64,000 nt of DNA from Paenibacillus sp. FSL H8-0048 (GTDB taxonomy: Bacteria; Bacillota; Bacilli; Paenibacillales; Paenibacillaceae), in the NCBI RefSeq assembly GCF_038002825.1, contig NZ_JBBODF010000001.1, positions 1,798,001 through 1,862,000 on the forward strand. The letters are read 5' to 3'. Below, piece by piece: positions 1 through 64,000 of this stretch (within the stretch, counting starts at the first letter, position 1; each line of letters begins with the position of its first letter). The notes below the pieces were generated by a model. The model had not been told where the DNA came from, did no database searches, and was given only the letters and a program-made list of their open reading frames with translations. The position numbers were made by a program, and so were the translations under genes.

Positions 1-196
1 TTGGCAGGTTCATCACATATTCGAAGTTATCCAGGCCCACCCACTTCTGATCCCCGAACAAGCCCTTGGCAGGGATGAATTTCTGGAACGCGATCATGAC
101 ACCGGCCATGGGGACGTAGGAGAACAGAATGATCATCACCAGTCCCGGCAAAAGCATCAAATGAAGCGGCAGTTCTTTTCGCAGTTTTGCTCTCAT
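1..196 (-). CDS. Sugar ABC transporter permease, LplB/YteP type (partial, cut by window edge)
   Basis: Only the first 65 codons are inside the window; the rest lies beyond base 1. The start is the ATG at 194-196, preceded by a GGAGG at good spacing. The peptide begins MRAKLRKELPLHLMLLPG, then a first membrane helix (LVMIILFSYVPMAGVMIAF), then QKF and a loop with VGLDNFEYV. This is the usual N-terminus of LplB/YteP-type permeases (compare YTPMFGILMAFKDYS in the permease at 7947-8924). It follows the binding lipoprotein at 270-1997 by 73 bases on the same strand, so the two should belong to one importer operon with further genes outside the window. The sugar is unknown. Confidence 0.85.
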   Translation of the reverse strand, partial: MRAKLRKELPLHLMLLPGLVMIILFSYVPMAGVMIAFQKFIPAKGLFGDQKWVGLDNFEYVMNLP

Positions 197-269
197 TGTT
201 ATCCTCCACATCTGCAGGGCTAGAATGGAATGGAGGAAGAAAAGGTCGTTTTCTTCCTCCAGAGGCGCC

Positions 270-1997
270 TTATTTCTTAGTCGCTGCGTACCATTCGTTG
301 ACCTCTTGCGTAATTTGATCGCCGCCCAGCTTCTGCCAGTCCTTCACGAACTGGTCGAACTTATCGATCGGATCACCCAGAATGATTTTGACAAACATTT
401 CATTCTGCTGCTTCTCAAGCGTTGTCTTGCGCTCAACCATGGTCGGAGTCGGAGCGCCGACGAATTTCTCCTGCAGGAACTGGTCATTCTTGATATATTG
501 GTCGGCTATGCCCATGGAGCCCTGCTCACCATAGATCCGCTCCCAGCCCCATAAGGAGAAGCCTTCTGTTGAACCTGAAGCATAGGACTCAAGCTTCTCC
601 TGGATTGTCTTCGCTTCACCTTTCAGGGTGGAGAAATCACCGGCCTTGCGGGCAGCATCAATCTCCCGGAACGCGTCTACGTTCTTCGTAACCGGATACG
701 GCGTAACCGGGGATAACTGCCAGACGCTCTCCGCTTCCGGCGGTGCATAGTACTTATCGAATTCGGCCGTCTCGCCCCAGTTCTTCTCCACATGCAGATT
801 GAACAATTTAATGACCGCTTCCGGGTGTGCGGCGCCCTTCTTGACCGCGAAGAAGCGGGTCGTGCTGAACTTCAGCGGTACCTTCGGCGTGTCTCCCGAT
901 TCCGAGACAATCGGGAAGGCCTGCCACTGGGCTTTGGGATCGTTGTCACGGTTAAGCTGCAGCGGCCAGATGGAATTCCATTGCTCGCCGTACTCCATCC
1001 CGATCTTGCCGGCTGAGATCAGCTCGGAGACCTTGCCGCCGTCCTTCACGCCGAACTCCTGATCCAGCTGCCCTTTCTTGGCCATATCCTGCAGCACCTG
1101 AAGCGCTTTCTTCACTTCCGGCTGAATGCTGCCGTAGACCAGCTTGCCGCTGCCGTCATCCACCCAGATGTTCGGGTACGCATTGTATCCGGCCATGAAG
1201 CCTTCCAGTCCCATGGCCCCGCCCCACAGGTCCTTGGTAATGCCAAGGCCGTAGGTATCCTTCTTCCCGTTTCCGTCGGGGTCCTTATCCACGAACGCTT
1301 CAGAGATTGCCAGGACATCCGCCATTGTCTTCGGCGGCTGCATCCCGAGCTTTTCCAGCCAGTCGGTCCGAATCCAGATGTACATCGACCGTTCAATAGA
1401 GGATTCCAGGCTCGGAATAGCCATCAGCTTGCCATCGAAGGTCGCGGCATCGAACACACTTGTTCCTTCTCCCGACAGCACCTTCTTTGTGAACGGTGAA
1501 GCATACTTTTCATATAACGCCGTCATATCCTCAAGCTGGTCCGAATCGGCCAATTGCTTAAGCTGGGTGGCGTTGACCGGCGTTACATCCGGCAGATCCC
1601 CGGAGGCCAGAGTGACATTGATTTTCTGCAAGTACTGGTCCGAGGTCTGGCTGCCCTTCACAATCCAGTTATATTTGATCTTGATGCCGAGCTGATCCTC
1701 ATACAACTTGGTCCAGCGGTTGTTATCAATCGTCTCGTCCTTCAATACGCCAAGCACGTTATTCTCTACCACATCGCTAAGATCTCTGACGAACGACAAC
1801 TCAATCGGAGGATCGTATTTGCCGAGCGGACTCTCATCTACAGCTGCGCTTGGCTTCGGATCATTACCGGCTGGCGTTTCCTTCCCGCCGTTACCGGATT
1901 CCAGCTTGCCTGAGCAAGCGGACAACAGCAGTGCAGACAACAACAGGATGGAAGTACTCTTCAGTAAGCTCTGACCTTTTCTTGTACCTGTCTTCAT
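270..1997 (-). CDS. Extracellular solute-binding lipoprotein of a sugar ABC importer (LplA type)
   Basis: This 575-residue lipoprotein captures an oligosaccharide outside the membrane and hands it to an LplB/LplC-type permease pair. It has a short basic N-terminus, a hydrophobic stretch and a lipobox (LLLSAC, then SGK), so it should be lipid-anchored at the Cys. A DxDxNGxxD loop (DKDPDGNGKKD) near residue 240 is typical of this family and may bind calcium. I chose the ATG at 1997, which has GGGGG about seven bases upstream; an in-frame TTG six codons earlier lacks an SD. It is transcribed ahead of the partial permease at 1-196 and behind a promoter overlapped by a cre-like site. The substrate cannot be read from sequence. 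Confidence 0.88.
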   Translation of the reverse strand: MKTGTRKGQSLLKSTSILLLSALLLSACSGKLESGNGGKETPAGNDPKPSAAVDESPLGKYDPPIELSFVRDLSDVVENNVLGVLKDETIDNNRWTKLYEDQLGIKIKYNWIVKGSQTSDQYLQKINVTLASGDLPDVTPVNATQLKQLADSDQLEDMTALYEKYASPFTKKVLSGEGTSVFDAATFDGKLMAIPSLESSIERSMYIWIRTDWLEKLGMQPPKTMADVLAISEAFVDKDPDGNGKKDTYGLGITKDLWGGAMGLEGFMAGYNAYPNIWVDDGSGKLVYGSIQPEVKKALQVLQDMAKKGQLDQEFGVKDGGKVSELISAGKIGMEYGEQWNSIWPLQLNRDNDPKAQWQAFPIVSESGDTPKVPLKFSTTRFFAVKKGAAHPEAVIKLFNLHVEKNWGETAEFDKYYAPPEAESVWQLSPVTPYPVTKNVDAFREIDAARKAGDFSTLKGEAKTIQEKLESYASGSTEGFSLWGWERIYGEQGSMGIADQYIKNDQFLQEKFVGAPTPTMVERKTTLEKQQNEMFVKIILGDPIDKFDQFVKDWQKLGGDQITQEVNEWYAATKK

Positions 1998-2046
1998 AGT
2001 CAACCCCCAGTTCAATTATTGTGGTCTTTATTTTGGTTACGCTTTC

Positions 2047-2076
2047 ATTATGAGGGAGGCATCTATTTAATGACAA
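2047..2076 (-). promoter_or_regulatory. SigmaA-like promoter of the 270-1997 importer operon
   Basis: Read on the minus strand: -35 TTGTCA (2071-2076), 18-base spacer, -10 CATAAT (2047-2052); each hexamer matches consensus at 5 of 6 positions. It lies about 50 bases upstream of the lipoprotein start and shares its -35 with the cre-like site at 2071-2084. Confidence 0.5.
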
Positions 2077-2084
2077 CGCTCACA
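2071..2084. promoter_or_regulatory. cre-like (CcpA) operator overlapping the -35
   Basis: TGACAACGCTCACA matches the catabolite-response element consensus TGWAANCGNTNWCA at every fixed position except one (C instead of A at position 4). It covers the -35 of the promoter at 2047-2076, where CcpA binding would block transcription when preferred sugars are present. The consensus is established for Bacillus; its use here is inferred. Confidence 0.5.
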
Positions 2085-2131
2085 TTTTTACTTCACTTAT
2101 CCGGCATTGACAAAATCCCGGATGCAACGCT

Positions 2132-2911
2132 TTAACTGCGCTTATCTTGCAGCTCCAGTCCTCCAGCTCCGGTTGCTTCTACGCTACTCGCCGGATACTC
2201 CTGTTTGACCTCTTCACGGTATGCGCCCGGCGTCATTCCTGTATACTTTTTGAACACTTTGGTGAAATAATGCTTGTCCTCGAACCCGACCTTCTTACCG
2301 ATGGCGTTCGCGGATAACCGGCCATGAGACCGGAGCAGCCTCTGGGCCTCCTTGATGCGAAATCCGTTCAGATAATTGACAAACGTATCGCCGGTCACTC
2401 TTTTAAACAGACTGCTGATATATTTCGGATGAAGATTCATCAATTCGGCCAGATGGCCCAGCGACAGATCGTTCATATAATGGGTTTTGGTATAAGCAAG
2501 TATGCGCTTCGCATGGTTCGAGTACTCCGGATCAGCTTCTGAGGGAAGCTCCTGTTCAATCCGCGCCAGCAGAGCGGCAATCTCGTCCTTGCCCAGCGGC
2601 TTCAGCAGATAATCCACGACTCCTGTGCGGAGCGCTCTGCGTACATATTCAAACTCATCGTAGCCCGTCAGAATAATGAAACGGTCGCACAGACCGCTCT
2701 CCCGGGCCGCCTCAATGAGCTCGAAGCCATTTTTCTCCGGCATATGAAGATCTGTTATGGTCACATCCGGCATACAGTCTGTCATGAGCTCCAAGGCCTC
2801 AAACGCATTGTCCGCCCTGAACACCTCCGTCCCGAGCGGAGCCGCCTCCCCTATAATCTTCACCAGCCCGTTCAGAATCAGCGGTTCGTCATCTACAATC
2901 AGTACTCTCAT
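2132..2911 (-). CDS. Response regulator, REC plus AraC-type DNA-binding domain (YesN type, short)
   Basis: A 259-residue two-component regulator. The REC domain (about 1-120) shows the acidic pocket (VDDEP), the phospho-acceptor Asp54 (ITDLHMP) and the conserved Lys (LLKPL). An AraC-type double HTH (about 150-245) follows almost directly and ends with the family signature FKKYTGMTPGAYR. Most YesN regulators in sugar operons exceed 500 residues with a middle domain; this one lacks it. The start is the ATG at 2909-2911 behind AGGAGG; the open frame runs further upstream without ribosome signals. It sits between two binding-protein genes and downstream of a terminator, and no histidine kinase is visible in the window. 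It probably controls one of the flanking importers. Confidence 0.87.
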   Translation of the reverse strand: MRVLIVDDEPLILNGLVKIIGEAAPLGTEVFRADNAFEALELMTDCMPDVTITDLHMPEKNGFELIEAARESGLCDRFIILTGYDEFEYVRRALRTGVVDYLLKPLGKDEIAALLARIEQELPSEADPEYSNHAKRILAYTKTHYMNDLSLGHLAELMNLHPKYISSLFKRVTGDTFVNYLNGFRIKEAQRLLRSHGRLSANAIGKKVGFEDKHYFTKVFKKYTGMTPGAYREEVKQEYPASSVEATGAGGLELQDKRS

Positions 2912-2949
2912 GTTTGCTCTTCCTCCTGTTGTAATGAGTATCGTCTGAC

Positions 2950-2981
2950 ACAAAATAAGGTAGAGGCTCATCGCCTCTACC
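2950..2981 (-). terminator. Rho-independent terminator after the 2995-4551 lipoprotein gene
   Basis: A perfect 9-bp stem (GGTAGAGGC / GCCTCTACC) with a 5-base loop is followed on the minus strand by TTATTTTG. It lies just after the lipoprotein stop and should end most transcripts of the 8924-2995 operon before the response-regulator gene. Confidence 0.75.
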
Positions 2982-2994
2982 AGTTGTCCCTGAT

Positions 2995-4551
2995 TTACTT
3001 GAACAGTTCCTTCTTCTTCTGATACGTGTCGTTGGCCCAATCGACCAACTGCTGCAAGCCCAGGCTCTCGGCCGTTTTCACCAGGTTCTCGTAATTGGCT
3101 GCTGCCTCCGCTTCAGAGCTTGCCAGATAGACCTTGACCTTCTCATTTTTAATCATCTCGTCAATTTTGGTCTTAAGCGTCTTCTCCGCAGAATCCGGCT
3201 GGGTCTGAATCAGGCCGAGCGCCGGCTTATAGGTTGTGATCGCCTTCGTCTCCATCAGCGCCTGTGTCTTCTGCTTGCCCGGCACATATCCTCTCATGCC
3301 CTCCATGACACCGTCATTGTACAGCACCCACCAGCCGATGCCGTTTGCATTCATGAAGTCCTGATCAGAGGAATCATACTTCAGATCCGGGTGTCCCTCT
3401 TCATTCCACGTCCAATGCTCGCCCTCTACCCCGAACATCGTCAGCTTCTTCCCTTCGTCACTGGCCAGATATTGCAGAAGCTTGATCGAGGCCTCCGGGT
3501 CCTTATTCTTCTTGGTGATGAAGGTGCCGGCGAAGCCAAGTCCCGTGCTTACCTTCTTCGCTTCTTTGGTCAATGCGCTCGGCAGCATTTTGAAGGTAAA
3601 CGTACCGTTGTTTTTCTTAATCGCGCTGTTGTCCGTATCCGCAGTGCCTACGGTGTGGCCGTGGGCGAACGCTTTGCCGCTGGTCGCATACTGCTCGTCG
3701 ATCTGATCATTGGCAAACGCAAAGTTCTCGGCCAGAATGTAGCCACTCCGGTACAGGCTGTTCATGAATTTGAAGAACTCCAGCATTTGCGGCTGTCTGA
3801 TGAAATAATCGACTTTCCCGTCTTGTTCATACCAATTGTCAAACAGGGCCTCAGCACCGAATTGCTGGAGAAAATATTGCTCGATCCAGTTCTTGTCCAG
3901 CACCAGCGGCACCATGTCGGGATACTTCTCCTTGACCATCCCCAGCACCTTCACGAAGTCATCCAGCGTCTGGACCGGGGGATTCCCCAGCTCCTTCAGG
4001 ATATCTTCACGCACAGCAATCCCCGGATTGCCGTCCCCGCCGAGCGCAAATTTATTCTTGGACATCTCTTCCTGGGTGGCAAAAGCATTGCGGACCGTAT
4101 AGAAGTTGCCGTTATCCATCGTATTGATGGCAATTCGGGTGGGGTCCAGCTTGAAGTCCGGCGCATACTTCTCAATCAGCTCATTCCACGAATACGACAG
4201 TTTGGCGTCGGACATCCGCCCTACGTTGCTGGAGGTGAGCACCAGATCCGGCAAATCGCCTGATGCAATCATTAGCGGGAGCTGCTTGTCGTCGGTGGCT
4301 ACGGTTACATTCAGCTTAACGCCAGTCTTCTCGGTGATTTTCTCCGCAATCGGTCCCTTCCACTCCTTAGTTGCCCACCAGGGAAAATCAATGAACAAGG
4401 ATAATTCCTTCACAGCTCCGGCTCCGGCTGTTGCGGCAGCTTCCTCCGGCTTGCTTCCTTCGTTGTTTCCGCCGCAGGCGGACAATAGTCCCAGCGTCAA
4501 GGTAACGGCCATGGTTGCCGCAAGCATCTTGTGGCTTGTTCTCTTTGTCAA
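2995..4551 (-). CDS. Extracellular solute-binding lipoprotein of a sugar ABC importer
   Basis: A 518-residue lipoprotein. The N-terminus MTKRTSHK leads into a hydrophobic segment and the lipobox LLSAC, then GGN, so it should be anchored by a lipidated Cys. The body has the usual family-1 binding-protein pattern (ASGDLPDLV, DILKELGNPP, long C-terminal helices). The start is TTG at 4551, with GGAGGG six bases upstream. It follows the GH2 gene by 18 bases in the operon with the permeases at 7048-8924, so these should form one importer feeding the intracellular GH2 enzyme. Its sequence differs clearly from the lipoprotein at 270-1997, so the ligands may differ. Confidence 0.9.
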   Translation of the reverse strand: MTKRTSHKMLAATMAVTLTLGLLSACGGNNEGSKPEEAAATAGAGAVKELSLFIDFPWWATKEWKGPIAEKITEKTGVKLNVTVATDDKQLPLMIASGDLPDLVLTSSNVGRMSDAKLSYSWNELIEKYAPDFKLDPTRIAINTMDNGNFYTVRNAFATQEEMSKNKFALGGDGNPGIAVREDILKELGNPPVQTLDDFVKVLGMVKEKYPDMVPLVLDKNWIEQYFLQQFGAEALFDNWYEQDGKVDYFIRQPQMLEFFKFMNSLYRSGYILAENFAFANDQIDEQYATSGKAFAHGHTVGTADTDNSAIKKNNGTFTFKMLPSALTKEAKKVSTGLGFAGTFITKKNKDPEASIKLLQYLASDEGKKLTMFGVEGEHWTWNEEGHPDLKYDSSDQDFMNANGIGWWVLYNDGVMEGMRGYVPGKQKTQALMETKAITTYKPALGLIQTQPDSAEKTLKTKIDEMIKNEKVKVYLASSEAEAAANYENLVKTAESLGLQQLVDWANDTYQKKKELFK

Positions 4552-4569
4552 TGTAATCCCTCCATATGA

Positions 4570-7011
4570 TTAGTTCACAGGAATATCCAGACTAACCGGT
4601 TCCAGCCCGTCCACGCTGACTGTCAGCGTGGAGATTCCCGGCTCACCCCCTGCACGGACAACGGCCAGCAATCTGCCTTTGAAGGACGTGAACCGGCCAG
4701 CCGTATAATTCTCGGCCGTCTGCGGCCGGCCGGTACCGAAGCCAGCCAGAGACGCTGTGCCTTCTACCCGGGCAACCGCCGGCAGCGAGGCTTCCGGCAC
4801 GCAATGGCCGGCGGCGTCGATGATCTCAACAACCGCGTAACAGAGCGATTGCCCATCGGCGGACAGCTCCTTTTTCTCCGGAACAATGCGGATGCCCGCT
4901 GGCTCTCCAGCCGAGTGAAGCACATCGCTGGAACCTTTACTGCCGCCCGTATAACTGACAGCCTCCAAGGTGCCCGGCATATAGGTAAGAACAAAGCGCG
5001 CCTTGAAGCGGTTAGACTTCCCGGCCGGCTGCCTGCCCAGGCTTACGCCGTTCAGAATGAGCTCGACTTCCTCAGCCGCCGAGTAGACATCGACCGTAAC
5101 GGATTGTTCCTCGTACCCGCTCCAGGTCCAGGCATGATCGCATTCCGGCCAGCCCCAGCCGCTAATCAGCTCGGTTTTACCGAAGTTCCGGGGATGATGG
5201 GAGGCAATGAAGGTTTCGTCAGAGCCCCAGACAATCCGCCGGTAAGCCAGCTGGGGGCGCGCGAAGCCGCATAGATCGAAATCCGCATCATAGGACAAGC
5301 GCCAAGGGTATGGAGACACATGTAAGGTTTTACGCCCCTCATCTGCCTCATGCGGTTCCACATATAACGTCTTACCGAGTCCGGCCTCACCGATGTAATC
5401 GAAGCTGGTCCAGTTGAAATCACCGATAATATAAGGATGTTGCTCCACACCTTCCCAATATTTATCCATATCTCTGGCTATGCTCTCGGTTGAGCAGATT
5501 ACCCGGTCAGGATATTTATGGGCAGCGGCAGCGAATTGATGAATCAGGTAGTTGTAGCCGACAATATCGAGCGGAGCGCAGAAGGCTTCGGTATAGCCGT
5601 CCCACACCTGCTTGCCGAACTCCGTGTCGAAGTTGACGAAGCCTGCTGACTCCTTGGGCGGATTCTTGAGATCATCATAGAATCGCTGCTGATCCTCATC
5701 CTCCAGCCCGCTGAAGAAGGTGCATACCGCATTGGTCACCGGACGGCTCGGGTCCAGCTCTCTGACCCATGCCGCCAGCCGGGCAGCCCACTCATATCCG
5801 CCGGACAACCCTCCGCGCTCATTGACTTCATTGCCTGTTGACCACATGATGATGCTGGGATGATTGCGGTCACGCCGGATAAAGGCTTCGATGTCAGATT
5901 TCCAGCTGCTCTCGAAAAACAAGCTGTAATCATGCGGATTTTTGTCCATCGTCCACATATCGAAGGCTTCATTCATCACCAGCAGGCCCAGCCGGTCGCA
6001 GGCATCCAGCATATCCCTGGACGGCGGATTATGAGCGCAGCGGATGGCGTTATATCCGTTATCCTTGTGCAGCTTCATTTTGCGGTACTCGCTGTCCCTG
6101 TAGGAGGCAGCCCCGAGAATCCCGTGATCATGGTGCACACAGCCGCCCTTCAGTTTGACCGTGCGCCCGTTCAGCATAAGACCGTTCTTCACATCAACAC
6201 TGAGCGTGCGGATGCCAAACAGTGTGCTGTCACTGTCATAGTGCCTGTCGCTCCCATTCAGAGATGCGGTAATGCGGTACAGACACGGGTAATCAATATC
6301 CCAACATTCGGCATGTTCAACCGCGACCGTCACCCGGCCCACGGCCTTCTGCGCTGCCGGTACATAGACCCGCACTCTGCCACTTCCCGCCTCACCCCCT
6401 CCGGCTTCCTTCTCCAGCTTAAGGTCCACCCATACACTCGCCGGGGTATCCGTATGATTCGCTACCGTTGTCTCCACAATGATGAACGCTGTGCCGCCCA
6501 CGATATGCGAGGTGCGGGCATAGATTCCCCATGGCACGATATGCAGCTTCGGGCTGATTAACAGATCGACATGGCGGTATAGGCCTGAACCCGTATACCA
6601 GCGGGAGTTGGGCTGTGCGGCGTTGTTGACCGTAACCGCGAGCCGGTTCGGCTTGCCGGGCTTAATATAAGGCGTGAGGTCCGCATGGAATGGAGTATAT
6701 CCGTAATGATGCTGGGCAACAGTATGTCCGTTAAGCACCACAGTGGTGTTCATATAAGCGCCGTCGAATTCGAGCAGAACCCGCTTGCCCTCTGCCTCTG
6801 CCGGGATATCCAGCAGCTTGGTGTAAGTGCCGATTCCTCCGCCGTAATACCCGGTTGCCCTTCCGCCGGGAGCCTCCGCCCAGGTATCCGTTTCAATCGT
6901 GAAGTCATGCGGCAGATGGACGATCCTTGCCTGCCCGTTTTCCTTGCGCTGAATGTGAAACGGCTTTCCGTGTTCAAACTCCCAATTCCGGTCCAGATTC
7001 TCTCTAAGCAA
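4570..7011 (-). CDS. Glycoside hydrolase family 2 (beta-galactosidase-like)
   Basis: An 813-residue cytoplasmic enzyme with no signal peptide. Order: GH2 sugar-binding domain (about 1-170), immunoglobulin-like domain (about 175-285), TIM barrel (about 290-570), then beta-sandwich C-terminal domains resembling DUF4982 and an Ig-like fold. The predicted acid/base is Glu395 in STGNEVNERG, following HPSIIMW; the predicted nucleophile is Glu509 in VICSTESI. A retaining beta-galactosidase, beta-glucuronidase or related exo-hydrolase is expected, but the sugar cannot be fixed from sequence. It sits between importer permeases and their lipoprotein, so it probably cleaves the imported oligosaccharide inside the cell. 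Confidence 0.92.
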   Translation of the reverse strand: MLRENLDRNWEFEHGKPFHIQRKENGQARIVHLPHDFTIETDTWAEAPGGRATGYYGGGIGTYTKLLDIPAEAEGKRVLLEFDGAYMNTTVVLNGHTVAQHHYGYTPFHADLTPYIKPGKPNRLAVTVNNAAQPNSRWYTGSGLYRHVDLLISPKLHIVPWGIYARTSHIVGGTAFIIVETTVANHTDTPASVWVDLKLEKEAGGGEAGSGRVRVYVPAAQKAVGRVTVAVEHAECWDIDYPCLYRITASLNGSDRHYDSDSTLFGIRTLSVDVKNGLMLNGRTVKLKGGCVHHDHGILGAASYRDSEYRKMKLHKDNGYNAIRCAHNPPSRDMLDACDRLGLLVMNEAFDMWTMDKNPHDYSLFFESSWKSDIEAFIRRDRNHPSIIMWSTGNEVNERGGLSGGYEWAARLAAWVRELDPSRPVTNAVCTFFSGLEDEDQQRFYDDLKNPPKESAGFVNFDTEFGKQVWDGYTEAFCAPLDIVGYNYLIHQFAAAAHKYPDRVICSTESIARDMDKYWEGVEQHPYIIGDFNWTSFDYIGEAGLGKTLYVEPHEADEGRKTLHVSPYPWRLSYDADFDLCGFARPQLAYRRIVWGSDETFIASHHPRNFGKTELISGWGWPECDHAWTWSGYEEQSVTVDVYSAAEEVELILNGVSLGRQPAGKSNRFKARFVLTYMPGTLEAVSYTGGSKGSSDVLHSAGEPAGIRIVPEKKELSADGQSLCYAVVEIIDAAGHCVPEASLPAVARVEGTASLAGFGTGRPQTAENYTAGRFTSFKGRLLAVVRAGGEPGISTLTVSVDGLEPVSLDIPVN

Positions 7012-7047
7012 TGTTTATCTCTCCCTGTTTTGTTCTCAGCATTCTGA

Positions 7048-7929
7048 TTAACCTTTGACAGAACCTAACATAATTCCGTGTACAAAATACTTCTGCAGGA
7101 AAGGATACACGCAGATGATCGGCAGGATGGAGACGACCATCGAGGTGACCTGCAACGAGAAGCTGGTGACCCCGCCGCCGGGCCGGTTGGCCACTGCCAC
7201 CGAATCCATCGGGGCGTTGCTCTGGTTGATGATCTCCATCATTCGGAACGTAAGCGTCCGCAGATTCTCGGATTGGACGAAATACGCGGAATCCAGCCAG
7301 GAATTCCATTGGCCTACACCCATGAACAGAGCCATGGTGGCAAGCAGCGGCATCGAGACCGGCAGGATGATGCGGAAGTAAATCGTGAACTCGCCTGCGC
7401 CGTCCATGTGAGCAGATTCCTTCAATTCACCGGGAATCTCCCGGAAGAACGAGATGGCGATCAGCAAGAAAAACGTATTCAGCATAGAAGGGACAATGTA
7501 CACACCAAACGTATTCAGCAGTCCCAATGAACGCAGCACCACGTAATACGGAATCAGGCCGCCGGAGAAGTACATCGCGAAAATAATCAGGGTGAAATAA
7601 AATTTACTGAACAGCAGGTCCCGGTGAGACAGCGCGTAGGCGACGAGACTGGTAAGCAGAAGCCCAAGCGCAGTGCCGGAGACCGTGCGGGCCACAGTAA
7701 CCAGAAATGCCTTCATCCATTTGGGGTCCTCCAGAAAAATCCTGTAATTCTCAAAGGTTACACTGCGCGGCCATAAATACATCCCGCCCAACAATGTGTC
7801 AGATCCCTTGTTAAACGAAGCAATCAGTACATAATAAAAGGGATATAGCATCGTTAGCGCAATAATGGAAAGAAGCAAATAAACAATGCTGTCCATAACC
7901 AGATCTTTTTGTTTTTGACTCTTGGGCAC
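7048..7929 (-). CDS. Carbohydrate ABC transporter permease (YtcP/LplC type)
   Basis: A 293-residue inner-membrane permease with about six helices. It begins with IVYLLLSIIALTMLYPFYYVL-like helix content and the family signature SFNKGSD. The cytoplasmic coupling (EAA-like) loop is near FFREIPGELKESAHMDGAGE, and the end (QKYFVHGIMLGSVKG) is characteristic of YtcP/LplC proteins. It lies 17 bases after the partner permease and 36 bases before the GH2 gene. No ATPase gene is present in the operon; in Bacillus such importers share the MsmX-type ATPase, which is probably true here. Confidence 0.92.
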   Translation of the reverse strand: MPKSQKQKDLVMDSIVYLLLSIIALTMLYPFYYVLIASFNKGSDTLLGGMYLWPRSVTFENYRIFLEDPKWMKAFLVTVARTVSGTALGLLLTSLVAYALSHRDLLFSKFYFTLIIFAMYFSGGLIPYYVVLRSLGLLNTFGVYIVPSMLNTFFLLIAISFFREIPGELKESAHMDGAGEFTIYFRIILPVSMPLLATMALFMGVGQWNSWLDSAYFVQSENLRTLTFRMMEIINQSNAPMDSVAVANRPGGGVTSFSLQVTSMVVSILPIICVYPFLQKYFVHGIMLGSVKG

Positions 7930-7946
7930 AGTTAACGCTCCTTTCT

Positions 7947-8924
7947 CTAGAATAGGCTTGAGCCAGAGACGCGCTTGGCAATGAAGTTACTGGAGAAGAT
8001 TAGAATGACCGAGATAACAGACTGGATTAAATCAATCGCACTTGCATACGAGAACCGGCCGTCGCTTAACCCCACCTTGAACGCATAGGTCTGCACGATT
8101 TCCGAGGTCGGATTATTAATGCTGTTCCCCAGGAGATACGCCTGCTCAAAGTTAGAGCCGACCAAGCCGCCTCCAAGAATGCTGCCGATGGTCAGAACCA
8201 GCACGACCACGATGGTCCCCTTCATCCCCGGCAGTGTAATATGGCGGATACGGGCCAGCCTGCCAGCCCCGTCAATCTCGGCGGCTTCATATAGAGAAGG
8301 ATTGATGCCTGTAATGGCCGCCAAAAAGATAATAGTCCACCAGCCCATCTCTTTCCACACGGCACTTCCTACCGCGAGGCCCCAGAAATAATTCGGACTG
8401 GTCAGAATATTAAGCGGCTGGTCGATGAATCCGGCTTGCAGCAGCGCTTTGTTCACAAGACCGAGATCTGCGGACAGGAACGCATAGGAGACCCCGACCA
8501 CCACTACCCAGGAGATAAAATGCGGCAAATAGCTGATGGTCTGCACAAACCGCTTGAACGGCATGCTTTTCACTTCGTTGAGCAGAATGGCCAGTATGAT
8601 TGGAGCTGGAAAAGCAAAAATCACCTTCAGGAAGCTGAGCACGAGCGTATTCCTGACGATCTTCCCGAACTGATAATCATGTACAAATTCATCGAAATAG
8701 CGGAGACCCACCCAATCACTTGTAAAAATCCCCTTGATCCCGTCGGAAATACTGTAGTCCTTAAATGCCATCAGAATCCCGAACATCGGCGTATAGGAGA
8801 AAATCACCAGAAATATCAGGCCAAGTCCGACAAATAAATGGAGCACTTTTTGTTTTTTAAACCGCTTCCATATCTGGCCCCGCTGAACCTCCGCGCCGGT
8901 TACGTTTGTTTCGAGCTGCATCAT
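7947..8924 (-). CDS. Carbohydrate ABC transporter permease (YteP/LplB type)
   Basis: A 325-residue permease, partner of the 7048-7929 protein. It shows the N-terminal family pattern LFLVIFSYTPMFGILMAFKDYS, about six helices, and the coupling loop around NPSLYEAAEIDGAGR. The start was set at the ATG at 8922-8924 because AAAGGAGG lies just upstream; the frame is open for 19 more codons but without an SD. It is the first gene of the operon permease-permease-GH2-lipoprotein. The upstream 228-base region holds a promoter and a cre-like site and is shared with divergent AraC genes, which are the likely activators. Confidence 0.92.
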   Translation of the reverse strand: MMQLETNVTGAEVQRGQIWKRFKKQKVLHLFVGLGLIFLVIFSYTPMFGILMAFKDYSISDGIKGIFTSDWVGLRYFDEFVHDYQFGKIVRNTLVLSFLKVIFAFPAPIILAILLNEVKSMPFKRFVQTISYLPHFISWVVVVGVSYAFLSADLGLVNKALLQAGFIDQPLNILTSPNYFWGLAVGSAVWKEMGWWTIIFLAAITGINPSLYEAAEIDGAGRLARIRHITLPGMKGTIVVVLVLTIGSILGGGLVGSNFEQAYLLGNSINNPTSEIVQTYAFKVGLSDGRFSYASAIDLIQSVISVILIFSSNFIAKRVSGSSLF

Positions 8925-8986
8925 TCGTTCCTCCTTTACCTGTAGTTTACCTTCCCGGGGAAGCGCGGCGTAAGCTAACATTTTCT

Positions 8987-9000
8987 AGAAAGCGTTGTCA
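8987..9000. promoter_or_regulatory. cre-like (CcpA) operator
   Basis: AGAAAGCGTTGTCA matches TGWAANCGNTNWCA at all fixed positions except the first. It lies just downstream of the candidate promoter at 9005-9033 for the GH2 importer operon, where CcpA binding would repress it. A second cre-like site stands before the other importer (2071-2084). Confidence 0.5.
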
Positions 9001-9004
9001 CTTT

Positions 9005-9033
9005 TATATATCGGGCACCGTTTTCTAAAACAA
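9005..9033 (-). promoter_or_regulatory. Candidate promoter of the GH2 importer operon
   Basis: Minus-strand -35 TTGTTT (9028-9033), 17-base spacer, -10 TATATA (9005-9010). Each hexamer matches at 4 of 6 positions, so it is weak and would fit a promoter that needs an AraC activator. Confidence 0.35.
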
Positions 9034-9071
9034 AAATAGTTTATTGTTTTCATTATAATGATCAATAATCC

Positions 9072-9100
9072 TTGACGAAATAATAATATTATACTATTAA
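9072..9100 (+). promoter_or_regulatory. Candidate promoter of the divergent AraC pair
   Basis: Plus-strand TTGACG (9072-9077), 17-base spacer, TATTAA (9095-9100), in a very AT-rich stretch about 50 bases before the first AraC gene. The -35 is good; the -10 is poor. Confidence 0.3.
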
Positions 9101-9152
9101 TGAAACTATATTAAGATTTCGTCTGATAGAGGAAAGGTAGGGGGACAGCAAC

Positions 9153-9977
9153 ATGCGGACTTATTACTTACCCAACTTTACGGAATTCCGGTTCTTCTGC
9201 TTTCCGCATTCGTTCGGAAACTTCGTCCGCCCGGACGATCATAATGTGAACCGGCCGAACGGGGTCAGAGATTTCAGCTTGCATTATATCGCCAGCGGAA
9301 GCGGGGATATCGAAATCGGGGACCGGACCTTCACCTTGGGCGCTGGAGATGCTTTTCTCCATTTCCCGAACGACCGTATGCGTTATTATTGCTCGGAGTC
9401 AGACCCGTGGAATATCTTCTGGATTCAGTTCAATGGCAATGCACTCCCGGCTTACTTTCTGGATAACCGGTATACCAGTTCTTCGATCTGGACGCTGAAG
9501 AACGCTTCCCTCCTGCATTCGGCATTTGAGGATTTATTTCATGAGGTGGAGCATTATAACTTCCTCCGCCCCTCCCGGATCTCCACCTTAACCTATAGCG
9601 TGATCATTGAATTTGTGAGCAATTCGCTTCCATTCTCCTCCTACCGCAGCACCAATCATCTGGATAAAATAACGGCTCTGTTGCCCGAAATGCAGCAAAA
9701 AGCCCACCTTCCCTTTGAGCTGGAATGGTGGGCGGGCAAAGCAGGGCTGACACCGAATTACTTCTGCAGTCTATTTAAAAAAGCAACGAAAATGACTCCT
9801 GTCACTTATATCACCAAATGCCGGATTCAAAAAAGCAAGCAACTATTGCTGGGCCATCCCACTATCTCTATCAAAGAGGTGGCCATCCTCTCAGGGTATC
9901 CGGGCATCAGCTACTTCAACAAGAAATTCATGGAATCCGAAGGAATTACGCCAGGTGAATTCCGCGAGATTCATTAG
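9153..9977 (+). CDS. AraC-family transcriptional regulator
   Basis: A 274-residue one-component regulator. The N-terminal half is a cupin-like sugar-sensing domain (SLHYIASGSGDIEIGDRTF, then GDAFLHFPND). The C-terminal ~100 residues form the AraC double HTH (LTPNYFCSLFKKATKMTP and IKEVAILSGYPGISYFNKKF, ending GITPGEFREIH). The ATG has an AGGGGG Shine-Dalgarno. It is divergent from the GH2 importer operon across 228 bases and followed by a second AraC gene whose SD overlaps its stop. It probably senses the imported sugar and activates the divergent operon. Confidence 0.9.
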   Translation: MRTYYLPNFTEFRFFCFPHSFGNFVRPDDHNVNRPNGVRDFSLHYIASGSGDIEIGDRTFTLGAGDAFLHFPNDRMRYYCSESDPWNIFWIQFNGNALPAYFLDNRYTSSSIWTLKNASLLHSAFEDLFHEVEHYNFLRPSRISTLTYSVIIEFVSNSLPFSSYRSTNHLDKITALLPEMQQKAHLPFELEWWAGKAGLTPNYFCSLFKKATKMTPVTYITKCRIQKSKQLLLGHPTISIKEVAILSGYPGISYFNKKFMESEGITPGEFREIH

Positions 9978-9990
9978 GAGGAGAGTGCGA

Positions 9991-10770
9991 ATGGCCCTTA
10001 TTCACTATGTCGAGTGCAATACGATACACGCTTCTAACTTTGTTGTAGATGTTCCCGCCGGTGCGCACTGGCTCATGGTCATTACCAAGACTCCGGCGCT
10101 ATTCTGGGTGCATGGCGGACTTCAGCAATACCCTGCTCACAGCGTAGTTCTCTATCAACCGCAGCAGAAGGTGTATTATCAGGCCTGCGGCGGCCAGTTC
10201 ATTAATGACTGGATTCGCTTTGAGTCCAATGAGCCTTATGTCACGGAATCTCCGCTCCCCCTAGGTATCCCTTTTGCGCTTAGCGACCCTGACTATTGTC
10301 AAAAGCTGCTTGAACTGCTTGCCAGCGAGCACCATATGGGCGGGGACTGCAAAGCCTCCTCCACCGATCTGCTCCTGCGCGCGCTGTTCAACAAGCTGTG
10401 GGAATCCTATTTCCAGGACAATATTACCCCGCAATACTATAAGCTGCTGAAGCTGCGCACGCTCATTCAGACGAACCCCGGAGAGTACTGGACCGTGGCC
10501 AGAATGGCCGGTGTGCTTCAGATCAGTCCAGGCTATCTCCAGAGTATCTACAAAAAAAACTTCGGACTCTCCTGCATGGAGGATGTCATTAACAGCCGCG
10601 TCCGCATGGCCAAGGAATACCTCGTTCACAGCGCCGAGAGCATCGCCGATATCGCTGCACGGTGCGGCTACCCGAATGTGGAGCATTTCTGCCGGCAATT
10701 CAAGCAGGTGACCGGGCATACACCGCGAAATTACCAGAGACAGGCCAGGGCCGGGGCTTCGCCGCCGTAA
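9991..10770 (+). CDS. Second AraC-family transcriptional regulator, translationally coupled
   Basis: A 259-residue regulator with an N-terminal AraC_binding-like domain (HWLMVITKTPALFWVHGG) and a C-terminal double HTH (LQISPGYLQSIYKKNFG and IADIAARCGYPNVEHFCRQF, ending TGHTPRNYQR). The start is the ATG at 9991, whose SD (TAGGAGGAG) begins with the stop codon of the preceding AraC gene, so translation of the two should be linked. The sensing domain differs from that of its neighbour, so the pair may read two signals or work as a heterodimer. The convergent gene downstream is an esterase. Confidence 0.9.
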   Translation: MALIHYVECNTIHASNFVVDVPAGAHWLMVITKTPALFWVHGGLQQYPAHSVVLYQPQQKVYYQACGGQFINDWIRFESNEPYVTESPLPLGIPFALSDPDYCQKLLELLASEHHMGGDCKASSTDLLLRALFNKLWESYFQDNITPQYYKLLKLRTLIQTNPGEYWTVARMAGVLQISPGYLQSIYKKNFGLSCMEDVINSRVRMAKEYLVHSAESIADIAARCGYPNVEHFCRQFKQVTGHTPRNYQRQARAGASPP

Positions 10771-10832
10771 CCCCAGAGCCTATCGGGCTTCCGGCCGCTT
10801 AATCTTAGCAGCCAGCTTGAATCACATCCGGC

Positions 10833-12365
10833 TCAGACCGGGCTGCCAGCCTTCTTGAAATACTGCTGCACCAGAAAATCCATGATAGCGCCTGGCTGTT
10901 CTCTGGAGAACTCCGCCTTGTCTGCGAACAGCATCCCATAAGGTGCTTCCGGGGTGTACGGCTCCCAGCGCGGCAATTCTTCGCCTGTGGAATCCTTGCC
11001 GTTCGGGTCACCGGTAAGGATGAAATTCGCCGTGTAATTGCACATCTGGCGGGCCAGATCGTAATGCTTGCCGACAAACGGCCGCCAGCACTTGGCCAGC
11101 GTCTCGAAGAAGAACCACAGATCCACCGAGTGGAAGGTGCCCGGGTTATCCCAGCCCGGAATCTCGGCATCGAAGTTATAGTAATAGAGCGGGGTTTCTC
11201 CTCCGGTATCCGCATTCGCCTGCGCGGCAATACGAATGGCGTGTTCGATCCCGCTTACCGCTGCCCGCTCCGCCGCTTCCTGAACAGCATCCGGCCGTGC
11301 GCCGCTAAGCTTCAGGAAGGTCTCCGCATCCTCCCCGAACATGTCTGCCGCAAGCTGCTTGAACTCCTCGTAGGACTGTACCTTCGGAGTGCTGAAGAAT
11401 TCGGAAGAGGTATGGCCGAGCATCACCGGCACCTGCAAGCGTCTATTCTGCACGAACAGATCGAACGGATTCCCCACCTGGAACTTCTGGTCGGCAACCG
11501 TACCCCAGAACCCGCCAAGCGCTACAGCCTTGTCCCGCAGGTAGTCCGCATCCAGCTTCCGCGCTTCCGCCAGAGTGGATACGCCTAGATACTTGAAGAA
11601 CTCAATGCCATCCTGTTCCCCGTCCTGCAGCGTTCCCCGGAGCGGCGGCAGCAGGTTTCCCGGGTACAGGTCCGTGAAGATACCGCTTTCAACAATCGCC
11701 CGCTGAAATAATCCTTCGTTCTGCGGAGAGGTAAGCTGACTCATGACACTGCCGCCGCCCGCCGACTGCCCGCCGATGGTAATGTTGTCCGGGTCGCCGC
11801 CAAAGGCCGCAATATTGCGCTTCACCCAGCGGGTTGCCGCCTGTTGGTCAAGGTTGCCGAAGTTAGCAGGCGCCTCCGGTGATTCGGCCGTAATCTCAGG
11901 ATGGCAGAGGAAGCCGAAGATATTCAGCCGGTAATTGATCGTCACAACTACAATCCCTCTGCGGGCAATCCGTTCGCCGTCGAATTCCATCTCTGCCGGA
12001 TGGCCGACCTGCAGTCCGCCGCCGAAATACCATACATAGACGGGGAGCTTCTCGTCCGCCTGCTTGGCCGGGGTCCATACGTTCAGGTAGAGGCAATCCT
12101 CGCTCATCGCAATGTCCGGCTCAACCGCCCATTCACGGGTATAGATGTTGTTGTCATCCAGCTCCTGTCTGACCTGCATGGAGACCGGTGCGAACTCGTG
12201 GGCCTGCAGCACGCCTTCCCAGTCTTCGGCAGGCTGCGGTGCCCGCCAGCGGTTCTCGCCTACAGGCGGAGCTGCGAACGGTATTCCCTTGAAGCTAGTA
12301 ATCCGGGGATCGGCTGCGGGCAAGCCTTTTACCGCACCGTTCTCCACATTGACCAATCTAAGCAT
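10833..12365 (-). CDS. Type-B carboxylesterase (PnbA-like, alpha/beta hydrolase)
   Basis: A 510-residue cytoplasmic esterase. It has the type-B signature SEDCLYLNVWTP, the oxyanion-loop region (VYVWYFGGGLQ), the nucleophile elbow GGQSAGG (Ser201) and a GTFHSVDLWFFF segment holding the likely catalytic His. It hydrolyses short-chain carboxylic esters; deacylating a sugar substrate would suit the neighbourhood but is a guess. ATG start with AAAGGAG upstream. It has its own position between the AraC pair (convergent) and the YxjI-like gene (same strand, 112 bases upstream). Confidence 0.92.
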   Translation of the reverse strand: MLRLVNVENGAVKGLPAADPRITSFKGIPFAAPPVGENRWRAPQPAEDWEGVLQAHEFAPVSMQVRQELDDNNIYTREWAVEPDIAMSEDCLYLNVWTPAKQADEKLPVYVWYFGGGLQVGHPAEMEFDGERIARRGIVVVTINYRLNIFGFLCHPEITAESPEAPANFGNLDQQAATRWVKRNIAAFGGDPDNITIGGQSAGGGSVMSQLTSPQNEGLFQRAIVESGIFTDLYPGNLLPPLRGTLQDGEQDGIEFFKYLGVSTLAEARKLDADYLRDKAVALGGFWGTVADQKFQVGNPFDLFVQNRRLQVPVMLGHTSSEFFSTPKVQSYEEFKQLAADMFGEDAETFLKLSGARPDAVQEAAERAAVSGIEHAIRIAAQANADTGGETPLYYYNFDAEIPGWDNPGTFHSVDLWFFFETLAKCWRPFVGKHYDLARQMCNYTANFILTGDPNGKDSTGEELPRWEPYTPEAPYGMLFADKAEFSREQPGAIMDFLVQQYFKKAGSPV

Positions 12366-12477
12366 ATTACCGTCTCCTTTACATGTACATCGTTACCTAC
12401 CCCCAAATTCTAATAGACGCCCTGCCCCAAAACAATGATCTAAGCAGGATCATAATTGATCTATTCTAACATGCCGG

Positions 12478-12966
12478 CTACTGGCTAGAAGCCGAGGCTT
12501 CATCACTCTTCACACAATCAATGGCAACCACAATCGCGATGATGATCGCCTCCAGCTCCTCATTCCATACTTGCACACTGTAGCTGTCGCCCCAGGTGAA
12601 CCACTTCTTGCTCACTTCCCCGACGACGGTCCCGCGCTGCAAAACCTGGAAATCCATGTCCCACCAGTTCCCGTACACCTCAATATCCGCCGAATCTATC
12701 GAATAGCGCGCCTTGAAGAATGACAGCTCCTTCTTAATCGTCAATACCTCACGGCCATCCACTTCCACGAAGAATTTGGGCAGAAAGCTGAACACCTTCT
12801 TCGTAATCTGTGCAACTTCCCTCCCGCCGGCATTCATAACCGAGAAGGTCTTGGGAATCCGCATGAAGCTGCCCTCCACATAATACACATCCTGCTCCTG
12901 CTCATTCTTCACTGTGAACTTTTCGCCTATGCTGAATACCTTTTGCTTGATGTAGAGCTGTTTCAT
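12478..12966 (-). CDS. LURP1-related / YxjI-family protein
   Basis: A 162-residue protein of the LURP-one/YxjI family (tubby-like beta-barrel). The pattern is typical: MKQLYIKQKVFSIGEKFTVKN at the start, paired beta-strands (GSFMRIPKTFSV, AQITKKVFSFLPKFFV, ELSFFKARYSI), and a C-terminal hydrophobic helix (EAIIIAIVVAIDCV). The biochemical role of the bacterial family is not known; the fold is related to phospholipid-binding tubby proteins. It appears to be a single-gene unit. A ~70-base terminator-like hairpin region separates it from the GH95 gene upstream. Confidence 0.85.
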   Translation of the reverse strand: MKQLYIKQKVFSIGEKFTVKNEQEQDVYYVEGSFMRIPKTFSVMNAGGREVAQITKKVFSFLPKFFVEVDGREVLTIKKELSFFKARYSIDSADIEVYGNWWDMDFQVLQRGTVVGEVSKKWFTWGDSYSVQVWNEELEAIIIAIVVAIDCVKSDEASASSQ

Positions 12967-13043
12967 GGTGTGTCCCCTCCATTCTTATAACTCTAGCTTA
13001 ACCCTATTTTGGCTAAGGTGCATGTACCTTTTTTAACTAAACC

Positions 13044-13101
13044 GCAAAAAGCAGCATTGTCTCCGCTCCCCGTTAAAGGAAGAAAGGAATGCTGCTTTTG
13101 C
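13044..13101 (-). terminator. Terminator-like hairpin after the GH95 gene
   Basis: A long stem (GCAAAAGCAGCATT pairing with AATGCTGCTTTTTGC, minus strand) encloses a 29-base loop. The descending arm carries the T-run. It lies 38 bases after the GH95 stop. Confidence 0.5.
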
Positions 13102-13138
13102 GCACGGCGATACTTCAAAGGTGTCTTTCCCGTCTCTC

Positions 13139-15850
13139 TTACCATTCAAACGTTACGCTAACCTCTGTTCCTTCACTTAGAGTGAATTGAATATATTTCC
13201 CCCGTGAGTCCTGTACCACATCCAACCTCTCCCCGTTGATCCGGGCCTCTGTCCAAGGAAGTCCAGCGCTTAACCGGATGACATTGTCATTCCTACGGGA
13301 ACGCAGTACCAGATGCACTGATTTCGCAGGAAGATTCCAGGTTAATGTTTTGACTTCAGCCCAGGTTCTTGCCATAAGCCCATGTATAGAACCCGTCAGC
13401 CAATCGGAGGGCAACGCTGGCAGGATCTCTATTTCGCCTGTGTTCGAGAATAATAGCGCTTCATTCACAGCTGCCACAGTACCGAATAAGGTGTCCGTGC
13501 AATAACAATTGCATCTTCTGTTAGAATCATGATCTGTCATTAAGGAGCTGTAATACGCCGCATCTCTCATCATTGGCAGAAGGGATGACAGTACTCCGTC
13601 ACCATTCTTCAACCTGGCTTGCACTAGTGCCTTATGCATCCAGCCGTGTCCTGCTGTATCATCGCCGGTATTCAACCGGTCTCTATTATCAATCGCTATC
13701 TTAGCTGCCCGTGTCAGCGCAGGATCGGCTTGTGTCTCATAAGCAGGCCATGCCGGATACAGATGGCTCAAATGACGATGGTTGTTATTTTCTGTATATT
13801 CATTCATTGCCCATTCGCGCAAAGCACCATCGTAGTCATATTTATAATCCGGCAACAGCTCAAGTAATGCCTTCCACTTAGCTATAGCTGCTTCATAACC
13901 CTCACGTTTGACTTCCCGTTCCATTGCAATAACCATAGAGAGACCATCTCGTGCAGCTGATATATCCATCGTGGCATTTGCCGTAATGGTGCTGTTATAT
14001 CCGATAGGATGGTTTTCCGGAGAATATCCAGGAATAATCAAGTATTTCTCTCCCGGATCAAGCCGCGCTTTCCCCTGCCGATAACAAGCCTTCCCGTTAA
14101 TATCCGTGTAATATTCCGGTGTGCAGATCTGCTCCCAAAAGTTGGCCTGCTTGGTCAGCAAGGGAAGCAGGATATCTTGCTCTAAATCCAAATATCCCCT
14201 GCCGAGCAACTCTGCGAATTCTTCATCAGCCAGCCCTCCATCTTCAACGCTTAGAATCGGCTTCAGCTTATGGATTCTCATCTGATCATTGATTGGTATC
14301 TGCTGATTCCCGCAGCATTGCCAATATTCATAAATGGGCAGAAGGCACCAGCTTGCTCCGGCATTCCAGTATTCAAACGGATAATCATTGTCATATTCGA
14401 CATGCATTGCCCGGTCCCCGTCAGAGTTAACAGAGACCTGAATGGCATCGTGCATTCCGTAGGCCATTCGCGCATTGTATTCGAAATCGGGCGTATTCCG
14501 GAGAAAAAATGTAATATACCCGAGCGGCGCATAAGTTAAATGACCAATATTCATGGCTGCCACCTGCAGGTTCACATTGGCATCCAGCGTATAAATCCCC
14601 CGCCAGCCAGGATTCCACTCCCCGGTCCACATTCCATATAAGCGCGGTGCGCTTGCACCGCTGCAGCAGATCATGGCATACCGCCCCTGATTGTATACCT
14701 GCTCCATAAAGGCATGATTAACCCTTGCCGGGGTTGATTGCTGCTCAGCAATTAAGGTCTGGTTGTCCGAATTCCTGTGAGGTGCATCGCCTTCAATATG
14801 GAAGCTCACTGCATTAAATTCTGCGGAATGCTTGATAGTGTGAGCAGCCAGTGCCGCTTCATAATCTAAATGACCATCTGCTGCTGAATATTTTTGAACA
14901 ACGGCACGGGTCCCTTCAAAGAGCTCGTCTACAATATTGTAGTGAGCCATTGCACCAAAATCTTCGATGCTTCCCATAGAATGTGTTCTGCATGAGCGCG
15001 TAATGAGATATACAGCATCAGCGTCCTTAATCTGGATTGCCGGGTTGGCCTCTTGACCAACGTTCACTGCTTCATGGTTGCCTTGCATCTGTATTCTCTT
15101 TTTGGTTCCATTCACAACAACAACCTGAGTCAAGCCGGCGTATCCCCCGTAAGCCAGTTCACTTTCCGCATAAAAAGGGTAATGCGCAACCTGGGCGAGA
15201 ATGTCGGCATTTGCGTCCACCAGCTTTTTATATTGCAGTCCCTTCAGCTCAATGTGACCTTCGTTCGCTCCGCTCATCGAGGATATATCGTCAATCGAGA
15301 GGGTTATATTAACTTTTGCACCTGCAGAAGAAGCTGTAATCCTGGTAATTGAGACATTATCCTCACGAGAAGTAAAGGAAGTACGGACCCACTCCCCATT
15401 CTCATCGCTGTACCGTACCCCTGTCTCCGCAGTTTCATAATTCGTCCATCGCTGATATCCGCTTAAGCTTCCATAGGAGGGTATATTGAACCGGAGCTGA
15501 TGGCCCGGATGGTAGCTGTAATAAAAGGTTCTGATCCGGGTAGATCCGTTAGCATCTGTAATCTTCCATTCATCGTTCTGCCTGTACACATTTTGCCTGG
15601 CGGCATCCAGTTGTCCTGTCAATTCTTGCGGAACCGCACGCGGGTCCCTGGAAGGATAGTTAAACCACATATTCTGAAAAATAAAGCAGTCCGTATACGG
15701 TGAGCCTGAAGTAATATATCCGTTCTCCCCGTTTCCGCTAACCATACCTTCCCGCCATGCATTTCCGGGATGAACTGCTGAAACTTCTGTATAGACATTT
15801 GCATAATTCCCCTTCTTATACATCCGTGCTGGTTCCGGTGCAATCGTCAT
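13139..15850 (-). CDS. Glycoside hydrolase family 95 (alpha-L-fucosidase/galactosidase family)
   Basis: A 903-residue enzyme with no signal peptide, so cytoplasmic. An N-terminal beta-sandwich (about 1-300) precedes an (alpha/alpha)6 barrel. Segments typical of GH95 include LYGMWTGEWNPGWRG and the NVNLQ stretch where the family's catalytic Asn pair lies, NNHRHLSHLYPAWPAYE, DDTAGHGWMHKALVQARL, and GEIEILPALPSDW near the end. GH95 enzymes are inverting alpha-1,2-L-fucosidases or alpha-L-galactosidases; which one this is cannot be told. The ATG has AGGAGG seven bases upstream. A divergent AraC gene starts 117 bases away and is the likely regulator. No transporter is adjacent. Confidence 0.87.
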   Translation of the reverse strand: MTIAPEPARMYKKGNYANVYTEVSAVHPGNAWREGMVSGNGENGYITSGSPYTDCFIFQNMWFNYPSRDPRAVPQELTGQLDAARQNVYRQNDEWKITDANGSTRIRTFYYSYHPGHQLRFNIPSYGSLSGYQRWTNYETAETGVRYSDENGEWVRTSFTSREDNVSITRITASSAGAKVNITLSIDDISSMSGANEGHIELKGLQYKKLVDANADILAQVAHYPFYAESELAYGGYAGLTQVVVVNGTKKRIQMQGNHEAVNVGQEANPAIQIKDADAVYLITRSCRTHSMGSIEDFGAMAHYNIVDELFEGTRAVVQKYSAADGHLDYEAALAAHTIKHSAEFNAVSFHIEGDAPHRNSDNQTLIAEQQSTPARVNHAFMEQVYNQGRYAMICCSGASAPRLYGMWTGEWNPGWRGIYTLDANVNLQVAAMNIGHLTYAPLGYITFFLRNTPDFEYNARMAYGMHDAIQVSVNSDGDRAMHVEYDNDYPFEYWNAGASWCLLPIYEYWQCCGNQQIPINDQMRIHKLKPILSVEDGGLADEEFAELLGRGYLDLEQDILLPLLTKQANFWEQICTPEYYTDINGKACYRQGKARLDPGEKYLIIPGYSPENHPIGYNSTITANATMDISAARDGLSMVIAMEREVKREGYEAAIAKWKALLELLPDYKYDYDGALREWAMNEYTENNNHRHLSHLYPAWPAYETQADPALTRAAKIAIDNRDRLNTGDDTAGHGWMHKALVQARLKNGDGVLSSLLPMMRDAAYYSSLMTDHDSNRRCNCYCTDTLFGTVAAVNEALLFSNTGEIEILPALPSDWLTGSIHGLMARTWAEVKTLTWNLPAKSVHLVLRSRRNDNVIRLSAGLPWTEARINGERLDVVQDSRGKYIQFTLSEGTEVSVTFEW

Positions 15851-15967
15851 TGGATCTCCTCCTGAGCGGTTTGGGCTAATGAATCACATTACATCGAAAT
15901 TCAGTAATAATTATATCAATGGAGGCTGAGATTCGTTATCCTTAGAGATGACAAGGAAGAACAATGA

Positions 15968-16888
15968 ATGTCGCATTTTGACAAGGGGGGGGCGTCCGGA
16001 AGAATGAACTTACCTAACATTAACATCGGTGATCTGGATATCAAGCTGACTCTGGGCACAATGGTATTGAACGTATTGTATGTCAAGTTCGGGTACTTCT
16101 ATAAGGCTATGCCTGCACACAGCCACAGCCAGGGAAGCTACGAGCTGCATTACATTCCAACCGGCCAGGGGACTCTGATTGCACAAGGCAACCGTTACGC
16201 GATTTCGCCTGGCATGCTCTTTGTAACCGGCCCGGATGTCGTTCACGAGCAGATTCCCGATCTGGAAGACCCTATGGCGGAATATTGCATCTTCTTTGAG
16301 GTATTGCCCGGAAATTCCGTTTCTCCGAATGTAAAACATCAACACTTCAGCGAGCCGTCTCTCCCCGAACTGCTGGTAGCCAACCCCTTCTGGATTGGGC
16401 AAGAGGACGGTACCATGCTTTCCTTATTCGAGATGCTTGCCGAAGAGCTCTCCCGCGGGCGGATTGGGGTCCATCATATGGCGACCAACATTCTTGAGAT
16501 GATTGTGATTTGCCTGTTAAGGCATTATAGAGGGAATCACTCCGTTATACCGTCCCTTCCCCTGAAGACTCTCGATGATAGCAGACTGCTCATGATCGAG
16601 AACTGCTTTTTATATGAGTACAACTCCATTACGCTACAACAGCTTGCCAACCAATTGGGGCTAAGCACCAGACAGACGGAACGAATGGTTCATAAGCAAT
16701 ACGGCATGTCCTTCCAAGATAAGAAGCAGCAAGCCCGGATGGGCGCCGCTTCAAGGCTTCTGCTCACTACACAAATATCGATTGGCGAGATCGCAGCACA
16801 GGCTGGTTTCGCTACCCCGGAGCAATTCAGCAATGCGTTCAAAAAGTATTTCGGCGAAACCGCTACTCAACACAAAAGGAAGCGTTGA
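15968..16888 (+). CDS. AraC-family transcriptional regulator
   Basis: A 306-residue regulator (294 if the ATG at 16004 is used; that start has a G-rich stretch upstream, while the one at 15968 has AAGGA ten bases upstream). The N-terminal cupin domain has a HSHSQGSYELHYIPTGQGTL pattern common in AraC sugar sensors. The C-terminal half has two HTHs (ITLQQLANQLGLSTRQTERM and IGEIAAQAGFATPEQFSNAF). It is divergent from the GH95 gene, with 117 bases between them, so it most likely controls that gene. Confidence 0.87.
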   Translation: MSHFDKGGASGRMNLPNINIGDLDIKLTLGTMVLNVLYVKFGYFYKAMPAHSHSQGSYELHYIPTGQGTLIAQGNRYAISPGMLFVTGPDVVHEQIPDLEDPMAEYCIFFEVLPGNSVSPNVKHQHFSEPSLPELLVANPFWIGQEDGTMLSLFEMLAEELSRGRIGVHHMATNILEMIVICLLRHYRGNHSVIPSLPLKTLDDSRLLMIENCFLYEYNSITLQQLANQLGLSTRQTERMVHKQYGMSFQDKKQQARMGAASRLLLTTQISIGEIAAQAGFATPEQFSNAFKKYFGETATQHKRKR

Positions 16889-16972
16889 AAACGAAGCCAA
16901 TATCCATATACACATACGCCGCTAAGTTTAATACAGTAACACCGTTAAGAGGCTTGGGCTCTATAATTCTTG

Positions 16973-18742
16973 CTAAACATACCACTGCTCTTGCGTTGTA
17001 TACAGCCTTGTATAGTCGCCATCTTGCTGTATGAGTTCGCTGTGGCTGCCAACTTCGACGATTTCACCGGCTTTCATCACAACAAGTCTATCTACATGCT
17101 TGCACAAGCCGGTCCGGTGGGAGACGATAATTGCCGTCTTGCCCTGAGCTACTGTAAGGAAATTCATCAGGATCTGATTCTCGATCAGCGGGTCGAGAGC
17201 ACTCGTCGGCTCATCCATCACAATAAGCTCGCTATTCTTAAATAATCCTCTGGCGATAGAGAGCTTCTGCCATTGTCCGCCCGAAAGCTCCAGGCCATCG
17301 AATTCTCTGCCTAACATACAATCAAGCTGGGCGGGTTCAAATTCCAGATTAACCGCAGCAAGTACATCCAGAATATCATTGTCAGCCTCTAATCTGCTCA
17401 GATCCGAGATACAAATATTCTCTCTCAGAGTAAGGGAATATTTCATGAAATCCTGAGGAATGATAGAGCTCATTTGGAAAAGCGTATCCTGATTCAGCCC
17501 CTCTAAGGCTTCTCCATCATAGGTAACTGTACCGCGCTGAACGGGGTATAGTCCCAAAATCAACTTCGAGAGCGTTGTTTTCCCGCTTCCATTTTCACCT
17601 ATAATCGCTATCCTCTCACCTTTATGAATTTCCAGATTAACTCCTTTGATGGATTGGCCAGCAGCGTTGGGGTAAGTAAATTCAAGCTGCTCCAGCTTTA
17701 TGCTTTCGCTCAGCCCCTTTTTTTGCACAGAGCCTTTCTGTTCTTCATTCAAGTCCAAATAAGTATAGTAGTCCTTGGCAAAGGCTATCTTCTCAGGAAG
17801 GCTGCCTAAATCCATTAAGAACTTCTTCGTTTCATTCTGCACAGATAAGAAAGCCCCGATGCTTGCTCCGAACAAGCCTATGTTAATCTCCCCGGATAGG
17901 GTTAGGACCAGTGCGAGAACTACACTCGCCGTATAACCGATGACACGAATTGTATCGCAGAACAGCAAAGATAATGCATCCTTTTTACTGAATGCCCATA
18001 ACTCCTTATCGATCTCAACTCTCGTTTCTTTAAATTGCTCGCTTAAGTACTGGTCGAACCCCATAGTTCGCATTTCTTTCACTGCGGTCTTATCATTGAA
18101 CAGTTCCCATAAATAATCCCTGTAGCGGACCCGCTTGGTTTGTCTCTTCTTCAGCGCATAGAAATCCTTACCACGCAGCCTTCTCGCAATAAAATAGGGC
18201 ATGACTGTCAACAAGGACAACAGAATAAACAGCAAATTGTAGCTGGCCAGCACAGACACCAATGAAATAATACTGATAGCGCTTGTAGCAAATACCGCAG
18301 ATGACATATAAATTTGACTTAGAATTTCACGGTTTACACAGTCCATAGCTCTAGCTTTGATGTTCATGGTCTCGGAGTCCTCATACAGGATTAACGGTAA
18401 CCGGGAGCTCTTGTGGGCTATAGCCTGTTTGTGATAGTCTGTGCATCGTTCATATACTCCGGCATTGATTGTAATATTAGATATAAACTGAAGGATCTGC
18501 TTCACTACATAGCCTGCCAGCAGAACTCCCCCGTAGAAAAAAAGAGGCTCCGCCTCCGTCCTTCCCTGCGAGTAAGAATAAACCTCGTTAAAAAGAGCGG
18601 CCGAAATAATCGTTATAAATACCGGAAAAATGCCCTCAAGCAAATAATACAGCGGAGACAAAATCCCTGACCAGGGAGCAGCCTTTAACGTTTGTTTGTA
18701 TACTCTGAGCACAATCACCAGCGGTGTGTATCTATCCTTCAT
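16973..18742 (-). CDS. ABC exporter half-transporter, membrane domain fused to ATPase (NisT-like)
   Basis: A 589-residue half-transporter: about six helices (1-320) and an ATPase domain with Walker A GENGSGKTT, signature LSGGQWQK, Walker B plus catalytic Glu (VMDEPTSALDP) and switch His (VSHRTG). The LSGGQWQK variant is seen in lantibiotic exporters such as NisT/SpaT. I chose the ATG at 18742, where the protein reads MKDRYTPLV; this overlaps the preceding gene's stop by 11 bases. The frame is open 17 codons further upstream. With the 18732-20531 protein it should form a heterodimer. No precursor peptide or modification enzyme was seen beside it. Confidence 0.87.
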   Translation of the reverse strand: MKDRYTPLVIVLRVYKQTLKAAPWSGILSPLYYLLEGIFPVFITIISAALFNEVYSYSQGRTEAEPLFFYGGVLLAGYVVKQILQFISNITINAGVYERCTDYHKQAIAHKSSRLPLILYEDSETMNIKARAMDCVNREILSQIYMSSAVFATSAISIISLVSVLASYNLLFILLSLLTVMPYFIARRLRGKDFYALKKRQTKRVRYRDYLWELFNDKTAVKEMRTMGFDQYLSEQFKETRVEIDKELWAFSKKDALSLLFCDTIRVIGYTASVVLALVLTLSGEINIGLFGASIGAFLSVQNETKKFLMDLGSLPEKIAFAKDYYTYLDLNEEQKGSVQKKGLSESIKLEQLEFTYPNAAGQSIKGVNLEIHKGERIAIIGENGSGKTTLSKLILGLYPVQRGTVTYDGEALEGLNQDTLFQMSSIIPQDFMKYSLTLRENICISDLSRLEADNDILDVLAAVNLEFEPAQLDCMLGREFDGLELSGGQWQKLSIARGLFKNSELIVMDEPTSALDPLIENQILMNFLTVAQGKTAIIVSHRTGLCKHVDRLVVMKAGEIVEVGSHSELIQQDGDYTRLYTTQEQWYV

Positions 18743-20531
18743 GGTTATCACTGTCCCTATACCAAGAGCTTTGCTTGCTCCATAGATTTGCATACATACC
18801 CTTCTGACTGATTAAGTGTTCGTGAGTTCCGTCTTCCACAATAGCACCGTCTTGGAGCACTAAGATACGGTCAGCGAATCTGGCGCTCGCCAATCGATGA
18901 GAGATAAATAAACAACCCTTCTCCCCCATCATATCTCTAAAAGTTGCGTACAATTCACTCTCAGCCACCGGATCTAATGCCGCTGTCGGTTCATCCATAA
19001 TCATGAAAGGGCAATCTGCCAAATAGGCACGGGCCGTGGCAATCTTCTGCCATTGTCCTCCAGACAGATCTATACCGTTCTCCGCAATTTTCCCTAGAGC
19101 CGTATCCAAATCAGACAGAAACCCATCGGGTGCTGCCTTGGTTAAAGCGCCTCTAAGGTCATTGTCATTTCCTATTTTGGCTATGTTACCAAAAGCGATA
19201 TTCTCCCGAAGAGTCAGTGAATACTTGCCGTAATCCTGAAAGATAATCCCTATACTGTTTCTAAGATTTTCTTGACTGATCTGGTTCAAGGGTACACCAT
19301 GAATCAATATTTCTCCGCGATCTGGAACATATAGCTTCACTAACAGCTTTACAATTGTCGATTTACCGGCCCCATTCCCGCCAACCAAAGCAAGATGTTC
19401 ATGCTGATGAATGGTGAAGGAGACCTTCTTCAGCACCTGTTCTGCAGTCCCCGGATATGTAAAGCAAACATCTTTAAATTCTATGAATGGATACGGTTCA
19501 GAGTCGGCAGGTGCCGGATGCACGGATACAGTTGTAATTTGCCGCTCTGGAAGCTGCATGAACATTTCATAATGCATAATCTCCATACAACGATGAGACA
19601 GCCGGGAGAACAGCAATGACAGATCATCTGCAATGCCCAAAATACTGCCGGATGCTCCAACCAAAGAAACGAACAACCCGACAGACACCCGCCCGTCCAT
19701 GACTCCATGAATCAGCTCAAAGATTACTAGTCCTATCCACATTAGAAGCAAAAAGCTGCTGGCAGCAAAATAGCGATGAGACTTTATCGTCGTCATCAAG
19801 CGCTCTTTTAGCACCTTTTCCGATTTTTGTTTCCATTTACTCTGTATGTATCCGACCGCACCAAATACCTTGAGTTCTAGCAGGGATCTTTTGTCACTTA
19901 GCAGTCCCCCCAAGTAGGATAGTTCACGCTCATCCCGGGATTGGCTGGTGAACAGTCCGTTCATCATTTCCATGGCTTTGAAGTTCAGTACCACCATTAG
20001 TGTGAAGATTATCAAGAAGGCCACAGTGAACCAGCCCGATACCTGTAAAAAGATAGCCATCAAGCTCACTAAGCTGACCAGCTGCGATATCATCGTTAAG
20101 GTCTGAACCAGCACCTCCAGAATCTTTTCATCCGGGTGATTTCCCATTTTGTTCAAATGATCCTGTACCTTCGAATCCTCAAAGCAGGAGTACTCTATCC
20201 GGTTAAATTTCTCCACAATCTCTTCCATAAAATCCTTGTTCAGCTTACTCCTTAAGCGCAGGGTAATCATGCTGTCCATGAAGGTGCTATTCGCTGTGAA
20301 AAGCAAAGTAGCTACCAAGCCTGCTCCCCATTGGACAAGCTGATTCAGCGGAACACCATTATTGATATAACCTTGCAAAGAATCAATCAGATGCTGTGTT
20401 ATGTATAGCGTTAGCGGAGTGGTCAGAGCCAGCAGCAGGATTTGTAAGAACTTCAAGATGATCAGATAGGGAGCATATTTGTATAAAATAGCAATGGATT
20501 TTATGGCTTGCTTGAGCATAATCTCATTCAT
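18732..20531 (-). CDS. ABC exporter half-transporter, membrane domain fused to ATPase (NisT-like)
   Basis: A 599-residue half-transporter: about six helices (1-330), then an ATPase domain with Walker A GGNGAGKST, signature LSGGQWQK, Walker B and catalytic Glu (IMDEPTAALDP) and switch His (ISHRLA). All catalytic elements are intact in both partners, so both ATP sites could be active. It is the first gene of a two-gene operon, with a good sigmaA promoter at 20555-20583. The start region has several ATGs (20531 chosen) and only a weak purine-rich SD. Substrate unknown; a peptide or the NRPS product made further downstream is possible but unsupported. Confidence 0.88.
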   Translation of the reverse strand: MNEIMLKQAIKSIAILYKYAPYLIILKFLQILLLALTTPLTLYITQHLIDSLQGYINNGVPLNQLVQWGAGLVATLLFTANSTFMDSMITLRLRSKLNKDFMEEIVEKFNRIEYSCFEDSKVQDHLNKMGNHPDEKILEVLVQTLTMISQLVSLVSLMAIFLQVSGWFTVAFLIIFTLMVVLNFKAMEMMNGLFTSQSRDERELSYLGGLLSDKRSLLELKVFGAVGYIQSKWKQKSEKVLKERLMTTIKSHRYFAASSFLLLMWIGLVIFELIHGVMDGRVSVGLFVSLVGASGSILGIADDLSLLFSRLSHRCMEIMHYEMFMQLPERQITTVSVHPAPADSEPYPFIEFKDVCFTYPGTAEQVLKKVSFTIHQHEHLALVGGNGAGKSTIVKLLVKLYVPDRGEILIHGVPLNQISQENLRNSIGIIFQDYGKYSLTLRENIAFGNIAKIGNDNDLRGALTKAAPDGFLSDLDTALGKIAENGIDLSGGQWQKIATARAYLADCPFMIMDEPTAALDPVAESELYATFRDMMGEKGCLFISHRLASARFADRILVLQDGAIVEDGTHEHLISQKGMYANLWSKQSSWYRDSDNHEG

Positions 20532-20554
20532 TCTCTCTTTCTTTCATTTCCTAA

Positions 20555-20583
20555 AATATAACTATATTCCTGTAAATAGACAA
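20555..20583 (-). promoter_or_regulatory. SigmaA-like promoter of the ABC exporter operon
   Basis: Minus strand: TTGTCT (20578-20583), exactly 17 bases, TATATT (20555-20560; 5 of 6 match). It lies 24 bases upstream of the first ATG and between the cyd terminator and the exporter gene. Confidence 0.5.
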
Positions 20584-20614
20584 CCTGTTGAATTACAGAA
20601 AAAGGTTTAACCAG

Positions 20615-20660
20615 ACAAAAAAACAACCCTGATATGCTTGGTGTCATATCGGGATTGTTT
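20615..20660 (-). terminator. Rho-independent terminator of the cyd operon
   Basis: Minus strand: AACAATCCCGATATG pairs with CATATCAGGGTTGTT (two wobble pairs) around an 8-base loop, followed by seven T. It starts 20 bases after the cydC stop. Confidence 0.85.
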
Positions 20661-20679
20661 TAGGATGTAATTCTGTTGC

Positions 20680-22401
20680 CTATTGCTCTCCAATCATCTG
20701 CAGCTCAATCTGCTTCATCCGGTACAAGTACCCCTCTCGTTCCATTAGCTCCGCATACGAACCTGTTTCGATCACCCTGCCCTGCTCCATGACGATAATC
20801 CTGTCCATATCTTCCAAGCCGGTAAGCCGGTGGCAAATGAGCAGCAACGTATCTCCGGCAGACTGTTCGTACAGATGGGTTAACACGCGCCCTTCCGTTA
20901 CATAATCCAGTGAAGAGGTCGGTTCATCCAGCAGCCATAACCGCCCTTTGCGGAGCATTACCCGCGCCAGAGCCAGACGCTGCTTCTCGCCTTCGGACAG
21001 GTTCTCTCCTTTTTCGAATACGACATTTGTTAATGCCATATCCGGCAATTGGGCCTTAGCCAGAGCTTCCAACAATACTTCGTCGGATTGTTCTTCTCCA
21101 TGCAGCAGCAGGTTGTCACGGACCGTTCCGCGGAAAAAATGGCTTTGCTGCAATACGACATTCGCAGCTTCCCAGATGCCTGACTCATCCAGCTCTTGCA
21201 CCGGAATACCGTTCAAACGGATGTCCCCGGATACAGGCGTGCGCAGCTTGAGCAGCAGATCGATCAGCGTGGATTTGCCGGAACCGCTCGGTCCGACCAC
21301 TGCCGTTCCGGAGCCTGCCGGGAGCTGCAGCGACACCTCGGTCAGCGCGGGCCGCCACTCGTCTTCATATTGGAACGTAACGCCGGACAGCTCCACCGAA
21401 ACAGCATCTCCCGCCGCCAGGGTGCCGCCCGGCTGCACAGGTAAATCACCAGCAGTCAGTACAGTTTCAGTCAGCCTGCTGGCCGCGTGCTCGCTGTCTT
21501 GCTTATAGGCTGGTAAAGTAGCCATGGCCGCTGCTTCTTCGAACACCGTCTGTGAGGCCATGACCAGCATAGCCAGAAATACGCCGGACAGCGAACCTTC
21601 CATAATTAGATAGGCCCCTAGCGTCAGTACACCCCACGATATAAAAAAGGTTACAAAGGTGTGCATTGCCTGTCCGCATAACAGATGGCCTGCTGCACGC
21701 TGCTGCTCTGCTGTCAGTGCTGCTGAAGCCGCCTGGAGCTGCTGCTCCCGCTGCGGCAATTGCCCGTACACCTTCAGATCGCGGAAGCCATATAATACTT
21801 CAGTCACTTCCGTTGACAGCAGCGCCCGCAGCTTACGGACACGCCCGTGTATCGCCCGCTGGCCCAGCAGTACGATGCCCGGTACAACCCATGCGGTTAG
21901 CAGCATCCCTGTTACAAATAAGCAGGCGATCCAGAACGAATAAGAAGCACTGAACACCATGGTTGCCAGAAACACCGAGATGACGATCACCGGCGGATAA
22001 GCGACACGCAAAAAATAATTCTGCAGGCTCTCTACATCGCCGACAATCCGCGCCAGCAGATCTCCGCTGCGGTTCTTGTTCAAGATACCGGGCGTTAACG
22101 GGATCAGCCGGGTAAAAAAGCCTGTGCGCAAACGGCTAAGCATGGAAAAGGTGGCTCTGTGCGAATACAGGCGTTCTCCGTAACGGCTTGCCGCCCGGAG
22201 CAGACCCAGCAGCTTGACCAGCGCGGTCAGTACGATCAGGGTGTAGAGCGGCGGCATGAAGACCGTCTGTGAAATCAGATACCCGCTTGCGGAGAAGAGG
22301 GCCACACCGGCTGCGCCGGCAATAAACCCTCCCAGAATCGACAGGAGAATATCCTTACGCTCCGCTATCATGGCCTTGGATAAAATCGCCAGTTCATTCA
22401 T
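20680..22401 (-). CDS. cydC: Thiol/heme ABC exporter subunit CydC
   Basis: A 573-residue half-transporter that with CydD forms the CydDC exporter needed for assembly of cytochrome bd; substrates reported for the family are reduced thiols and heme. The membrane domain (about 1-310) precedes the ATPase domain with Walker A GPSGSGKST, signature LSEGEKQRLALARV and Walker B LLDEPTSSLD. The signature has Glu in place of the first usual Gly (LSGGE). It overlaps the cydD stop by four bases (22398-22401) and is the last gene of the operon, followed by a strong terminator. Confidence 0.93.
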   Translation of the reverse strand: MNELAILSKAMIAERKDILLSILGGFIAGAAGVALFSASGYLISQTVFMPPLYTLIVLTALVKLLGLLRAASRYGERLYSHRATFSMLSRLRTGFFTRLIPLTPGILNKNRSGDLLARIVGDVESLQNYFLRVAYPPVIVISVFLATMVFSASYSFWIACLFVTGMLLTAWVVPGIVLLGQRAIHGRVRKLRALLSTEVTEVLYGFRDLKVYGQLPQREQQLQAASAALTAEQQRAAGHLLCGQAMHTFVTFFISWGVLTLGAYLIMEGSLSGVFLAMLVMASQTVFEEAAAMATLPAYKQDSEHAASRLTETVLTAGDLPVQPGGTLAAGDAVSVELSGVTFQYEDEWRPALTEVSLQLPAGSGTAVVGPSGSGKSTLIDLLLKLRTPVSGDIRLNGIPVQELDESGIWEAANVVLQQSHFFRGTVRDNLLLHGEEQSDEVLLEALAKAQLPDMALTNVVFEKGENLSEGEKQRLALARVMLRKGRLWLLDEPTSSLDYVTEGRVLTHLYEQSAGDTLLLICHRLTGLEDMDRIIVMEQGRVIETGSYAELMEREGYLYRMKQIELQMIGEQ

Positions 22402-24158
22402 GCTGACCCTCCTTTTCGCTGCATATCAACCATCTGGGCATATTGAGGCATACGTTCAAGGAGCTCGTCGTGAGGTCCGGCCGCTGCTAATACTCCATGG
22501 TCCATAAACAAAATATTATCCGCTTGCCGGATCGTGTATAACCGGTGTGCGACTGTGATCATCGTGGCCTTTTGGGCCAGCGCTGTTATGGAGCTTTGCA
22601 GAATTTGTTCGGTCTGCAAGTCGAGGCCTACCGTAGGCTCATCGAACAAGATCAGGGCCGGACGTTTCAAAAAGGCCCGGGCTAAAGCAAGACGTTGCTT
22701 TTCCCCGCCCGACAGTCCCCTGCCGCCTTCCCCGACATAACTGTCTAATCCCTGCTCCAGCCCGGCAATCAGCGGTGCAAGTCCCGCTTCCTCTGCGGCC
22801 TGCCTGATTTCTTCCCTGGATACGTTCCGTCCGGCGCCGATGGCGATATTGTCAGCGAAGGTGCCGGCAAAAATATAAGGGTGCTGCGTAATGTAGCTCA
22901 CCTGCTCAAACCATGAGTCTTCCTCCCACTCTGTCAGCGGGCTTCCGTTCACCGTCACTGTCCCTGATACCGGCTTCAAAAGCCCGGCAATGAGATGGAG
23001 TAAGGTTGTTTTGCCCGAGCCGCTGTGGCCGACGATGGCAACATGCTGTCCGGGTTCTATGGAGACAGACCCAGCCTTAAGCTCGAATGAACCGGGTGCA
23101 TAGTGGAAATGTACACCATCGAGCGCAATGGATGGCGGCAGCTTGAGCAGCTTGGCTGAGGTCTGCCCGCCCGCTTCCGGCTGTGCACCGGTGCCGCCGC
23201 TGATTTCCGCAAGCATCTGCTCCACCTTACGGACCGCCCCCATACTGGTCCGCCCGCTGTGAAAAGCGGTGCCTGTATTTTTGAGCAGGTTGAAGAACTC
23301 AGGAACAAGCAGCAGCACCAGAAATGCCGTGTGGAACGGCATTGATTTGAACACGAGCAGCTGAATAGCCAATTCAAGAGCGACAATCCCGATGCCCAGC
23401 ATGACGATGGATTCCAGCATGAACGTATTCGTAAAGGCAACCTTCAGAATATCCATGGTCGCGTCACGGTACCCCAGGCTACTGCGCTCAATCTGCTGCT
23501 GCTGGCGGCGGCCCTGTCCGAATATTTTCAAGGTCACCAGCCCTTGAAGCGAATCCAGGAAGGTGCCGGAGAATTCGGCAAGCTGCGCATACTTCTCTTC
23601 CGATTTATTCTTCGTTTGCAGTCCCACCAGAATCATGAACAGCGGGATGAACGGTGCCGTAAACAGCAGAATGAAGCCGGTATTCGCATGTAAAATGAAC
23701 GTAACGACCAGAATCAGAACCGGGATGATCGCAGCTTCGGCCATCCGCGGCATGTATTGACTGAAGTAGCTGTCCGTCTCGTCCACTGCATCCAGAGCCA
23801 CACTGACCTTTCCTCCCGTCTGCCCACGCAGCGTTGAAGGCATGGAGGCATGGGTAAGCTTTTGCAGCACGGCTGAATGCATATTTGCCTTAGCGTCGGC
23901 CGCCATAGCCAAGCCTATTCTTCCGTTCCCGTATAACAGCAACGTGCGGATCGCCATCACTGACAGCAGCAGCGCGAGCAGCAGTGCAACCGAAGATAAG
24001 GAAGCCCTCTCCACGAACACCCGCTGCACCGCTTCCGCCAGTAGCCCGGCCTGACTTACAATCGCAATACCGAGCAGGAGCGATAGGACGGCCAGCATAA
24101 CCAACCGTTTTCGTTGCCGTGACATTTGCTCAGCAATCAGGCTTGTTGTCTTGTTCAT
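22398..24158 (-). CDS. cydD: Thiol/heme ABC exporter subunit CydD
   Basis: A 586-residue half-transporter, partner of CydC. Six helices with the CydD-type N-terminus (LSLLLGIAIVSQAGLLAEAVQ), then an ATPase domain: Walker A GHSGSGKTT, signature LSGGEKQRLALARA, Walker B LFDEPTVGLD, switch VAHRLY. The ATG immediately follows the cydB stop and has AAGGAAAG upstream inside cydB's end. Gene order cydA-cydB-cydD-cydC is usual in Firmicutes. Confidence 0.93.
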   Translation of the reverse strand: MNKTTSLIAEQMSRQRKRLVMLAVLSLLLGIAIVSQAGLLAEAVQRVFVERASLSSVALLLALLLSVMAIRTLLLYGNGRIGLAMAADAKANMHSAVLQKLTHASMPSTLRGQTGGKVSVALDAVDETDSYFSQYMPRMAEAAIIPVLILVVTFILHANTGFILLFTAPFIPLFMILVGLQTKNKSEEKYAQLAEFSGTFLDSLQGLVTLKIFGQGRRQQQQIERSSLGYRDATMDILKVAFTNTFMLESIVMLGIGIVALELAIQLLVFKSMPFHTAFLVLLLVPEFFNLLKNTGTAFHSGRTSMGAVRKVEQMLAEISGGTGAQPEAGGQTSAKLLKLPPSIALDGVHFHYAPGSFELKAGSVSIEPGQHVAIVGHSGSGKTTLLHLIAGLLKPVSGTVTVNGSPLTEWEEDSWFEQVSYITQHPYIFAGTFADNIAIGAGRNVSREEIRQAAEEAGLAPLIAGLEQGLDSYVGEGGRGLSGGEKQRLALARAFLKRPALILFDEPTVGLDLQTEQILQSSITALAQKATMITVAHRLYTIRQADNILFMDHGVLAAAGPHDELLERMPQYAQMVDMQRKGGSA

Positions 24159-25172
24159 TTATTTCTTTCCTTTCACATAATCTGCGTCAAAGAGGAACAG
24201 CTTGAACACCAGAATCAGAGAAGGAATGAGTAGGCACATCCCGCCGATGAATACAATGACGAGCGCCAGGCCCATGGCCGGTGAAGTGATGCTGTTCTCC
24301 AGCGTAATGAACGGGTCCAGAATATAAGGGTACTGCCCGATCCCGTAAGCGAAGAAGGCGCATAGAAATTGCAGCATGATGCTTATGAACGCCAGCCCGT
24401 AACGGCGTCCGCTGTACAGCAGCCACATGGCAAGCATGAAGAAAGCGACGGACAGCGCAAGCAGCCACCATAAATCCATCATATTTTGAAAATGCCGCTC
24501 ATTGTGCTGTCCCAGATAAATAAAGGCCGTCAGCGCGGTAACAATCGTCGGCGTGCTCCAGAACAGCGCATAGGTGCGCATAAGCTTCAGCGCGGGTTGA
24601 TCCTCAGCCCGGGAAGCATAAAAGGCCAAAAAGGAGGCGCTGATGAACAGCACGGATACAATCGCCAAGCCTACAATGCACCAGGATAAGGGGTTGGTGA
24701 ACAATGCCCAGTAATCCAGAGACACGCTCTCCCCCTGCTTGAAGATGAAGCCGCCTTCCGACAGAGTGAGCGCCACGGACAAGGATGCGGGAATCAGCAG
24801 CCCCGAAGCGCCGTACAGAAAGAGGTATACGATGTTATTTTTGGACCCGTAATTCTCGAACGCATAGAACGAACCGCGGATCGCGATGAGGATCACAGCA
24901 ATGCTTCCCGGAACAAGCAGCGCCGAGCCGTAATAATAAGCGGTATCCGGGAAGAAGCCGACAAGTCCGATGTAAAAAAAGACGAAAAACACATTCGTAA
25001 TCTCCCAGACAGGCGATAAATAGCGGGAGATCAAACGGTTAATCAGATGATCCTGCTTCGTCAGCCGCGCATAAAATGCAAAGAATCCGGCTCCAAAATC
25101 AATGGAGGCCACGATTAAATAGCCGTATAAAAACAGCCAGAGCACTGAAATTCCAATCAGCTCATAACTCAT
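24159..25172 (-). CDS. cydB: Cytochrome bd-type oxidase subunit II (CydB/YthB type)
   Basis: A 337-residue membrane protein with about nine helices, starting MSYELIGISVLWLFLYGYLIVASIDFG, which is typical of subunit II. With CydA it forms a quinol oxidase that reduces oxygen to water with high affinity and without pumping protons. It overlaps the end of cydA by four bases (25169-25172) and abuts cydD. Confidence 0.93.
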   Translation of the reverse strand: MSYELIGISVLWLFLYGYLIVASIDFGAGFFAFYARLTKQDHLINRLISRYLSPVWEITNVFFVFFYIGLVGFFPDTAYYYGSALLVPGSIAVILIAIRGSFYAFENYGSKNNIVYLFLYGASGLLIPASLSVALTLSEGGFIFKQGESVSLDYWALFTNPLSWCIVGLAIVSVLFISASFLAFYASRAEDQPALKLMRTYALFWSTPTIVTALTAFIYLGQHNERHFQNMMDLWWLLALSVAFFMLAMWLLYSGRRYGLAFISIMLQFLCAFFAYGIGQYPYILDPFITLENSITSPAMGLALVIVFIGGMCLLIPSLILVFKLFLFDADYVKGKK

Positions 25173-26536
25173 TTTGCGTGCTCACCCTTTCCTGTTGAGT
25201 TGCCTCCGGGAGGCTGATGCCACTTCTCCATCTCGGTTTCCGCCGGATTGTCCTTGAACATGCGCCGCAGCACAAGAACGCATACAGTTCCCAACAGGAT
25301 GTACAGCAACAGGAAAACAAAAAACAGGATTCTCACGCTCGGGGATGTCGTTGCCCCCTCTTCTACACGCATGTATCCCCTTAAGATCCAGGGCTGGCGG
25401 CCAATTTCAGCGTAAAACCAGCCCAGCTCGACTCCCAGAAAAGCAAGCGGTGCGCCTAACGCGATGGCGCGGAGCAGCCATTTGTTATGCTCATTGCGTT
25501 TTTTCCAGAATACAAACAGGAAATACAGGAATGAAATGCCTAATAGGGCGAACCCTATACCGACCATTAGATCAAACAAATAATGAACCAGGAGCGGCGG
25601 CCGCTCATCCGCAGGAAATTCATTCAGACCGGTCACCTCTGCATTGAAATCGCCAAAGGCGAGGAAGCTGAGAAATTTGGGAATGTGCAGTGCGCCCAGC
25701 ACCTCATGCTCTGCGTTAAGCCACCCTAACAGAACCAGATCTGCTCCGCTCTCCGTTTCAAAATGCCACTCTGCCGCTGCCAGCTTCTCCGGCTGATGCT
25801 CCGCCAAAAATTTCGCAGATACATCTCCAGCTAGTGCGTTCAGCAGTCCAAACACCATCACCACGGCCATCATCAGCTTCAGCGCTTTTTTATGGTATTC
25901 CGAAGCGCCCTTTCTGAGTAGCGCAAATGCGGCAATGCCTGCCAGCAGTGCAGCCCCGGTCAGATAGGCTGAGCTTAAGACATGGAACACCTTGGAGAAC
26001 GTCGCTGTATTCAGCATCGCCTCCACCGGATTCACAGCTGTGAATTGTCCTCCCGCCATGGCAAAGCCCTCAGGCTGATTCATGAACCCGTTTACAGTCG
26101 TGATAAACACAGCGGACATCCCGGCACCGGCAACAATCGGGATCGTAAGGAGCCAGTGGATATACGGCTTTTTGAAGCGGTCCCAGGTATAGAGATAAAT
26201 GCCCAGGAAGATCGCCTCAAAAAAGAACGCAAACACCTCCATAAATAGCGGAAGCGCAATCACGTTACCGGCCAGCTTCATGAAATTCGGCCAGACCAAG
26301 GCCAGCTGCAGTGAAATCGCCGTACCTGTCACCACGCCAACGGCTACAGAAATGACAAACCCGCGGGCCCATCGCTTGGCCATTAACGTGTAGTGAGCGT
26401 CTTTTTTGCGTATGCCCATGAATTCTGCAATAGCAATCATCAGCGGAACCCCAACGCCAATTGTTGCGAAAATAACGTGGAACCCCAATGTTAAGCCTGT
26501 CACCAGTCTGCTCCACAGCACAGTATCGATGCCCAT
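25169..26536 (-). CDS. cydA: Cytochrome bd-type quinol oxidase subunit I (YthA/CIO-like)
   Basis: A 455-residue heme-binding subunit. The N-terminus SRLVTGLTLGFHVIFATIGVGVPLMIAIAE contains the conserved His and resembles YthA/cyanide-insensitive-type subunits more than canonical E. coli CydA. The conserved GRQPW motif (EIGRQPWILRGYM) and a short quinol loop are present. ATG start with AAGGAGG upstream; a TATAAT -10 lies at 26580-26585. It is the first gene of cydABDC and is separated from the NRPS operon upstream by a strong terminator. Confidence 0.92.
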   Translation of the reverse strand: MGIDTVLWSRLVTGLTLGFHVIFATIGVGVPLMIAIAEFMGIRKKDAHYTLMAKRWARGFVISVAVGVVTGTAISLQLALVWPNFMKLAGNVIALPLFMEVFAFFFEAIFLGIYLYTWDRFKKPYIHWLLTIPIVAGAGMSAVFITTVNGFMNQPEGFAMAGGQFTAVNPVEAMLNTATFSKVFHVLSSAYLTGAALLAGIAAFALLRKGASEYHKKALKLMMAVVMVFGLLNALAGDVSAKFLAEHQPEKLAAAEWHFETESGADLVLLGWLNAEHEVLGALHIPKFLSFLAFGDFNAEVTGLNEFPADERPPLLVHYLFDLMVGIGFALLGISFLYFLFVFWKKRNEHNKWLLRAIALGAPLAFLGVELGWFYAEIGRQPWILRGYMRVEEGATTSPSVRILFFVFLLLYILLGTVCVLVLRRMFKDNPAETEMEKWHQPPGGNSTGKGEHAK

Positions 26537-26579
26537 TACGTTAGTGCCTCCTTATCCAAGCAGTTAGATATTTTGAATT

Positions 26580-26585
26580 ATTATA
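26580..26585 (-). promoter_or_regulatory. -10 element before cydA
   Basis: A perfect TATAAT on the minus strand, 43 bases upstream of the cydA ATG, in AT-rich DNA. No convincing -35 (TTGACA-like) lies 16-18 bases upstream, and I did not find a clear Rex-type TTGTGAA/TTCACAA palindrome. Confidence 0.4.
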
Positions 26586-26718
26586 TCTTTAATTTTAAGT
26601 AAAACAGTTCCGGTCACCTTATTGCCTTCAAACGTTCATGAAAGGATCAACTCTTTCTTACATCTTGGTGAATACGGCCAAAACTACTCTTTTGGGCTAT
26701 TGTTTGGTTAGGAGTAAC

Positions 26719-26874
26719 GTGGTAAAGAACTGTTACATGATGGGCCACCGCTATGGTCCTGATCATAGCCATGCCAGAAAGGCGGCCGCAGCCTATGGCA
26801 TGGAGCTCGAGACTGAGCTGGCCCTGCATTCCGAACAAAAACAGCTGAAGCAACGGCTGCAGACGGAAGGCTAA
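26719..26874 (+). CDS. Possible small hypothetical protein
   Basis: A possible short plus-strand gene lying between the divergent cydA start and the end of the NRPS operon. From the GTG at 26719 it would encode 51 residues; the C-terminal part is charged and His/Lys/Glu-rich (HRYGPDHSHARKAAAAYG). AGGAG lies upstream but only four bases from the GTG. The frame stays open back to an ATG at 26638, which has no SD; ATGs at 26737 and 26740 are others. In its favour, a strong bidirectional terminator starts ten bases after the stop. Against it, the ribosome signals are poor and I recognise no family. Confidence 0.3.
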   Translation: MVKNCYMMGHRYGPDHSHARKAAAAYGMELETELALHSEQKQLKQRLQTEG

Positions 26875-26884
26875 AGAGTATAGC

Positions 26885-26940
26885 AAATAAGGGTGACCGA
26901 ATCGCCGGGCGTTACTCCGGCTCTTGGTCACCCTTATTTT
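26885..26940. terminator. Bidirectional terminator closing the NRPS operon
   Basis: AAATAAGGGTGACC pairs perfectly with GGTCACCCTTATTT; a second small stem (GCCGG/CCGGC) sits in the loop. T-runs follow on the plus strand and A-runs precede it, so it works both ways. It ends the 26997-52717 minus-strand operon and would also end any plus-strand transcript from 26.7 kb. Confidence 0.88.
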
Positions 26941-26996
26941 TACTGAGTTTATTATTGAATGCCCGCCACCCAGAGATTCCTCTCTTCTCTTAGTGA

Positions 26997-27842
26997 TTAT
27001 ACCGGCAGCCGATAATAAGGCAACGTTACCGACGGCCGAAAGCCCAGCTTCTGCGCTAAATAATAGGACCCCTCGTTCTCCAGACGGCAAGCCCATACGG
27101 GCTCCAGATCATGGTCTAGACAATACTCGATTAGAGCGGAGCATACGGAGACCGCATAACCATTTCCCCTGTAAGCCTCCGCCGTCTCAATTCCAATCTC
27201 CAGCTGATTCCCGGTCCGGCAAGAGGAGAATGCGCTTGAAGCAGTTTCTCCATCGCGAAGCAGGGCATAACCCACGCCTTCCGTGGCAAAATGCTCTTCA
27301 TCCCGCCAGAAGTGCCGGGGAATTACAGCTCCGGTCTGGGTCAAAAACTGCTTTGGGGTTATGCGGATTACAGGCTCACTGTGCCTGGGAAATTTCTGCT
27401 TTGCCTGCTGATAGGCATCGTGATCAAAGGTGAAGTTGACTCTGGTATTTCTCATAATTCTTTTCTCCTCAAAGCCACCGGACGGCAAATCACACTTCTT
27501 GAGCTCACTGTTATGGAAGGATAGCATACCATCCACTATCCCGCTCCATTCTCCCCCCGGATCAGCCTGCAGCCATTCCACTTGTTCCCTGGTTGCCGAC
27601 TGATTGGTTATATAATCGTAAAGCTTGTTAGTAAAGGACTCAATTCCAGCATCACCGAACAGCAAAGACATCCCATAGGAATGGACTACATAAAAGGTAC
27701 AGGGGTTCTCAATACAATCTACATATACATGTCCTGTAATTTGCTGCTCAAGCACCGCTTCAGCGAACATGGTGTTAATCTGTATCTGGCGGACCAGGTC
27801 GAGCGCTTTGTGATAATCCTTGGGAGCCAGCTCAATCATCAT
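26997..27842 (-). CDS. GNAT-family N-acetyltransferase
   Basis: A 281-residue protein. The C-terminal half is a GNAT fold with the acetyl-CoA loop pattern in TAEAYRGNGYAVSVCSALIEYCL and the terminal strand region SYYLAQKLGFRP. The N-terminal half resembles the two-domain GNAT_acetyltran group. ATG start with AAGGGG upstream. It is the last gene of the NRPS operon, 32 bases after the MATE exporter and just before the terminator. That position suits either self-protection by acetylating the product or a tailoring acetylation; the sequence does not decide. The acceptor substrate is unknown. Confidence 0.8.
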   Translation of the reverse strand: MMIELAPKDYHKALDLVRQIQINTMFAEAVLEQQITGHVYVDCIENPCTFYVVHSYGMSLLFGDAGIESFTNKLYDYITNQSATREQVEWLQADPGGEWSGIVDGMLSFHNSELKKCDLPSGGFEEKRIMRNTRVNFTFDHDAYQQAKQKFPRHSEPVIRITPKQFLTQTGAVIPRHFWRDEEHFATEGVGYALLRDGETASSAFSSCRTGNQLEIGIETAEAYRGNGYAVSVCSALIEYCLDHDLEPVWACRLENEGSYYLAQKLGFRPSVTLPYYRLPV

Positions 27843-27874
27843 TATCTTCCCCTTTCTTCATTGCTTGACCAGCA

Positions 27875-29290
27875 TCAGGCTCTCACTGACTGATTGTTCA
27901 ACACCTCGATATTACGCCACTTGCCTCCTACGTACCGCCAGGTCACAATAAGCAGCATAACTATCGTATATGTTAACAGCTCGATCCATACCCAGAATAA
28001 CGAATAATCAGCTATGATGTAAGTGTAATAAGGAAGCAGCAAATAAAACAGAATAGGCAGAATCAAATATAACTTCATCATGAACAAGGTGTCTCCCGTT
28101 GCCCTCAGGATGCTTCCAATAACAATTTGAACAGAATCAAATATAATCCATACGGATGTCAATCTTATAAGCGGGACGGTAATATCCCTGACCAGATCAT
28201 ACCCTTGGCTCTGCTTGGCGTGGAAAATGGACACAAGGAACTCCGGAAACAGATTGAACGATATTATGATCAGCACATTGAACCCAAGTGCAAACCACAA
28301 ACCCTTTTTCAGGATGACCGAAATATTTTCAATCCTTCCCCCGCCCCTCTCCTGAGCGGTCAGAATGCTTAAGGCGTTACCGAGTCCCCAGATCGGAAAG
28401 ATGGATAAGCCTTCAATCGTAAACACAATATTTGCCGCAGTTAAATCACTTTCTCCCGTTTTTCCGATAATCAGCAATAGCAGACTGAAATAGGCAGTAC
28501 CTACAAAGGACTGGACACCGGAAGGCAATCCGAACTTCCATATTTTCACGAACAACTCGCGATCAAATTTGATATGCTTAAAGATCTGAAAGCCTGATTT
28601 ATAGGAATTGGAACAGAGCATGAGGATATTAATCGCCAAATTAATGAAACAGCTGATCAGGGTAGCGAGACCCGCCCCCTTGATTCCACCCAGTTCCGGG
28701 AAGCCCCAATGGCCGAAAATCAACAGCCAATCCAGAGCTATGTTGCAGAGGTTGGAAATCAGCGCAACATACAGAATTTTCTTGGTATCACCCACACCCC
28801 GGAACAGGCTGGAAAAAGCGGCAATCATAATCTGCACACAGTTGGAGAAGATCATCAGGTAAAAAAATTGCTTCTCATAGGCTAGAAGTTCTCCTCTATG
28901 TCCCATGAGTGAAAAGACTGATGCAAAAATGGGTGCTGTAAGGAGTAAAATGAGTGAAGAAAACAGGCTTATGTACACTCCTTGCCACAAAGATTTGCTG
29001 CAGCTATTCTTGTCGCCCGCCCCGTAAAAGTGGGCTATTAATGTAGAAGAAAACCCTACAACACCCAAAAAAATACTCCCTAATGATGTCGCAACATTAC
29101 TGGACGGCATAACCGCCGCAAATTGCGTAATATCGTATTGCGCCACGAATGCACGATCAATAAATACCATAATATTGATGGAAAACATCGACAAAATAAT
29201 AGGATAGGTGATGTTTATAATTTTTTTATAAGAGATTTTATCAAGTGCAGCCGTGTGATTCAAGTTGAATCCCCCCCTTTGTTCATTCAT
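27875..29290 (-). CDS. MATE-family multidrug/natural-product exporter
   Basis: A 471-residue membrane protein with twelve predicted helices in two related halves, each starting with a MATE-type pattern (TYPIILSMFSINIMVFIDRAF in the first, LPSGVQSFVGTAYFSLLLL in the second). It exports cationic or amphipathic compounds using a sodium or proton gradient. The ATG at 29290 has AAGGA eight bases upstream; a TTG nine codons later has an even stronger AAGGGGGG. It lies 11 bases after the dehydratase activator gene in the NRPS operon, so it probably exports the peptide product. Confidence 0.9.
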   Translation of the reverse strand: MNEQRGGFNLNHTAALDKISYKKIINITYPIILSMFSINIMVFIDRAFVAQYDITQFAAVMPSSNVATSLGSIFLGVVGFSSTLIAHFYGAGDKNSCSKSLWQGVYISLFSSLILLLTAPIFASVFSLMGHRGELLAYEKQFFYLMIFSNCVQIMIAAFSSLFRGVGDTKKILYVALISNLCNIALDWLLIFGHWGFPELGGIKGAGLATLISCFINLAINILMLCSNSYKSGFQIFKHIKFDRELFVKIWKFGLPSGVQSFVGTAYFSLLLLIIGKTGESDLTAANIVFTIEGLSIFPIWGLGNALSILTAQERGGGRIENISVILKKGLWFALGFNVLIIISFNLFPEFLVSIFHAKQSQGYDLVRDITVPLIRLTSVWIIFDSVQIVIGSILRATGDTLFMMKLYLILPILFYLLLPYYTYIIADYSLFWVWIELLTYTIVMLLIVTWRYVGGKWRNIEVLNNQSVRA

Positions 29291-29301
29291 ATTTTATATC
29301 C

Positions 29302-30066
29302 TTATTGTCCGAGAAACGCTGCACCTATCGCACCAGTGACTTGAGGATAATCGGTAACATGAATATCCATGTTCAGCTTTTCTTTCAGCGAATTGATAAT
29401 CCCTATATTTTTAGCTACACCTCCACTCATTCCAAGCGGTTCCCGGATTCCTACCGACTTAAGCAAAGCAATGGATCTCGTCGCAATGGAATCGTGAACG
29501 CCTTTGACAATATCGGGAGCAGGTGTGCCTACAGCCACCAAGGAGACAACCTCCGTTTCGGCAAAAACAGAGCACATGCTGCTAATCCGTGCTGCGGAGG
29601 TGGAATTGAGTGAAATTTCTCCCATGTCTTCAAGCTGGACATTCAGCGCCCGCGCGATAATATCCAGGAACCTTCCGCAGCCAGCCGCACACTTGTCGTT
29701 CATTAGAAAGTTCAGCACATTCCCGTTATCATCAAGCTGTATCGCTTTGCTATCCTGCCCTCCGATATCAAGAATAGTACGGATTTCCGGATTTAGGAAA
29801 TACATTCCTTTTGCATGGCAAGTAATTTCAGAATAATTCTTATTGGAGAATGGTACATTTTCCCTGCCATAGCCGGTAGTCACTACAAGGTCAATGTCAT
29901 CGGGTGTCAGTCCGGCTTTCTCAATGACATTTTGGTAGGTCATTTCAGCAGATTGTCTGTTGTTGCCTCCGGTATAAATGACATCATAAGCAAGGATTTC
30001 TTTTTTATCCTTAAGAATCGCCGATTTGGTGGAAAGCGAGCCAATATCTATTCCTAATGTAATCAT
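29302..30066 (-). CDS. 2-hydroxyacyl-CoA dehydratase activator (ASKHA ATPase, HgdC/FldI type)
   Basis: A 254-residue BadF/HgdC-family ATPase. It carries one [4Fe-4S] cluster across a homodimer and uses ATP to push one low-potential electron from ferredoxin into the dehydratase. The N-terminus GIDIGSLSTKSAILKD is the phosphate-1 loop; DIGGQDSKAI and GMSGGVAKNIG are the other ATP motifs. Both cluster cysteines are present: NDKCAAGCGRFLD and SSMCSVFAETEV. I set the start at the ATG at 30064-30066 because AAAGGAG lies upstream. It directly follows the two dehydratase subunits. Family enzymes are very oxygen-sensitive, which is unusual beside an NRPS. Confidence 0.92.
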   Translation of the reverse strand: MITLGIDIGSLSTKSAILKDKKEILAYDVIYTGGNNRQSAEMTYQNVIEKAGLTPDDIDLVVTTGYGRENVPFSNKNYSEITCHAKGMYFLNPEIRTILDIGGQDSKAIQLDDNGNVLNFLMNDKCAAGCGRFLDIIARALNVQLEDMGEISLNSTSAARISSMCSVFAETEVVSLVAVGTPAPDIVKGVHDSIATRSIALLKSVGIREPLGMSGGVAKNIGIINSLKEKLNMDIHVTDYPQVTGAIGAAFLGQ

Positions 30067-30091
30067 TATGATAGTCTCCTTTTTCTGAAGG

Positions 30092-31327
30092 TTAGATAAT
30101 TTCCAGAAACGCATCAATACGGTTTTTTACTTGAGAGAACGAATAATTATTTTTGTCCCGGATGTCCACGTCAACCGAAAGATATTTAATCTGCTTAGTG
30201 ACAGACATTTCCCTGACCGCTTGGCTAAGACCCATCATATTTCTGCAGCCCCAGGTATTGACCAGGATAATGCAATCAATATGATTTTGCTCGCAGACAA
30301 CGGCGGTCTGTTCCCTCATTCTTTCAGAATTCCACAAATATGCGATAGACCGCTCAGCCATACTATCCAGAGGTCGCTCAGGATCAAGCTTCATCAAATT
30401 ACCTTCCCAATAGGTAGTCCAATAGATAATTTCAATTTCCCTCTCCAAATATTGAACCAGCTCGTGCGATTGATCGGGGGCCAGTCCAACCCATAGCATC
30501 CTTTTTTTTCTAGGTGCTACTTCTTGTGTTTCCAGCTTTTCAAGAGTCTCTGAGTGCAGGGATTGGCAAATCTTCACCATTTCTTTCATGCCCCAACAAT
30601 TAACAGCCATTATTTCATACAGCTCTCGCTGCAGTCCCGGGATATGCACCTGCTTGGCAATATCAATCGTCTGAAGGAAGTAATCCTTCGCCTCATTGGA
30701 AAGCTTGATAACCTCTTGAAAAGATTTTTCGTCATAGGACATTCCTGTTACTTGTTCAACTTCCCTGAGGACTTCCTGAAATTGTCCGGTCAGATAGGCA
30801 ACTGATTCCTCCGTCTGCAGCATCGGCACATTAAAGGTACTGTAGGTACTGTCATAGATTTTACTGAATTGAAAGCCCAGTTTGGCGAGCCCGTCACATA
30901 AGTGATTGTTGATGATGATGATATCCGGTCTTGGCAGACAATTGGCCAATGCCGCTCCATAGGCAGCTCTAACACTGGAGCATAAATCTCTCGGAAGATG
31001 ATTCTCCTCCGTAAGCCTCAGACACATATCTATCGCATCGGATTGGGAGAAAAGCGTGGATATGCTCTCAAAGTTTAGTGAAATGAAACCGAATAAGAAT
31101 AACAGCTCGTTGGGAAAAACCTCTCCGACATACGCGACCTTGGTTTGCTCTTTAAAGCACTGCATAATGTAATAGGCATTGAACAGCGAACGGATACGGG
31201 CTGTCTTAGGATAGCTCGGCTGCGAGTAGTTTTGCACATTGTAGCTGACCAGATTCTCTGCCATATTCTTAGCCTGCAGGCTCCGGTCATCACCATCGAT
31301 CAGCTTAAAATCATTAGTCAGTGTCAT
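30092..31327 (-). CDS. 2-hydroxyacyl-CoA dehydratase family subunit (HgdA/HgdB/FldB-like)
   Basis: A 411-residue subunit. The family removes water from (R)-2-hydroxyacyl-CoA through a ketyl radical, giving 2-enoyl-CoA, using a [4Fe-4S] cluster in each subunit. Three cysteines sit where the family's cluster ligands lie: DLCSSVRAAYG, NHLCDGLAKLG and NTWGCRN. ATG start with AGAGGAGG upstream. It lies 11 bases after the other subunit and 25 bases before the activator. Substrate unknown. The same fold occurs in benzoyl-CoA reductases and in double-cubane proteins, so a reductase role is the main alternative. Confidence 0.87.
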   Translation of the reverse strand: MTLTNDFKLIDGDDRSLQAKNMAENLVSYNVQNYSQPSYPKTARIRSLFNAYYIMQCFKEQTKVAYVGEVFPNELLFLFGFISLNFESISTLFSQSDAIDMCLRLTEENHLPRDLCSSVRAAYGAALANCLPRPDIIIINNHLCDGLAKLGFQFSKIYDSTYSTFNVPMLQTEESVAYLTGQFQEVLREVEQVTGMSYDEKSFQEVIKLSNEAKDYFLQTIDIAKQVHIPGLQRELYEIMAVNCWGMKEMVKICQSLHSETLEKLETQEVAPRKKRMLWVGLAPDQSHELVQYLEREIEIIYWTTYWEGNLMKLDPERPLDSMAERSIAYLWNSERMREQTAVVCEQNHIDCIILVNTWGCRNMMGLSQAVREMSVTKQIKYLSVDVDIRDKNNYSFSQVKNRIDAFLEII

Positions 31328-31338
31328 TATGGCCTCCT

Positions 31339-32451
31339 CTAAGATATTCTCGTTTCAAAAAAAGTCTGAATCCTAGTTTTGATACTCTGGATATTGGTCA
31401 TATGCCGTTCCGACTCGATGAATAATACCGGGATTCCGAGCTGGGCAAGCGCGTGGCGGATATATGGATAATCAATCAGATTGGTATCGCAAAATTTAAG
31501 CGAAAGGTACAACACCGCATCCACATTATGCTCCCGGATTAAATGCTGGATATGGGCAAGTCTCCGGTCTGCATCGATCATCCGTGCACTTGTCGCTTTA
31601 TCCAGGTAATAACTCGCAATAGCTTCCAGTGGTTCTGCATTCTCATCAATTTCACCTTCAAAATATTTGTATCCCGTGCTCATGTCCTCATAGACGACAC
31701 GGGCACCTGTACGTTCGATAACCTCCAGAATATTCGCATTGTCGAAATAGCTTCCAGTGAGCAGTACATTGCAGCCTTCTGTATGAGCAGGTATCTCTAC
31801 CCCTTCGTAGATCTGGAGAATGGCTTCCAGCTTCTCGTTGAATTCCTCATTGAATCCCGAGCTGCCGGCCTTGACCAGTTCCAGCATGTCGACAGAATTC
31901 ATCGGGAGTATGCCCTGATTGCGCATTCTGCACGTCTTTTGCAGCAGTCTTCTAGATTTGTTACACAGCCTGATTGCGTTCCGGAGTTCCGTTTGGCCAA
32001 TCGTGCAGGAATATCTCTCCTCCAGCTCCTTAATCAGCCGTTCGATTTGCCAGCGGTAGTAACTCTTCGACGATTCCTTGACATCCTTCGGAAGCTCCAA
32101 TAGATAATGAAAAGAATCACCAACGCTCTTCTGCCACACTTCGTACAGCCGCTTACGCATGTCGCATGTATCTACAAAAATATGACCGTCTGAAAACGAA
32201 TAGACCTGCTCCAAGCCTTCACTCAGGCAGCTTAGGATATAGGAGCAAAAATTGTTAGACAACAACGAGGTTGCATCCGAATTAACGGTACGTGTATCAC
32301 CTGTTATGCGAAAAGGGACAACGCCTGCAGCGTAAAGCACTTCCTCTGGTGTATAGATCGAACTATAACCCAGTTTCGGTTGGTTAATAAGTGGCAGACG
32401 CTCAAGCCGGTCCTGATGCAGTGCAAATACGCTATCGAACAAATGTGTCAT
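31339..32451 (-). CDS. 2-hydroxyacyl-CoA dehydratase family subunit (HgdB/FldC/HgdD-like)
   Basis: A 370-residue partner of the 30092-31327 protein. Candidate cluster ligands are in NNFCSYILSC, VDTCDMRKR and LKFCDTN. The C-terminal pattern (IPVLFIESERHMTNIQSIKTRIQTFFE) is the usual end of this family. The start is the ATG at 32449-32451 (AAAAGGAG upstream), overlapping the thioesterase stop as ATGA; a GTG three codons earlier is possible. The four-base overlap ties its translation to the NRPS thioesterase, good evidence that the dehydratase belongs to the NRPS pathway rather than to an unrelated catabolic operon. Confidence 0.87.
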   Translation of the reverse strand: MTHLFDSVFALHQDRLERLPLINQPKLGYSSIYTPEEVLYAAGVVPFRITGDTRTVNSDATSLLSNNFCSYILSCLSEGLEQVYSFSDGHIFVDTCDMRKRLYEVWQKSVGDSFHYLLELPKDVKESSKSYYRWQIERLIKELEERYSCTIGQTELRNAIRLCNKSRRLLQKTCRMRNQGILPMNSVDMLELVKAGSSGFNEEFNEKLEAILQIYEGVEIPAHTEGCNVLLTGSYFDNANILEVIERTGARVVYEDMSTGYKYFEGEIDENAEPLEAIASYYLDKATSARMIDADRRLAHIQHLIREHNVDAVLYLSLKFCDTNLIDYPYIRHALAQLGIPVLFIESERHMTNIQSIKTRIQTFFETRIS

Positions 32452-33353
32452 GCGGGACACTCCTTTTCGAGAATTGCATTGAGTTGGGATGCTATAGCCT
32501 CTTTGGGTTCTGGATCAAAGATAGAATAATGAGTTGCGTTCACTTCATGGATAGTGAAATATGAACAGTACCGCGACCACTCATTCAGGTCAGGTATGGG
32601 ATCAATCATGGCCTGAAACATATGAACCGGATAGGTTCCTACGGTATGAGGCGAGTATTCTGTTCGTGCATGGTGGAGAATACGATTGATATTGAGCAGA
32701 TACAGCCGGTCAATATAAGTAAGATTGCCTAGCTTCACCAAGGGAAACGGCCATTCACCGTCTAACCCTGCAAAAAAAGCTTCCCAGTCAATGGCTTCAG
32801 CCGGAGCATCAATAAGCTGAGAGCAAAAAGACTCCATGCTCATACTCTCGTACGCATTCAGCTCCCTCTGCACACTGCCGCTCTTGATGAACCGCTTGAA
32901 GAACTCATATTCGGAGGCCACTGTAAATGCCGCGACACTCCCTTTCGGATAGTAACCGGGTTGGGGAGTATCAAACATGCAGCAGAGCTTCACCTGCGCA
33001 TTCCTCGCCTCCAGCTGATTAGACATCTCAATGGCGATACTTCCTCCTATCGACCAGCCTGCGAGATAAAACGGGCCCTCTGTCAGATTAAGCAGGTACT
33101 CCACATACCGGCTGGCCAATTCCTCTATCCGAATGTTGCGGGGTATTCCGTCTACAGCTGCATCCAGTATGACCGCATAGATGTCAAACCGGGGATCCAG
33201 TGAAGCACATAACGGAAGATATCCCTCGATCCTGCCGGTACCATCATGAATGAGAAATAGCTTTTTACCGGGATCAGACCCTTTTCGCAGCAGCACCAGA
33301 CTACGTCTGTACTGAAACTTTTGATGTGATTTGCTCAGCAGTGTCAGACTCAC
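32448..33353 (-). CDS. Free-standing NRPS thioesterase
   Basis: A 301-residue alpha/beta hydrolase of the NRPS thioesterase family. It has KLFLIHDGTGRIEGYLPL at the start of the fold, the nucleophile elbow GWSIGG (Ser101), an Asp in MFDTPQPGY and a C-terminal NATHYSIFDPE with the likely catalytic His. It resembles the TE domains fused to final modules more than short type II editing thioesterases. Both NRPS proteins here lack a TE domain, so this one probably releases the finished chain in trans; editing is the alternative. GTG start with GGAGGAGG upstream. It lies 40 bases after the larger NRPS. Confidence 0.88.
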   Translation of the reverse strand: MSLTLLSKSHQKFQYRRSLVLLRKGSDPGKKLFLIHDGTGRIEGYLPLCASLDPRFDIYAVILDAAVDGIPRNIRIEELASRYVEYLLNLTEGPFYLAGWSIGGSIAIEMSNQLEARNAQVKLCCMFDTPQPGYYPKGSVAAFTVASEYEFFKRFIKSGSVQRELNAYESMSMESFCSQLIDAPAEAIDWEAFFAGLDGEWPFPLVKLGNLTYIDRLYLLNINRILHHARTEYSPHTVGTYPVHMFQAMIDPIPDLNEWSRYCSYFTIHEVNATHYSIFDPEPKEAIASQLNAILEKECPA

Positions 33354-33393
33354 CGGACCTCCTCCTCTACATTGAAAGGTTGTTACGCGTTAC

Positions 33394-36300
33394 CTACAGC
33401 AATATGCTTGTACCCGTTGTCCTTGCCGAAAGGCTGATTTTATCGAAAATGGCTTCAGCTGTGGGAGCCTCCATCAGTTCCATAATAGATATAACAGTTT
33501 GAAATTCGTCTTCCAGCAGCATGGCCAGTTGAACGAGGACAATCGAATTGGCTCCACGGTCAAACAGGTTATCGTTCATCCCCAGTCCACCCGTTTGGAG
33601 CAGTTCTTCGAGAAGCTGTATAAGCCGTATTTCCTGCATTGTACGCGGCGCGCTGAACGAGGTGTTTTTTTCGGCTCCGCTGTCCGGCAGCCTCTTTATA
33701 TCCGCCTTCCCACTTGCATTAAGCGGAATTTCCTTGAGCTGTACAAAAGCTTCCGGGATCATATAAGATGGCAGCCAACGTTTTAAATAGCCCGCCCAAT
33801 TATCCTCTTGTTCCTCATCCCTCAGGACTAGGTATGCGAGTAGGCGCTTGAGGTCGGATGAGCTTTCCTTTATAGTCACAACGGCGGCTCTGATGTTTGG
33901 ATGTCCAAGCAGGGTCTGTTCGATCTCTCCCGGCTCAATACGGTAACCTCTTACCTTCACCTGCTGATCCAGCCGTCCCAGATACTCAATATTCCCGTCG
34001 TCCGACCACCGGGCCATATCACCCGTTCTGTACATCATTTCCGCTGGATGATACGGATTGCTCACGAATTTCTCCTTCGTCATCTCCTCTTGGTTAAGAT
34101 AGCCCCTTGCCAGCCCTACTCCCGAAAAGCACAGTTCTCCAGCTACGCCTGGAGGCTGCAGCCGCATATACTTGTCAACTATATAGGCCTTCATATTAGA
34201 AATAGGTCTTCCTATCGGGATATTCCCCTTCTTGTCCAATGCCTCTGTAGGATAGGCGGTGGCATAGATCGTAATCTCGGTCGGCCCGTAGATATTCTCC
34301 AGCCGCACACCGCTGACCCGCTCGTAAAAACTCTGCACCACATGGGGCTTCAACGCTTCCCCGGCGGCAAAGACATATTCGACTCCATCCCAATCCATGT
34401 CTGTTCTGCGGTCTACAGCTTGCAGGAAGACATCCAGCATGGACGGCGAGAAGTTCATATGAGTTACCTTGTGCTGCCTTACCGCTTCCATAATCCCCCT
34501 CGGCTCCCGCTCCAGACCAGGTTCCAGAATGGCCAGTCTCCCTCCCTGAAAGAACCAGCCGAACAGTTCAGTCGCTGACACATCGAAGGTAAAAGCCGTC
34601 TTGAACAGATACGTTCCTTCTGCAGTGAGCGGATAAGCATCCTGGAGATACAACAGCGTATTGACTAATGAACGGTGCTCGATCATTACGCCCTTTGGCT
34701 TGCCAGTTGAACCGGACGTATAGATGATGTAGGCGAGGTCATCCGGCCGGTTCACGCATAACTCTTCCTGTTCTTCTGCTGCTGCGTTATCCTTGGGCAG
34801 ACTGTTAATTAGATGGAAGGTTACATCTGCATCTACTAGAGACGAATCCTCCGGCCGATGAATCAGGACGTGCCGGGTACCGCTGTCCTCCAGCATATAA
34901 CGAAGCCGTTCACCGGGAGTGCCGGGATCTATGGGGAGATAGGCTGCTCCTGCCTTCAGAATGGCATAAATTCCGATGACCATTTCCAGGCTCCGCTCGG
35001 CAATAATAGCCACGATACTTCCGGACTGGATGCCGCTATCACGCAATCGCCAGGCCAGTCGCTTAACCTGCTTGTCCAGTTCGCAGTAGGTCAGTGATTC
35101 GTTCTGGAACAGGAGTGCCGTATGGTCCGGCGTCCGCTTCACTTGTTCTGCGAACAGCTCATGAATGCACTTGTCCGCAGGGTACGGTACTGAAGTGTCG
35201 TTGAACACCTTAAGGATTTCTTCCTGCTCCTGTATAGTGGCTAGTTCCACGGCAGACAAGCGCTGGTCCGGGTTCTCCGTCACCTGTTCCAGGATATGAA
35301 CGTAATGCTCGGCCATACGGGCGACCGTTGCTTGCTTGAACAGCTTCACGGCATATTCCCACTCGAACCGCAGCCCCTCTTCCCCTTCCTCCGCCGTCAG
35401 CGTCAGATCGAATTTGGATACCGGATACTCATACTCCGCCTCCCGGAATGTCACTCCATTCAACACGAGCGGGCTCTGCTCCATATTCTGCAGAGCGAAC
35501 ATCGTGTCAAACAGCGGGTTGCGGCTCATATCCCGGGTCATCTGCACCTTCTCCACCAGATCTTCAAACGGAACTTCCTGGTGCTCGTAAGCGCCCAGTG
35601 CTCCCGCCTTCACTTCCTCCAGATACTCCCTGAAGCTCAGACTGCCCCGCGGATACCCCCTCATCACCAGCGTATTCACGAACATCCCCACCATGTTCTG
35701 CACATCGGCATGCTGCCGTCCTGCTATGGGCGTTCCTACCAGAATATCCTCCTGCCCGCTGTATTTGGATAACAGCACCTGATACCCGGCAAGCAGGATC
35801 ATGTATAATGTCGCTCCGTTGTCAGCTGCGGTTCTTTGGAGCCGTTCATACAGCTGCTGATCCGCCTTACAGCTCAGGCGATCTCCCGCAAAGGATTGAA
35901 CCGGCGGTCTCGGATAATCCGCAGCCACATTCAAGACCGGTATGTCACCCCGAAGCTGCTCCAGCCAGTACGCTTCCTGTTCCCGTAACGCCTCCGACCC
36001 GAGTCGTTCCTGCTGCCATGCGGCATAATCCTTATAGTCCAGTCTGGTCTCCGGCAATCTGGAAAGTTCCTGCAATCTGGAAGCATCCTGCGGGTCTATC
36101 GTTGCCGCCGCCTCATAGAACCGGCTTAACTCCCGCAGCAGTATTCCGCTGGACACCCCGTCCGTTACAATATGGTGGATATCCAGCACCAGAAACACAC
36201 TGCTGTCCTTGCCTTCAATCACAGCAGCGCGCATAAGCGGCGCTTGATTTAGAATGAAGGGGCGGATCAACGCTTGAACCTGGCACCCGGCTTCGGCTTC

Positions 36301-39300
36301 ATCCGCTGCTTCCCGGTATTCTATCCGCAGCCGCACATCCTCCGCTATCCGCTGCACCAGCTCTCCGTTCACCATGTGAAAGGAGGTCCGCAGTGCCTCG
36401 TGCTTCTGTATTAGCAGGTTCAACGCCGTTTCCAGCCGGCAAGCATCCACGGTCCCTTCTGCACGCAGCACCAGTGGAACGTTATATCCGATGCCTTCCT
36501 GCATCATCTGGTGCAGCACATACATCCTCTTCTGGCTGGCTGATGCCGGGTACCCCTCCGCCCGGGGTACAGCGTAAGGAATCGCAGTTCCATCCCCTTT
36601 GCTATCCGAACGGCCATGCTCCATCAGGAATTCAATACGTGCGGCCAGCCGGCTTACTGTCGGCGCCTGGAATATCTCCCGCAGGGGCAGCTCGACCTGA
36701 AAGCTCCGGTTAATCCGCGATATCAGCAACATCGCCTTCAGCGAATGCCCTCCGCTGGCGAAGAAGTGATCGTCCGCTCCGACCTGCTCCCGGTTCAGCA
36801 CCTCGCGCCAGATTTCCGCCAGCTGCTTCTCCGCCGCACTGCCGGGTTCTCTGAACAACACGGCCGGCTCCTCAAGGCTTGCCGGAGCCGGCAACTGCTT
36901 CCGGTCGATCTTCCCGTTCCGCGTTAACGGCAGCTTCGCCAGTGGAACGATGACGGACGGAATCATGTAACCGGGCAGGTGTTCGTTCAGGAAATCCCGG
37001 ATTTCGGGGACAGCGGACGGCCCGGCGCATACCACATAAGCGCACAGATATTTGCTTCCCTCAGGGTCTTCTCCGGCCACGACTGCAGCTTCCGTGACGG
37101 CGCTGCATAGCAGCAGGCTCGTCTCGATTTCACCCGGCTCAACCCGGTACCCCCTAATTTTCACCTGGTTGTCCAGCCGCCCCAGAAAAGCAATATTCCC
37201 GTCCGGCAACCACTTTGCCCGGTCCCCTGTCTTGTATATCCGCTGTCCCGGATGGAAGGGGTCCGGCACGAACCGTTCTGCGGTCAGCTCCGGCCGGTTC
37301 AGGTAACCTCTGGCCAGCCCGTCTCCGCCCACATACAGTTCTCCGGGAACCCCCACCGGCTGCATCTGTCCCCGCGCATCCAGAATATAAGCCGTTGAAT
37401 TGGGAACGGGCTTCCCGATGGGAATCCCGGTGTCATGCTCACCTTGAATGAGATAACAGGTGGAGAAGGTGGTATTCTCCGTAGGTCCGTACAGGTTCAC
37501 TATGCGTAGTCCCGGGCAGGCCTCACGGACCTGCCGGACCTGGCGAACCGGCAGCTGATCCCCGCCCACGAGCAGAGACCGCAGCGGCGCGAACAGCCCC
37601 GGGTCCTCTTCGGCCAGCTGCTGGAACAGCGCCGCTGTCAGCCACAGAAGAGAGATCCCCTTCTCCCGGATGAACATGCCAAGGCGTCCGGCCTGCAGCA
37701 GCGTATCATCTCCGGCTAGATACAAGGGGAGGCCGTTCAGCAGGGAGCCCCATATTTCAAAGGTAACGGCGTCAAATGATGGGGAACCGGTCAGCAGCAG
37801 ACGGTCCTCCGGCTCAATCGCCAGGAAGCCGCCGTCATGAACCAGACGTACCACATTCCGGTGCTCAACCATCACTCCCTTAGGTGTGCCGGTCGACCCG
37901 GAGGTATACATGACGTAGGCTAACCGCCCCGCGCGCTGTTCTTCGTCCTGCTCCATCGGGATGGGGAACTCCGGTATCATGCCGCCGGGTCCGCTTTCCG
38001 CTTCCTGCTGATCCAGCACCAGCGTCTTTAGGCTCCAGGCTGCAGGAGGATTCAGCCCGGACTGAACCAGCAAAATAGATGTGCCACTGTCCTCCAGCAT
38101 GAAGCGGTTCCGCTCCTCCGGATAGGCCGGATCAATCGGCAGATAGGCGGCTCCTGCCTTCAGAATACCCAACAGCCCGATGACCAGTTCAGGTGACCGC
38201 TCAGCGAGAATGCCTACAATGCTTCCGGGTTCCACCCCTACCTGGTGAAGCTGACCCGCCAACCGTTCAGTCTGACGGTTCACTTCGCTATATGTCCACT
38301 GCCGGTCCCCGTAACACAGTGCCGTATGGTCCGGCGTCCGCTTCACTTGTTCTGCGAACAGCTCATGAATGCACTTGTCCGCTGGGTACGGTACTGAAGT
38401 GTCGTTGAACACCTTAAGGATTTCTTCCTGCTCCTGCGGGCCGGTTAATACTAACTCCTCCATTTTTGCCTCCGGGCTTAAGACAATCTGGCGCAATAGA
38501 TTCAGATACATCCCAAGAAGCTGTTTAACCGTCTCTTCGCGGAATAGGTCGGTATTGTATTCTGCCCAGAGGAATGTCCGGGGTCCTTCCTGCCGAACAT
38601 CGAACAAGAGGTCCGTCTGGGTAGCACAGGCGTCCGATTCCAGCTTGGTCTCTTCCAGACCCAGGAACCCCTGCTCTTCTGTTCCTTCCGACACCATGTT
38701 GAACATGGTGCGGAATAGCGGAATCCGGTTATTATCCCGGTCAGGATTCAAGACACGGATTAGCCTTTCGAACGGATAATCTTGCATGTAATAAGCATTA
38801 TCCACCTTATCGTGAACGCTTTTGAGCAAGTCCGTATACTTCAGCCCGTCACTGATCTCCATGCGAACCGCTACCGTATTGACAAAAAAACCTACCGGGT
38901 GATTGAATTCCGGACCGTAATGCCTGCCATTAAACACCGTACCTACCACAATGTCCTCTTGACCGGCAAGCTTATACAGCAGCGTATAAAAAACGGCCAT
39001 CAAACCGGAGAACAGAATCACCCGATTATTCATGCAAAGTATTCGGAGCAACTTGACCAATTCCCCAGGCAACTCAAGGCTCGTAAGTGCACCACTAAAG
39101 CTAAGTTGCACAGGCGGGGGAAAATCGGCAGGTAAATCCAGTACCGGCAGTTCACCCTGGAACTCCTTAAGCCAATAGCGCTCTTGTTCTTTCGTGAATT
39201 CCTCGGAAAAATTCTCCCGCTGCCACCATGCATAAGTGCCGTACTCCAGCTTAAGTGCAGGCAAGTCGGCAGGAATCCCGTCAATTAGAGCATTGTAAAT

Positions 39301-39813
39301 GAGCTTTAAGTCCCGCCATAGAATCTGCAAACTCGTTCCGTCTGCAATGATATGGTGAAGCTTGAGCAGCATTACATACTTCTCTTCCTCCGTCCGGATT
39401 AGCGTAGCCTGGAACAGCAGATCCTCCCCGCTCAGCCGAATTGGATGGTACCAGAGTTCTTCGAGCTGTTCCTGCAGCATGTGGCTGCGCTCACTTAACG
39501 ACTTTACCGACAAATCAGAATAAGTGAATAACTCATCTGTATTCCTTGTGAAAGATTGGCAGGGAGCATTACCTTGCCAGTCCATCACGCTGCGCAATAC
39601 GGGATGCCGCGAGGCCAGCCCGGCCACAGCCTTCTTCATGGCAGCCACCTGCAAATTTCCCGATAATGTTCTGGATGTAACCAGATTCCATACAGAGCTG
39701 TCCGGCAGAATCTGGGATAAGTAATACAGCCGTTCCTGCTGATAGGAAAGAGGATACGTGTCTGCACGGCCTGCAGCTAACAAAGGCGGATACTTCTTAA
39801 CCAGATTTACCAT
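33394..39813 (-). CDS. Nonribosomal peptide synthetase, C-A-T-C-A-T
   Basis: A 2139-residue, two-module NRPS. C1 (about 20-440) has HHIIADG. A1 (about 480-980) has YTSGSTGTPKG; its eye-read pocket residues D-A-F-W-L-G-L-T-F(-K) fit an aliphatic, valine-like substrate. T1 has GGHSLKA. C2 (about 1090-1530) has HHIVTDG. A2 (about 1560-2040) has YTSGSTGKPKG; its pocket, D-V-T-N-F-A-I-I-Y(-K), I cannot assign. T2 has the unusual RGANSIVL around the phosphopantetheine Ser (normally GGxS). There is no epimerase, methyltransferase or thioesterase domain. ATG at 39813 with a GTG just before it. The A1-T1-C2 block is flanked by 119-bp direct repeats. It is predicted to add residues 2 and 3 after the 39853-43059 module. 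Confidence 0.95.
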   Translation of the reverse strand: MVNLVKKYPPLLAAGRADTYPLSYQQERLYYLSQILPDSSVWNLVTSRTLSGNLQVAAMKKAVAGLASRHPVLRSVMDWQGNAPCQSFTRNTDELFTYSDLSVKSLSERSHMLQEQLEELWYHPIRLSGEDLLFQATLIRTEEEKYVMLLKLHHIIADGTSLQILWRDLKLIYNALIDGIPADLPALKLEYGTYAWWQRENFSEEFTKEQERYWLKEFQGELPVLDLPADFPPPVQLSFSGALTSLELPGELVKLLRILCMNNRVILFSGLMAVFYTLLYKLAGQEDIVVGTVFNGRHYGPEFNHPVGFFVNTVAVRMEISDGLKYTDLLKSVHDKVDNAYYMQDYPFERLIRVLNPDRDNNRIPLFRTMFNMVSEGTEEQGFLGLEETKLESDACATQTDLLFDVRQEGPRTFLWAEYNTDLFREETVKQLLGMYLNLLRQIVLSPEAKMEELVLTGPQEQEEILKVFNDTSVPYPADKCIHELFAEQVKRTPDHTALCYGDRQWTYSEVNRQTERLAGQLHQVGVEPGSIVGILAERSPELVIGLLGILKAGAAYLPIDPAYPEERNRFMLEDSGTSILLVQSGLNPPAAWSLKTLVLDQQEAESGPGGMIPEFPIPMEQDEEQRAGRLAYVMYTSGSTGTPKGVMVEHRNVVRLVHDGGFLAIEPEDRLLLTGSPSFDAVTFEIWGSLLNGLPLYLAGDDTLLQAGRLGMFIREKGISLLWLTAALFQQLAEEDPGLFAPLRSLLVGGDQLPVRQVRQVREACPGLRIVNLYGPTENTTFSTCYLIQGEHDTGIPIGKPVPNSTAYILDARGQMQPVGVPGELYVGGDGLARGYLNRPELTAERFVPDPFHPGQRIYKTGDRAKWLPDGNIAFLGRLDNQVKIRGYRVEPGEIETSLLLCSAVTEAAVVAGEDPEGSKYLCAYVVCAGPSAVPEIRDFLNEHLPGYMIPSVIVPLAKLPLTRNGKIDRKQLPAPASLEEPAVLFREPGSAAEKQLAEIWREVLNREQVGADDHFFASGGHSLKAMLLISRINRSFQVELPLREIFQAPTVSRLAARIEFLMEHGRSDSKGDGTAIPYAVPRAEGYPASASQKRMYVLHQMMQEGIGYNVPLVLRAEGTVDACRLETALNLLIQKHEALRTSFHMVNGELVQRIAEDVRLRIEYREAADEAEAGCQVQALIRPFILNQAPLMRAAVIEGKDSSVFLVLDIHHIVTDGVSSGILLRELSRFYEAAATIDPQDASRLQELSRLPETRLDYKDYAAWQQERLGSEALREQEAYWLEQLRGDIPVLNVAADYPRPPVQSFAGDRLSCKADQQLYERLQRTAADNGATLYMILLAGYQVLLSKYSGQEDILVGTPIAGRQHADVQNMVGMFVNTLVMRGYPRGSLSFREYLEEVKAGALGAYEHQEVPFEDLVEKVQMTRDMSRNPLFDTMFALQNMEQSPLVLNGVTFREAEYEYPVSKFDLTLTAEEGEEGLRFEWEYAVKLFKQATVARMAEHYVHILEQVTENPDQRLSAVELATIQEQEEILKVFNDTSVPYPADKCIHELFAEQVKRTPDHTALLFQNESLTYCELDKQVKRLAWRLRDSGIQSGSIVAIIAERSLEMVIGIYAILKAGAAYLPIDPGTPGERLRYMLEDSGTRHVLIHRPEDSSLVDADVTFHLINSLPKDNAAAEEQEELCVNRPDDLAYIIYTSGSTGKPKGVMIEHRSLVNTLLYLQDAYPLTAEGTYLFKTAFTFDVSATELFGWFFQGGRLAILEPGLEREPRGIMEAVRQHKVTHMNFSPSMLDVFLQAVDRRTDMDWDGVEYVFAAGEALKPHVVQSFYERVSGVRLENIYGPTEITIYATAYPTEALDKKGNIPIGRPISNMKAYIVDKYMRLQPPGVAGELCFSGVGLARGYLNQEEMTKEKFVSNPYHPAEMMYRTGDMARWSDDGNIEYLGRLDQQVKVRGYRIEPGEIEQTLLGHPNIRAAVVTIKESSSDLKRLLAYLVLRDEEQEDNWAGYLKRWLPSYMIPEAFVQLKEIPLNASGKADIKRLPDSGAEKNTSFSAPRTMQEIRLIQLLEELLQTGGLGMNDNLFDRGANSIVLVQLAMLLEDEFQTVISIMELMEAPTAEAIFDKISLSARTTGTSILL
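35114..35232. repeat. 119-bp direct repeat, copy 1 (C2-A2 junction of the NRPS)
   Basis: It matches 38318-38436 with one mismatch (A/T at one position). It encodes the linker between C2 and A2 and the first residues of A2 (VFNDTSVPYPADKCIHELF region). Confidence 0.95.
38318..38436. repeat. 119-bp direct repeat, copy 2 (C1-A1 junction of the NRPS)
   Basis: Second copy of the repeat at 35114-35232. It encodes the same linker between C1 and A1. Such near-identity at the DNA level, in domains that otherwise differ, indicates recent recombination. Confidence 0.95.
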
Positions 39814-39852
39814 CACACACTCTCCCTCTTAGGGTTATACGCCGTGTACCTT

Positions 39853-42800
39853 CTATACCACCGAGGCTTGAAATAAAGGTTCGATGATCTTGGCAAGGTC
39901 AGACAAAACCGGCAGATCAAAAAAATCCAGCAGTGAGACGCTGATGCCAAAGGCTTCCTCAATTTCGGTTACAAAACGAATCGTCAGCAGGGAGTTCCCG
40001 CCCAGTTCAAAGAAATTATCTGTAATCCGGATGCCCTCGATATGGAGTACCGCTTCAGTAATTTCAATCAGTTTGCTCTCCACGTAGGTTAGCGGAATAT
40101 CACTTTTCAGAGGATTAGCTATGACTGCCAGACCTGGAGCCGGCAGCGCTCTTATATCTACCTTGCCGTTTGCATTCAGCGGGATTTCGTCCAACTGTAC
40201 GAACGCTGTAGGAATCATATAGGATGGCAGCCATCGACTTAAGAAGCCTGCCCAGTTATCCTCGTGCCCGTCCGGCTGCATGACAAGATAAGCGACCAGC
40301 CGTTTTTGATCGTCCTCATCCTCTTTTACAACCACGATGGCCCTTTTAACCGCCGGATGCATCAGTAGCGTCTGCTCAACTTCACCAGGTTCAATGCGAA
40401 AGCCCCGTACCTTGACCTGCTGATCCATCCGTCCTAAATATTCAAGAATCCCGTTACTCCGCCAACGGGCCAAATCTCCGGTTTTATACATTCGTTCACC
40501 AGGGAAAAATGGGTCTTCCACGAATTTTTCCATAGTCAGTTCATATTGCTTCAGGTAACCGCGGCCAACTCCCCGGCCGGCTAGATACAGTTCTCCCGCA
40601 ACCCCTGGAGGCAGAAGCTGCATATGCTTGTCCATAATGTAGACTCTCATGTTGGAGATAGGTTTACCAATAGGAATACTTGCAGCAGCATCCTCTGTGC
40701 GTGCTGAATAAATAACCGCATAGATGGTCGTTTCCGTCGGCCCGTACATATTCTCCAGCTGCGTGCCTTCCACCCGTTCAAAAAATCTCTTTACCACATA
40801 AGGTTTAAGCGCTTCTCCAACAGAAAAAACGTATTTGACCTGTTCCCACTCCGTACCGGCTCTGCGTTCAGTCGCTTCCAGAAAGGTTGCCAGCATGGAA
40901 GGGGAGAAATTGACATGAGTAATCTTATGTGCTCCAAATGCATCCAGAATACCTCCCGGGTCACGTTCCAGCCCTGGTTCAAGAATCGCCAGCCTGCCCC
41001 CTGCGAAGAACCAGCCGAACAGCTCCGCAATCGACACATCGAACGTATATGTGGTTTTGAAAAGATGTGTGTCTCCGGCTTCAAGCGGATAAGTTTGCTG
41101 TAAATATAACAGGGTATTCACAATAGAGCGGTGCTCCAGCATCACGCCCTTCGGTTTGCCGGTTGAACCTGAGGTATAGATGATATAGGCCAGATCCTCA
41201 GGCTGGTTAACACAGCCGATCTCAGTGCTTTCATCCGTATCCGCATATACCGATAAATCGCCAATCGGATGAATCCTTATCCCCTCGCCCACAAGCTCCG
41301 AGAATTCCGGCTTATGAAGCAGAACATGGCTTGCACCGCTGTCCTCCAGCATATACAGGGCTCTCTCCTTCGGCGTGAGGGGATCGATAGGCAGCACAGC
41401 TCCACCCGCTTTCAAAATGGCGTAAATCCCGATAACCATTTCCAGGCTTCGCTCGGCAATAATTGCTACGATGCTTTCAGCATGAACACCCGAACGGCGC
41501 AAATGCAGTGCAAGCCGGTTGACAAGCCCGTTCATCCCGCGGTAAGTAAGTTGTTGGTCTCGGAATAGGAGTGCCGTACGCTCAGGCTTTTCCTGCACCC
41601 TTTCCCCAAACAGCTCATGGATACACTTGTCCGCCGCATCTCCGGTGGAGGTGGCGTTAAACGATTGAAGGATTATTTCCTTCTCCGCGTCATTAATCAG
41701 TGTCAGATCCTTCAGCAATATCTCCGGGCTGGTCACAATCTGGCTCAACAGATGCTTGTACATATCCAGAAAATGCATAATCGTCTCTTTGCGGAAAAGA
41801 TCGGTATTGTATTCTGCCCAAAGGGCTGTTTGCTCCCCATCCTGCCTTACATCAAACAACAGATCGGTCTGCGCGGATTCACCTTCCGAATCTACAGCCG
41901 ATTCCTCCATACCCGCAAAGCTTAATCTATCCTTCCCGCTTACCACCATATTGAACATGGCGCGGTACAACGGATTGCGGCTGTTCAACCGGTCCGGGTT
42001 AATGGCTTGTACAAGCCGCTCAAACGGAAAATCCTGCATATAATAGGCATCGTTCACCTTACCTTGAACCCTCTTCAGCAGGTCTGCAAAAGACTGTTCT
42101 TCATCTACATTAAGGCGAATAGCTACAGTATTGACAAAGAACCCGGCCATCTGGCTTAATTGAGAGCCGTAATGCCGTCCGTTAAACACCGTTCCGACAA
42201 CAACTTCCTCCTGCCGGGCCAGCTTATGAAGAAGTATATAATAGACGGATAGCAGTCCAGAGAAGAGGATCGCCTTATTATTCAAGCATAGAGCGCGCAG
42301 TGGCTTCAGTAGTTCTTCCGGCAGAATCACCCCTGTCAACGCCCCCTTAAAGCTGACCTGTGCAGGTGCCGGCAAGTCCGTGGGCAGGTCCAGAATGGGC
42401 AATTCTCCCTTGAATTCCTCCAGCCAATAACGCTCCTGTTCCCTCGTGTGTTCCTCGGAGAAAGCTTTGCGTTGCCACTTTACATAGTTACCATAATCGA
42501 GCTTCAACTCCGGTAAGTCCGTTGCCGCAGGATCAAGTAAGGCGTTATAGATATGCTTTAGATCACGCCACAGGAGTTCAAAGGTTGTCGCATCCGAAAT
42601 GATATGATGCAGCTTTAACACGATGTAAAATTCTTGCCCGGCAGTCTGTACCAGATTTGCCTGGAACAGCGGATCGCTTCCGCTAAGCTGAATAGGTATC
42701 CGCCAGGCATCGGACAGCAACTGCTGTATCCCGACCTCCCGACCTTCTCCAGCAGTCAAGTCTGTATAAATAAACAACTCTGAGACATCCCTTGTGAAAT

Positions 42801-43059
42801 ATTGACAGAGTTCGCCTTGTTGCCGTTTAACTATGCATCGCAGCACACTGTGCCTTCTAGCCAGTTCTGCCACAGCCTTGCGTATCGTCGAGACTTCCAG
42901 GGTTCCGGAATATTTACGTACGGATACCCGATTCCAAACCGGGCTGTCCGGCATCAGCTGCGATAAGAAAAATAACCGTTCTTGCTGAAAGGACAGCGGT
43001 GCTGAAGCGGCTTTCTCAGTTATGGCAGGCAAAGAGTACTTTCGTTTCTCCAGAGTCAT
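39853..43059 (-). CDS. Nonribosomal peptide synthetase, C-A-T
   Basis: A 1068-residue single-module NRPS. The C domain (about 20-440) has the active-site motif HHIISDA at 151-157, with Ala in place of the usual final Gly. The A domain (about 470-960) has YTSGSTGKPKG and GPTETTIYAV; eye-read pocket residues D-V-A-N-F-V-M-I-Y(-K) are close to those of A2 in the next protein, so the two may load the same or similar amino acids. The T domain has ELGGNSLLTIRF. Because it begins with a C domain, it needs an upstream donor; the free-standing ACP at 50445-50690 is the obvious candidate. It lies 36-39 bases before the larger NRPS. Confidence 0.95.
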   Translation of the reverse strand: MTLEKRKYSLPAITEKAASAPLSFQQERLFFLSQLMPDSPVWNRVSVRKYSGTLEVSTIRKAVAELARRHSVLRCIVKRQQGELCQYFTRDVSELFIYTDLTAGEGREVGIQQLLSDAWRIPIQLSGSDPLFQANLVQTAGQEFYIVLKLHHIISDATTFELLWRDLKHIYNALLDPAATDLPELKLDYGNYVKWQRKAFSEEHTREQERYWLEEFKGELPILDLPTDLPAPAQVSFKGALTGVILPEELLKPLRALCLNNKAILFSGLLSVYYILLHKLARQEEVVVGTVFNGRHYGSQLSQMAGFFVNTVAIRLNVDEEQSFADLLKRVQGKVNDAYYMQDFPFERLVQAINPDRLNSRNPLYRAMFNMVVSGKDRLSFAGMEESAVDSEGESAQTDLLFDVRQDGEQTALWAEYNTDLFRKETIMHFLDMYKHLLSQIVTSPEILLKDLTLINDAEKEIILQSFNATSTGDAADKCIHELFGERVQEKPERTALLFRDQQLTYRGMNGLVNRLALHLRRSGVHAESIVAIIAERSLEMVIGIYAILKAGGAVLPIDPLTPKERALYMLEDSGASHVLLHKPEFSELVGEGIRIHPIGDLSVYADTDESTEIGCVNQPEDLAYIIYTSGSTGKPKGVMLEHRSIVNTLLYLQQTYPLEAGDTHLFKTTYTFDVSIAELFGWFFAGGRLAILEPGLERDPGGILDAFGAHKITHVNFSPSMLATFLEATERRAGTEWEQVKYVFSVGEALKPYVVKRFFERVEGTQLENMYGPTETTIYAVIYSARTEDAAASIPIGKPISNMRVYIMDKHMQLLPPGVAGELYLAGRGVGRGYLKQYELTMEKFVEDPFFPGERMYKTGDLARWRSNGILEYLGRMDQQVKVRGFRIEPGEVEQTLLMHPAVKRAIVVVKEDEDDQKRLVAYLVMQPDGHEDNWAGFLSRWLPSYMIPTAFVQLDEIPLNANGKVDIRALPAPGLAVIANPLKSDIPLTYVESKLIEITEAVLHIEGIRITDNFFELGGNSLLTIRFVTEIEEAFGISVSLLDFFDLPVLSDLAKIIEPLFQASVV

Positions 43060-43084
43060 TACAATTCATTCCCTTCTCCTGAAT

Positions 43085-44236
43085 TCAGGCACGGCTCTCT
43101 TTTCTCATAAGTTCCTCAACAATGATCATCCGCTGAATTTCTGAGGTCCCATCTCCGATTTCGGTTAGCTTAGCATCTCTATAGAACCTTTCCAAAGGCA
43201 AGTCCCTTGAGTATCCGTATCCGCCGAAGATCTGTACCGTATTTTTGGTTACCCGGTTTGCCGTTTCCGAGGCGAACAGCTTAGCCTCAGAAGCTTCTTT
43301 GGTGTATGGCTTACCCTCTTCCTTCAAGCGGACAGCCTTCTCCAGCAGCAGCATGGAAGCGTTGATTCCCATTTCCATATCAGCGAGCATGCCCTGAATA
43401 GCCTGGAACTGGAACAGATATTGGTCGAATTGCTTCCGCTGCCTGACATATTCCAGGCACTGCTTACGGGCTTCCTCGGCAATCCCGAGAGCAATGGCAG
43501 CCATCCCCAACCGGGCAGATACCAAAGTATGATGCAAGATTTTTAAGCCGAAATTCCTTTTTCCAATTAAATGAGTCTTTGGTACCCTCACATGATCAAA
43601 AGTTAACGAGCCCGTATCTGAGCCCCTCATCCCCAGCTTTCTTTCCTTCTTTACACCTGTGGAAGCACCTGGCATGTCCTTTTCCAGGATGAATAGGCTA
43701 ATGCCGAGCGCTTTCTTATCGGGCGCGGTTTTGGCGGCGACAATATAATAGTCAGCCACATTGGCATTGGTGATAAAGGCTTTGCTGCCGGTAATTTCGT
43801 AATAATCGTCCTTTTCCACTGCTGTGGTCATCATGGATGCCATGTCCGAGCCGCTGCCGGGCTCCGTCAAGGCAAATGCGCCTACCTTCTCACCCAAAAT
43901 CATCTGTCTGAGGAACGTCTGTTTCTGCTCCTCCGTTCCGAACGCCTGAATAGGTGTACAGCTTAATGTACTATGCGAGACAAGCGTCATCGCTGTGGAA
44001 GCGCAGATACCGGCTATCCTGCGGATCACTGTAAGATAAACGCTGTAATCAAGCCCCAATCCTTCATAGTTCTGCGGAAAAGGAATGCCTGTAAGTCCGA
44101 TTCGACCCATCTCCTTCAAATTCTCCAGAGGGAAACGTTCACTTTCATCAATCTCCTGGGCAATCGGCGCAACAAATTCTGTTATAAAAGCATCTGTGGA
44201 TTCAAGAACAATCTGACGTAACTGTGAATCGTCCAT
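43085..44236 (-). CDS. Acyl-CoA dehydrogenase family flavoprotein
   Basis: A 383-residue FAD enzyme of the short-chain/butyryl-CoA dehydrogenase type. It shows FALTEPGSGSD, the substrate/FAD region GMRGSDTGSLTFDHVRVP, and the C-terminal YRDAKLTEIGDGTSEIQR. The usual catalytic Glu of this last motif (EGTxxxQR) is Asp here, and the alternative Glu position used by isovaleryl-type enzymes (LVSARLGMAA segment) is not Glu either. With the EtfAB genes in the same operon it could reduce an enoyl thioester or oxidise an acyl/aminoacyl thioester on CoA or ACP. It lies three bases after the AsnB-like gene and 25 before the first NRPS. Confidence 0.92.
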   Translation of the reverse strand: MDDSQLRQIVLESTDAFITEFVAPIAQEIDESERFPLENLKEMGRIGLTGIPFPQNYEGLGLDYSVYLTVIRRIAGICASTAMTLVSHSTLSCTPIQAFGTEEQKQTFLRQMILGEKVGAFALTEPGSGSDMASMMTTAVEKDDYYEITGSKAFITNANVADYYIVAAKTAPDKKALGISLFILEKDMPGASTGVKKERKLGMRGSDTGSLTFDHVRVPKTHLIGKRNFGLKILHHTLVSARLGMAAIALGIAEEARKQCLEYVRQRKQFDQYLFQFQAIQGMLADMEMGINASMLLLEKAVRLKEEGKPYTKEASEAKLFASETANRVTKNTVQIFGGYGYSRDLPLERFYRDAKLTEIGDGTSEIQRMIIVEELMRKESRA

Positions 44237-44239
44237 ATC

Positions 44240-46012
44240 TCACACTCCAAATGTCTTGTGCCATAGCTCCAAAGCGATTAGTGCATGAGCCGTTCGGAAG
44301 ATGGCCAGATTATCAAGCTTCGTGTAATCTCCGGTTTTGTTCAAAAAATCGCTGACCTTCTTCCGGTCAAAATAAGCCGCAATTTTCGAATTACCTGAAT
44401 GCATCAGCTCAAGCGCCATATTTCTTTGCTGGAAGAGAGATTTGGGATCAACGGGAAAAGGAAAAGGCTTCTTCTTCCTGCTAACGATCTCATCCGGGAG
44501 AAAGGCCTTGCTTACTTCTTTCAAGAACCATTTCTCTGTACCGTCTTGGATTTTCAGATGGGAGGGCAGACGCGCTATCTGTTCGACGATCCGATAATCC
44601 AGAAACGGCACCCTTACCTCTACACTGGATGCCATACTCATTTTGTCCTGCCGTTCCAGCATTTCGAGCAAATAGACCTTCAGGAACATATAAAGCACTT
44701 TGTTGATGGTGTCACCTGTACTGAATTGGTTCATCATCCGGTTGATCGCGAGACTCAGACGTTGCCTGTAATGAGTGGATGTCTCCATCGCTGGGTCCAA
44801 CAGACCGGAAACCTCTTCATAATATGGGGACCACGGAAACTGGTTCATCCGGCCGATTGATTGCTCTTGCAAAAAGAAGAAATACCCTCCGAACAGCTCA
44901 TCTGCGCCTTCCCCGGAAATGACAACTGTGGCTTCTGCCTTTACCTTCTGATACAGCAGGTACAGGGACGGTGTTGTCAATTCAACCGGCTTCTCCATAT
45001 GCCAGGTGACCTTCTCCATGATCCCTGAATATTCAGAGGGATCGAGTACATATTCGTGATGAGTCGTCGGCAGGCGTTCTGCGAGCAGGCGGGCATAGTA
45101 TGTATCGCTGTTTTGGAAATTCATCTTTACATTATTGGTGAATTCAATCGAAAACGTGTTGAGGCGGGAAGGTGAAGCGGCAGAAGCCATCGCCGTCAGC
45201 AGGCTGGAATCTAAACCTCCGCTCAGTAAAGAGCCGAAAGGCACATCACTCATCAACCTCATTTGTACCGATTCCGTCAACAGGTCCACGAATTCGTCCT
45301 TCCACTGTTCCAGGGAGCCCGGGGAATGATCCGAATCCAGATTCAGCTCCCAGTAAGGGGCAAGCCGCATTTCACCGTTGATTAAGGTCAGTGTGTGTCC
45401 GGGAGGAACAGCGTATATGTTGCGGAACATAGTTCGCTCATCCAGAATTGCAGTACTGAACAAATATTCGGGAATAGATCCGGGTTCAAGCTGAACAGGT
45501 ACGTCAGGATGTTGTAGAATCGCTTTGATCTCTGAAGCAAATACAAAACAGTGATCGTCCATATAGTAATAAAGCGGCTTCACTCCCATACGGTCACGGG
45601 CAAGAAGCAAGGTACCTCTAGAGGGGTCCCACAAGCCAAAAGCGAACATACCGTTGCACTTCTCAATCCACCCGGTTCCATATTCCTCATAACCATGGAT
45701 AATGACTTCTGTATCACAATCCGAACGAAAGCGATGCCCCTTTTGCTGAAGTTCCACCTTGAGTGCCTTATAATTGAATATTTCACCGTTATAGGTAATC
45801 CAGACTGTGTTATCTTCATTGCACATCGGCTGTTGTCCGAGGCTCAGATCTATGATGGATAGCCTGCGGTGACCAAGCCCCACATGGCCGTCAATATGGG
45901 TTCCGCAGCCGTCAGGCCCCCGGTGGAACATTACATTATTAATGTTTGTCAGTACGTCTTGCGAGACAGGTTGCTCCCTGTTCAAATTATAGATTCCGCA
46001 AATCCCGCACAT
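44240..46012 (-). CDS. Asparagine synthase (glutamine-hydrolysing)-like amidotransferase
   Basis: A 590-residue AsnB-type enzyme. The N-terminal glutaminase domain begins MCGICGIYN, so Cys2 is available as nucleophile after Met removal. The C-terminal synthetase domain has the PP-loop SGGLDSS and RVPFLDYRIVEQIARLP. It activates a carboxylate as acyl-AMP and transfers ammonia from glutamine. It may be plain asparagine synthetase, but its place between the aminomutase and the acyl-CoA dehydrogenase suggests tailoring, for example amidation of the side-chain carboxyl of a beta-amino acid. That use is inference. Confidence 0.92.
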   Translation of the reverse strand: MCGICGIYNLNREQPVSQDVLTNINNVMFHRGPDGCGTHIDGHVGLGHRRLSIIDLSLGQQPMCNEDNTVWITYNGEIFNYKALKVELQQKGHRFRSDCDTEVIIHGYEEYGTGWIEKCNGMFAFGLWDPSRGTLLLARDRMGVKPLYYYMDDHCFVFASEIKAILQHPDVPVQLEPGSIPEYLFSTAILDERTMFRNIYAVPPGHTLTLINGEMRLAPYWELNLDSDHSPGSLEQWKDEFVDLLTESVQMRLMSDVPFGSLLSGGLDSSLLTAMASAASPSRLNTFSIEFTNNVKMNFQNSDTYYARLLAERLPTTHHEYVLDPSEYSGIMEKVTWHMEKPVELTTPSLYLLYQKVKAEATVVISGEGADELFGGYFFFLQEQSIGRMNQFPWSPYYEEVSGLLDPAMETSTHYRQRLSLAINRMMNQFSTGDTINKVLYMFLKVYLLEMLERQDKMSMASSVEVRVPFLDYRIVEQIARLPSHLKIQDGTEKWFLKEVSKAFLPDEIVSRKKKPFPFPVDPKSLFQQRNMALELMHSGNSKIAAYFDRKKVSDFLNKTGDYTKLDNLAIFRTAHALIALELWHKTFGV

Positions 46013-46044
46013 GGTGCACTCCTTCCGAAGCCGCTAAAGGCAGC

Positions 46045-47865
46045 TTAGTAGTAATACCAAATCGTATCGTAATCGCGAGAATCCTCACCCATCTGCTCAA
46101 GCTCAGCCAAGTAATCGGCAATGGGCTTGTCTTTGTATATGTAGGTATTGACAGGGGCCATGTATTTCTCCCATGGATAGAACTCATAAATTCTGCTGCC
46201 ATCGCTGTGAATCATAATCACATCATGATCCTGCCATGAATTCAGCTCGTTTTTTCCGAGTGAAGGGATATTAAACACAGGCTTGTCGGTGCGTACGGTT
46301 CCGGGCATGAGCCGCGCTTCCTCTTTCTGCTCCTGCAGCAAGCGGGCGATCGGTACTTTGTAATCCTCTGTCTCCTCTTTCCCCTTCAGATTAAACAGAT
46401 AATACGGCGTGATTCCGATGCTCTTCAGGCTCTCCCGCAAGAAACATGTCTCAAATCTTCTGCTGTTATAGAGCGTATAGACCTGCTGATTGAGGACATC
46501 AATACCAATTCGCTTCAGCTTCCCGACGGCTTCTGCCATCTCCCAGGAGATCTCATAGGCATGTTCGACATGGGTAATGATTGTAATCGTCTGGTGGGGA
46601 GGGTTATGGTAACGTTCCAGTATAGCAAGCAGCTCATCGTCGATTCTCATCGGCATGGTCACGAGGGTCCGCGTGCCAATCCGGATTCGCCGGATATGCT
46701 CCATCTCCCGGAAGCTCGACAAAATCGACTGCAGCTTTGTATTTCCAAGCGTTAACGGATCTCCTCCGGTAATGAGAACCTCATTGATACCGGTATTGCT
46801 CTTGAACCATTCCATTGAGCCCTTCAAATCGGCTGGCAGGGGGTCGGCAATATCCTGATAATCATCGGAGAGTTCCCAGTTCCGCTGACAATACACACAG
46901 ATTTGCGGACACCACAGAAACGGCTTTATGATGGCCACCTTGGGATATCTTCGGGTAATATGCTCTTCCGGCGAAGTATCAGCTTCCCGCATGAAATCAA
47001 GGGCTTCCCTTGAACCGGTTGTTTCATCCAGCATCTTGTGAACATAATTACTGCTCGGGATTACCTGTGCCCGCAGACATGAATCGCTTCCGCCGGATAT
47101 ACGCTCACGATCCATCAGAGACAGATAGAAAGGGGTAATCCCAAAAGCCAGGCCATGCTCGGTAGCTTCGCGGATGCCATGGTCCTCCTCGTCTGATAAG
47201 GCTATGACCGACTGAATATCGCCGCTTTTCCTGTAGATTTTTCTCAGATGCCATTTGTATTCGTTCCAGTCCTCCAGTGAACCGTCCAACTGCTGTAAAA
47301 TAAGGTCTCTTGTCTCGTTTCGTCTGCCGATAATATCCGGCTCCAGTCCCGAACGGTACCCATTCTTCTTCTTAATATACTGGTACTCATCCGTCTTGCC
47401 ATTCAGGTAATGAGAGCGTACAATCGCTGCCTCCCGGCCCTGCAGATGGATAAATTCAGGCACCTCGCGGATACATATGCCGGATTTGGAATAAATGCCG
47501 GATAATCCGATGACCCCCTTATACAGATGCATAATATCCTCCAGGAAGGCATCGCTGATCTCCGGCCACTCGCGTTCCCGCCAATGCGTTGTTGCCAGGT
47601 GGTATAGCACCGTAAGGCAGCTGTGGCCGCTCTTCTTTTCACTGCTCAATGAAATAATTGTCCGGAATACATGGATGCAGTCGCGTGTATTCTTCTTCTC
47701 CAGAGGATGTAGCTGGCAATTCGCATCCATAATGGCCATTTCACACTGGCTGAGATAGGAATAGAGCTGTTCTCTGGCAGCTGAGACTGTCGGGCTGAGT
47801 ACGAATATGCGCAAAATCTCCGGATTGGCATCCAGTAATTCCGATATTTTCTCTCTTGAAGCCAT
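46045..47865 (-). CDS. KamA-family radical SAM aminomutase with long N-terminal extension (glutamate 2,3-aminomutase-like site)
   Basis: A 606-residue protein. Residues ~205-600 form a lysine 2,3-aminomutase-type core: radical SAM CxxxCxxC (CPQICVYC, Cys319/323/326), the SAM-binding GGDPL, and a probable PLP Lys538 in PSLGKNEL. By alignment to lysine 2,3-aminomutase, the two Asp that hold the lysine side chain (D293, D330) are Lys494 (PYYLFNLK) and Asn532 (VFNIP). As I recall, that Lys/Asn pair is the substrate signature of glutamate 2,3-aminomutase, so beta-glutamate is the likely product. The ~200 N-terminal residues are Cys-containing, mainly helical and unrecognised. ATG at 47865 with AAAGGTGAG upstream; GTG at 47880 is an alternative. 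Confidence 0.87.
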   Translation of the reverse strand: MASREKISELLDANPEILRIFVLSPTVSAAREQLYSYLSQCEMAIMDANCQLHPLEKKNTRDCIHVFRTIISLSSEKKSGHSCLTVLYHLATTHWREREWPEISDAFLEDIMHLYKGVIGLSGIYSKSGICIREVPEFIHLQGREAAIVRSHYLNGKTDEYQYIKKKNGYRSGLEPDIIGRRNETRDLILQQLDGSLEDWNEYKWHLRKIYRKSGDIQSVIALSDEEDHGIREATEHGLAFGITPFYLSLMDRERISGGSDSCLRAQVIPSSNYVHKMLDETTGSREALDFMREADTSPEEHITRRYPKVAIIKPFLWCPQICVYCQRNWELSDDYQDIADPLPADLKGSMEWFKSNTGINEVLITGGDPLTLGNTKLQSILSSFREMEHIRRIRIGTRTLVTMPMRIDDELLAILERYHNPPHQTITIITHVEHAYEISWEMAEAVGKLKRIGIDVLNQQVYTLYNSRRFETCFLRESLKSIGITPYYLFNLKGKEETEDYKVPIARLLQEQKEEARLMPGTVRTDKPVFNIPSLGKNELNSWQDHDVIMIHSDGSRIYEFYPWEKYMAPVNTYIYKDKPIADYLAELEQMGEDSRDYDTIWYYY

Positions 47866-47876
47866 AGCCGTTCCAC

Positions 47877-48908
47877 TCACCTTTGTACGGATTTTTGCAA
47901 CAGGTCTGCCAGCGCTTCCTCTACCTCTGCGGCAAGCTCATCCGACTTGCGGTCCGGGTCCTGCACCCGCTGCAATGCTTCTTCGCGGCTGATGATTCCC
48001 TGCCTGACCAGCATGCTCATCTCAAAATCGTAAGGATGGAAGTGATATGTCTCACAATGCTTTTTGATTCCCAGTGAATTGAGCTTACAGTTCGTCGAAT
48101 TCGGGTCGACATCCGTTGGCTTTCTCCATCCTAATGCTCTGATCTCCTGATAGATCACGTTCTCGTCATATCCGATGATCGGAAAGATATTGATCACATA
48201 AGGAAATGGCTTCGTCTTATACTCTGCCGGAGTCAGCATGAGCAGGTCATACAAGCTGTCATTCCCGATCTGCTCGACCAGAGGCTTGAACAGGTTTTTC
48301 CGCAGCCCGAAAGGAATCTTGTTGTCCTGATAAATCAGTTCACTCTCAGACTGGATCAATTGCCCCGGGCTGTTGCCCAGCATGACCATGGGAATGTGCT
48401 TCTCAATAGCTACTCTCAACGCCATTGTCGATACCATACGGATACAAGAGATGCAGATTCCGCTTCCGAACTTGGTGAGATGATCGGGGTAGATATGAGG
48501 GACGCAGCTTTCGGCGAACATCTGATTTAAGGAGCCTTGTCCCGGCTTTACGATCAGATGATCTACATTCAGTGTATTCAGTACTGTGCGCATATTCTGG
48601 AAGGAAGTCTCTGACATAAAGCCGTTGTCGAATGTAACGGCCAGTATGGAAAGCTGATAACGTTCTTGCAGGAGTTTAATTAAATAGGTGCTGTCCTTAC
48701 CGCCACTGTAAGCCACGAGAGCATCATAGCTGCTGCCCTCCAGTGCTTTGCTGACCTGAATGATGTTCTCCAGCTTTTCTTGTATATGCTCTCCCGCTGA
48801 AAAGAGGATTTGTCCTTCGGCCTCCTGGCAATAGTGACACACGCCCTCGGAATCAAAATGAATCTCCGGGAATGTCTCAGGTAATATACATCTCACACAG
48901 CGTTTCAT
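47877..48908 (-). CDS. PP-loop ATPase, N-acetyl-sugar amidotransferase (WbpG)-like
   Basis: A 343-residue adenine-nucleotide alpha-hydrolase-type enzyme. The N-terminus has two CxxC pairs (Cys4/7, Cys24/27; RCVRCILPE and GVCHYC), probably a zinc site, then the PP-loop SGGKDST at 68-74. This arrangement is that of the WbpG/LpsA-like amidotransferases, which adenylate a substrate and add ammonia delivered by HisH/HisF-like partners. No such partners are here, so the ammonia or sulfur source is unknown; the AsnB-like glutaminase two genes on is one candidate. ATG start with GGGAGGG upstream. It probably modifies the peptide or a precursor. Confidence 0.8.
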   Translation of the reverse strand: MKRCVRCILPETFPEIHFDSEGVCHYCQEAEGQILFSAGEHIQEKLENIIQVSKALEGSSYDALVAYSGGKDSTYLIKLLQERYQLSILAVTFDNGFMSETSFQNMRTVLNTLNVDHLIVKPGQGSLNQMFAESCVPHIYPDHLTKFGSGICISCIRMVSTMALRVAIEKHIPMVMLGNSPGQLIQSESELIYQDNKIPFGLRKNLFKPLVEQIGNDSLYDLLMLTPAEYKTKPFPYVINIFPIIGYDENVIYQEIRALGWRKPTDVDPNSTNCKLNSLGIKKHCETYHFHPYDFEMSMLVRQGIISREEALQRVQDPDRKSDELAAEVEEALADLLQKSVQR

Positions 48909-48940
48909 GTAATAGCCCTCCCTTACCTGTATGCCAGTCC

Positions 48941-50440
48941 TCATAACTCAGACCGGTTAATCTTGAAAGTAGCGGTTCTTGGCAGCTCACTCACGAATTC
49001 AATGGAGTGAGGCACCATATAATGCGGAAGATGCTGCCTGCTATACTGAATGACTGCTTCCTTACTTAACATGCATTGATTGCCGCTTATGATAAGCGCC
49101 TTGATCCGCTCGCCGGATTCCTCAACCCAAATCCCAGTAACAGCCACCTCTTCAATCCCATCCATACGGAGCAGTACTTCCTCAATCTCTTCGGGACTGA
49201 TGCGAAACCCCATTGACTTTAGCATCATATCCTTACGGCCTGCAAAATACAGATATCCGTCCCCGTCACGCTTTGCCAAATCACCGGTATAAAGCGCCCG
49301 GCCGCGAAAGCGGCGTTCATTCTGCTCTGGATTGTTCCAGTAGCCAGGCGAAATGAACGCCCCTTCATGAACGATTTCACCCACTTCGCCCGGGGCGCAA
49401 TCTTCTCCCTGCTCATCTAAGATTCTTATCGTTACTCCAGGCAGCGGTTTGCCGATAGACGAGGGTTTGCGCTCGAAATCTTCCGGCGGCAGGCAGGTAG
49501 AACGGAACGCCTCGGTCGTTCCATACATCATATAGAATCTGGTATTGCTCAGAATCTGTCTGAGCCGCATTAAATCATCATGAGGGAACACTTCCCCGAT
49601 AATTGACACATACCGCAAATGCGGATATTGATTCCTGGAGAAAGGAGAATGGCGTTGAAGGAGCATCCGCCAGAATGATGGGACCGCATGAAAACCTGTG
49701 ATGCGCTGGTTCAACATCGTGTTTACAATATCTTGAGGAAACAGCGATTCCTGAAGTACAAGTGTTGCCCCCACGTAAACGGAAGTGAATAGCTGGCTTA
49801 ACGCTCCGTCGAAGGAAAAGGGGGATACACTGATAATCCGGTCCTCTGAATGATTCTCCAGTACCTGTGCCGAAGTAACGGTAGAGTCAAGGAAGATGCC
49901 ATGTGTGACAATGATTCCTTTCGGCTTTCCTGTAGAACCTGAGGTATAAATGATGGCAGCCGGGTCCTCACGGCTAATCCCGCTTACTGGCGTGAAGTGG
50001 TCTGGCAGTCCTTCAATAATGTCATGGAAGCCTCCAGGCGTTAACGGGTCCGAGAAGATGGGGACAACCTCCGCAGGCTCCCCGCTTTTTAAATCCGACT
50101 TATTCCATATACCCTTCTTGGATTCATGCAGAAAGAGCAGCTTCATCCCGCAATCCCGGATGATATGCGCCAATTGCTCCTCCTTGAAATGCGGATTAAG
50201 ATGAACAAATACAACTCCAGCCTTCATCGCACCAAAGATTACTAGCACTTCTTCAACACATTTTGTTGAGAAGATACCGACCCGGTCTCCTTTTTCCACA
50301 CCCATAGACACCAGGAAACGGGCAACCCGATTTGATGCCTCCTCCACTTCACGATAGGTGTAGTGCCGTTCAGCCGCATAGAAGCCCGGCTTGTCCGGAG
50401 TTTCTTCCGCCGTCTTAGTGAGGGCCTCATGGATGAACAT
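48941..50440 (-). CDS. Acyl/aminoacyl-AMP ligase (ANL superfamily), probable ACP-loading enzyme
   Basis: A 499-residue ANL enzyme: IIYTSGSTGKPKGIIVTHG (P-loop), MYGTTEAFRS, YTGDLAKRDGDGYLYFAGRKD and the C-terminal Lys in TATFKINRSEL, which ends the protein. The segment PFSFDGALSQLFTSVYVGATLVL resembles ligases of the prolyl-AMP (PltF/RedM) and exosortase-associated groups. It starts four bases after the ACP stop (ATG at 50440; AAGGAG sits inside the end of the ACP gene), so it most likely charges that ACP. The acid is unknown; a 2-hydroxy acid, proline or beta-amino acid are candidates. The longer open frame upstream overlaps the ACP gene and was rejected. Confidence 0.85.
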   Translation of the reverse strand: MFIHEALTKTAEETPDKPGFYAAERHYTYREVEEASNRVARFLVSMGVEKGDRVGIFSTKCVEEVLVIFGAMKAGVVFVHLNPHFKEEQLAHIIRDCGMKLLFLHESKKGIWNKSDLKSGEPAEVVPIFSDPLTPGGFHDIIEGLPDHFTPVSGISREDPAAIIYTSGSTGKPKGIIVTHGIFLDSTVTSAQVLENHSEDRIISVSPFSFDGALSQLFTSVYVGATLVLQESLFPQDIVNTMLNQRITGFHAVPSFWRMLLQRHSPFSRNQYPHLRYVSIIGEVFPHDDLMRLRQILSNTRFYMMYGTTEAFRSTCLPPEDFERKPSSIGKPLPGVTIRILDEQGEDCAPGEVGEIVHEGAFISPGYWNNPEQNERRFRGRALYTGDLAKRDGDGYLYFAGRKDMMLKSMGFRISPEEIEEVLLRMDGIEEVAVTGIWVEESGERIKALIISGNQCMLSKEAVIQYSRQHLPHYMVPHSIEFVSELPRTATFKINRSEL

Positions 50441-50444
50441 CCCG

Positions 50445-50690
50445 TTACTGCTCCTTGGTCTTTCTTTCGACAAGGCTAACCAGACCATCAATCGTACCAA
50501 AATGATGCATATCCACGTCCTCATCCGACAGTTCAATGCCAAAATTGTTTTCCAGATAGGAAATGATATCTAGCACATCCAGGGAAGTTAGCAGGCCAAG
50601 CTCAAACAGATTCGCAGAGCGGTCCTGTATATCCTCATTTGTGATCTTTTGAATATAAGCCGAAACATCTTCCAGTAATACGTTATTCAT
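50445..50690 (-). CDS. Free-standing acyl/peptidyl carrier protein
   Basis: An 81-residue carrier protein with a four-helix pattern. The predicted phosphopantetheine attachment site is Ser36 in LGLLTSLDVLDII; the residue before the Ser is Thr instead of the common Asp. The sequence is acidic (ELSDEDVDMHH) like other ACPs. ATG start. It lies 26 bases after the EtfA gene and four before its likely ligase. It probably carries the starter unit while the flavoenzyme and perhaps the dehydratase act on it, then passes it to the C domain of the first NRPS. Confidence 0.9.
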   Translation of the reverse strand: MNNVLLEDVSAYIQKITNEDIQDRSANLFELGLLTSLDVLDIISYLENNFGIELSDEDVDMHHFGTIDGLVSLVERKTKEQ

Positions 50691-50716
50691 GGTTACACCA
50701 TCCTCCAGATAGGTTT

Positions 50717-51928
50717 TTAAGATTTAAGTGTCAAGCTTTTCCCCTTCACATACTCCGTAATCCTTGGAATAATCTTCTCTAACTCTCCTACAAATCCATA
50801 AGAAGCATATTGAAAAATAGGAGCGTTGCGGTCAGTATTGATTGCGATTACAGTTGCGGACTTCTCCATCCCTACGATGTGCTGCAGGGCGCCGGAGATT
50901 CCGCAGGCAATGTAGACACGTGGTTTAACCACTTTACCGGACTGTCCAATCTGATGCGATACATCCAGCCAGCCGGCTTCGACAACAGCCCGGGTCGCCC
51001 CGACCTTGGCGCCAAGCGCTTCCGCCAGCGACAGAATTATCGGGAGATTCTCAGCCTTGCCGATCCCGCGGCCTACGGCCACAATAACATCCGAGTCTGT
51101 AAAGTCGCTTAACCAACGCTCAATCTTCCGAACCTCCAATACTTCATAGAACGACTGAGAAGTAGATATATGACCAGACCAATTCTTCAGTTGTCCGCAG
51201 AAGCCTTCGATCTGCTCCGCTGGCTCAAAAGCACCTTCTTTCAAAGTCGCCATTTGCGGTCTGTGCTGTGGCATATGAATACTCGCCATTACCGAACCGC
51301 CAAATGCTGTTCTCGTTGCCACCAGCGTACCCTGCACGCTATCGAGATGAACATCAATACAATCGGCACACAATCCGGTATGCAGTCTTGCCGCAACGCC
51401 GGCCATGATGGAACGCGCATGCCTTAGTCCTCCTGCCAAGACAATTTCAGGCTTCATAATCCCTAACAATTCAGCAATCCATTGAATGCGAAGATCCTCG
51501 GCGTAATAGCCAATACCTTGCTGTTCCACGAACCATAGCTCGTCCACACCATACCGGGCGAACTCGCTGGCAAGCTCATGTGTATGCTCACCGATAAGAA
51601 TGGCATAGATTTTCAGATCACTTTGCGCCTGCAGCCGCCTCGCAGCTCCAATGACTTGAAGAGCGGATAAGGATAGTTTGTCATCACGGGATTCGAGATA
51701 CAGGCAGATGCCTTTACATTCTTGCCCTGAGCTTGTCTGCATCCCAGCATCTTGTTCGTCCTGCTCATTGAAGATTGCTTCCATGGGACATGTATCCTTA
51801 CAGACACCACATTGAAAGCATACAGATTCGTCTATAATCACCCTTCCATCGCTGACAGTAACAGCCTCAAACAAACAGACTGCCTTACACTTCAAACAAT
51901 AGCTGCACTTGGACTGTATAATCTTCAT
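50717..51928 (-). CDS. etfA: Electron transfer flavoprotein alpha subunit with N-terminal 2[4Fe-4S] ferredoxin domain
   Basis: A 403-residue protein. Residues 1-60 form a bacterial ferredoxin domain with two CxxCxxCxxxC sets (Cys8/11/14/18 and Cys37/40/43/47). Residues ~75-395 are EtfA, with the C-terminal FAD-binding region AVGRGIGKAENLPIILSLAEALGA and IACGISGALQHIVGM. EtfA with a fused ferredoxin is known from anaerobes such as the caffeyl-CoA reductase complex of Acetobacterium. There the ETF bifurcates NADH electrons between an enoyl-CoA and ferredoxin. Here it could make the low-potential electron needed by the dehydratase activator 20 kb downstream in the same operon. It lies 12 bases after etfB. 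Confidence 0.92.
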   Translation of the reverse strand: MKIIQSKCSYCLKCKAVCLFEAVTVSDGRVIIDESVCFQCGVCKDTCPMEAIFNEQDEQDAGMQTSSGQECKGICLYLESRDDKLSLSALQVIGAARRLQAQSDLKIYAILIGEHTHELASEFARYGVDELWFVEQQGIGYYAEDLRIQWIAELLGIMKPEIVLAGGLRHARSIMAGVAARLHTGLCADCIDVHLDSVQGTLVATRTAFGGSVMASIHMPQHRPQMATLKEGAFEPAEQIEGFCGQLKNWSGHISTSQSFYEVLEVRKIERWLSDFTDSDVIVAVGRGIGKAENLPIILSLAEALGAKVGATRAVVEAGWLDVSHQIGQSGKVVKPRVYIACGISGALQHIVGMEKSATVIAINTDRNAPIFQYASYGFVGELEKIIPRITEYVKGKSLTLKS

Positions 51929-51940
51929 ATGAAATCCCCA

Positions 51941-52717
51941 TCACAATTGCAGTACATGAGATACAACCTCCATAAATTCACTTGGATTACACTCATCAAA
52001 AAATTTCGTGGAATTTACTCGCTGGTGATTTTTTTCACAATTAACGGTATGAAGCACTTGGGTTGGCGAGCCTGACTTACCCACATTAGCAGAATTCAGC
52101 GGCAGATCTTCAGCTGACCATATCGTTATTTCTGCCCGGGCAGCTGCTATTCTTCCCCGGATAGATGGTATTCGTGGAGTATTGCAGCTTTTTCTTACAG
52201 CTAACAATGCAGGAGTGGGCAGCTTAACAACCAGCCTGGACTCTTCGTCTGCTTTTTCAATAAGGACCGATTGGGGATGAAGGGCGTTAATTTTCTCTAC
52301 TCCGATGATATGCGGAATGCCAAGAAGCTCGGCAATGCCAGGTCCTACCTGCCCCGTCTCCCCGTCAACGGATTGTTCTCCTGTAATAACGATTCCGAAA
52401 CTGCCCAGCTTCTGTATGCCCGCTGCAAGAATGCAGGAGGTTGCATAGGTGTCAGAGCCGGCAAACTGTGGTGAAGATAATAATACCGCTTCATCTGCGC
52501 CCATCCCCAGCAGTTCTCTTAATTGCTCCTCACATTTCCGGGGTCCCATGGACAGGCAAGTAATGTGTCCGCCATATTGTTCCTTCAGACGAAGTGCTTC
52601 CTCTAATGCATTTAAGTCATTGGGATTGTTGAGAAGGTGATAAGCCTCCCTGTCAAACTCACTATCTGCACTCGCATGAATATCCGGTACCTGTTTGATG
52701 CATACGACGATTTTCAT
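51941..52717 (-). CDS. etfB: Electron transfer flavoprotein beta subunit (bifurcating-type motif)
   Basis: A 258-residue EtfB. The N-terminus MKIVVCIKQVPD and the AVRKSCNTPRIPSIRGRI segment are typical. The nucleotide loop reads GEQSVDGETGQVGPGIAE, resembling the DGDTAQVGP motif of electron-bifurcating EtfB proteins rather than the DDxxNQTGQ of mitochondrial-type ones, so NADH-linked FAD is expected. The C-terminal ~40 residues (after SAEDLPLN) are less usual, with KNHQRVNSTKFFDECNPSEF. It is the first gene of the 16-gene operon; GGAGGG precedes the ATG and a candidate promoter lies about 35 bases upstream. Confidence 0.93.
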   Translation of the reverse strand: MKIVVCIKQVPDIHASADSEFDREAYHLLNNPNDLNALEEALRLKEQYGGHITCLSMGPRKCEEQLRELLGMGADEAVLLSSPQFAGSDTYATSCILAAGIQKLGSFGIVITGEQSVDGETGQVGPGIAELLGIPHIIGVEKINALHPQSVLIEKADEESRLVVKLPTPALLAVRKSCNTPRIPSIRGRIAAARAEITIWSAEDLPLNSANVGKSGSPTQVLHTVNCEKNHQRVNSTKFFDECNPSEFMEVVSHVLQL

Positions 52718-52748
52718 CTAGCCCTCCTCATACTCAAGTTTTGTCTTA

Positions 52749-52776
52749 TGTATAAGCACAAATGATAGATTAACAA
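52749..52776 (-). promoter_or_regulatory. Candidate promoter of the NRPS operon
   Basis: Minus strand: TTGTTA (52771-52776), 16-base spacer, TATACA (52749-52754), each 4 of 6 to consensus, in AT-rich DNA 32 bases before the etfB ATG. Weak, so an activator or alternative sigma factor may be involved; no regulator gene is in the operon. Confidence 0.35.
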
Positions 52777-53351
52777 ATTAAGTAAACTTTGTATCATCAA
52801 TCCTATCATTAATAAAATTCAAAATCTGTCATTAAATGTCGATTGAAAAATTTTCACTTTTTTATCACAAAACATCCCTCACTATATTGTTGATCATGCT
52901 GAAAGTACAAGGTGTATGATTAATTTTGCAGGTATTTAGCAGAGGATGAAGTTGGTTTTTGGTTACGTTGAAGACAGCCACATCATAGTTTATTCTATCG
53001 TCATCAATCATACCCGGGCTTCCATCTAACTGCTAGGTGGACCTATTGGAGTCAAATTAACATCTACGGTAACTGCGTTGTTCATGCGACTGTTAAGGAG
53101 AGGGAGATTCACTTATCAGGTCGTTTAATAAGTTAGCGAGCGGCGCCTCCGTCTCCGCCACTACTGCTCTTTCCTTGAATAATCCAATGTCTTTGACTCA
53201 CCTCGAGACCTCCATTTCCGGTAAGATAATCTATTCCGATTTACATGAATCCCGCCAATAAGAGAGAATCTTAAAATCATTGTACGCCTTAAACTTAAGC
53301 TTAAAGCAACAGCTTTTTGGAAGCGGTTGATGTTCTTTGGAACGTCAAACA
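52777..53351. other. Long intergenic region upstream of the NRPS operon
   Basis: About 570 bases without a supported gene. The part next to the operon (52780-52920) is very AT-rich and may hold operator sites. Around 53097-53261 one plus-strand frame is open for 54 codons behind AAGGAGAGGG and ends in TAA, with a coding-like composition (SFNKLASGASVSATTALSLN). It has no start codon near that SD, and its only ATG comes late (53186). It may be a decayed small gene. Confidence 0.4.
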
Positions 53352-53379
53352 GCCCCCACCTTGTTATTAAGATGAGGGC
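53352..53379 (-). terminator. Weak terminator-like hairpin after nrdJ
   Basis: GCCCTCATCTT pairs with AAGGTGGGGGC (two G-U pairs) around AATAAC on the minus strand, followed by TGTTTG. It lies 31 bases after the nrdJ stop. The T-tract is poor. Confidence 0.4.
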
Positions 53380-53409
53380 CAGTATTAGTTACAATCTTCT
53401 ATCCTCGGC

Positions 53410-56070
53410 TCAACCGCACCGGCTATACCCGCAATTCCCGCAAGTCTTACACCCCTCAATATTAATCAGCGAGGCGCTGCCGCAGGAGGGGCAGAGATCC
53501 CGCGAAGCAGTAGCGTGGCTGTGCGCGTCATGACCGCCGTGGTTATCGTTGGTGGCTGCCGCAGGAACGGTAGATTTCAGCTCAGCGCTCAGCGCCTCAT
53601 TGAAATCAAGCTCCAGCGTAGCCGCGATAGGTGCTGGGATATGGTCGTCATCGGCATTGTTCAGCACATGGGTCTCCAGGGCCTTGGCTACCGCATCAGC
53701 GATGGACTCGACGCGGTTCGCGCCGAAGCCGATAGCGCCAGAGCCGCCGATGCCCTTGAGGTGCTTGATCAGCAGGCCGACCTTCTCGCCGTGGTCGCCG
53801 TAGCGCAGGAACAGCGAGCAGACGCGGCCCAGGGCTTCCGCCATGGCGAAGACATCAGAGCCAGCCTTGCCCACGTTCAGGAAGATTTCGGCCGGGATGC
53901 CATCAAGGTCATTGATCGTGATATACGCCATGCCGAACGGCGTGTTGATCTTATAGGTCGCTCCGCGCAGCACCTGCGGGCGCTTCTTGTATTGCTTGTC
54001 CACTCCGCTGGCCGCCGGCTGTAGACCCGGAGCAGCTTCCATAGTCATTGGCTTTACGGCCACAGTAGCCGGAGCTGCCGATTCGACTTCTTTTTCCACT
54101 GTTTCAACTTCTGCCCCAGCATCCTTCTTGTCTTCCTTCTTCGCCGTTTCCAGTACCTGCACATCACGGCTACCATCGCGGTAGATGGTCACGCCTTTAC
54201 AGCCCAGATCGAAGGCCATCTCATACAGTTCGGCGGTCTCTTCCACCGTGAAGTCGGACGGGCAGTTCGCGGTCTTGGAGATCGAGCTGTCCACCCAGCG
54301 TTGGATGGCGGCCTGTGCACGGATATGATCCTTGGCGGACAGGTCCATCGAAGTGACGAAGTATTCCGGCAGCTCCTCTCCCGGATGGGCTTCCAGCCAT
54401 TCCTGGGCGATCGGCACGAACTGCTCGTCATAGCCGAGACGGCTCTGGCGGAAATATTTGAAGGCGAAATACGGCTCGATGCCTGTAGATGTTCCGACCA
54501 TAGTTCCAGTGCTGCCTGTAGGAGCCTGGGTAATAACAGTCACGTTGCGCATGCCATGCTTGCGGATCGATTCGCCAACCTCCGGATAGACCTCAGTAAT
54601 ATTCCGCATGAAGCCGCTCTGCAGATATTTGTCGGTGTCAAACGCCTGGAACGAGCCCTTCTCTCCTGCAATCTCAGCCGAAGCCAAATAGGCCTCGCGG
54701 GCCATGAAGCCGTAGAGCTTGTCCAGGAACTCCAGCGATTCGGGGCTTCCGTAGCGGATATTCAGCTTAATCATCAGCTCAGCCAGTCCCATGGTGCCGA
54801 GGCCTACGCGGCGTTCGAGCTTCTGGTTCGCTTCATTTTCCGGGAAATGATACGGCGTCTTATCGATAACATTGTCCAGGAAGCGGACGGAATACCGGGT
54901 TGTTCTCGCCAGATCTGCCCAGTCCACATCATGGTTTTCGGCATCGTAGAACTTGGAAAGATTGACGGCAGACAGGTTGCACACGCCCCAGCCGGGCAGG
55001 CCCTGTTCACCGCAAGGATTGGTACATATGATCGGATTGAAATACCAGCTATTAGACATCTGATTATAATACTCCATGAAAACAACGCCCGGCTCTGCCG
55101 ATTTCCAGGCCGATTCGATAATCGTCTGCCAGATATCGCGCGCTTTGACGGTACGGTAAGGAATGACGCGGCGGTTGTCGGCCTTCCATTTATCGAGATC
55201 GCCGTCCCACAGGGTGTCGTAATCCGGGTCAGTCGTGTCGGGGAAGACAAGCTCCCAGTCCAGATCCTCCTTCACGGCCTTCATGAAGCTGTTGCTCACG
55301 CATACAGACAGGTTGGCGTTCGTCACCTGGCCCATCGTCTGCTTCACAGTAATGAAGTCCAGCACATCCGGGTGCCAGTCGTTAATCATCAGCATCAGCG
55401 CGCCGCGGCGGCTGCCGCCCTGTTCAATCAGTCCGGTAGTGTAGCTGAAGAGGCCGCCCCAGGACACAGAGCCGCTGGAGGAACCGTTCACCCCACGGAC
55501 AATAGCGCGGCGCGGACGCAGCGAGGACAGATTGATGCCAACCCCGCCGCCGCGGGCCATAATCTCGGTCATCTCGGAGAGGGTCTCCATGATGCCGCCA
55601 CGGCTGTCTTTTGGAGAGGGAATGACATAGCAGTTGAATAACGTAAGCTCTTCGCTTGCTCCGGCGCCAGCCGCAATCCGCCCCCCGGGAACCAGCTTCC
55701 AGTCATCCAGAATGGAGCGGAAACGGCTTGTCCACTCCTCCTGAAGCTCGGGCGTCTTCTCTACTGAGGCCATCGCAGCCGCAAGACGGTCCCACATCTC
55801 CTCCGGTGTCTTCTCAATGTTCAGCGTCAGCTTCTCGACATCCGACTGCACCAGCTCGCCGCTGCGGGTTCGGACCGTAACGATCCGGCCTGTGCGCTCC
55901 ACAATTTCACCGACCTCCTTGGTCGGGAACTTCGGATCATCCTTGGTCAGGACCAGCACCACATCGCCTACCTTGGCATTATTGCTGTCCGCGTCCTTCC
56001 AGGCGTAACGGTCCAGGAATATTTTCTCGCTCAGACCCTCTAGACGCTTGTTGTGTTCCACTGTACTCAA
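53410..56070 (-). CDS. nrdJ: Adenosylcobalamin-dependent (class II) ribonucleoside-diphosphate reductase
   Basis: An 886-residue class II RNR that makes deoxyribonucleotides with or without oxygen, using B12 to start the radical. It shows the barrel motif NPCGEQGLPGWGVCNLS with the active-site Asn-Cys-Glu set, GGGVGINLSSLRPR near residue 200, PTGSTGTMVGTSTGIEP, and a C-terminal Cys cluster (LCPSCGSASLI, CKTCGNCGYSRCG), a likely zinc site plus the redox thiols. I chose the TTG at 56070, with GGGAGG eight bases upstream; the upstream open frame to 56202 lacks ribosome signals and runs over the promoter leader. Two NrdR-box-like sequences lie at 56210-56258. Confidence 0.95.
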   Translation of the reverse strand: MSTVEHNKRLEGLSEKIFLDRYAWKDADSNNAKVGDVVLVLTKDDPKFPTKEVGEIVERTGRIVTVRTRSGELVQSDVEKLTLNIEKTPEEMWDRLAAAMASVEKTPELQEEWTSRFRSILDDWKLVPGGRIAAGAGASEELTLFNCYVIPSPKDSRGGIMETLSEMTEIMARGGGVGINLSSLRPRRAIVRGVNGSSSGSVSWGGLFSYTTGLIEQGGSRRGALMLMINDWHPDVLDFITVKQTMGQVTNANLSVCVSNSFMKAVKEDLDWELVFPDTTDPDYDTLWDGDLDKWKADNRRVIPYRTVKARDIWQTIIESAWKSAEPGVVFMEYYNQMSNSWYFNPIICTNPCGEQGLPGWGVCNLSAVNLSKFYDAENHDVDWADLARTTRYSVRFLDNVIDKTPYHFPENEANQKLERRVGLGTMGLAELMIKLNIRYGSPESLEFLDKLYGFMAREAYLASAEIAGEKGSFQAFDTDKYLQSGFMRNITEVYPEVGESIRKHGMRNVTVITQAPTGSTGTMVGTSTGIEPYFAFKYFRQSRLGYDEQFVPIAQEWLEAHPGEELPEYFVTSMDLSAKDHIRAQAAIQRWVDSSISKTANCPSDFTVEETAELYEMAFDLGCKGVTIYRDGSRDVQVLETAKKEDKKDAGAEVETVEKEVESAAPATVAVKPMTMEAAPGLQPAASGVDKQYKKRPQVLRGATYKINTPFGMAYITINDLDGIPAEIFLNVGKAGSDVFAMAEALGRVCSLFLRYGDHGEKVGLLIKHLKGIGGSGAIGFGANRVESIADAVAKALETHVLNNADDDHIPAPIAATLELDFNEALSAELKSTVPAAATNDNHGGHDAHSHATASRDLCPSCGSASLINIEGCKTCGNCGYSRCG

Positions 56071-56209
56071 TACCAAAACCTCCCGGGAATGTAATAGTTC
56101 ATGCTTCCGGCGGCAAGGCAGCCGCAGCCTGCTTGTCCGGCGAAAGCTCCTTTTGTCAATAACAAACTGCCGGATTAAATCCGCATACCCGCTAAATTTC
56201 ATGCTTTTG

Positions 56210-56258
56210 TAACAATATATGGTGTGCGTTAACTTTTAAACTATACCACATGTTGTGG
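56210..56258 (-). promoter_or_regulatory. nrdJ promoter with tandem NrdR boxes
   Basis: On the minus strand, CCACAACATGTGGTAT (56243-56258) and ACACCATATATTGTTA (56210-56225) resemble the NrdR box ACACWATATATWGTGT; the second is a close match, the first fair (11 of 16). Start-to-start spacing is 33 bases, near three helical turns, as is normal for NrdR pairs. An extended -10 (TGG followed by TATAGT, 56240-56245) overlaps the first box, so binding would repress nrdJ. Confidence 0.55.
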
Positions 56259-56495
56259 ATAGAGGTCTTTTTTGAAAAAGCAGCCCCAGGCAGGAATAAC
56301 GGAAAATTGGGAAAAGAAAGGCTCATTTCCTCCCTCTTTCTCGCTTTTTTGCAGGGCACCGGAACTGAAAGCTTTCAAGGCGGATTACAGCGTTCCTCTG
56401 TGAATTCCATGCGCCTCTGGTTATGAAATCTCTCTGAAACGAGCATACTACTGCTACGCATTTCGATATGAAACTGCGACGGAGGAGGCTGCAAC

Positions 56496-58241
56496 ATGAC
56501 GCAATTATTCCGCAATTCCTTGCCCCAAGAGAAGGTAACTTCTGCGCCGCTGCTGCCTGTTCCTCTATCTTTTGAGCGTAACTGGCTGCATGATCTGGAA
56601 TCGAGACTCGATAAAGGCGGGCCGTGGGGCGACTGGCGCTTATCCCGCCTTGCTGTGCAGGGAGAGCAGTCGGGGCTGGTGACCAGCTTCGATGAGCTGC
56701 AGTGTATGAAGCATCTGTCCGGGCTGTCTCCCCTTCCCCATCAGCTGGATACGGCGCACAAGGTGCTGTTCGAGATGTCGGGAAGGGCGATTCTGGCCGA
56801 TGAAGTCGGACTTGGCAAGACCATCGAAGCGGGGCTTGTGCTGAAGGAGTATCTGGTACGCGGGCTGGTGAGCAAAGTTCTGATTCTGGTGCCGGCCTCG
56901 CTTGTCCTGCAATGGGTGCGGGAGCTGAATACGAAGTTCGGAATCTCTGCCGTAGCGCAAAAGAAAGCCTATTCCTGGGGCAATGACATTGTCGTCGCCT
57001 CGATGGATACAGCCAAGCGTGACCCGCATAAGGAAATGCTGCTGAGCCAGGAGTATGACATGCTGATTATCGACGAAGCCCATAAGCTGAAGAACAAGAA
57101 ATCGACCAATTATCAGTTCGTACAGCAGCTCCGCAAAAAATATTGCCTGCTGCTCACCGCCACCCCCGTGCAGAACGATCTCGGCGAGCTGTTCAATCTG
57201 ATTACGCTGCTCAAGCCGGGTCAGCTCGGGAATCAGGGCGATTTTGCTGCCAATTTTGTGGTGGATAAGCGTCAGCCCAAGAATGAGGTTCAGCTCCGGG
57301 GCGAGCTGTCCAAGGTCATGATCCGCAACCGCCGGGGCGAAGGCCCGGTGAATTTCACCAAGCGCAAGGTGCGCAATATCCCCCTCACCCTCTCCGCAGA
57401 GGAGAAGGCGCTGTATGATGGCGTGACCGCTTTTGTCAAAGAACAGTATCAGGAGGCAGGCGGTAATCTCAGCAGTATGCTCTCCCTGGTCACGCTTCAG
57501 CGCGAGGTGTGCAGCAGCCGGGATGCGGTGTTCGTTACGCTGGTGAATCTGATCAAGAAGCTGCCTGCCGATTCGCCGAAGCGTGAGCGGATGATGGGGC
57601 TGCTCCAGACGATCCGTACGGTCAAGACGAATACCAAGGCGGAGAAGACGATGGAGTTAATCCGCGATATGAACGAGAAGGTGATCGTCTTCACGGAATA
57701 CCGGGCCACGCAGGAGTATCTGCTTCAGTATTTCCGTGATCATGGACTGCAATGTGTAACGTACTCGGGCGGGATGAACCGCGGCAAAAAAGACTGGATG
57801 ATGGACCTCTTCCGCGGACGCGCCCAGGTGATGATTGCCACCGAAGCCGGCGGCGAAGGGATCAACCTGCAGTTCTGCCACCATATGATCAATTTCGATC
57901 TGCCGTGGAACCCGATGCGGGTCGAGCAGCGGATCGGCCGGGTCCACCGGCTCGGTCAGGAGAATGATGTGGTCATCTATAACCTCTCCACCGAAGGGAC
58001 GATTGAAGAGCATATCCTCCACCTGCTGCATGAGAAAATCAACATGTTCGAGATGGTCATCGGCGGGCTGGATGTCATTCTGGAGCGCTTCGAGCAGAAG
58101 GGCTCGCTTGAGAAAAGCCTGTACAAAATCGTGCTCGAAGCGGGCAGCGACGAGGAGCTGCGCAGCGGGCTGGATACGATCGGCGATTCGCTCAGTGAAC
58201 TGACCCACGCGGGGCTGGATGATAGCGGGGTGCTGGGCTGA
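56496..58241 (+). CDS. yqhH: SNF2-family DEAD/DEAH-box helicase (YqhH)
   Basis: A 581-residue ATPase of the SNF2/RapA group. Motif I is DEVGLGKT, motif II DEAH (IIDEAHKLKN), motif III LTATPVQND, and the second RecA domain ends with motif VI QRIGRVHRLGQ. These proteins move on DNA or dislodge bound proteins; a specific role for YqhH is not established. The ATG has GGAGGAGG seven bases upstream. Its TGA shares a base with the ATG of the next gene (yqhG), the same order as in Bacillus subtilis. It is divergent from nrdJ. Confidence 0.92.
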   Translation: MTQLFRNSLPQEKVTSAPLLPVPLSFERNWLHDLESRLDKGGPWGDWRLSRLAVQGEQSGLVTSFDELQCMKHLSGLSPLPHQLDTAHKVLFEMSGRAILADEVGLGKTIEAGLVLKEYLVRGLVSKVLILVPASLVLQWVRELNTKFGISAVAQKKAYSWGNDIVVASMDTAKRDPHKEMLLSQEYDMLIIDEAHKLKNKKSTNYQFVQQLRKKYCLLLTATPVQNDLGELFNLITLLKPGQLGNQGDFAANFVVDKRQPKNEVQLRGELSKVMIRNRRGEGPVNFTKRKVRNIPLTLSAEEKALYDGVTAFVKEQYQEAGGNLSSMLSLVTLQREVCSSRDAVFVTLVNLIKKLPADSPKRERMMGLLQTIRTVKTNTKAEKTMELIRDMNEKVIVFTEYRATQEYLLQYFRDHGLQCVTYSGGMNRGKKDWMMDLFRGRAQVMIATEAGGEGINLQFCHHMINFDLPWNPMRVEQRIGRVHRLGQENDVVIYNLSTEGTIEEHILHLLHEKINMFEMVIGGLDVILERFEQKGSLEKSLYKIVLEAGSDEELRSGLDTIGDSLSELTHAGLDDSGVLG

Positions 58242-59308
58242 TGCTGACGCCTACAGAGGTGCGCAAGCAGGTCATGGATTATCTGGAAGCGACCGAATGC
58301 ACCATTCTTGAATCCTCTCCGCTGCATGTGACGGTGAAGCTCTCCCCGCGCGCGGACCGGATGCTGACGGACCGCCCTTATTATTGGGGCTTCGTGGAGC
58401 GCACGGGCGTAGATCCCGAGACCCTGTCCTTCAGCTTCGTTTTCGACCCGCAGAAGTACGATGAACTGGCCGCGCAGGCCGCTGCGCCTGCGGCCCGCCC
58501 GCGCGGCGGGGCCAGCCGCCCGGCAGGGGCGGGAGCGCCGCCGGGTCTGGCCGGGGCAGCGGATGCCGAAGCTGCTGCGGAGCCGCTTGGCGCAGCGCAG
58601 GCGCAGGGAGCGGCGCTGCCGCCCGGGGTATCGGCTGCGCCGGAGGACAGCATCCTCGCGCGGTACTTCGGCATCGTCCCGGCGCTGCCGCGCCTCGGAC
58701 CGGGCATGATCCGCCGCGAGGACGTAACCTACGGCAGCAAGCGCCTGCGGCAGATCTGGTCGGCGGCGCTGGACGAAGGCCGGTGCCTACAGCTGTTCGA
58801 GGACCCTGGCCTCAGGCAGCGGACCACCCTGTTCTCGGCCGCCTACGAGCCGTGGCTGGCGGTCTGCTACAAGGTCGAGATGACCTGTGACCTGAAGCGC
58901 GAGGAGCTGCATTTCATCGCGGTCTCTTTGACCACCGGGCTGATCGTTCCAGACTTCGAGGCCCGGCTGGCCGGCAAGGAGCTGACGCCGCGGCTGCCGG
59001 AGAACATTCATGTCCAGCCGTTCGAGCTGGGGATAACGGACGGGGCCGACCGGCTGGAGGGATATCTGACCTCGAAGCTGGCACTGCTGGATTACACCTG
59101 GGCGGAAGAAGCCCGCGAACGGCTGGAGCTGGAGCTTAGCATCGTGGACATCTACTACGCAGAACTGCTCAAGGAGCAGGATGAGGAGAAGCGCCTCGCC
59201 GTAGAGGAGCAGTTCAACCGCCGCCGCCAGGAGACCTCGTGGCAGTATGAGCCGCAGATTGCAGTTTCTGCCGTCACTTACGGATTGTTTCATCTGCGCA
59301 GCACATAG
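58241..59308 (+). CDS. yqhG: YqhG-family protein with Ala/Gly/Pro-rich insertion
   Basis: A 355-residue protein of unknown function matching the YqhG family in its two outer parts (EVRKQVMDYLEATECTILESSP at the start; TWAEEARERLELELSIVDIYYAELL near the end). Between about residues 77 and 135 there is a low-complexity, Ala/Gly/Pro-rich stretch in very GC-rich DNA (58.48-58.66 kb), which explains why the protein is much longer than the ~260-residue B. subtilis form as I recall it. Translation is coupled to yqhH by a one-base overlap. Confidence 0.85.
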   Translation: MLTPTEVRKQVMDYLEATECTILESSPLHVTVKLSPRADRMLTDRPYYWGFVERTGVDPETLSFSFVFDPQKYDELAAQAAAPAARPRGGASRPAGAGAPPGLAGAADAEAAAEPLGAAQAQGAALPPGVSAAPEDSILARYFGIVPALPRLGPGMIRREDVTYGSKRLRQIWSAALDEGRCLQLFEDPGLRQRTTLFSAAYEPWLAVCYKVEMTCDLKREELHFIAVSLTTGLIVPDFEARLAGKELTPRLPENIHVQPFELGITDGADRLEGYLTSKLALLDYTWAEEARERLELELSIVDIYYAELLKEQDEEKRLAVEEQFNRRRQETSWQYEPQIAVSAVTYGLFHLRST

Positions 59309-59460
59309 AATGTGACCCCGTCCGCTAAAAGCAGGCAAAAAAACAGCGAAACTCCCGCCGCCCGGCGCGACAGCAAGCAACAGCCTTTTCAGGGCTTGTC
59401 CCCTACAATGAACAGTAAGAAGCGTAAATTCCCTCAAGAACAGGAAAGGTGACTGAACCT

Positions 59461-60537
59461 ATGAATATCACTGCGAGGCAAAAGAGCTCCCGGCGGCGTG
59501 GCCGCCTGCTCCTCTGTCTGATTCTTGGACTGACTCTGCTGGCTGCCAGCGCATCCTCTCCTCAGGCACTAGCATCACAAGCCAGCCGGACGACCGTGAT
59601 GCAGGCCGTTACGCAGGAGGTTCTTCCGGGACTTGAAATGAAGCCGATTCCAGCGCCGGAAACGCTGAAGGCCTTCACCCAGCAGACGATGAATCAGCTC
59701 TCGGCGAATGCTCCTTTTAAGGAATGGAAGGATGCCGGCACGGAGGTCTACCCTCTTGGTCCGGGAACACGGAGTTGGCTGGTCAATGTAATGAGCAGCG
59801 GACAGCGGATCGGCTATCTCATTATCTCCGCTGCGGATCAGGGCGGCTATCTGCTTAGCGAATACGGAGCCGGAACCGATGGCCTCCCTTATAGTATGAC
59901 TGAACTGCGCCAGTATCTGGTGCAGCAAGGACTGATACCCTCTAATTCTTATGGTGCCATCGGGGTTACAGCGCTCTATGCTCCAATGCTGCCTGTCTGG
60001 AAAATCACTACGGATAACAGAACGCTGTATCTGAATGCTGCCGTTCTGGAGCTGCTGCCCTGGAGTCAGAGCCAGGCTGAGCCTATTCTTAATGCTGCAC
60101 CGGATGACTCAGCCATGCTGGCCTCCGGTCCGGGCCAGGCACGCACTCCCCAGCCTGCTCTGCGGAGCGGCGGAGAGGATGACCCGTATGCCGACCTCCT
60201 GTGGCTGACCGCACCCAGTCTGAAGACGCTGAATGGAGCAAGCCTGAGCGCTCTGCTTCAGGAGCGGGGCAGTCTCGCCTTCCAGTCTTCGGGGCATAAC
60301 GACACGCTGGGCGCGCCATTCATGATTACAGGCAGCCAGAGCTGGCTGAAGCCAGGCGCTTCCCGGGACCAGGGAAGCACCGAAGCAGCCGTGGTCTATG
60401 CCGCTTCCGGTCCAGGCGGCATCCGCTACCTCCCGCTTACCGCTCTACAGAAGGCCGGAACCTTCCACAAGCTGCCGGTACCGCTGCCCGGAGGAACGAC
60501 GCTGGGCTCGGCTGTTCTGCCCGGTTCAAGCCGGTAG
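59461..60537 (+). CDS. Secreted protein of unknown function
   Basis: A 358-residue protein with a clear signal peptide: basic N-terminus (RQKSSRRRGR), hydrophobic core (LLLCLILGLTLLAASA) and a likely cleavage after QALA. I do not recognise a family. The segment RSWLVNVMSSGQRIGYLIISAADQGGYLLSEYG recalls the fold of C10-peptidase propeptide/Spi-type domains, but no peptidase follows. The ATG at 59461 has AGGAAAGG upstream; a GTG four codons before is too close to the SD. It is followed by a strong terminator and is probably a single-gene unit. Confidence 0.7.
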   Translation: MNITARQKSSRRRGRLLLCLILGLTLLAASASSPQALASQASRTTVMQAVTQEVLPGLEMKPIPAPETLKAFTQQTMNQLSANAPFKEWKDAGTEVYPLGPGTRSWLVNVMSSGQRIGYLIISAADQGGYLLSEYGAGTDGLPYSMTELRQYLVQQGLIPSNSYGAIGVTALYAPMLPVWKITTDNRTLYLNAAVLELLPWSQSQAEPILNAAPDDSAMLASGPGQARTPQPALRSGGEDDPYADLLWLTAPSLKTLNGASLSALLQERGSLAFQSSGHNDTLGAPFMITGSQSWLKPGASRDQGSTEAAVVYAASGPGGIRYLPLTALQKAGTFHKLPVPLPGGTTLGSAVLPGSSR

Positions 60538-60572
60538 ACTGGCGGCACTGGCAGAATTCCTGCTCCACACTG

Positions 60573-60623
60573 AAACAGCCTTCCCGAGTGCCGTCTGTAC
60601 GGCACCGCTTGGGAAGGCTGTTT
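60573..60623. terminator. Bidirectional terminator
   Basis: AAACAGCCTTCCC pairs perfectly with GGGAAGGCTGTTT; an inner stem (GTGCCGT/ACGGCAC) stacks on it. It lies between the convergent secreted-protein gene and the YqzE gene and suits both. Confidence 0.85.
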
Positions 60624-60644
60624 GCTTATGCACCTGATTCACAC

Positions 60645-60830
60645 TCAACGCCCGCCACGGCTCCATTTGCTGCGCCACACGGACCAGGCGAGCGGTAGCG
60701 TGCCGAACCATTTTTCCGCCCATGGCTGCTTCTCTGCCTTCCGTCTGGCATGGACAGCCCGAGGGTTCTCAATGTAGACGACTACCTTCTCCGTAATATA
60801 CTTCACCAGATCATCTCCGCCGGATGCCAT
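60645..60830 (-). CDS. yqzE: YqzE-family protein
   Basis: A 61-residue protein matching the YqzE family, which in Bacillus subtilis is encoded next to the comG operon; its function is not established. The pattern DDLVKYITEKVVVYIENPRA, a charged middle (ARRKAEKQPWAEKWFG) and the hydrophobic TLPLAWSVW fit. The start is the ATG at 60828-60830 with GGGAGGTG upstream; a GTG three codons earlier overlaps that SD. No comG genes are near here. Confidence 0.8.
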   Translation of the reverse strand: MASGGDDLVKYITEKVVVYIENPRAVHARRKAEKQPWAEKWFGTLPLAWSVWRSKWSRGGR

Positions 60831-61036
60831 CTCGTACACCTCCCAGGTGAGTGCTTGGCGGGTTCCCGCCCCTTGATCTTATACCTATAGTGTGCTCCAA
60901 TCCTCAGATCTCTAAACCGGAATCCGAAGGTTCGTATGATTTGGGCTGTTAAGGCACAATCTAACAAGACTACACCTGTATAAACCGTCATTAAGTACAA
61001 GTAACAGTTGATTATTCCGGCAAGGAGGTTATTCAC

Positions 61037-61834
61037 TTGAGAAAAGCATTGGAGTCCCTTACCGCTACACATTCCCATCATTTAAAAGAGCAGGCCCCGC
61101 TGAGATCCCGGCACCGGCTGCAAAAGATCATAGCTGCAGCAAGCGTTCTGCTCATGCTAACAGCAGGCAACCCCGCAGTAATCCATGCGGCTGCCCCCCG
61201 TACTAATCCGCAGGCGGAGCTTCCCGGACACCGCCAGCATATGCTCGGCCATGACCAGCGGATCATTCTGATTGATGCCGGGCATGGAGGGATAGACGGC
61301 GGAACCTCTTATGGCAGCATTCTGGAGAAGGACATCACCCTCGCCATCTCACGCCGTCTCTTCCTCCTGTTGCGTGCGGACGGCTTCGATACGATCCTGA
61401 ACCGGACCGGCGATTATGCGCCCAGCGATGAGAATCTGTGGCTGCGCAGCAGATCCCGGCATTTGCGCGATCTGGCCCAGCGCAAGGAGCTGGCAGAGAC
61501 GCTTCCGGCCAATGTCGTGGTCAGTATCCATATTAACTGGGCGAAATCTCCGTCCAAGCATGGTCCGCTCGTCCTGTACCGCCAGGAAGGTCGCAGCTTC
61601 CTGCTGGCCCGGACCATTCAGGATCAGCTCAACCAGCTCTACGGGATGAAGAATGATCCTGTCCGGGGCAAGCCCTTCTACCTGCTCAACAAAATAACCG
61701 CCACAACGGTGATCGTTGAGGCGGGATTTGTCAGCAGTCCGGCTGACCGGGAGAAGCTCTGTACACCGAAGGGCCAGGAAGAGATCGCCGAAGCCATTGC
61801 GAACGGGATCGCTGCCTACCTTATGGAAGTGTAA
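61037..61834 (+). CDS. N-acetylmuramoyl-L-alanine amidase, CwlD-like (Amidase_3)
   Basis: A 265-residue zinc amidase that cleaves between muramic acid and the peptide of peptidoglycan. An N-terminal hydrophobic segment (KIIAAASVLLMLTAGNPAVIHA) exports or anchors it. The Amidase_3 domain (about 75-262) has zinc ligands in DAGHGGIDGG, EKDITLAIS and VVSIHIN, and the catalytic Glu in IVEAGFVSSPADRE. Its size and single catalytic domain are like CwlD, which acts in spore cortex formation; other sporulation amidases are possible. TTG start with GGAGG eight bases upstream. Its last 14 bases overlap the convergent deacetylase gene. Confidence 0.88.
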   Translation: MRKALESLTATHSHHLKEQAPLRSRHRLQKIIAAASVLLMLTAGNPAVIHAAAPRTNPQAELPGHRQHMLGHDQRIILIDAGHGGIDGGTSYGSILEKDITLAISRRLFLLLRADGFDTILNRTGDYAPSDENLWLRSRSRHLRDLAQRKELAETLPANVVVSIHINWAKSPSKHGPLVLYRQEGRSFLLARTIQDQLNQLYGMKNDPVRGKPFYLLNKITATTVIVEAGFVSSPADREKLCTPKGQEEIAEAIANGIAAYLMEV

Positions 61835-62723
61835 GCCGGGAATTCCACTTCCATTCCTCGCGGACCAGATCGGAGATGCCGACGAATTGCACCTTGTCCT
61901 TCATTCCGGCAATGCCGCTGCGGATGCCCGCGGCGGTCTCTTTGCCCTGGATGCCGACATGACCGATGGTGACGCAGAACTTTTGGCTCAAGGCCCGCTC
62001 CTGCACAAGCTTCATCTGCTTAGCTACATGGCTTGCCGAATGCACATCATCCAGGAAGATATGATTCTCCACCGGCGGCATGCCCAGCTCCCGGGCCATC
62101 CGTCCCGCAACTGAACGGTAGTTGGTATGGCTGTCTACGAAGAATAGCCCGCGCTCCTTGCAGACCGCAAGCACGATACCCATGACCCGTTCATCTCCGG
62201 TCACCTTGGAGCCCATATGATTGTTGATGCCGATCGCGTAAGGCACATTATCGAGTGCAGCCTCCACCCGCCCCCGGACCTCAGCATCATTCATACTGGT
62301 CAGCACGGCCCCTGGCCCCAGCCACTCCGGCTTGCCCTGGCGCGGCTCCATCGGCAGATGGACCAGCACATCGAAGCCCAGCTCATGGGCGCGCCGGGCA
62401 TCCTGCTCACTGGAGCGCAGGAACGGCATGACTGCGACGGTGATTTTGACGGGCAGGTTGAACATTTCCTCTGTCCCGCGCATGCTGTTGCCGAAATCGT
62501 CGATAATGACCGCCACACGGCTGAGTGCCTGCTGCTGTTCCCCAGTTGCCAGGTTGCCCGATGCGTTGTCCCTGCTGCTGTCTGCTGGTGCGGATGCTGA
62601 AGCTGTCTTGTCTGCTAATGCAACAGACACCCCATGCGGTGGGATCAGCGCCGCCGACATAATCACCGCTGCGGCCAAAGGATACAGAAGGACACGCTTC
62701 ACTCTGTGATTGCTTATCTTCAA
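61821..62723 (-). CDS. Divergent polysaccharide deacetylase family protein (YibQ/DUF610)
   Basis: A 300-residue secreted protein: N-terminal hydrophobic segment (VLLYPLAAAVIMSAALI), a low-complexity Ala/Ser linker, then a NodB-like barrel. Family marks are VAVIIDDFGNS (paired Asp), HLPMEP, GINNHMGSKVT and FFVDSHTNYRS. Its substrate is unknown; carbohydrate deacetylation is inferred from the fold. I chose the TTG at 62723, with GGAGGTG upstream, because the longer frame has no SD. It converges with and overlaps the amidase gene by 14 bases, so the two transcripts are antisense at their ends. Confidence 0.87.
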   Translation of the reverse strand: MKISNHRVKRVLLYPLAAAVIMSAALIPPHGVSVALADKTASASAPADSSRDNASGNLATGEQQQALSRVAVIIDDFGNSMRGTEEMFNLPVKITVAVMPFLRSSEQDARRAHELGFDVLVHLPMEPRQGKPEWLGPGAVLTSMNDAEVRGRVEAALDNVPYAIGINNHMGSKVTGDERVMGIVLAVCKERGLFFVDSHTNYRSVAGRMARELGMPPVENHIFLDDVHSASHVAKQMKLVQERALSQKFCVTIGHVGIQGKETAAGIRSGIAGMKDKVQFVGISDLVREEWKWNSRLTLP

Positions 62724-62852
62724 GATGGAACACCTCCTTCGTGATTCAACAATTGTTCTCATTGTTTGGCTCATGAAGGTTAAATATGTACGGAGCGCTT
62801 ACGCAATTATTAACAATGAGATGCGTATACGGCACGGGCGGCCTGTCAGCAT

Positions 62853-63953
62853 CTAAGCCACTCCTCCAGCTCCGCGTTTGTCAGCGTCAAGCATCGCCTT
62901 CAGCACCTGCTGCGGTGTTACGGCAAACGGCATATTGCTCATCGGACTATTCTCCAGGTTACAGCTGGCCTCAGCAGCCAGCAGCAGCCGGTCCTGCTCC
63001 ACACCGGCCAATCCCATAGCCGCCAAGGTCACAGGCAGACCAGCCATCCAGCAGAATTCCACGGCTCTGGCAATCTCGGTCTCTTCCGCACCCTCCAGGA
63101 TCAGCTGCACCAGTGTAGCAAAAGCCACCTTTTCCCCGTGCAGCACGTGCTTGCACTCTTCCAACAGCGTCAGTCCGTTATGAATAGCATGGGCGGCGGC
63201 CAAGCCTCCGCTCTCGAATCCGATCCCGCTGAGATAGATATTCGCTTCAACGATGTGATGAACAGCAGCCGTGACAAGGCCCTCACCTGCATCCTTAAGC
63301 GCCTGCTGCCCATCCGCAAGCAGCGTATCCAGGCAGGTACGGGCCAGGGCGAGCGCCGCCAGCGACCCGGTCCCTCCGGTGCTGGTTACTGCTCCCGACC
63401 GGCTGCAAGCCCGGGCTTCATAATAGGTGGATAAAGCGTCGCCCATCCCGGCGGCCAGCAATCTTACGGGAGCACCTGCAATGATCGCCACATCTGCAAC
63501 GACCAGATCCGGGCTGCGGCGCAGCGGGAGATACCGGTCGAACGCTCCCGATTCGCTGTACAGAACAGCCAAGGTGCTGCAAGGTGCATCTGTCGAAGCG
63601 ACGGTCGGCACCAGCATCACCGGCAGATTAGCGAAATGGCTGACGGCCTTTGCTGTATCCAGGGTTTTGCCGCCGCCAATGCCTACGATAGTCCCCACCT
63701 GTCCCCTATCCAGCTCAGCTACCATCTGCTCCACCTGCACCAGGCTGCACTCCCCTTGGAATTCACGCAGCATCAAGGGAAGCTGCTGGGCCGCGAAGCC
63801 ATCCTTAATCTCTTGCCCATACCTTGAAAGGATATAAGGATCAACTATGGCATACGCTCCTTTATCCCCCATTTGTAGACAGTAACTGCCCAGTCTGGCA
63901 ATCTCTCCACTGCCCTGAATATATTTTGACGGTGAATAAATGATCTGCGGCAT
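62853..63953 (-). CDS. gldA: Glycerol dehydrogenase (iron/zinc-type alcohol dehydrogenase family)
   Basis: A 366-residue NAD-dependent enzyme that oxidises glycerol to dihydroxyacetone. The N-terminus PQIIYSPSKYIQGSGEIARLG is typical of GldA. NAD binding is in GTIVGIGGGKTLDTAKAV; metal ligands lie in GMGDALSTYYEA (Asp), AAHAIHNGL (His) and KHVLHGEKVAFATLVQL (His). The ATG at 63953 has AGGAGGG upstream; a TTG just before it is possible. It is 129 bases upstream of the deacetylase gene on the same strand; no glycerol uptake genes are visible. Confidence 0.93.
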   Translation of the reverse strand: MPQIIYSPSKYIQGSGEIARLGSYCLQMGDKGAYAIVDPYILSRYGQEIKDGFAAQQLPLMLREFQGECSLVQVEQMVAELDRGQVGTIVGIGGGKTLDTAKAVSHFANLPVMLVPTVASTDAPCSTLAVLYSESGAFDRYLPLRRSPDLVVADVAIIAGAPVRLLAAGMGDALSTYYEARACSRSGAVTSTGGTGSLAALALARTCLDTLLADGQQALKDAGEGLVTAAVHHIVEANIYLSGIGFESGGLAAAHAIHNGLTLLEECKHVLHGEKVAFATLVQLILEGAEETEIARAVEFCWMAGLPVTLAAMGLAGVEQDRLLLAAEASCNLENSPMSNMPFAVTPQQVLKAMLDADKRGAGGVA

Positions 63954-64000
63954 CAATGAATCCCTCCTGCTTCTCCTGATCCCTCACACTTTAGCTTTGG

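Follow-up and report, generated by a model that had tools for sequence, protein, structure and literature searches.

The window, a stretch of 64,000 nucleotides from Paenibacillus sp. FSL H8-0048, encodes a long KamA-family radical SAM/PLP aminomutase with a glutamate-type signature (46045..47880, minus strand; identified by open reading frame, profile scan and alignment). Judged by sequence comparison, its most likely reaction is the conversion of L-glutamate to beta-glutamate (3-aminoglutarate), a reading to which we give a probability of about 0.62. The active-site residues match those of the enzymes that convert glutamate to beta-glutamate, and the peptide of the surrounding gene cluster may therefore start from beta-glutamate. 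If this is true, the long proteins are a second lineage of enzymes, branching deeply, that make beta-glutamate, and one branch of their clade is a predictable marker of peptides starting with a beta-glutamate-derived unit.

A long KamA-family gene and its cluster

A GTG start at 47880 overlaps the stop codon of the upstream gene and gives 611 codons; an alternative ATG at 47865 gives 606. Residue numbers are counted here from the ATG, and 5 is added to count from the GTG (Lys494 becomes 499 and Asn532 becomes 537). The protein matches the KamA model TIGR00238 at 289.7 bits, against a curated cut-off of 199.2, and is the single KamA protein above cut-off in the whole genome. Its best-scoring substrate-specific model is that of glutamate 2,3-aminomutase (EAM, TIGR04368), whose type enzyme we take to be that of Clostridioides difficile; the score is 208.1 bits, and the curated equivalog cut-off is 650. 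The models for lysine 2,3-aminomutase (KAM, TIGR03820) and arginine 2,3-aminomutase (RAM, TIGR04468) give 156.6 bits (cut-off 525.4) and 148.6 bits (cut-off 600). Because 208 bits stand against 650, the protein is not callable as a TIGR04368 member, and filing it in the EAM family was rejected. Its signature and model scores also led us to reject a place among the lysine or arginine enzymes, the pocket not being Asp/Asp and the signature not HTRDT.

The core is preceded by an N-terminal extension of ∼190 residues, which aligns with the extensions of long relatives and has no Pfam match at E 0.01. The closest named relatives are from Paenibacillus, the best from P. tepidiphilus (73%). A PDB sequence search at E 0.01 returned a sole match, lysine 2,3-aminomutase 2a5h (E 3.4e-32, residues 199-514 counted from the GTG). 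The SAM cluster cysteines had been predicted to be retained, and the radical SAM motif CxxxCxxC is indeed present as CPQICVYC (C319, C323, C326), followed directly by the signature residues Gln327 and Arg328 (46888..46911, minus strand; sequence and alignment).

The neighbouring genes are all on the minus strand. In reading order they are EtfB (51941..52717), EtfA with an N-terminal ferredoxin domain (50717..51928), an acyl carrier protein (ACP, 50445..50690), an AMP-forming ligase with the A4-motif Asp (SFDGAL; 48941..50542, true start probably near 50445), a PP-loop ATPase (47877..48944), KamA itself, an AsnB-like glutamine-hydrolysing amidotransferase (44240..46012), an acyl-CoA dehydrogenase family member (43085..44236), a nonribosomal peptide synthetase (NRPS) module C-A-T (39853..43059), an NRPS of two C-A-T modules (33394..39816), a stand-alone thioesterase (32448..33353), a 2-hydroxyacyl-CoA dehydratase/double-cubane-type subunit (31339..32460), a second 2-hydroxyacyl-CoA dehydratase-type subunit (30092..31327), an acyl-CoA dehydratase activase (29302..30117) and a MATE exporter (27875..29290). 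The Etf proteins, the ACP and the AsnB-like protein were assigned by profile and Pfam scans, and the NRPSs, thioesterase and exporter by domain scan. The activase scores 272 bits with TIGR00241 (cut-off 125); both dehydratase subunits fall below family cut-offs, as does the PP-loop ATPase, which resembles N-acetyl sugar amidotransferases (WbuX-like; TIGR03573, 140 bits, cut-off 203). A literature search, of partial coverage and thus no proof of absence, found no known product or description of the cluster.

The cluster is common to several Paenibacillus species, and its order is kept in their loci as far as the contigs and the open reading frame listing reach; that listing drops overlapping frames, so that the ACP, WbuX-like, EtfB or acyl-CoA dehydrogenase gene is missing from some lines. 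The ACP and EtfB are seen in four Paenibacillus loci (L011, L012, L013 and L016), and in two Paenibacillus genomes (G216 and G090) the thioesterase, dehydratase pair, activase and exporter follow. A Spirochaetales metagenome-assembled genome (MAG) keeps the order from the ACP to both dehydratase subunits, with one NRPS gene and no adjoining Etf genes. In a Desulfobacteraceae MAG a KamA protein 57% identical to that of the window is found without the cluster neighbours; this cluster-type gene (L020, 7676-9514) lies beside genes for a polysaccharide deacetylase, a FemAB-like protein and an MBOAT protein, with a distant AsnB-like gene.

Several neighbours merit mention in their own right. The PDB matches of the ligase include beta-aminoacyl-ACP synthetases at ∼1e-45; the closest of all its matches is gramicidin synthetase. 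Relatives of the PP-loop protein at 26-27% identity lie inside NRPS-type or condensation-domain genes of Roseovarius pelagicus and Streptomyces sp. NBC_01216 (L066 and L067), and in the Streptomyces strain asnB is two genes upstream. The dehydratase-type pair with its activase (29302-32460) within an NRPS cluster recurs in two Paenibacillus genomes, and the Spirochaetales MAG has both subunits. The acyl-CoA dehydrogenase (43085-44236), EtfB and ferredoxin-fused EtfA (50717-52717) make up an anaerobic-type acyl reduction/oxidation set in a biosynthetic cluster; the best PDB match of the dehydrogenase is 5ol2_C, from what we take to be an electron-bifurcating system. Within the NRPS genes (33394-43059), an unusual code read by eye, DVxNFxxIYK, is common to the first and third adenylation domains, and domain 2 has the valine-like DAFWLGLTFK.

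Five-residue signature, descent and distribution

In KAM, Asp293 and Asp330 presumably hold the lysine side chain, and in EAM we assume Lys/Asn in their place; the latter pair agrees with the 14 EAM rows aligned here. The original prediction read Lys494 and Asn532 of the window protein as replacing these aspartates. This is upheld by five signature columns (R305, Q327, R328, K494 and N532 in the window protein, ATG numbering), though the column of Asn532 is alignment-dependent. RQRKN occurs in 15 of 15 long proteins, both the six of cluster type (window included) and the nine that stand alone, and in all 14 canonical EAM rows. It is found in none of the 12 KAM rows, which all read HTRDD, and in neither RAM row (HTRDT, 2/2). 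The EAM rows, namely L024 from Romboutsia weinsteinii (702 bits) and 13 Bacillota proteins, all exceed 650 bits; 11 of the 12 KAM rows lie above the lysine cut-off, the remaining one at 515 against 525.4 bits, and both RAM rows lie above theirs. The five residues offer an easy means of separating glutamate-type from lysine-/arginine-type KamA proteins, including those that carry the family name alone, if the glutamate reading is right.

Three further KamA rows read RQRKN (L075), HTRDD (L029) and RFREA (L074). L075 (5563-7683) is a 706-residue KamA-annotated protein from a Parabacteroides plasmid that scores below the KamA cut-off, and L074 (739-1824) is a KamA relative below every specific cut-off.

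The Lys494 codon (46384..46386, minus strand, position calculated from the 47865 ATG) falls in the column of KAM Asp293 in the L-INS-i alignment and in the alignment to 2a5h, where it lies on the Asp of YYIYQCD; the latter alignment stops short of the second Asp. Asn532 (46270..46272, minus strand) occupies the second-Asp column, that of KAM Asp330, by its N-x-P motif in the L-INS-i alignment and in hhalign to EAM, and hhalign to KAM disagrees. Both residues are kept in all rows of an 11-row cluster-type alignment from which L015 and L016 (near copies) and L022 (partial) are excluded. The spacing of 38 against 37 residues noted in the window protein proved general: Lys and Asn are 38 apart in 15/15 long proteins and 37 apart in 14/14 EAM rows, and the two aspartates are 37 apart in 12/12 KAM rows.

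In a tree that excludes L029, a group of the long proteins plus a single Bacteroidota protein separates from EAM, KAM and RAM at 100/100, and within the long clade a cluster-type group is supported at 100/99. A second tree adds four KamA rows (one TIGR03822, two below every specific cut-off and one not scanned) and excludes L029, L074 and the near copies L026, L041, L044, L046 and L060. Here all 26 RQRKN rows fall on one side of a 100/98 branch, recovered in 100% of 200 bootstrap trees, with a warning from the program of long branches; the signature therefore follows descent. The window protein lies outside the canonical EAM clade, though on the EAM side of this branch.

Long proteins were found in 10 of 296 genomes of the window's order at E 1e-60, one of them a fragment, and in 10 of 299 genomes of a Bacillota set at 1e-100, the window's own genome being counted both times. 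The loci of the nine other Bacillota carriers contain no further open reading frame matching any window protein. We guess that the carriers of stand-alone long proteins are anaerobes.

In the class of G306, seven of ten genomes have the long protein without EAM and the other three have EAM without the long protein. In the class of G502, the long protein occurs in 2 of 97 genomes, neither with EAM; EAM is found in 73 at 1e-180, 66 of these above cut-off, and 22 genomes have neither enzyme. Two of those 22 share a genus with both long-protein carriers, and neither enzyme is therefore essential. Canonical EAM is thus absent from nine of nine long-enzyme genomes in two Bacillota classes, and G577 likewise carries the long protein without an EAM above cut-off. 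The probability of such a lack of overlap by chance is 0.008 in the class of G306 and 0.059 in that of G502, figures whose true weight is less because relatedness was ignored and which include several incomplete genomes. It looks as though the long enzyme replaces canonical EAM in these Bacillota, one glutamate 2,3-aminomutase for another.

The glutamate-type reading of the original prediction therefore stands in part. The five-position signature, a strongly supported branch that does not divide the long proteins from EAM and the lack of overlap in two Bacillota classes speak for it; against it, the EAM score is 208 of 650 bits, and the Lys/Asn pair is common to the whole long clade and found outside peptide clusters too.

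The pocket and alternative readings

The substrate could instead be glutamine or an ACP-bound Glu/Gln unit, with beta-glutamine or the thioester made directly and Lys494 and Asn532 bonding to the amide. Amidotransferase genes flank the aminomutase on both sides, and proteins of the long clade, with their additional N-terminal region and shorter loop after Asn532, may differ from EAM in the pocket. We nevertheless consider this rather unlikely: the nine stand-alone proteins, at loci without other matches to window proteins, have the same signature, the genomes of stand-alone relatives lack canonical EAM, and action on a carrier-bound substrate is not known to us for any KamA enzyme.

A comparison of 24 columns that discriminate EAM from KAM (using 10 KAM rows and excluding L028, L029, L073, L074 and L075) gives only mild support to an EAM-like window protein. 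The window protein equals EAM at 10, KAM at 3 and neither at 11, one of them a gap (p 0.046). The cluster-type majority equals EAM at 10, KAM at 4 and neither at 10, and the stand-alone majority EAM at 11, KAM at 5 and neither at 8 (p 0.105). The 11 columns of neither type would suit another acidic substrate, for example 2-aminoadipate or aspartate, and the Lys/Asn pair by itself indicates just a likely anionic or polar side chain. All five signature positions are as in EAM, however, with the spacing off by one residue only, and a substrate of this kind seems to us quite unlikely.

The PLP lysine is probably Lys538, in the sequence NIPSLGK (46252..46254, minus strand). Pairing both Asn532 and Lys538 requires a one-residue shift of NIPSLGK against NAPxGxGK/DAPGGGGK, and the alignments differ on it. 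With hhalign to EAM, Asn532 and Lys538 fall on the corresponding Asn and Lys, with low confidence in these columns; to KAM, FNIPS is placed on FAVPT instead and neither residue is supported; to RAM, FNIP falls on FSVP, yet Lys538 falls on the RAM lysine. One MAFFT alignment has Asn532 in the expected column and Lys538 outside its own.

AlphaFold2 models reach a mean pLDDT of 70.3 (full-length) and 74.4 (core). Against 2a5h, the full-length model aligns 358 residues with Z 37.0 (4.1 Å), and 14.2 for the next among the matches listed; the core model gives Z 37.7 over 338 residues at 4.0 Å, and 13.4 for the next among the matches listed. The fold thus matches 2a5h; around Asn532 and Lys538 pLDDT is mostly <50 in both models, and the structural alignment (VIA-align) reports ranges, not residue pairs.

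These results also bear on whether the protein has departed from aminomutase chemistry, for example with PLP not bound as in KAM. The loop of its PLP lysine is one residue shorter, the KAM profile and one MAFFT alignment put Lys538 off the PLP lysine, and the end of the protein is unlike that of KAM. On the other side, N-x-P-x-[LI]-G-K is found in 15/15 long proteins, window included, hhalign places Lys538 on the Lys of both EAM and RAM, and the range aligned on 2a5h extends beyond Lys538 in both models, which together make such a departure very unlikely. That the protein makes beta-lysine or beta-arginine is most improbable of all, even though most known roles of KamA enzymes in antibiotic biosynthesis are of the lysine/arginine type and no solved relative was found apart from the lysine enzyme 2a5h, since Lys replaces Asp at the side-chain site, RQRKN stands against HTRDD/HTRDT, and both models score under the glutamate model.

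Proposed route and known systems

From the sequence, signature, clade and gene order we infer the glutamate substrate and each chemical step of the following route. SAM bound to the cluster on C319/C323/C326 would yield the 5'-deoxyadenosyl radical, and PLP on Lys538 would carry the amino group. Arg328 would hold the alpha-carboxylate. The gamma-carboxylate would be bound by Lys494 and Asn532, which stand where KAM has the two Asp that hold the amino group of lysine.

In Paenibacillus and in one spirochaete MAG the gene has a carrier protein and ligase on one side and NRPS genes on the other, which suggests a carrier-bound starter unit. The adjacent AMP ligase could load the beta-amino acid onto the stand-alone ACP, with amidation by the AsnB-like and PP-loop enzymes either preceding or following this step, and the carrier-bound unit could then serve as a starter for the first condensation domain of the NRPS. 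The ACP, ligase, PP-loop and AsnB-like neighbours suggest additional tailoring, probably on a carrier protein, and beta-glutamine is a possible building block.

More tentatively, the whole may be a novel NRPS starter made by oxygen-sensitive chemistry. The long-clade aminomutase would supply beta-glutamate, the ligase would transfer it to the dedicated ACP, an amide or amidine would be formed from the free carboxylate by the AsnB-like and PP-loop enzymes, and the oxidation state would be adjusted by the acyl-CoA dehydrogenase/Etf-ferredoxin set and the activated dehydratase pair. Long-clade proteins elsewhere would then serve as a different beta-glutamate synthase, in place of canonical EAM. 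Taken as a whole, this combination is in our view less likely than not. For Moorella, a glutamate 2,3-aminomutase, which may be of either the canonical or the long type, has been described together with beta-glutamate as an osmoprotectant (PMC7835215). This fits a housekeeping role of such enzymes.

Like EAM (TIGR04368), the window protein has a KamA radical SAM core and RQRKN, and EAM is its best-scoring specific model. It differs in length (611 residues against 427 in the Romboutsia EAM), in score (208 bits against 650), in belonging to a separate clade and in a loop ahead of the PLP lysine that is one residue shorter. It shares with KAM (2a5h/TIGR03820) the fold (Z 37.0, 358 aligned residues) and the SAM cysteines, whereas its pocket is Lys/Asn rather than Asp/Asp and its signature RQRKN rather than HTRDD. 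Arginine 2,3-aminomutase (TIGR04468, blsG), which is used in antibiotic clusters, is of the same family, but its signature is HTRDT and the window protein scores 149 bits with its model against 600.

To our knowledge, a beta-glutamate-derived starter unit is known only from incednine-type polyketides. Beta-glutamate is an intermediate of incednine, and the glutamate 2,3-aminomutase is presumed to be the radical SAM protein IdnL4; deletion of IdnL4 confirmed its involvement, and its in vitro activity has not been observed (PMC11284099). IdnL4 has also served as a search marker (PMC10662134). The starter route of incednine (IdnL4-IdnL3-IdnL1) resembles that proposed here in that the beta-glutamate of a carrier-bound starter is presumed to come from a radical SAM aminomutase (PMC11284099). 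The aminomutase gene of the window is likewise near genes for a stand-alone ACP and a ligase, in an order that is kept. The likeness is drawn from the description of IdnL4. Incednine is an actinomycete polyketide with the decarboxylase IdnL3, whereas no PLP decarboxylase such as IdnL3 was found among the 16 genes scanned here (26997-52717). Unlike incednine, the window cluster has amidotransferase, PP-loop, acyl-CoA dehydrogenase and dehydratase genes, and its amidotransferase, dehydrogenase and dehydratase genes imply steps beyond incednine-type ones.
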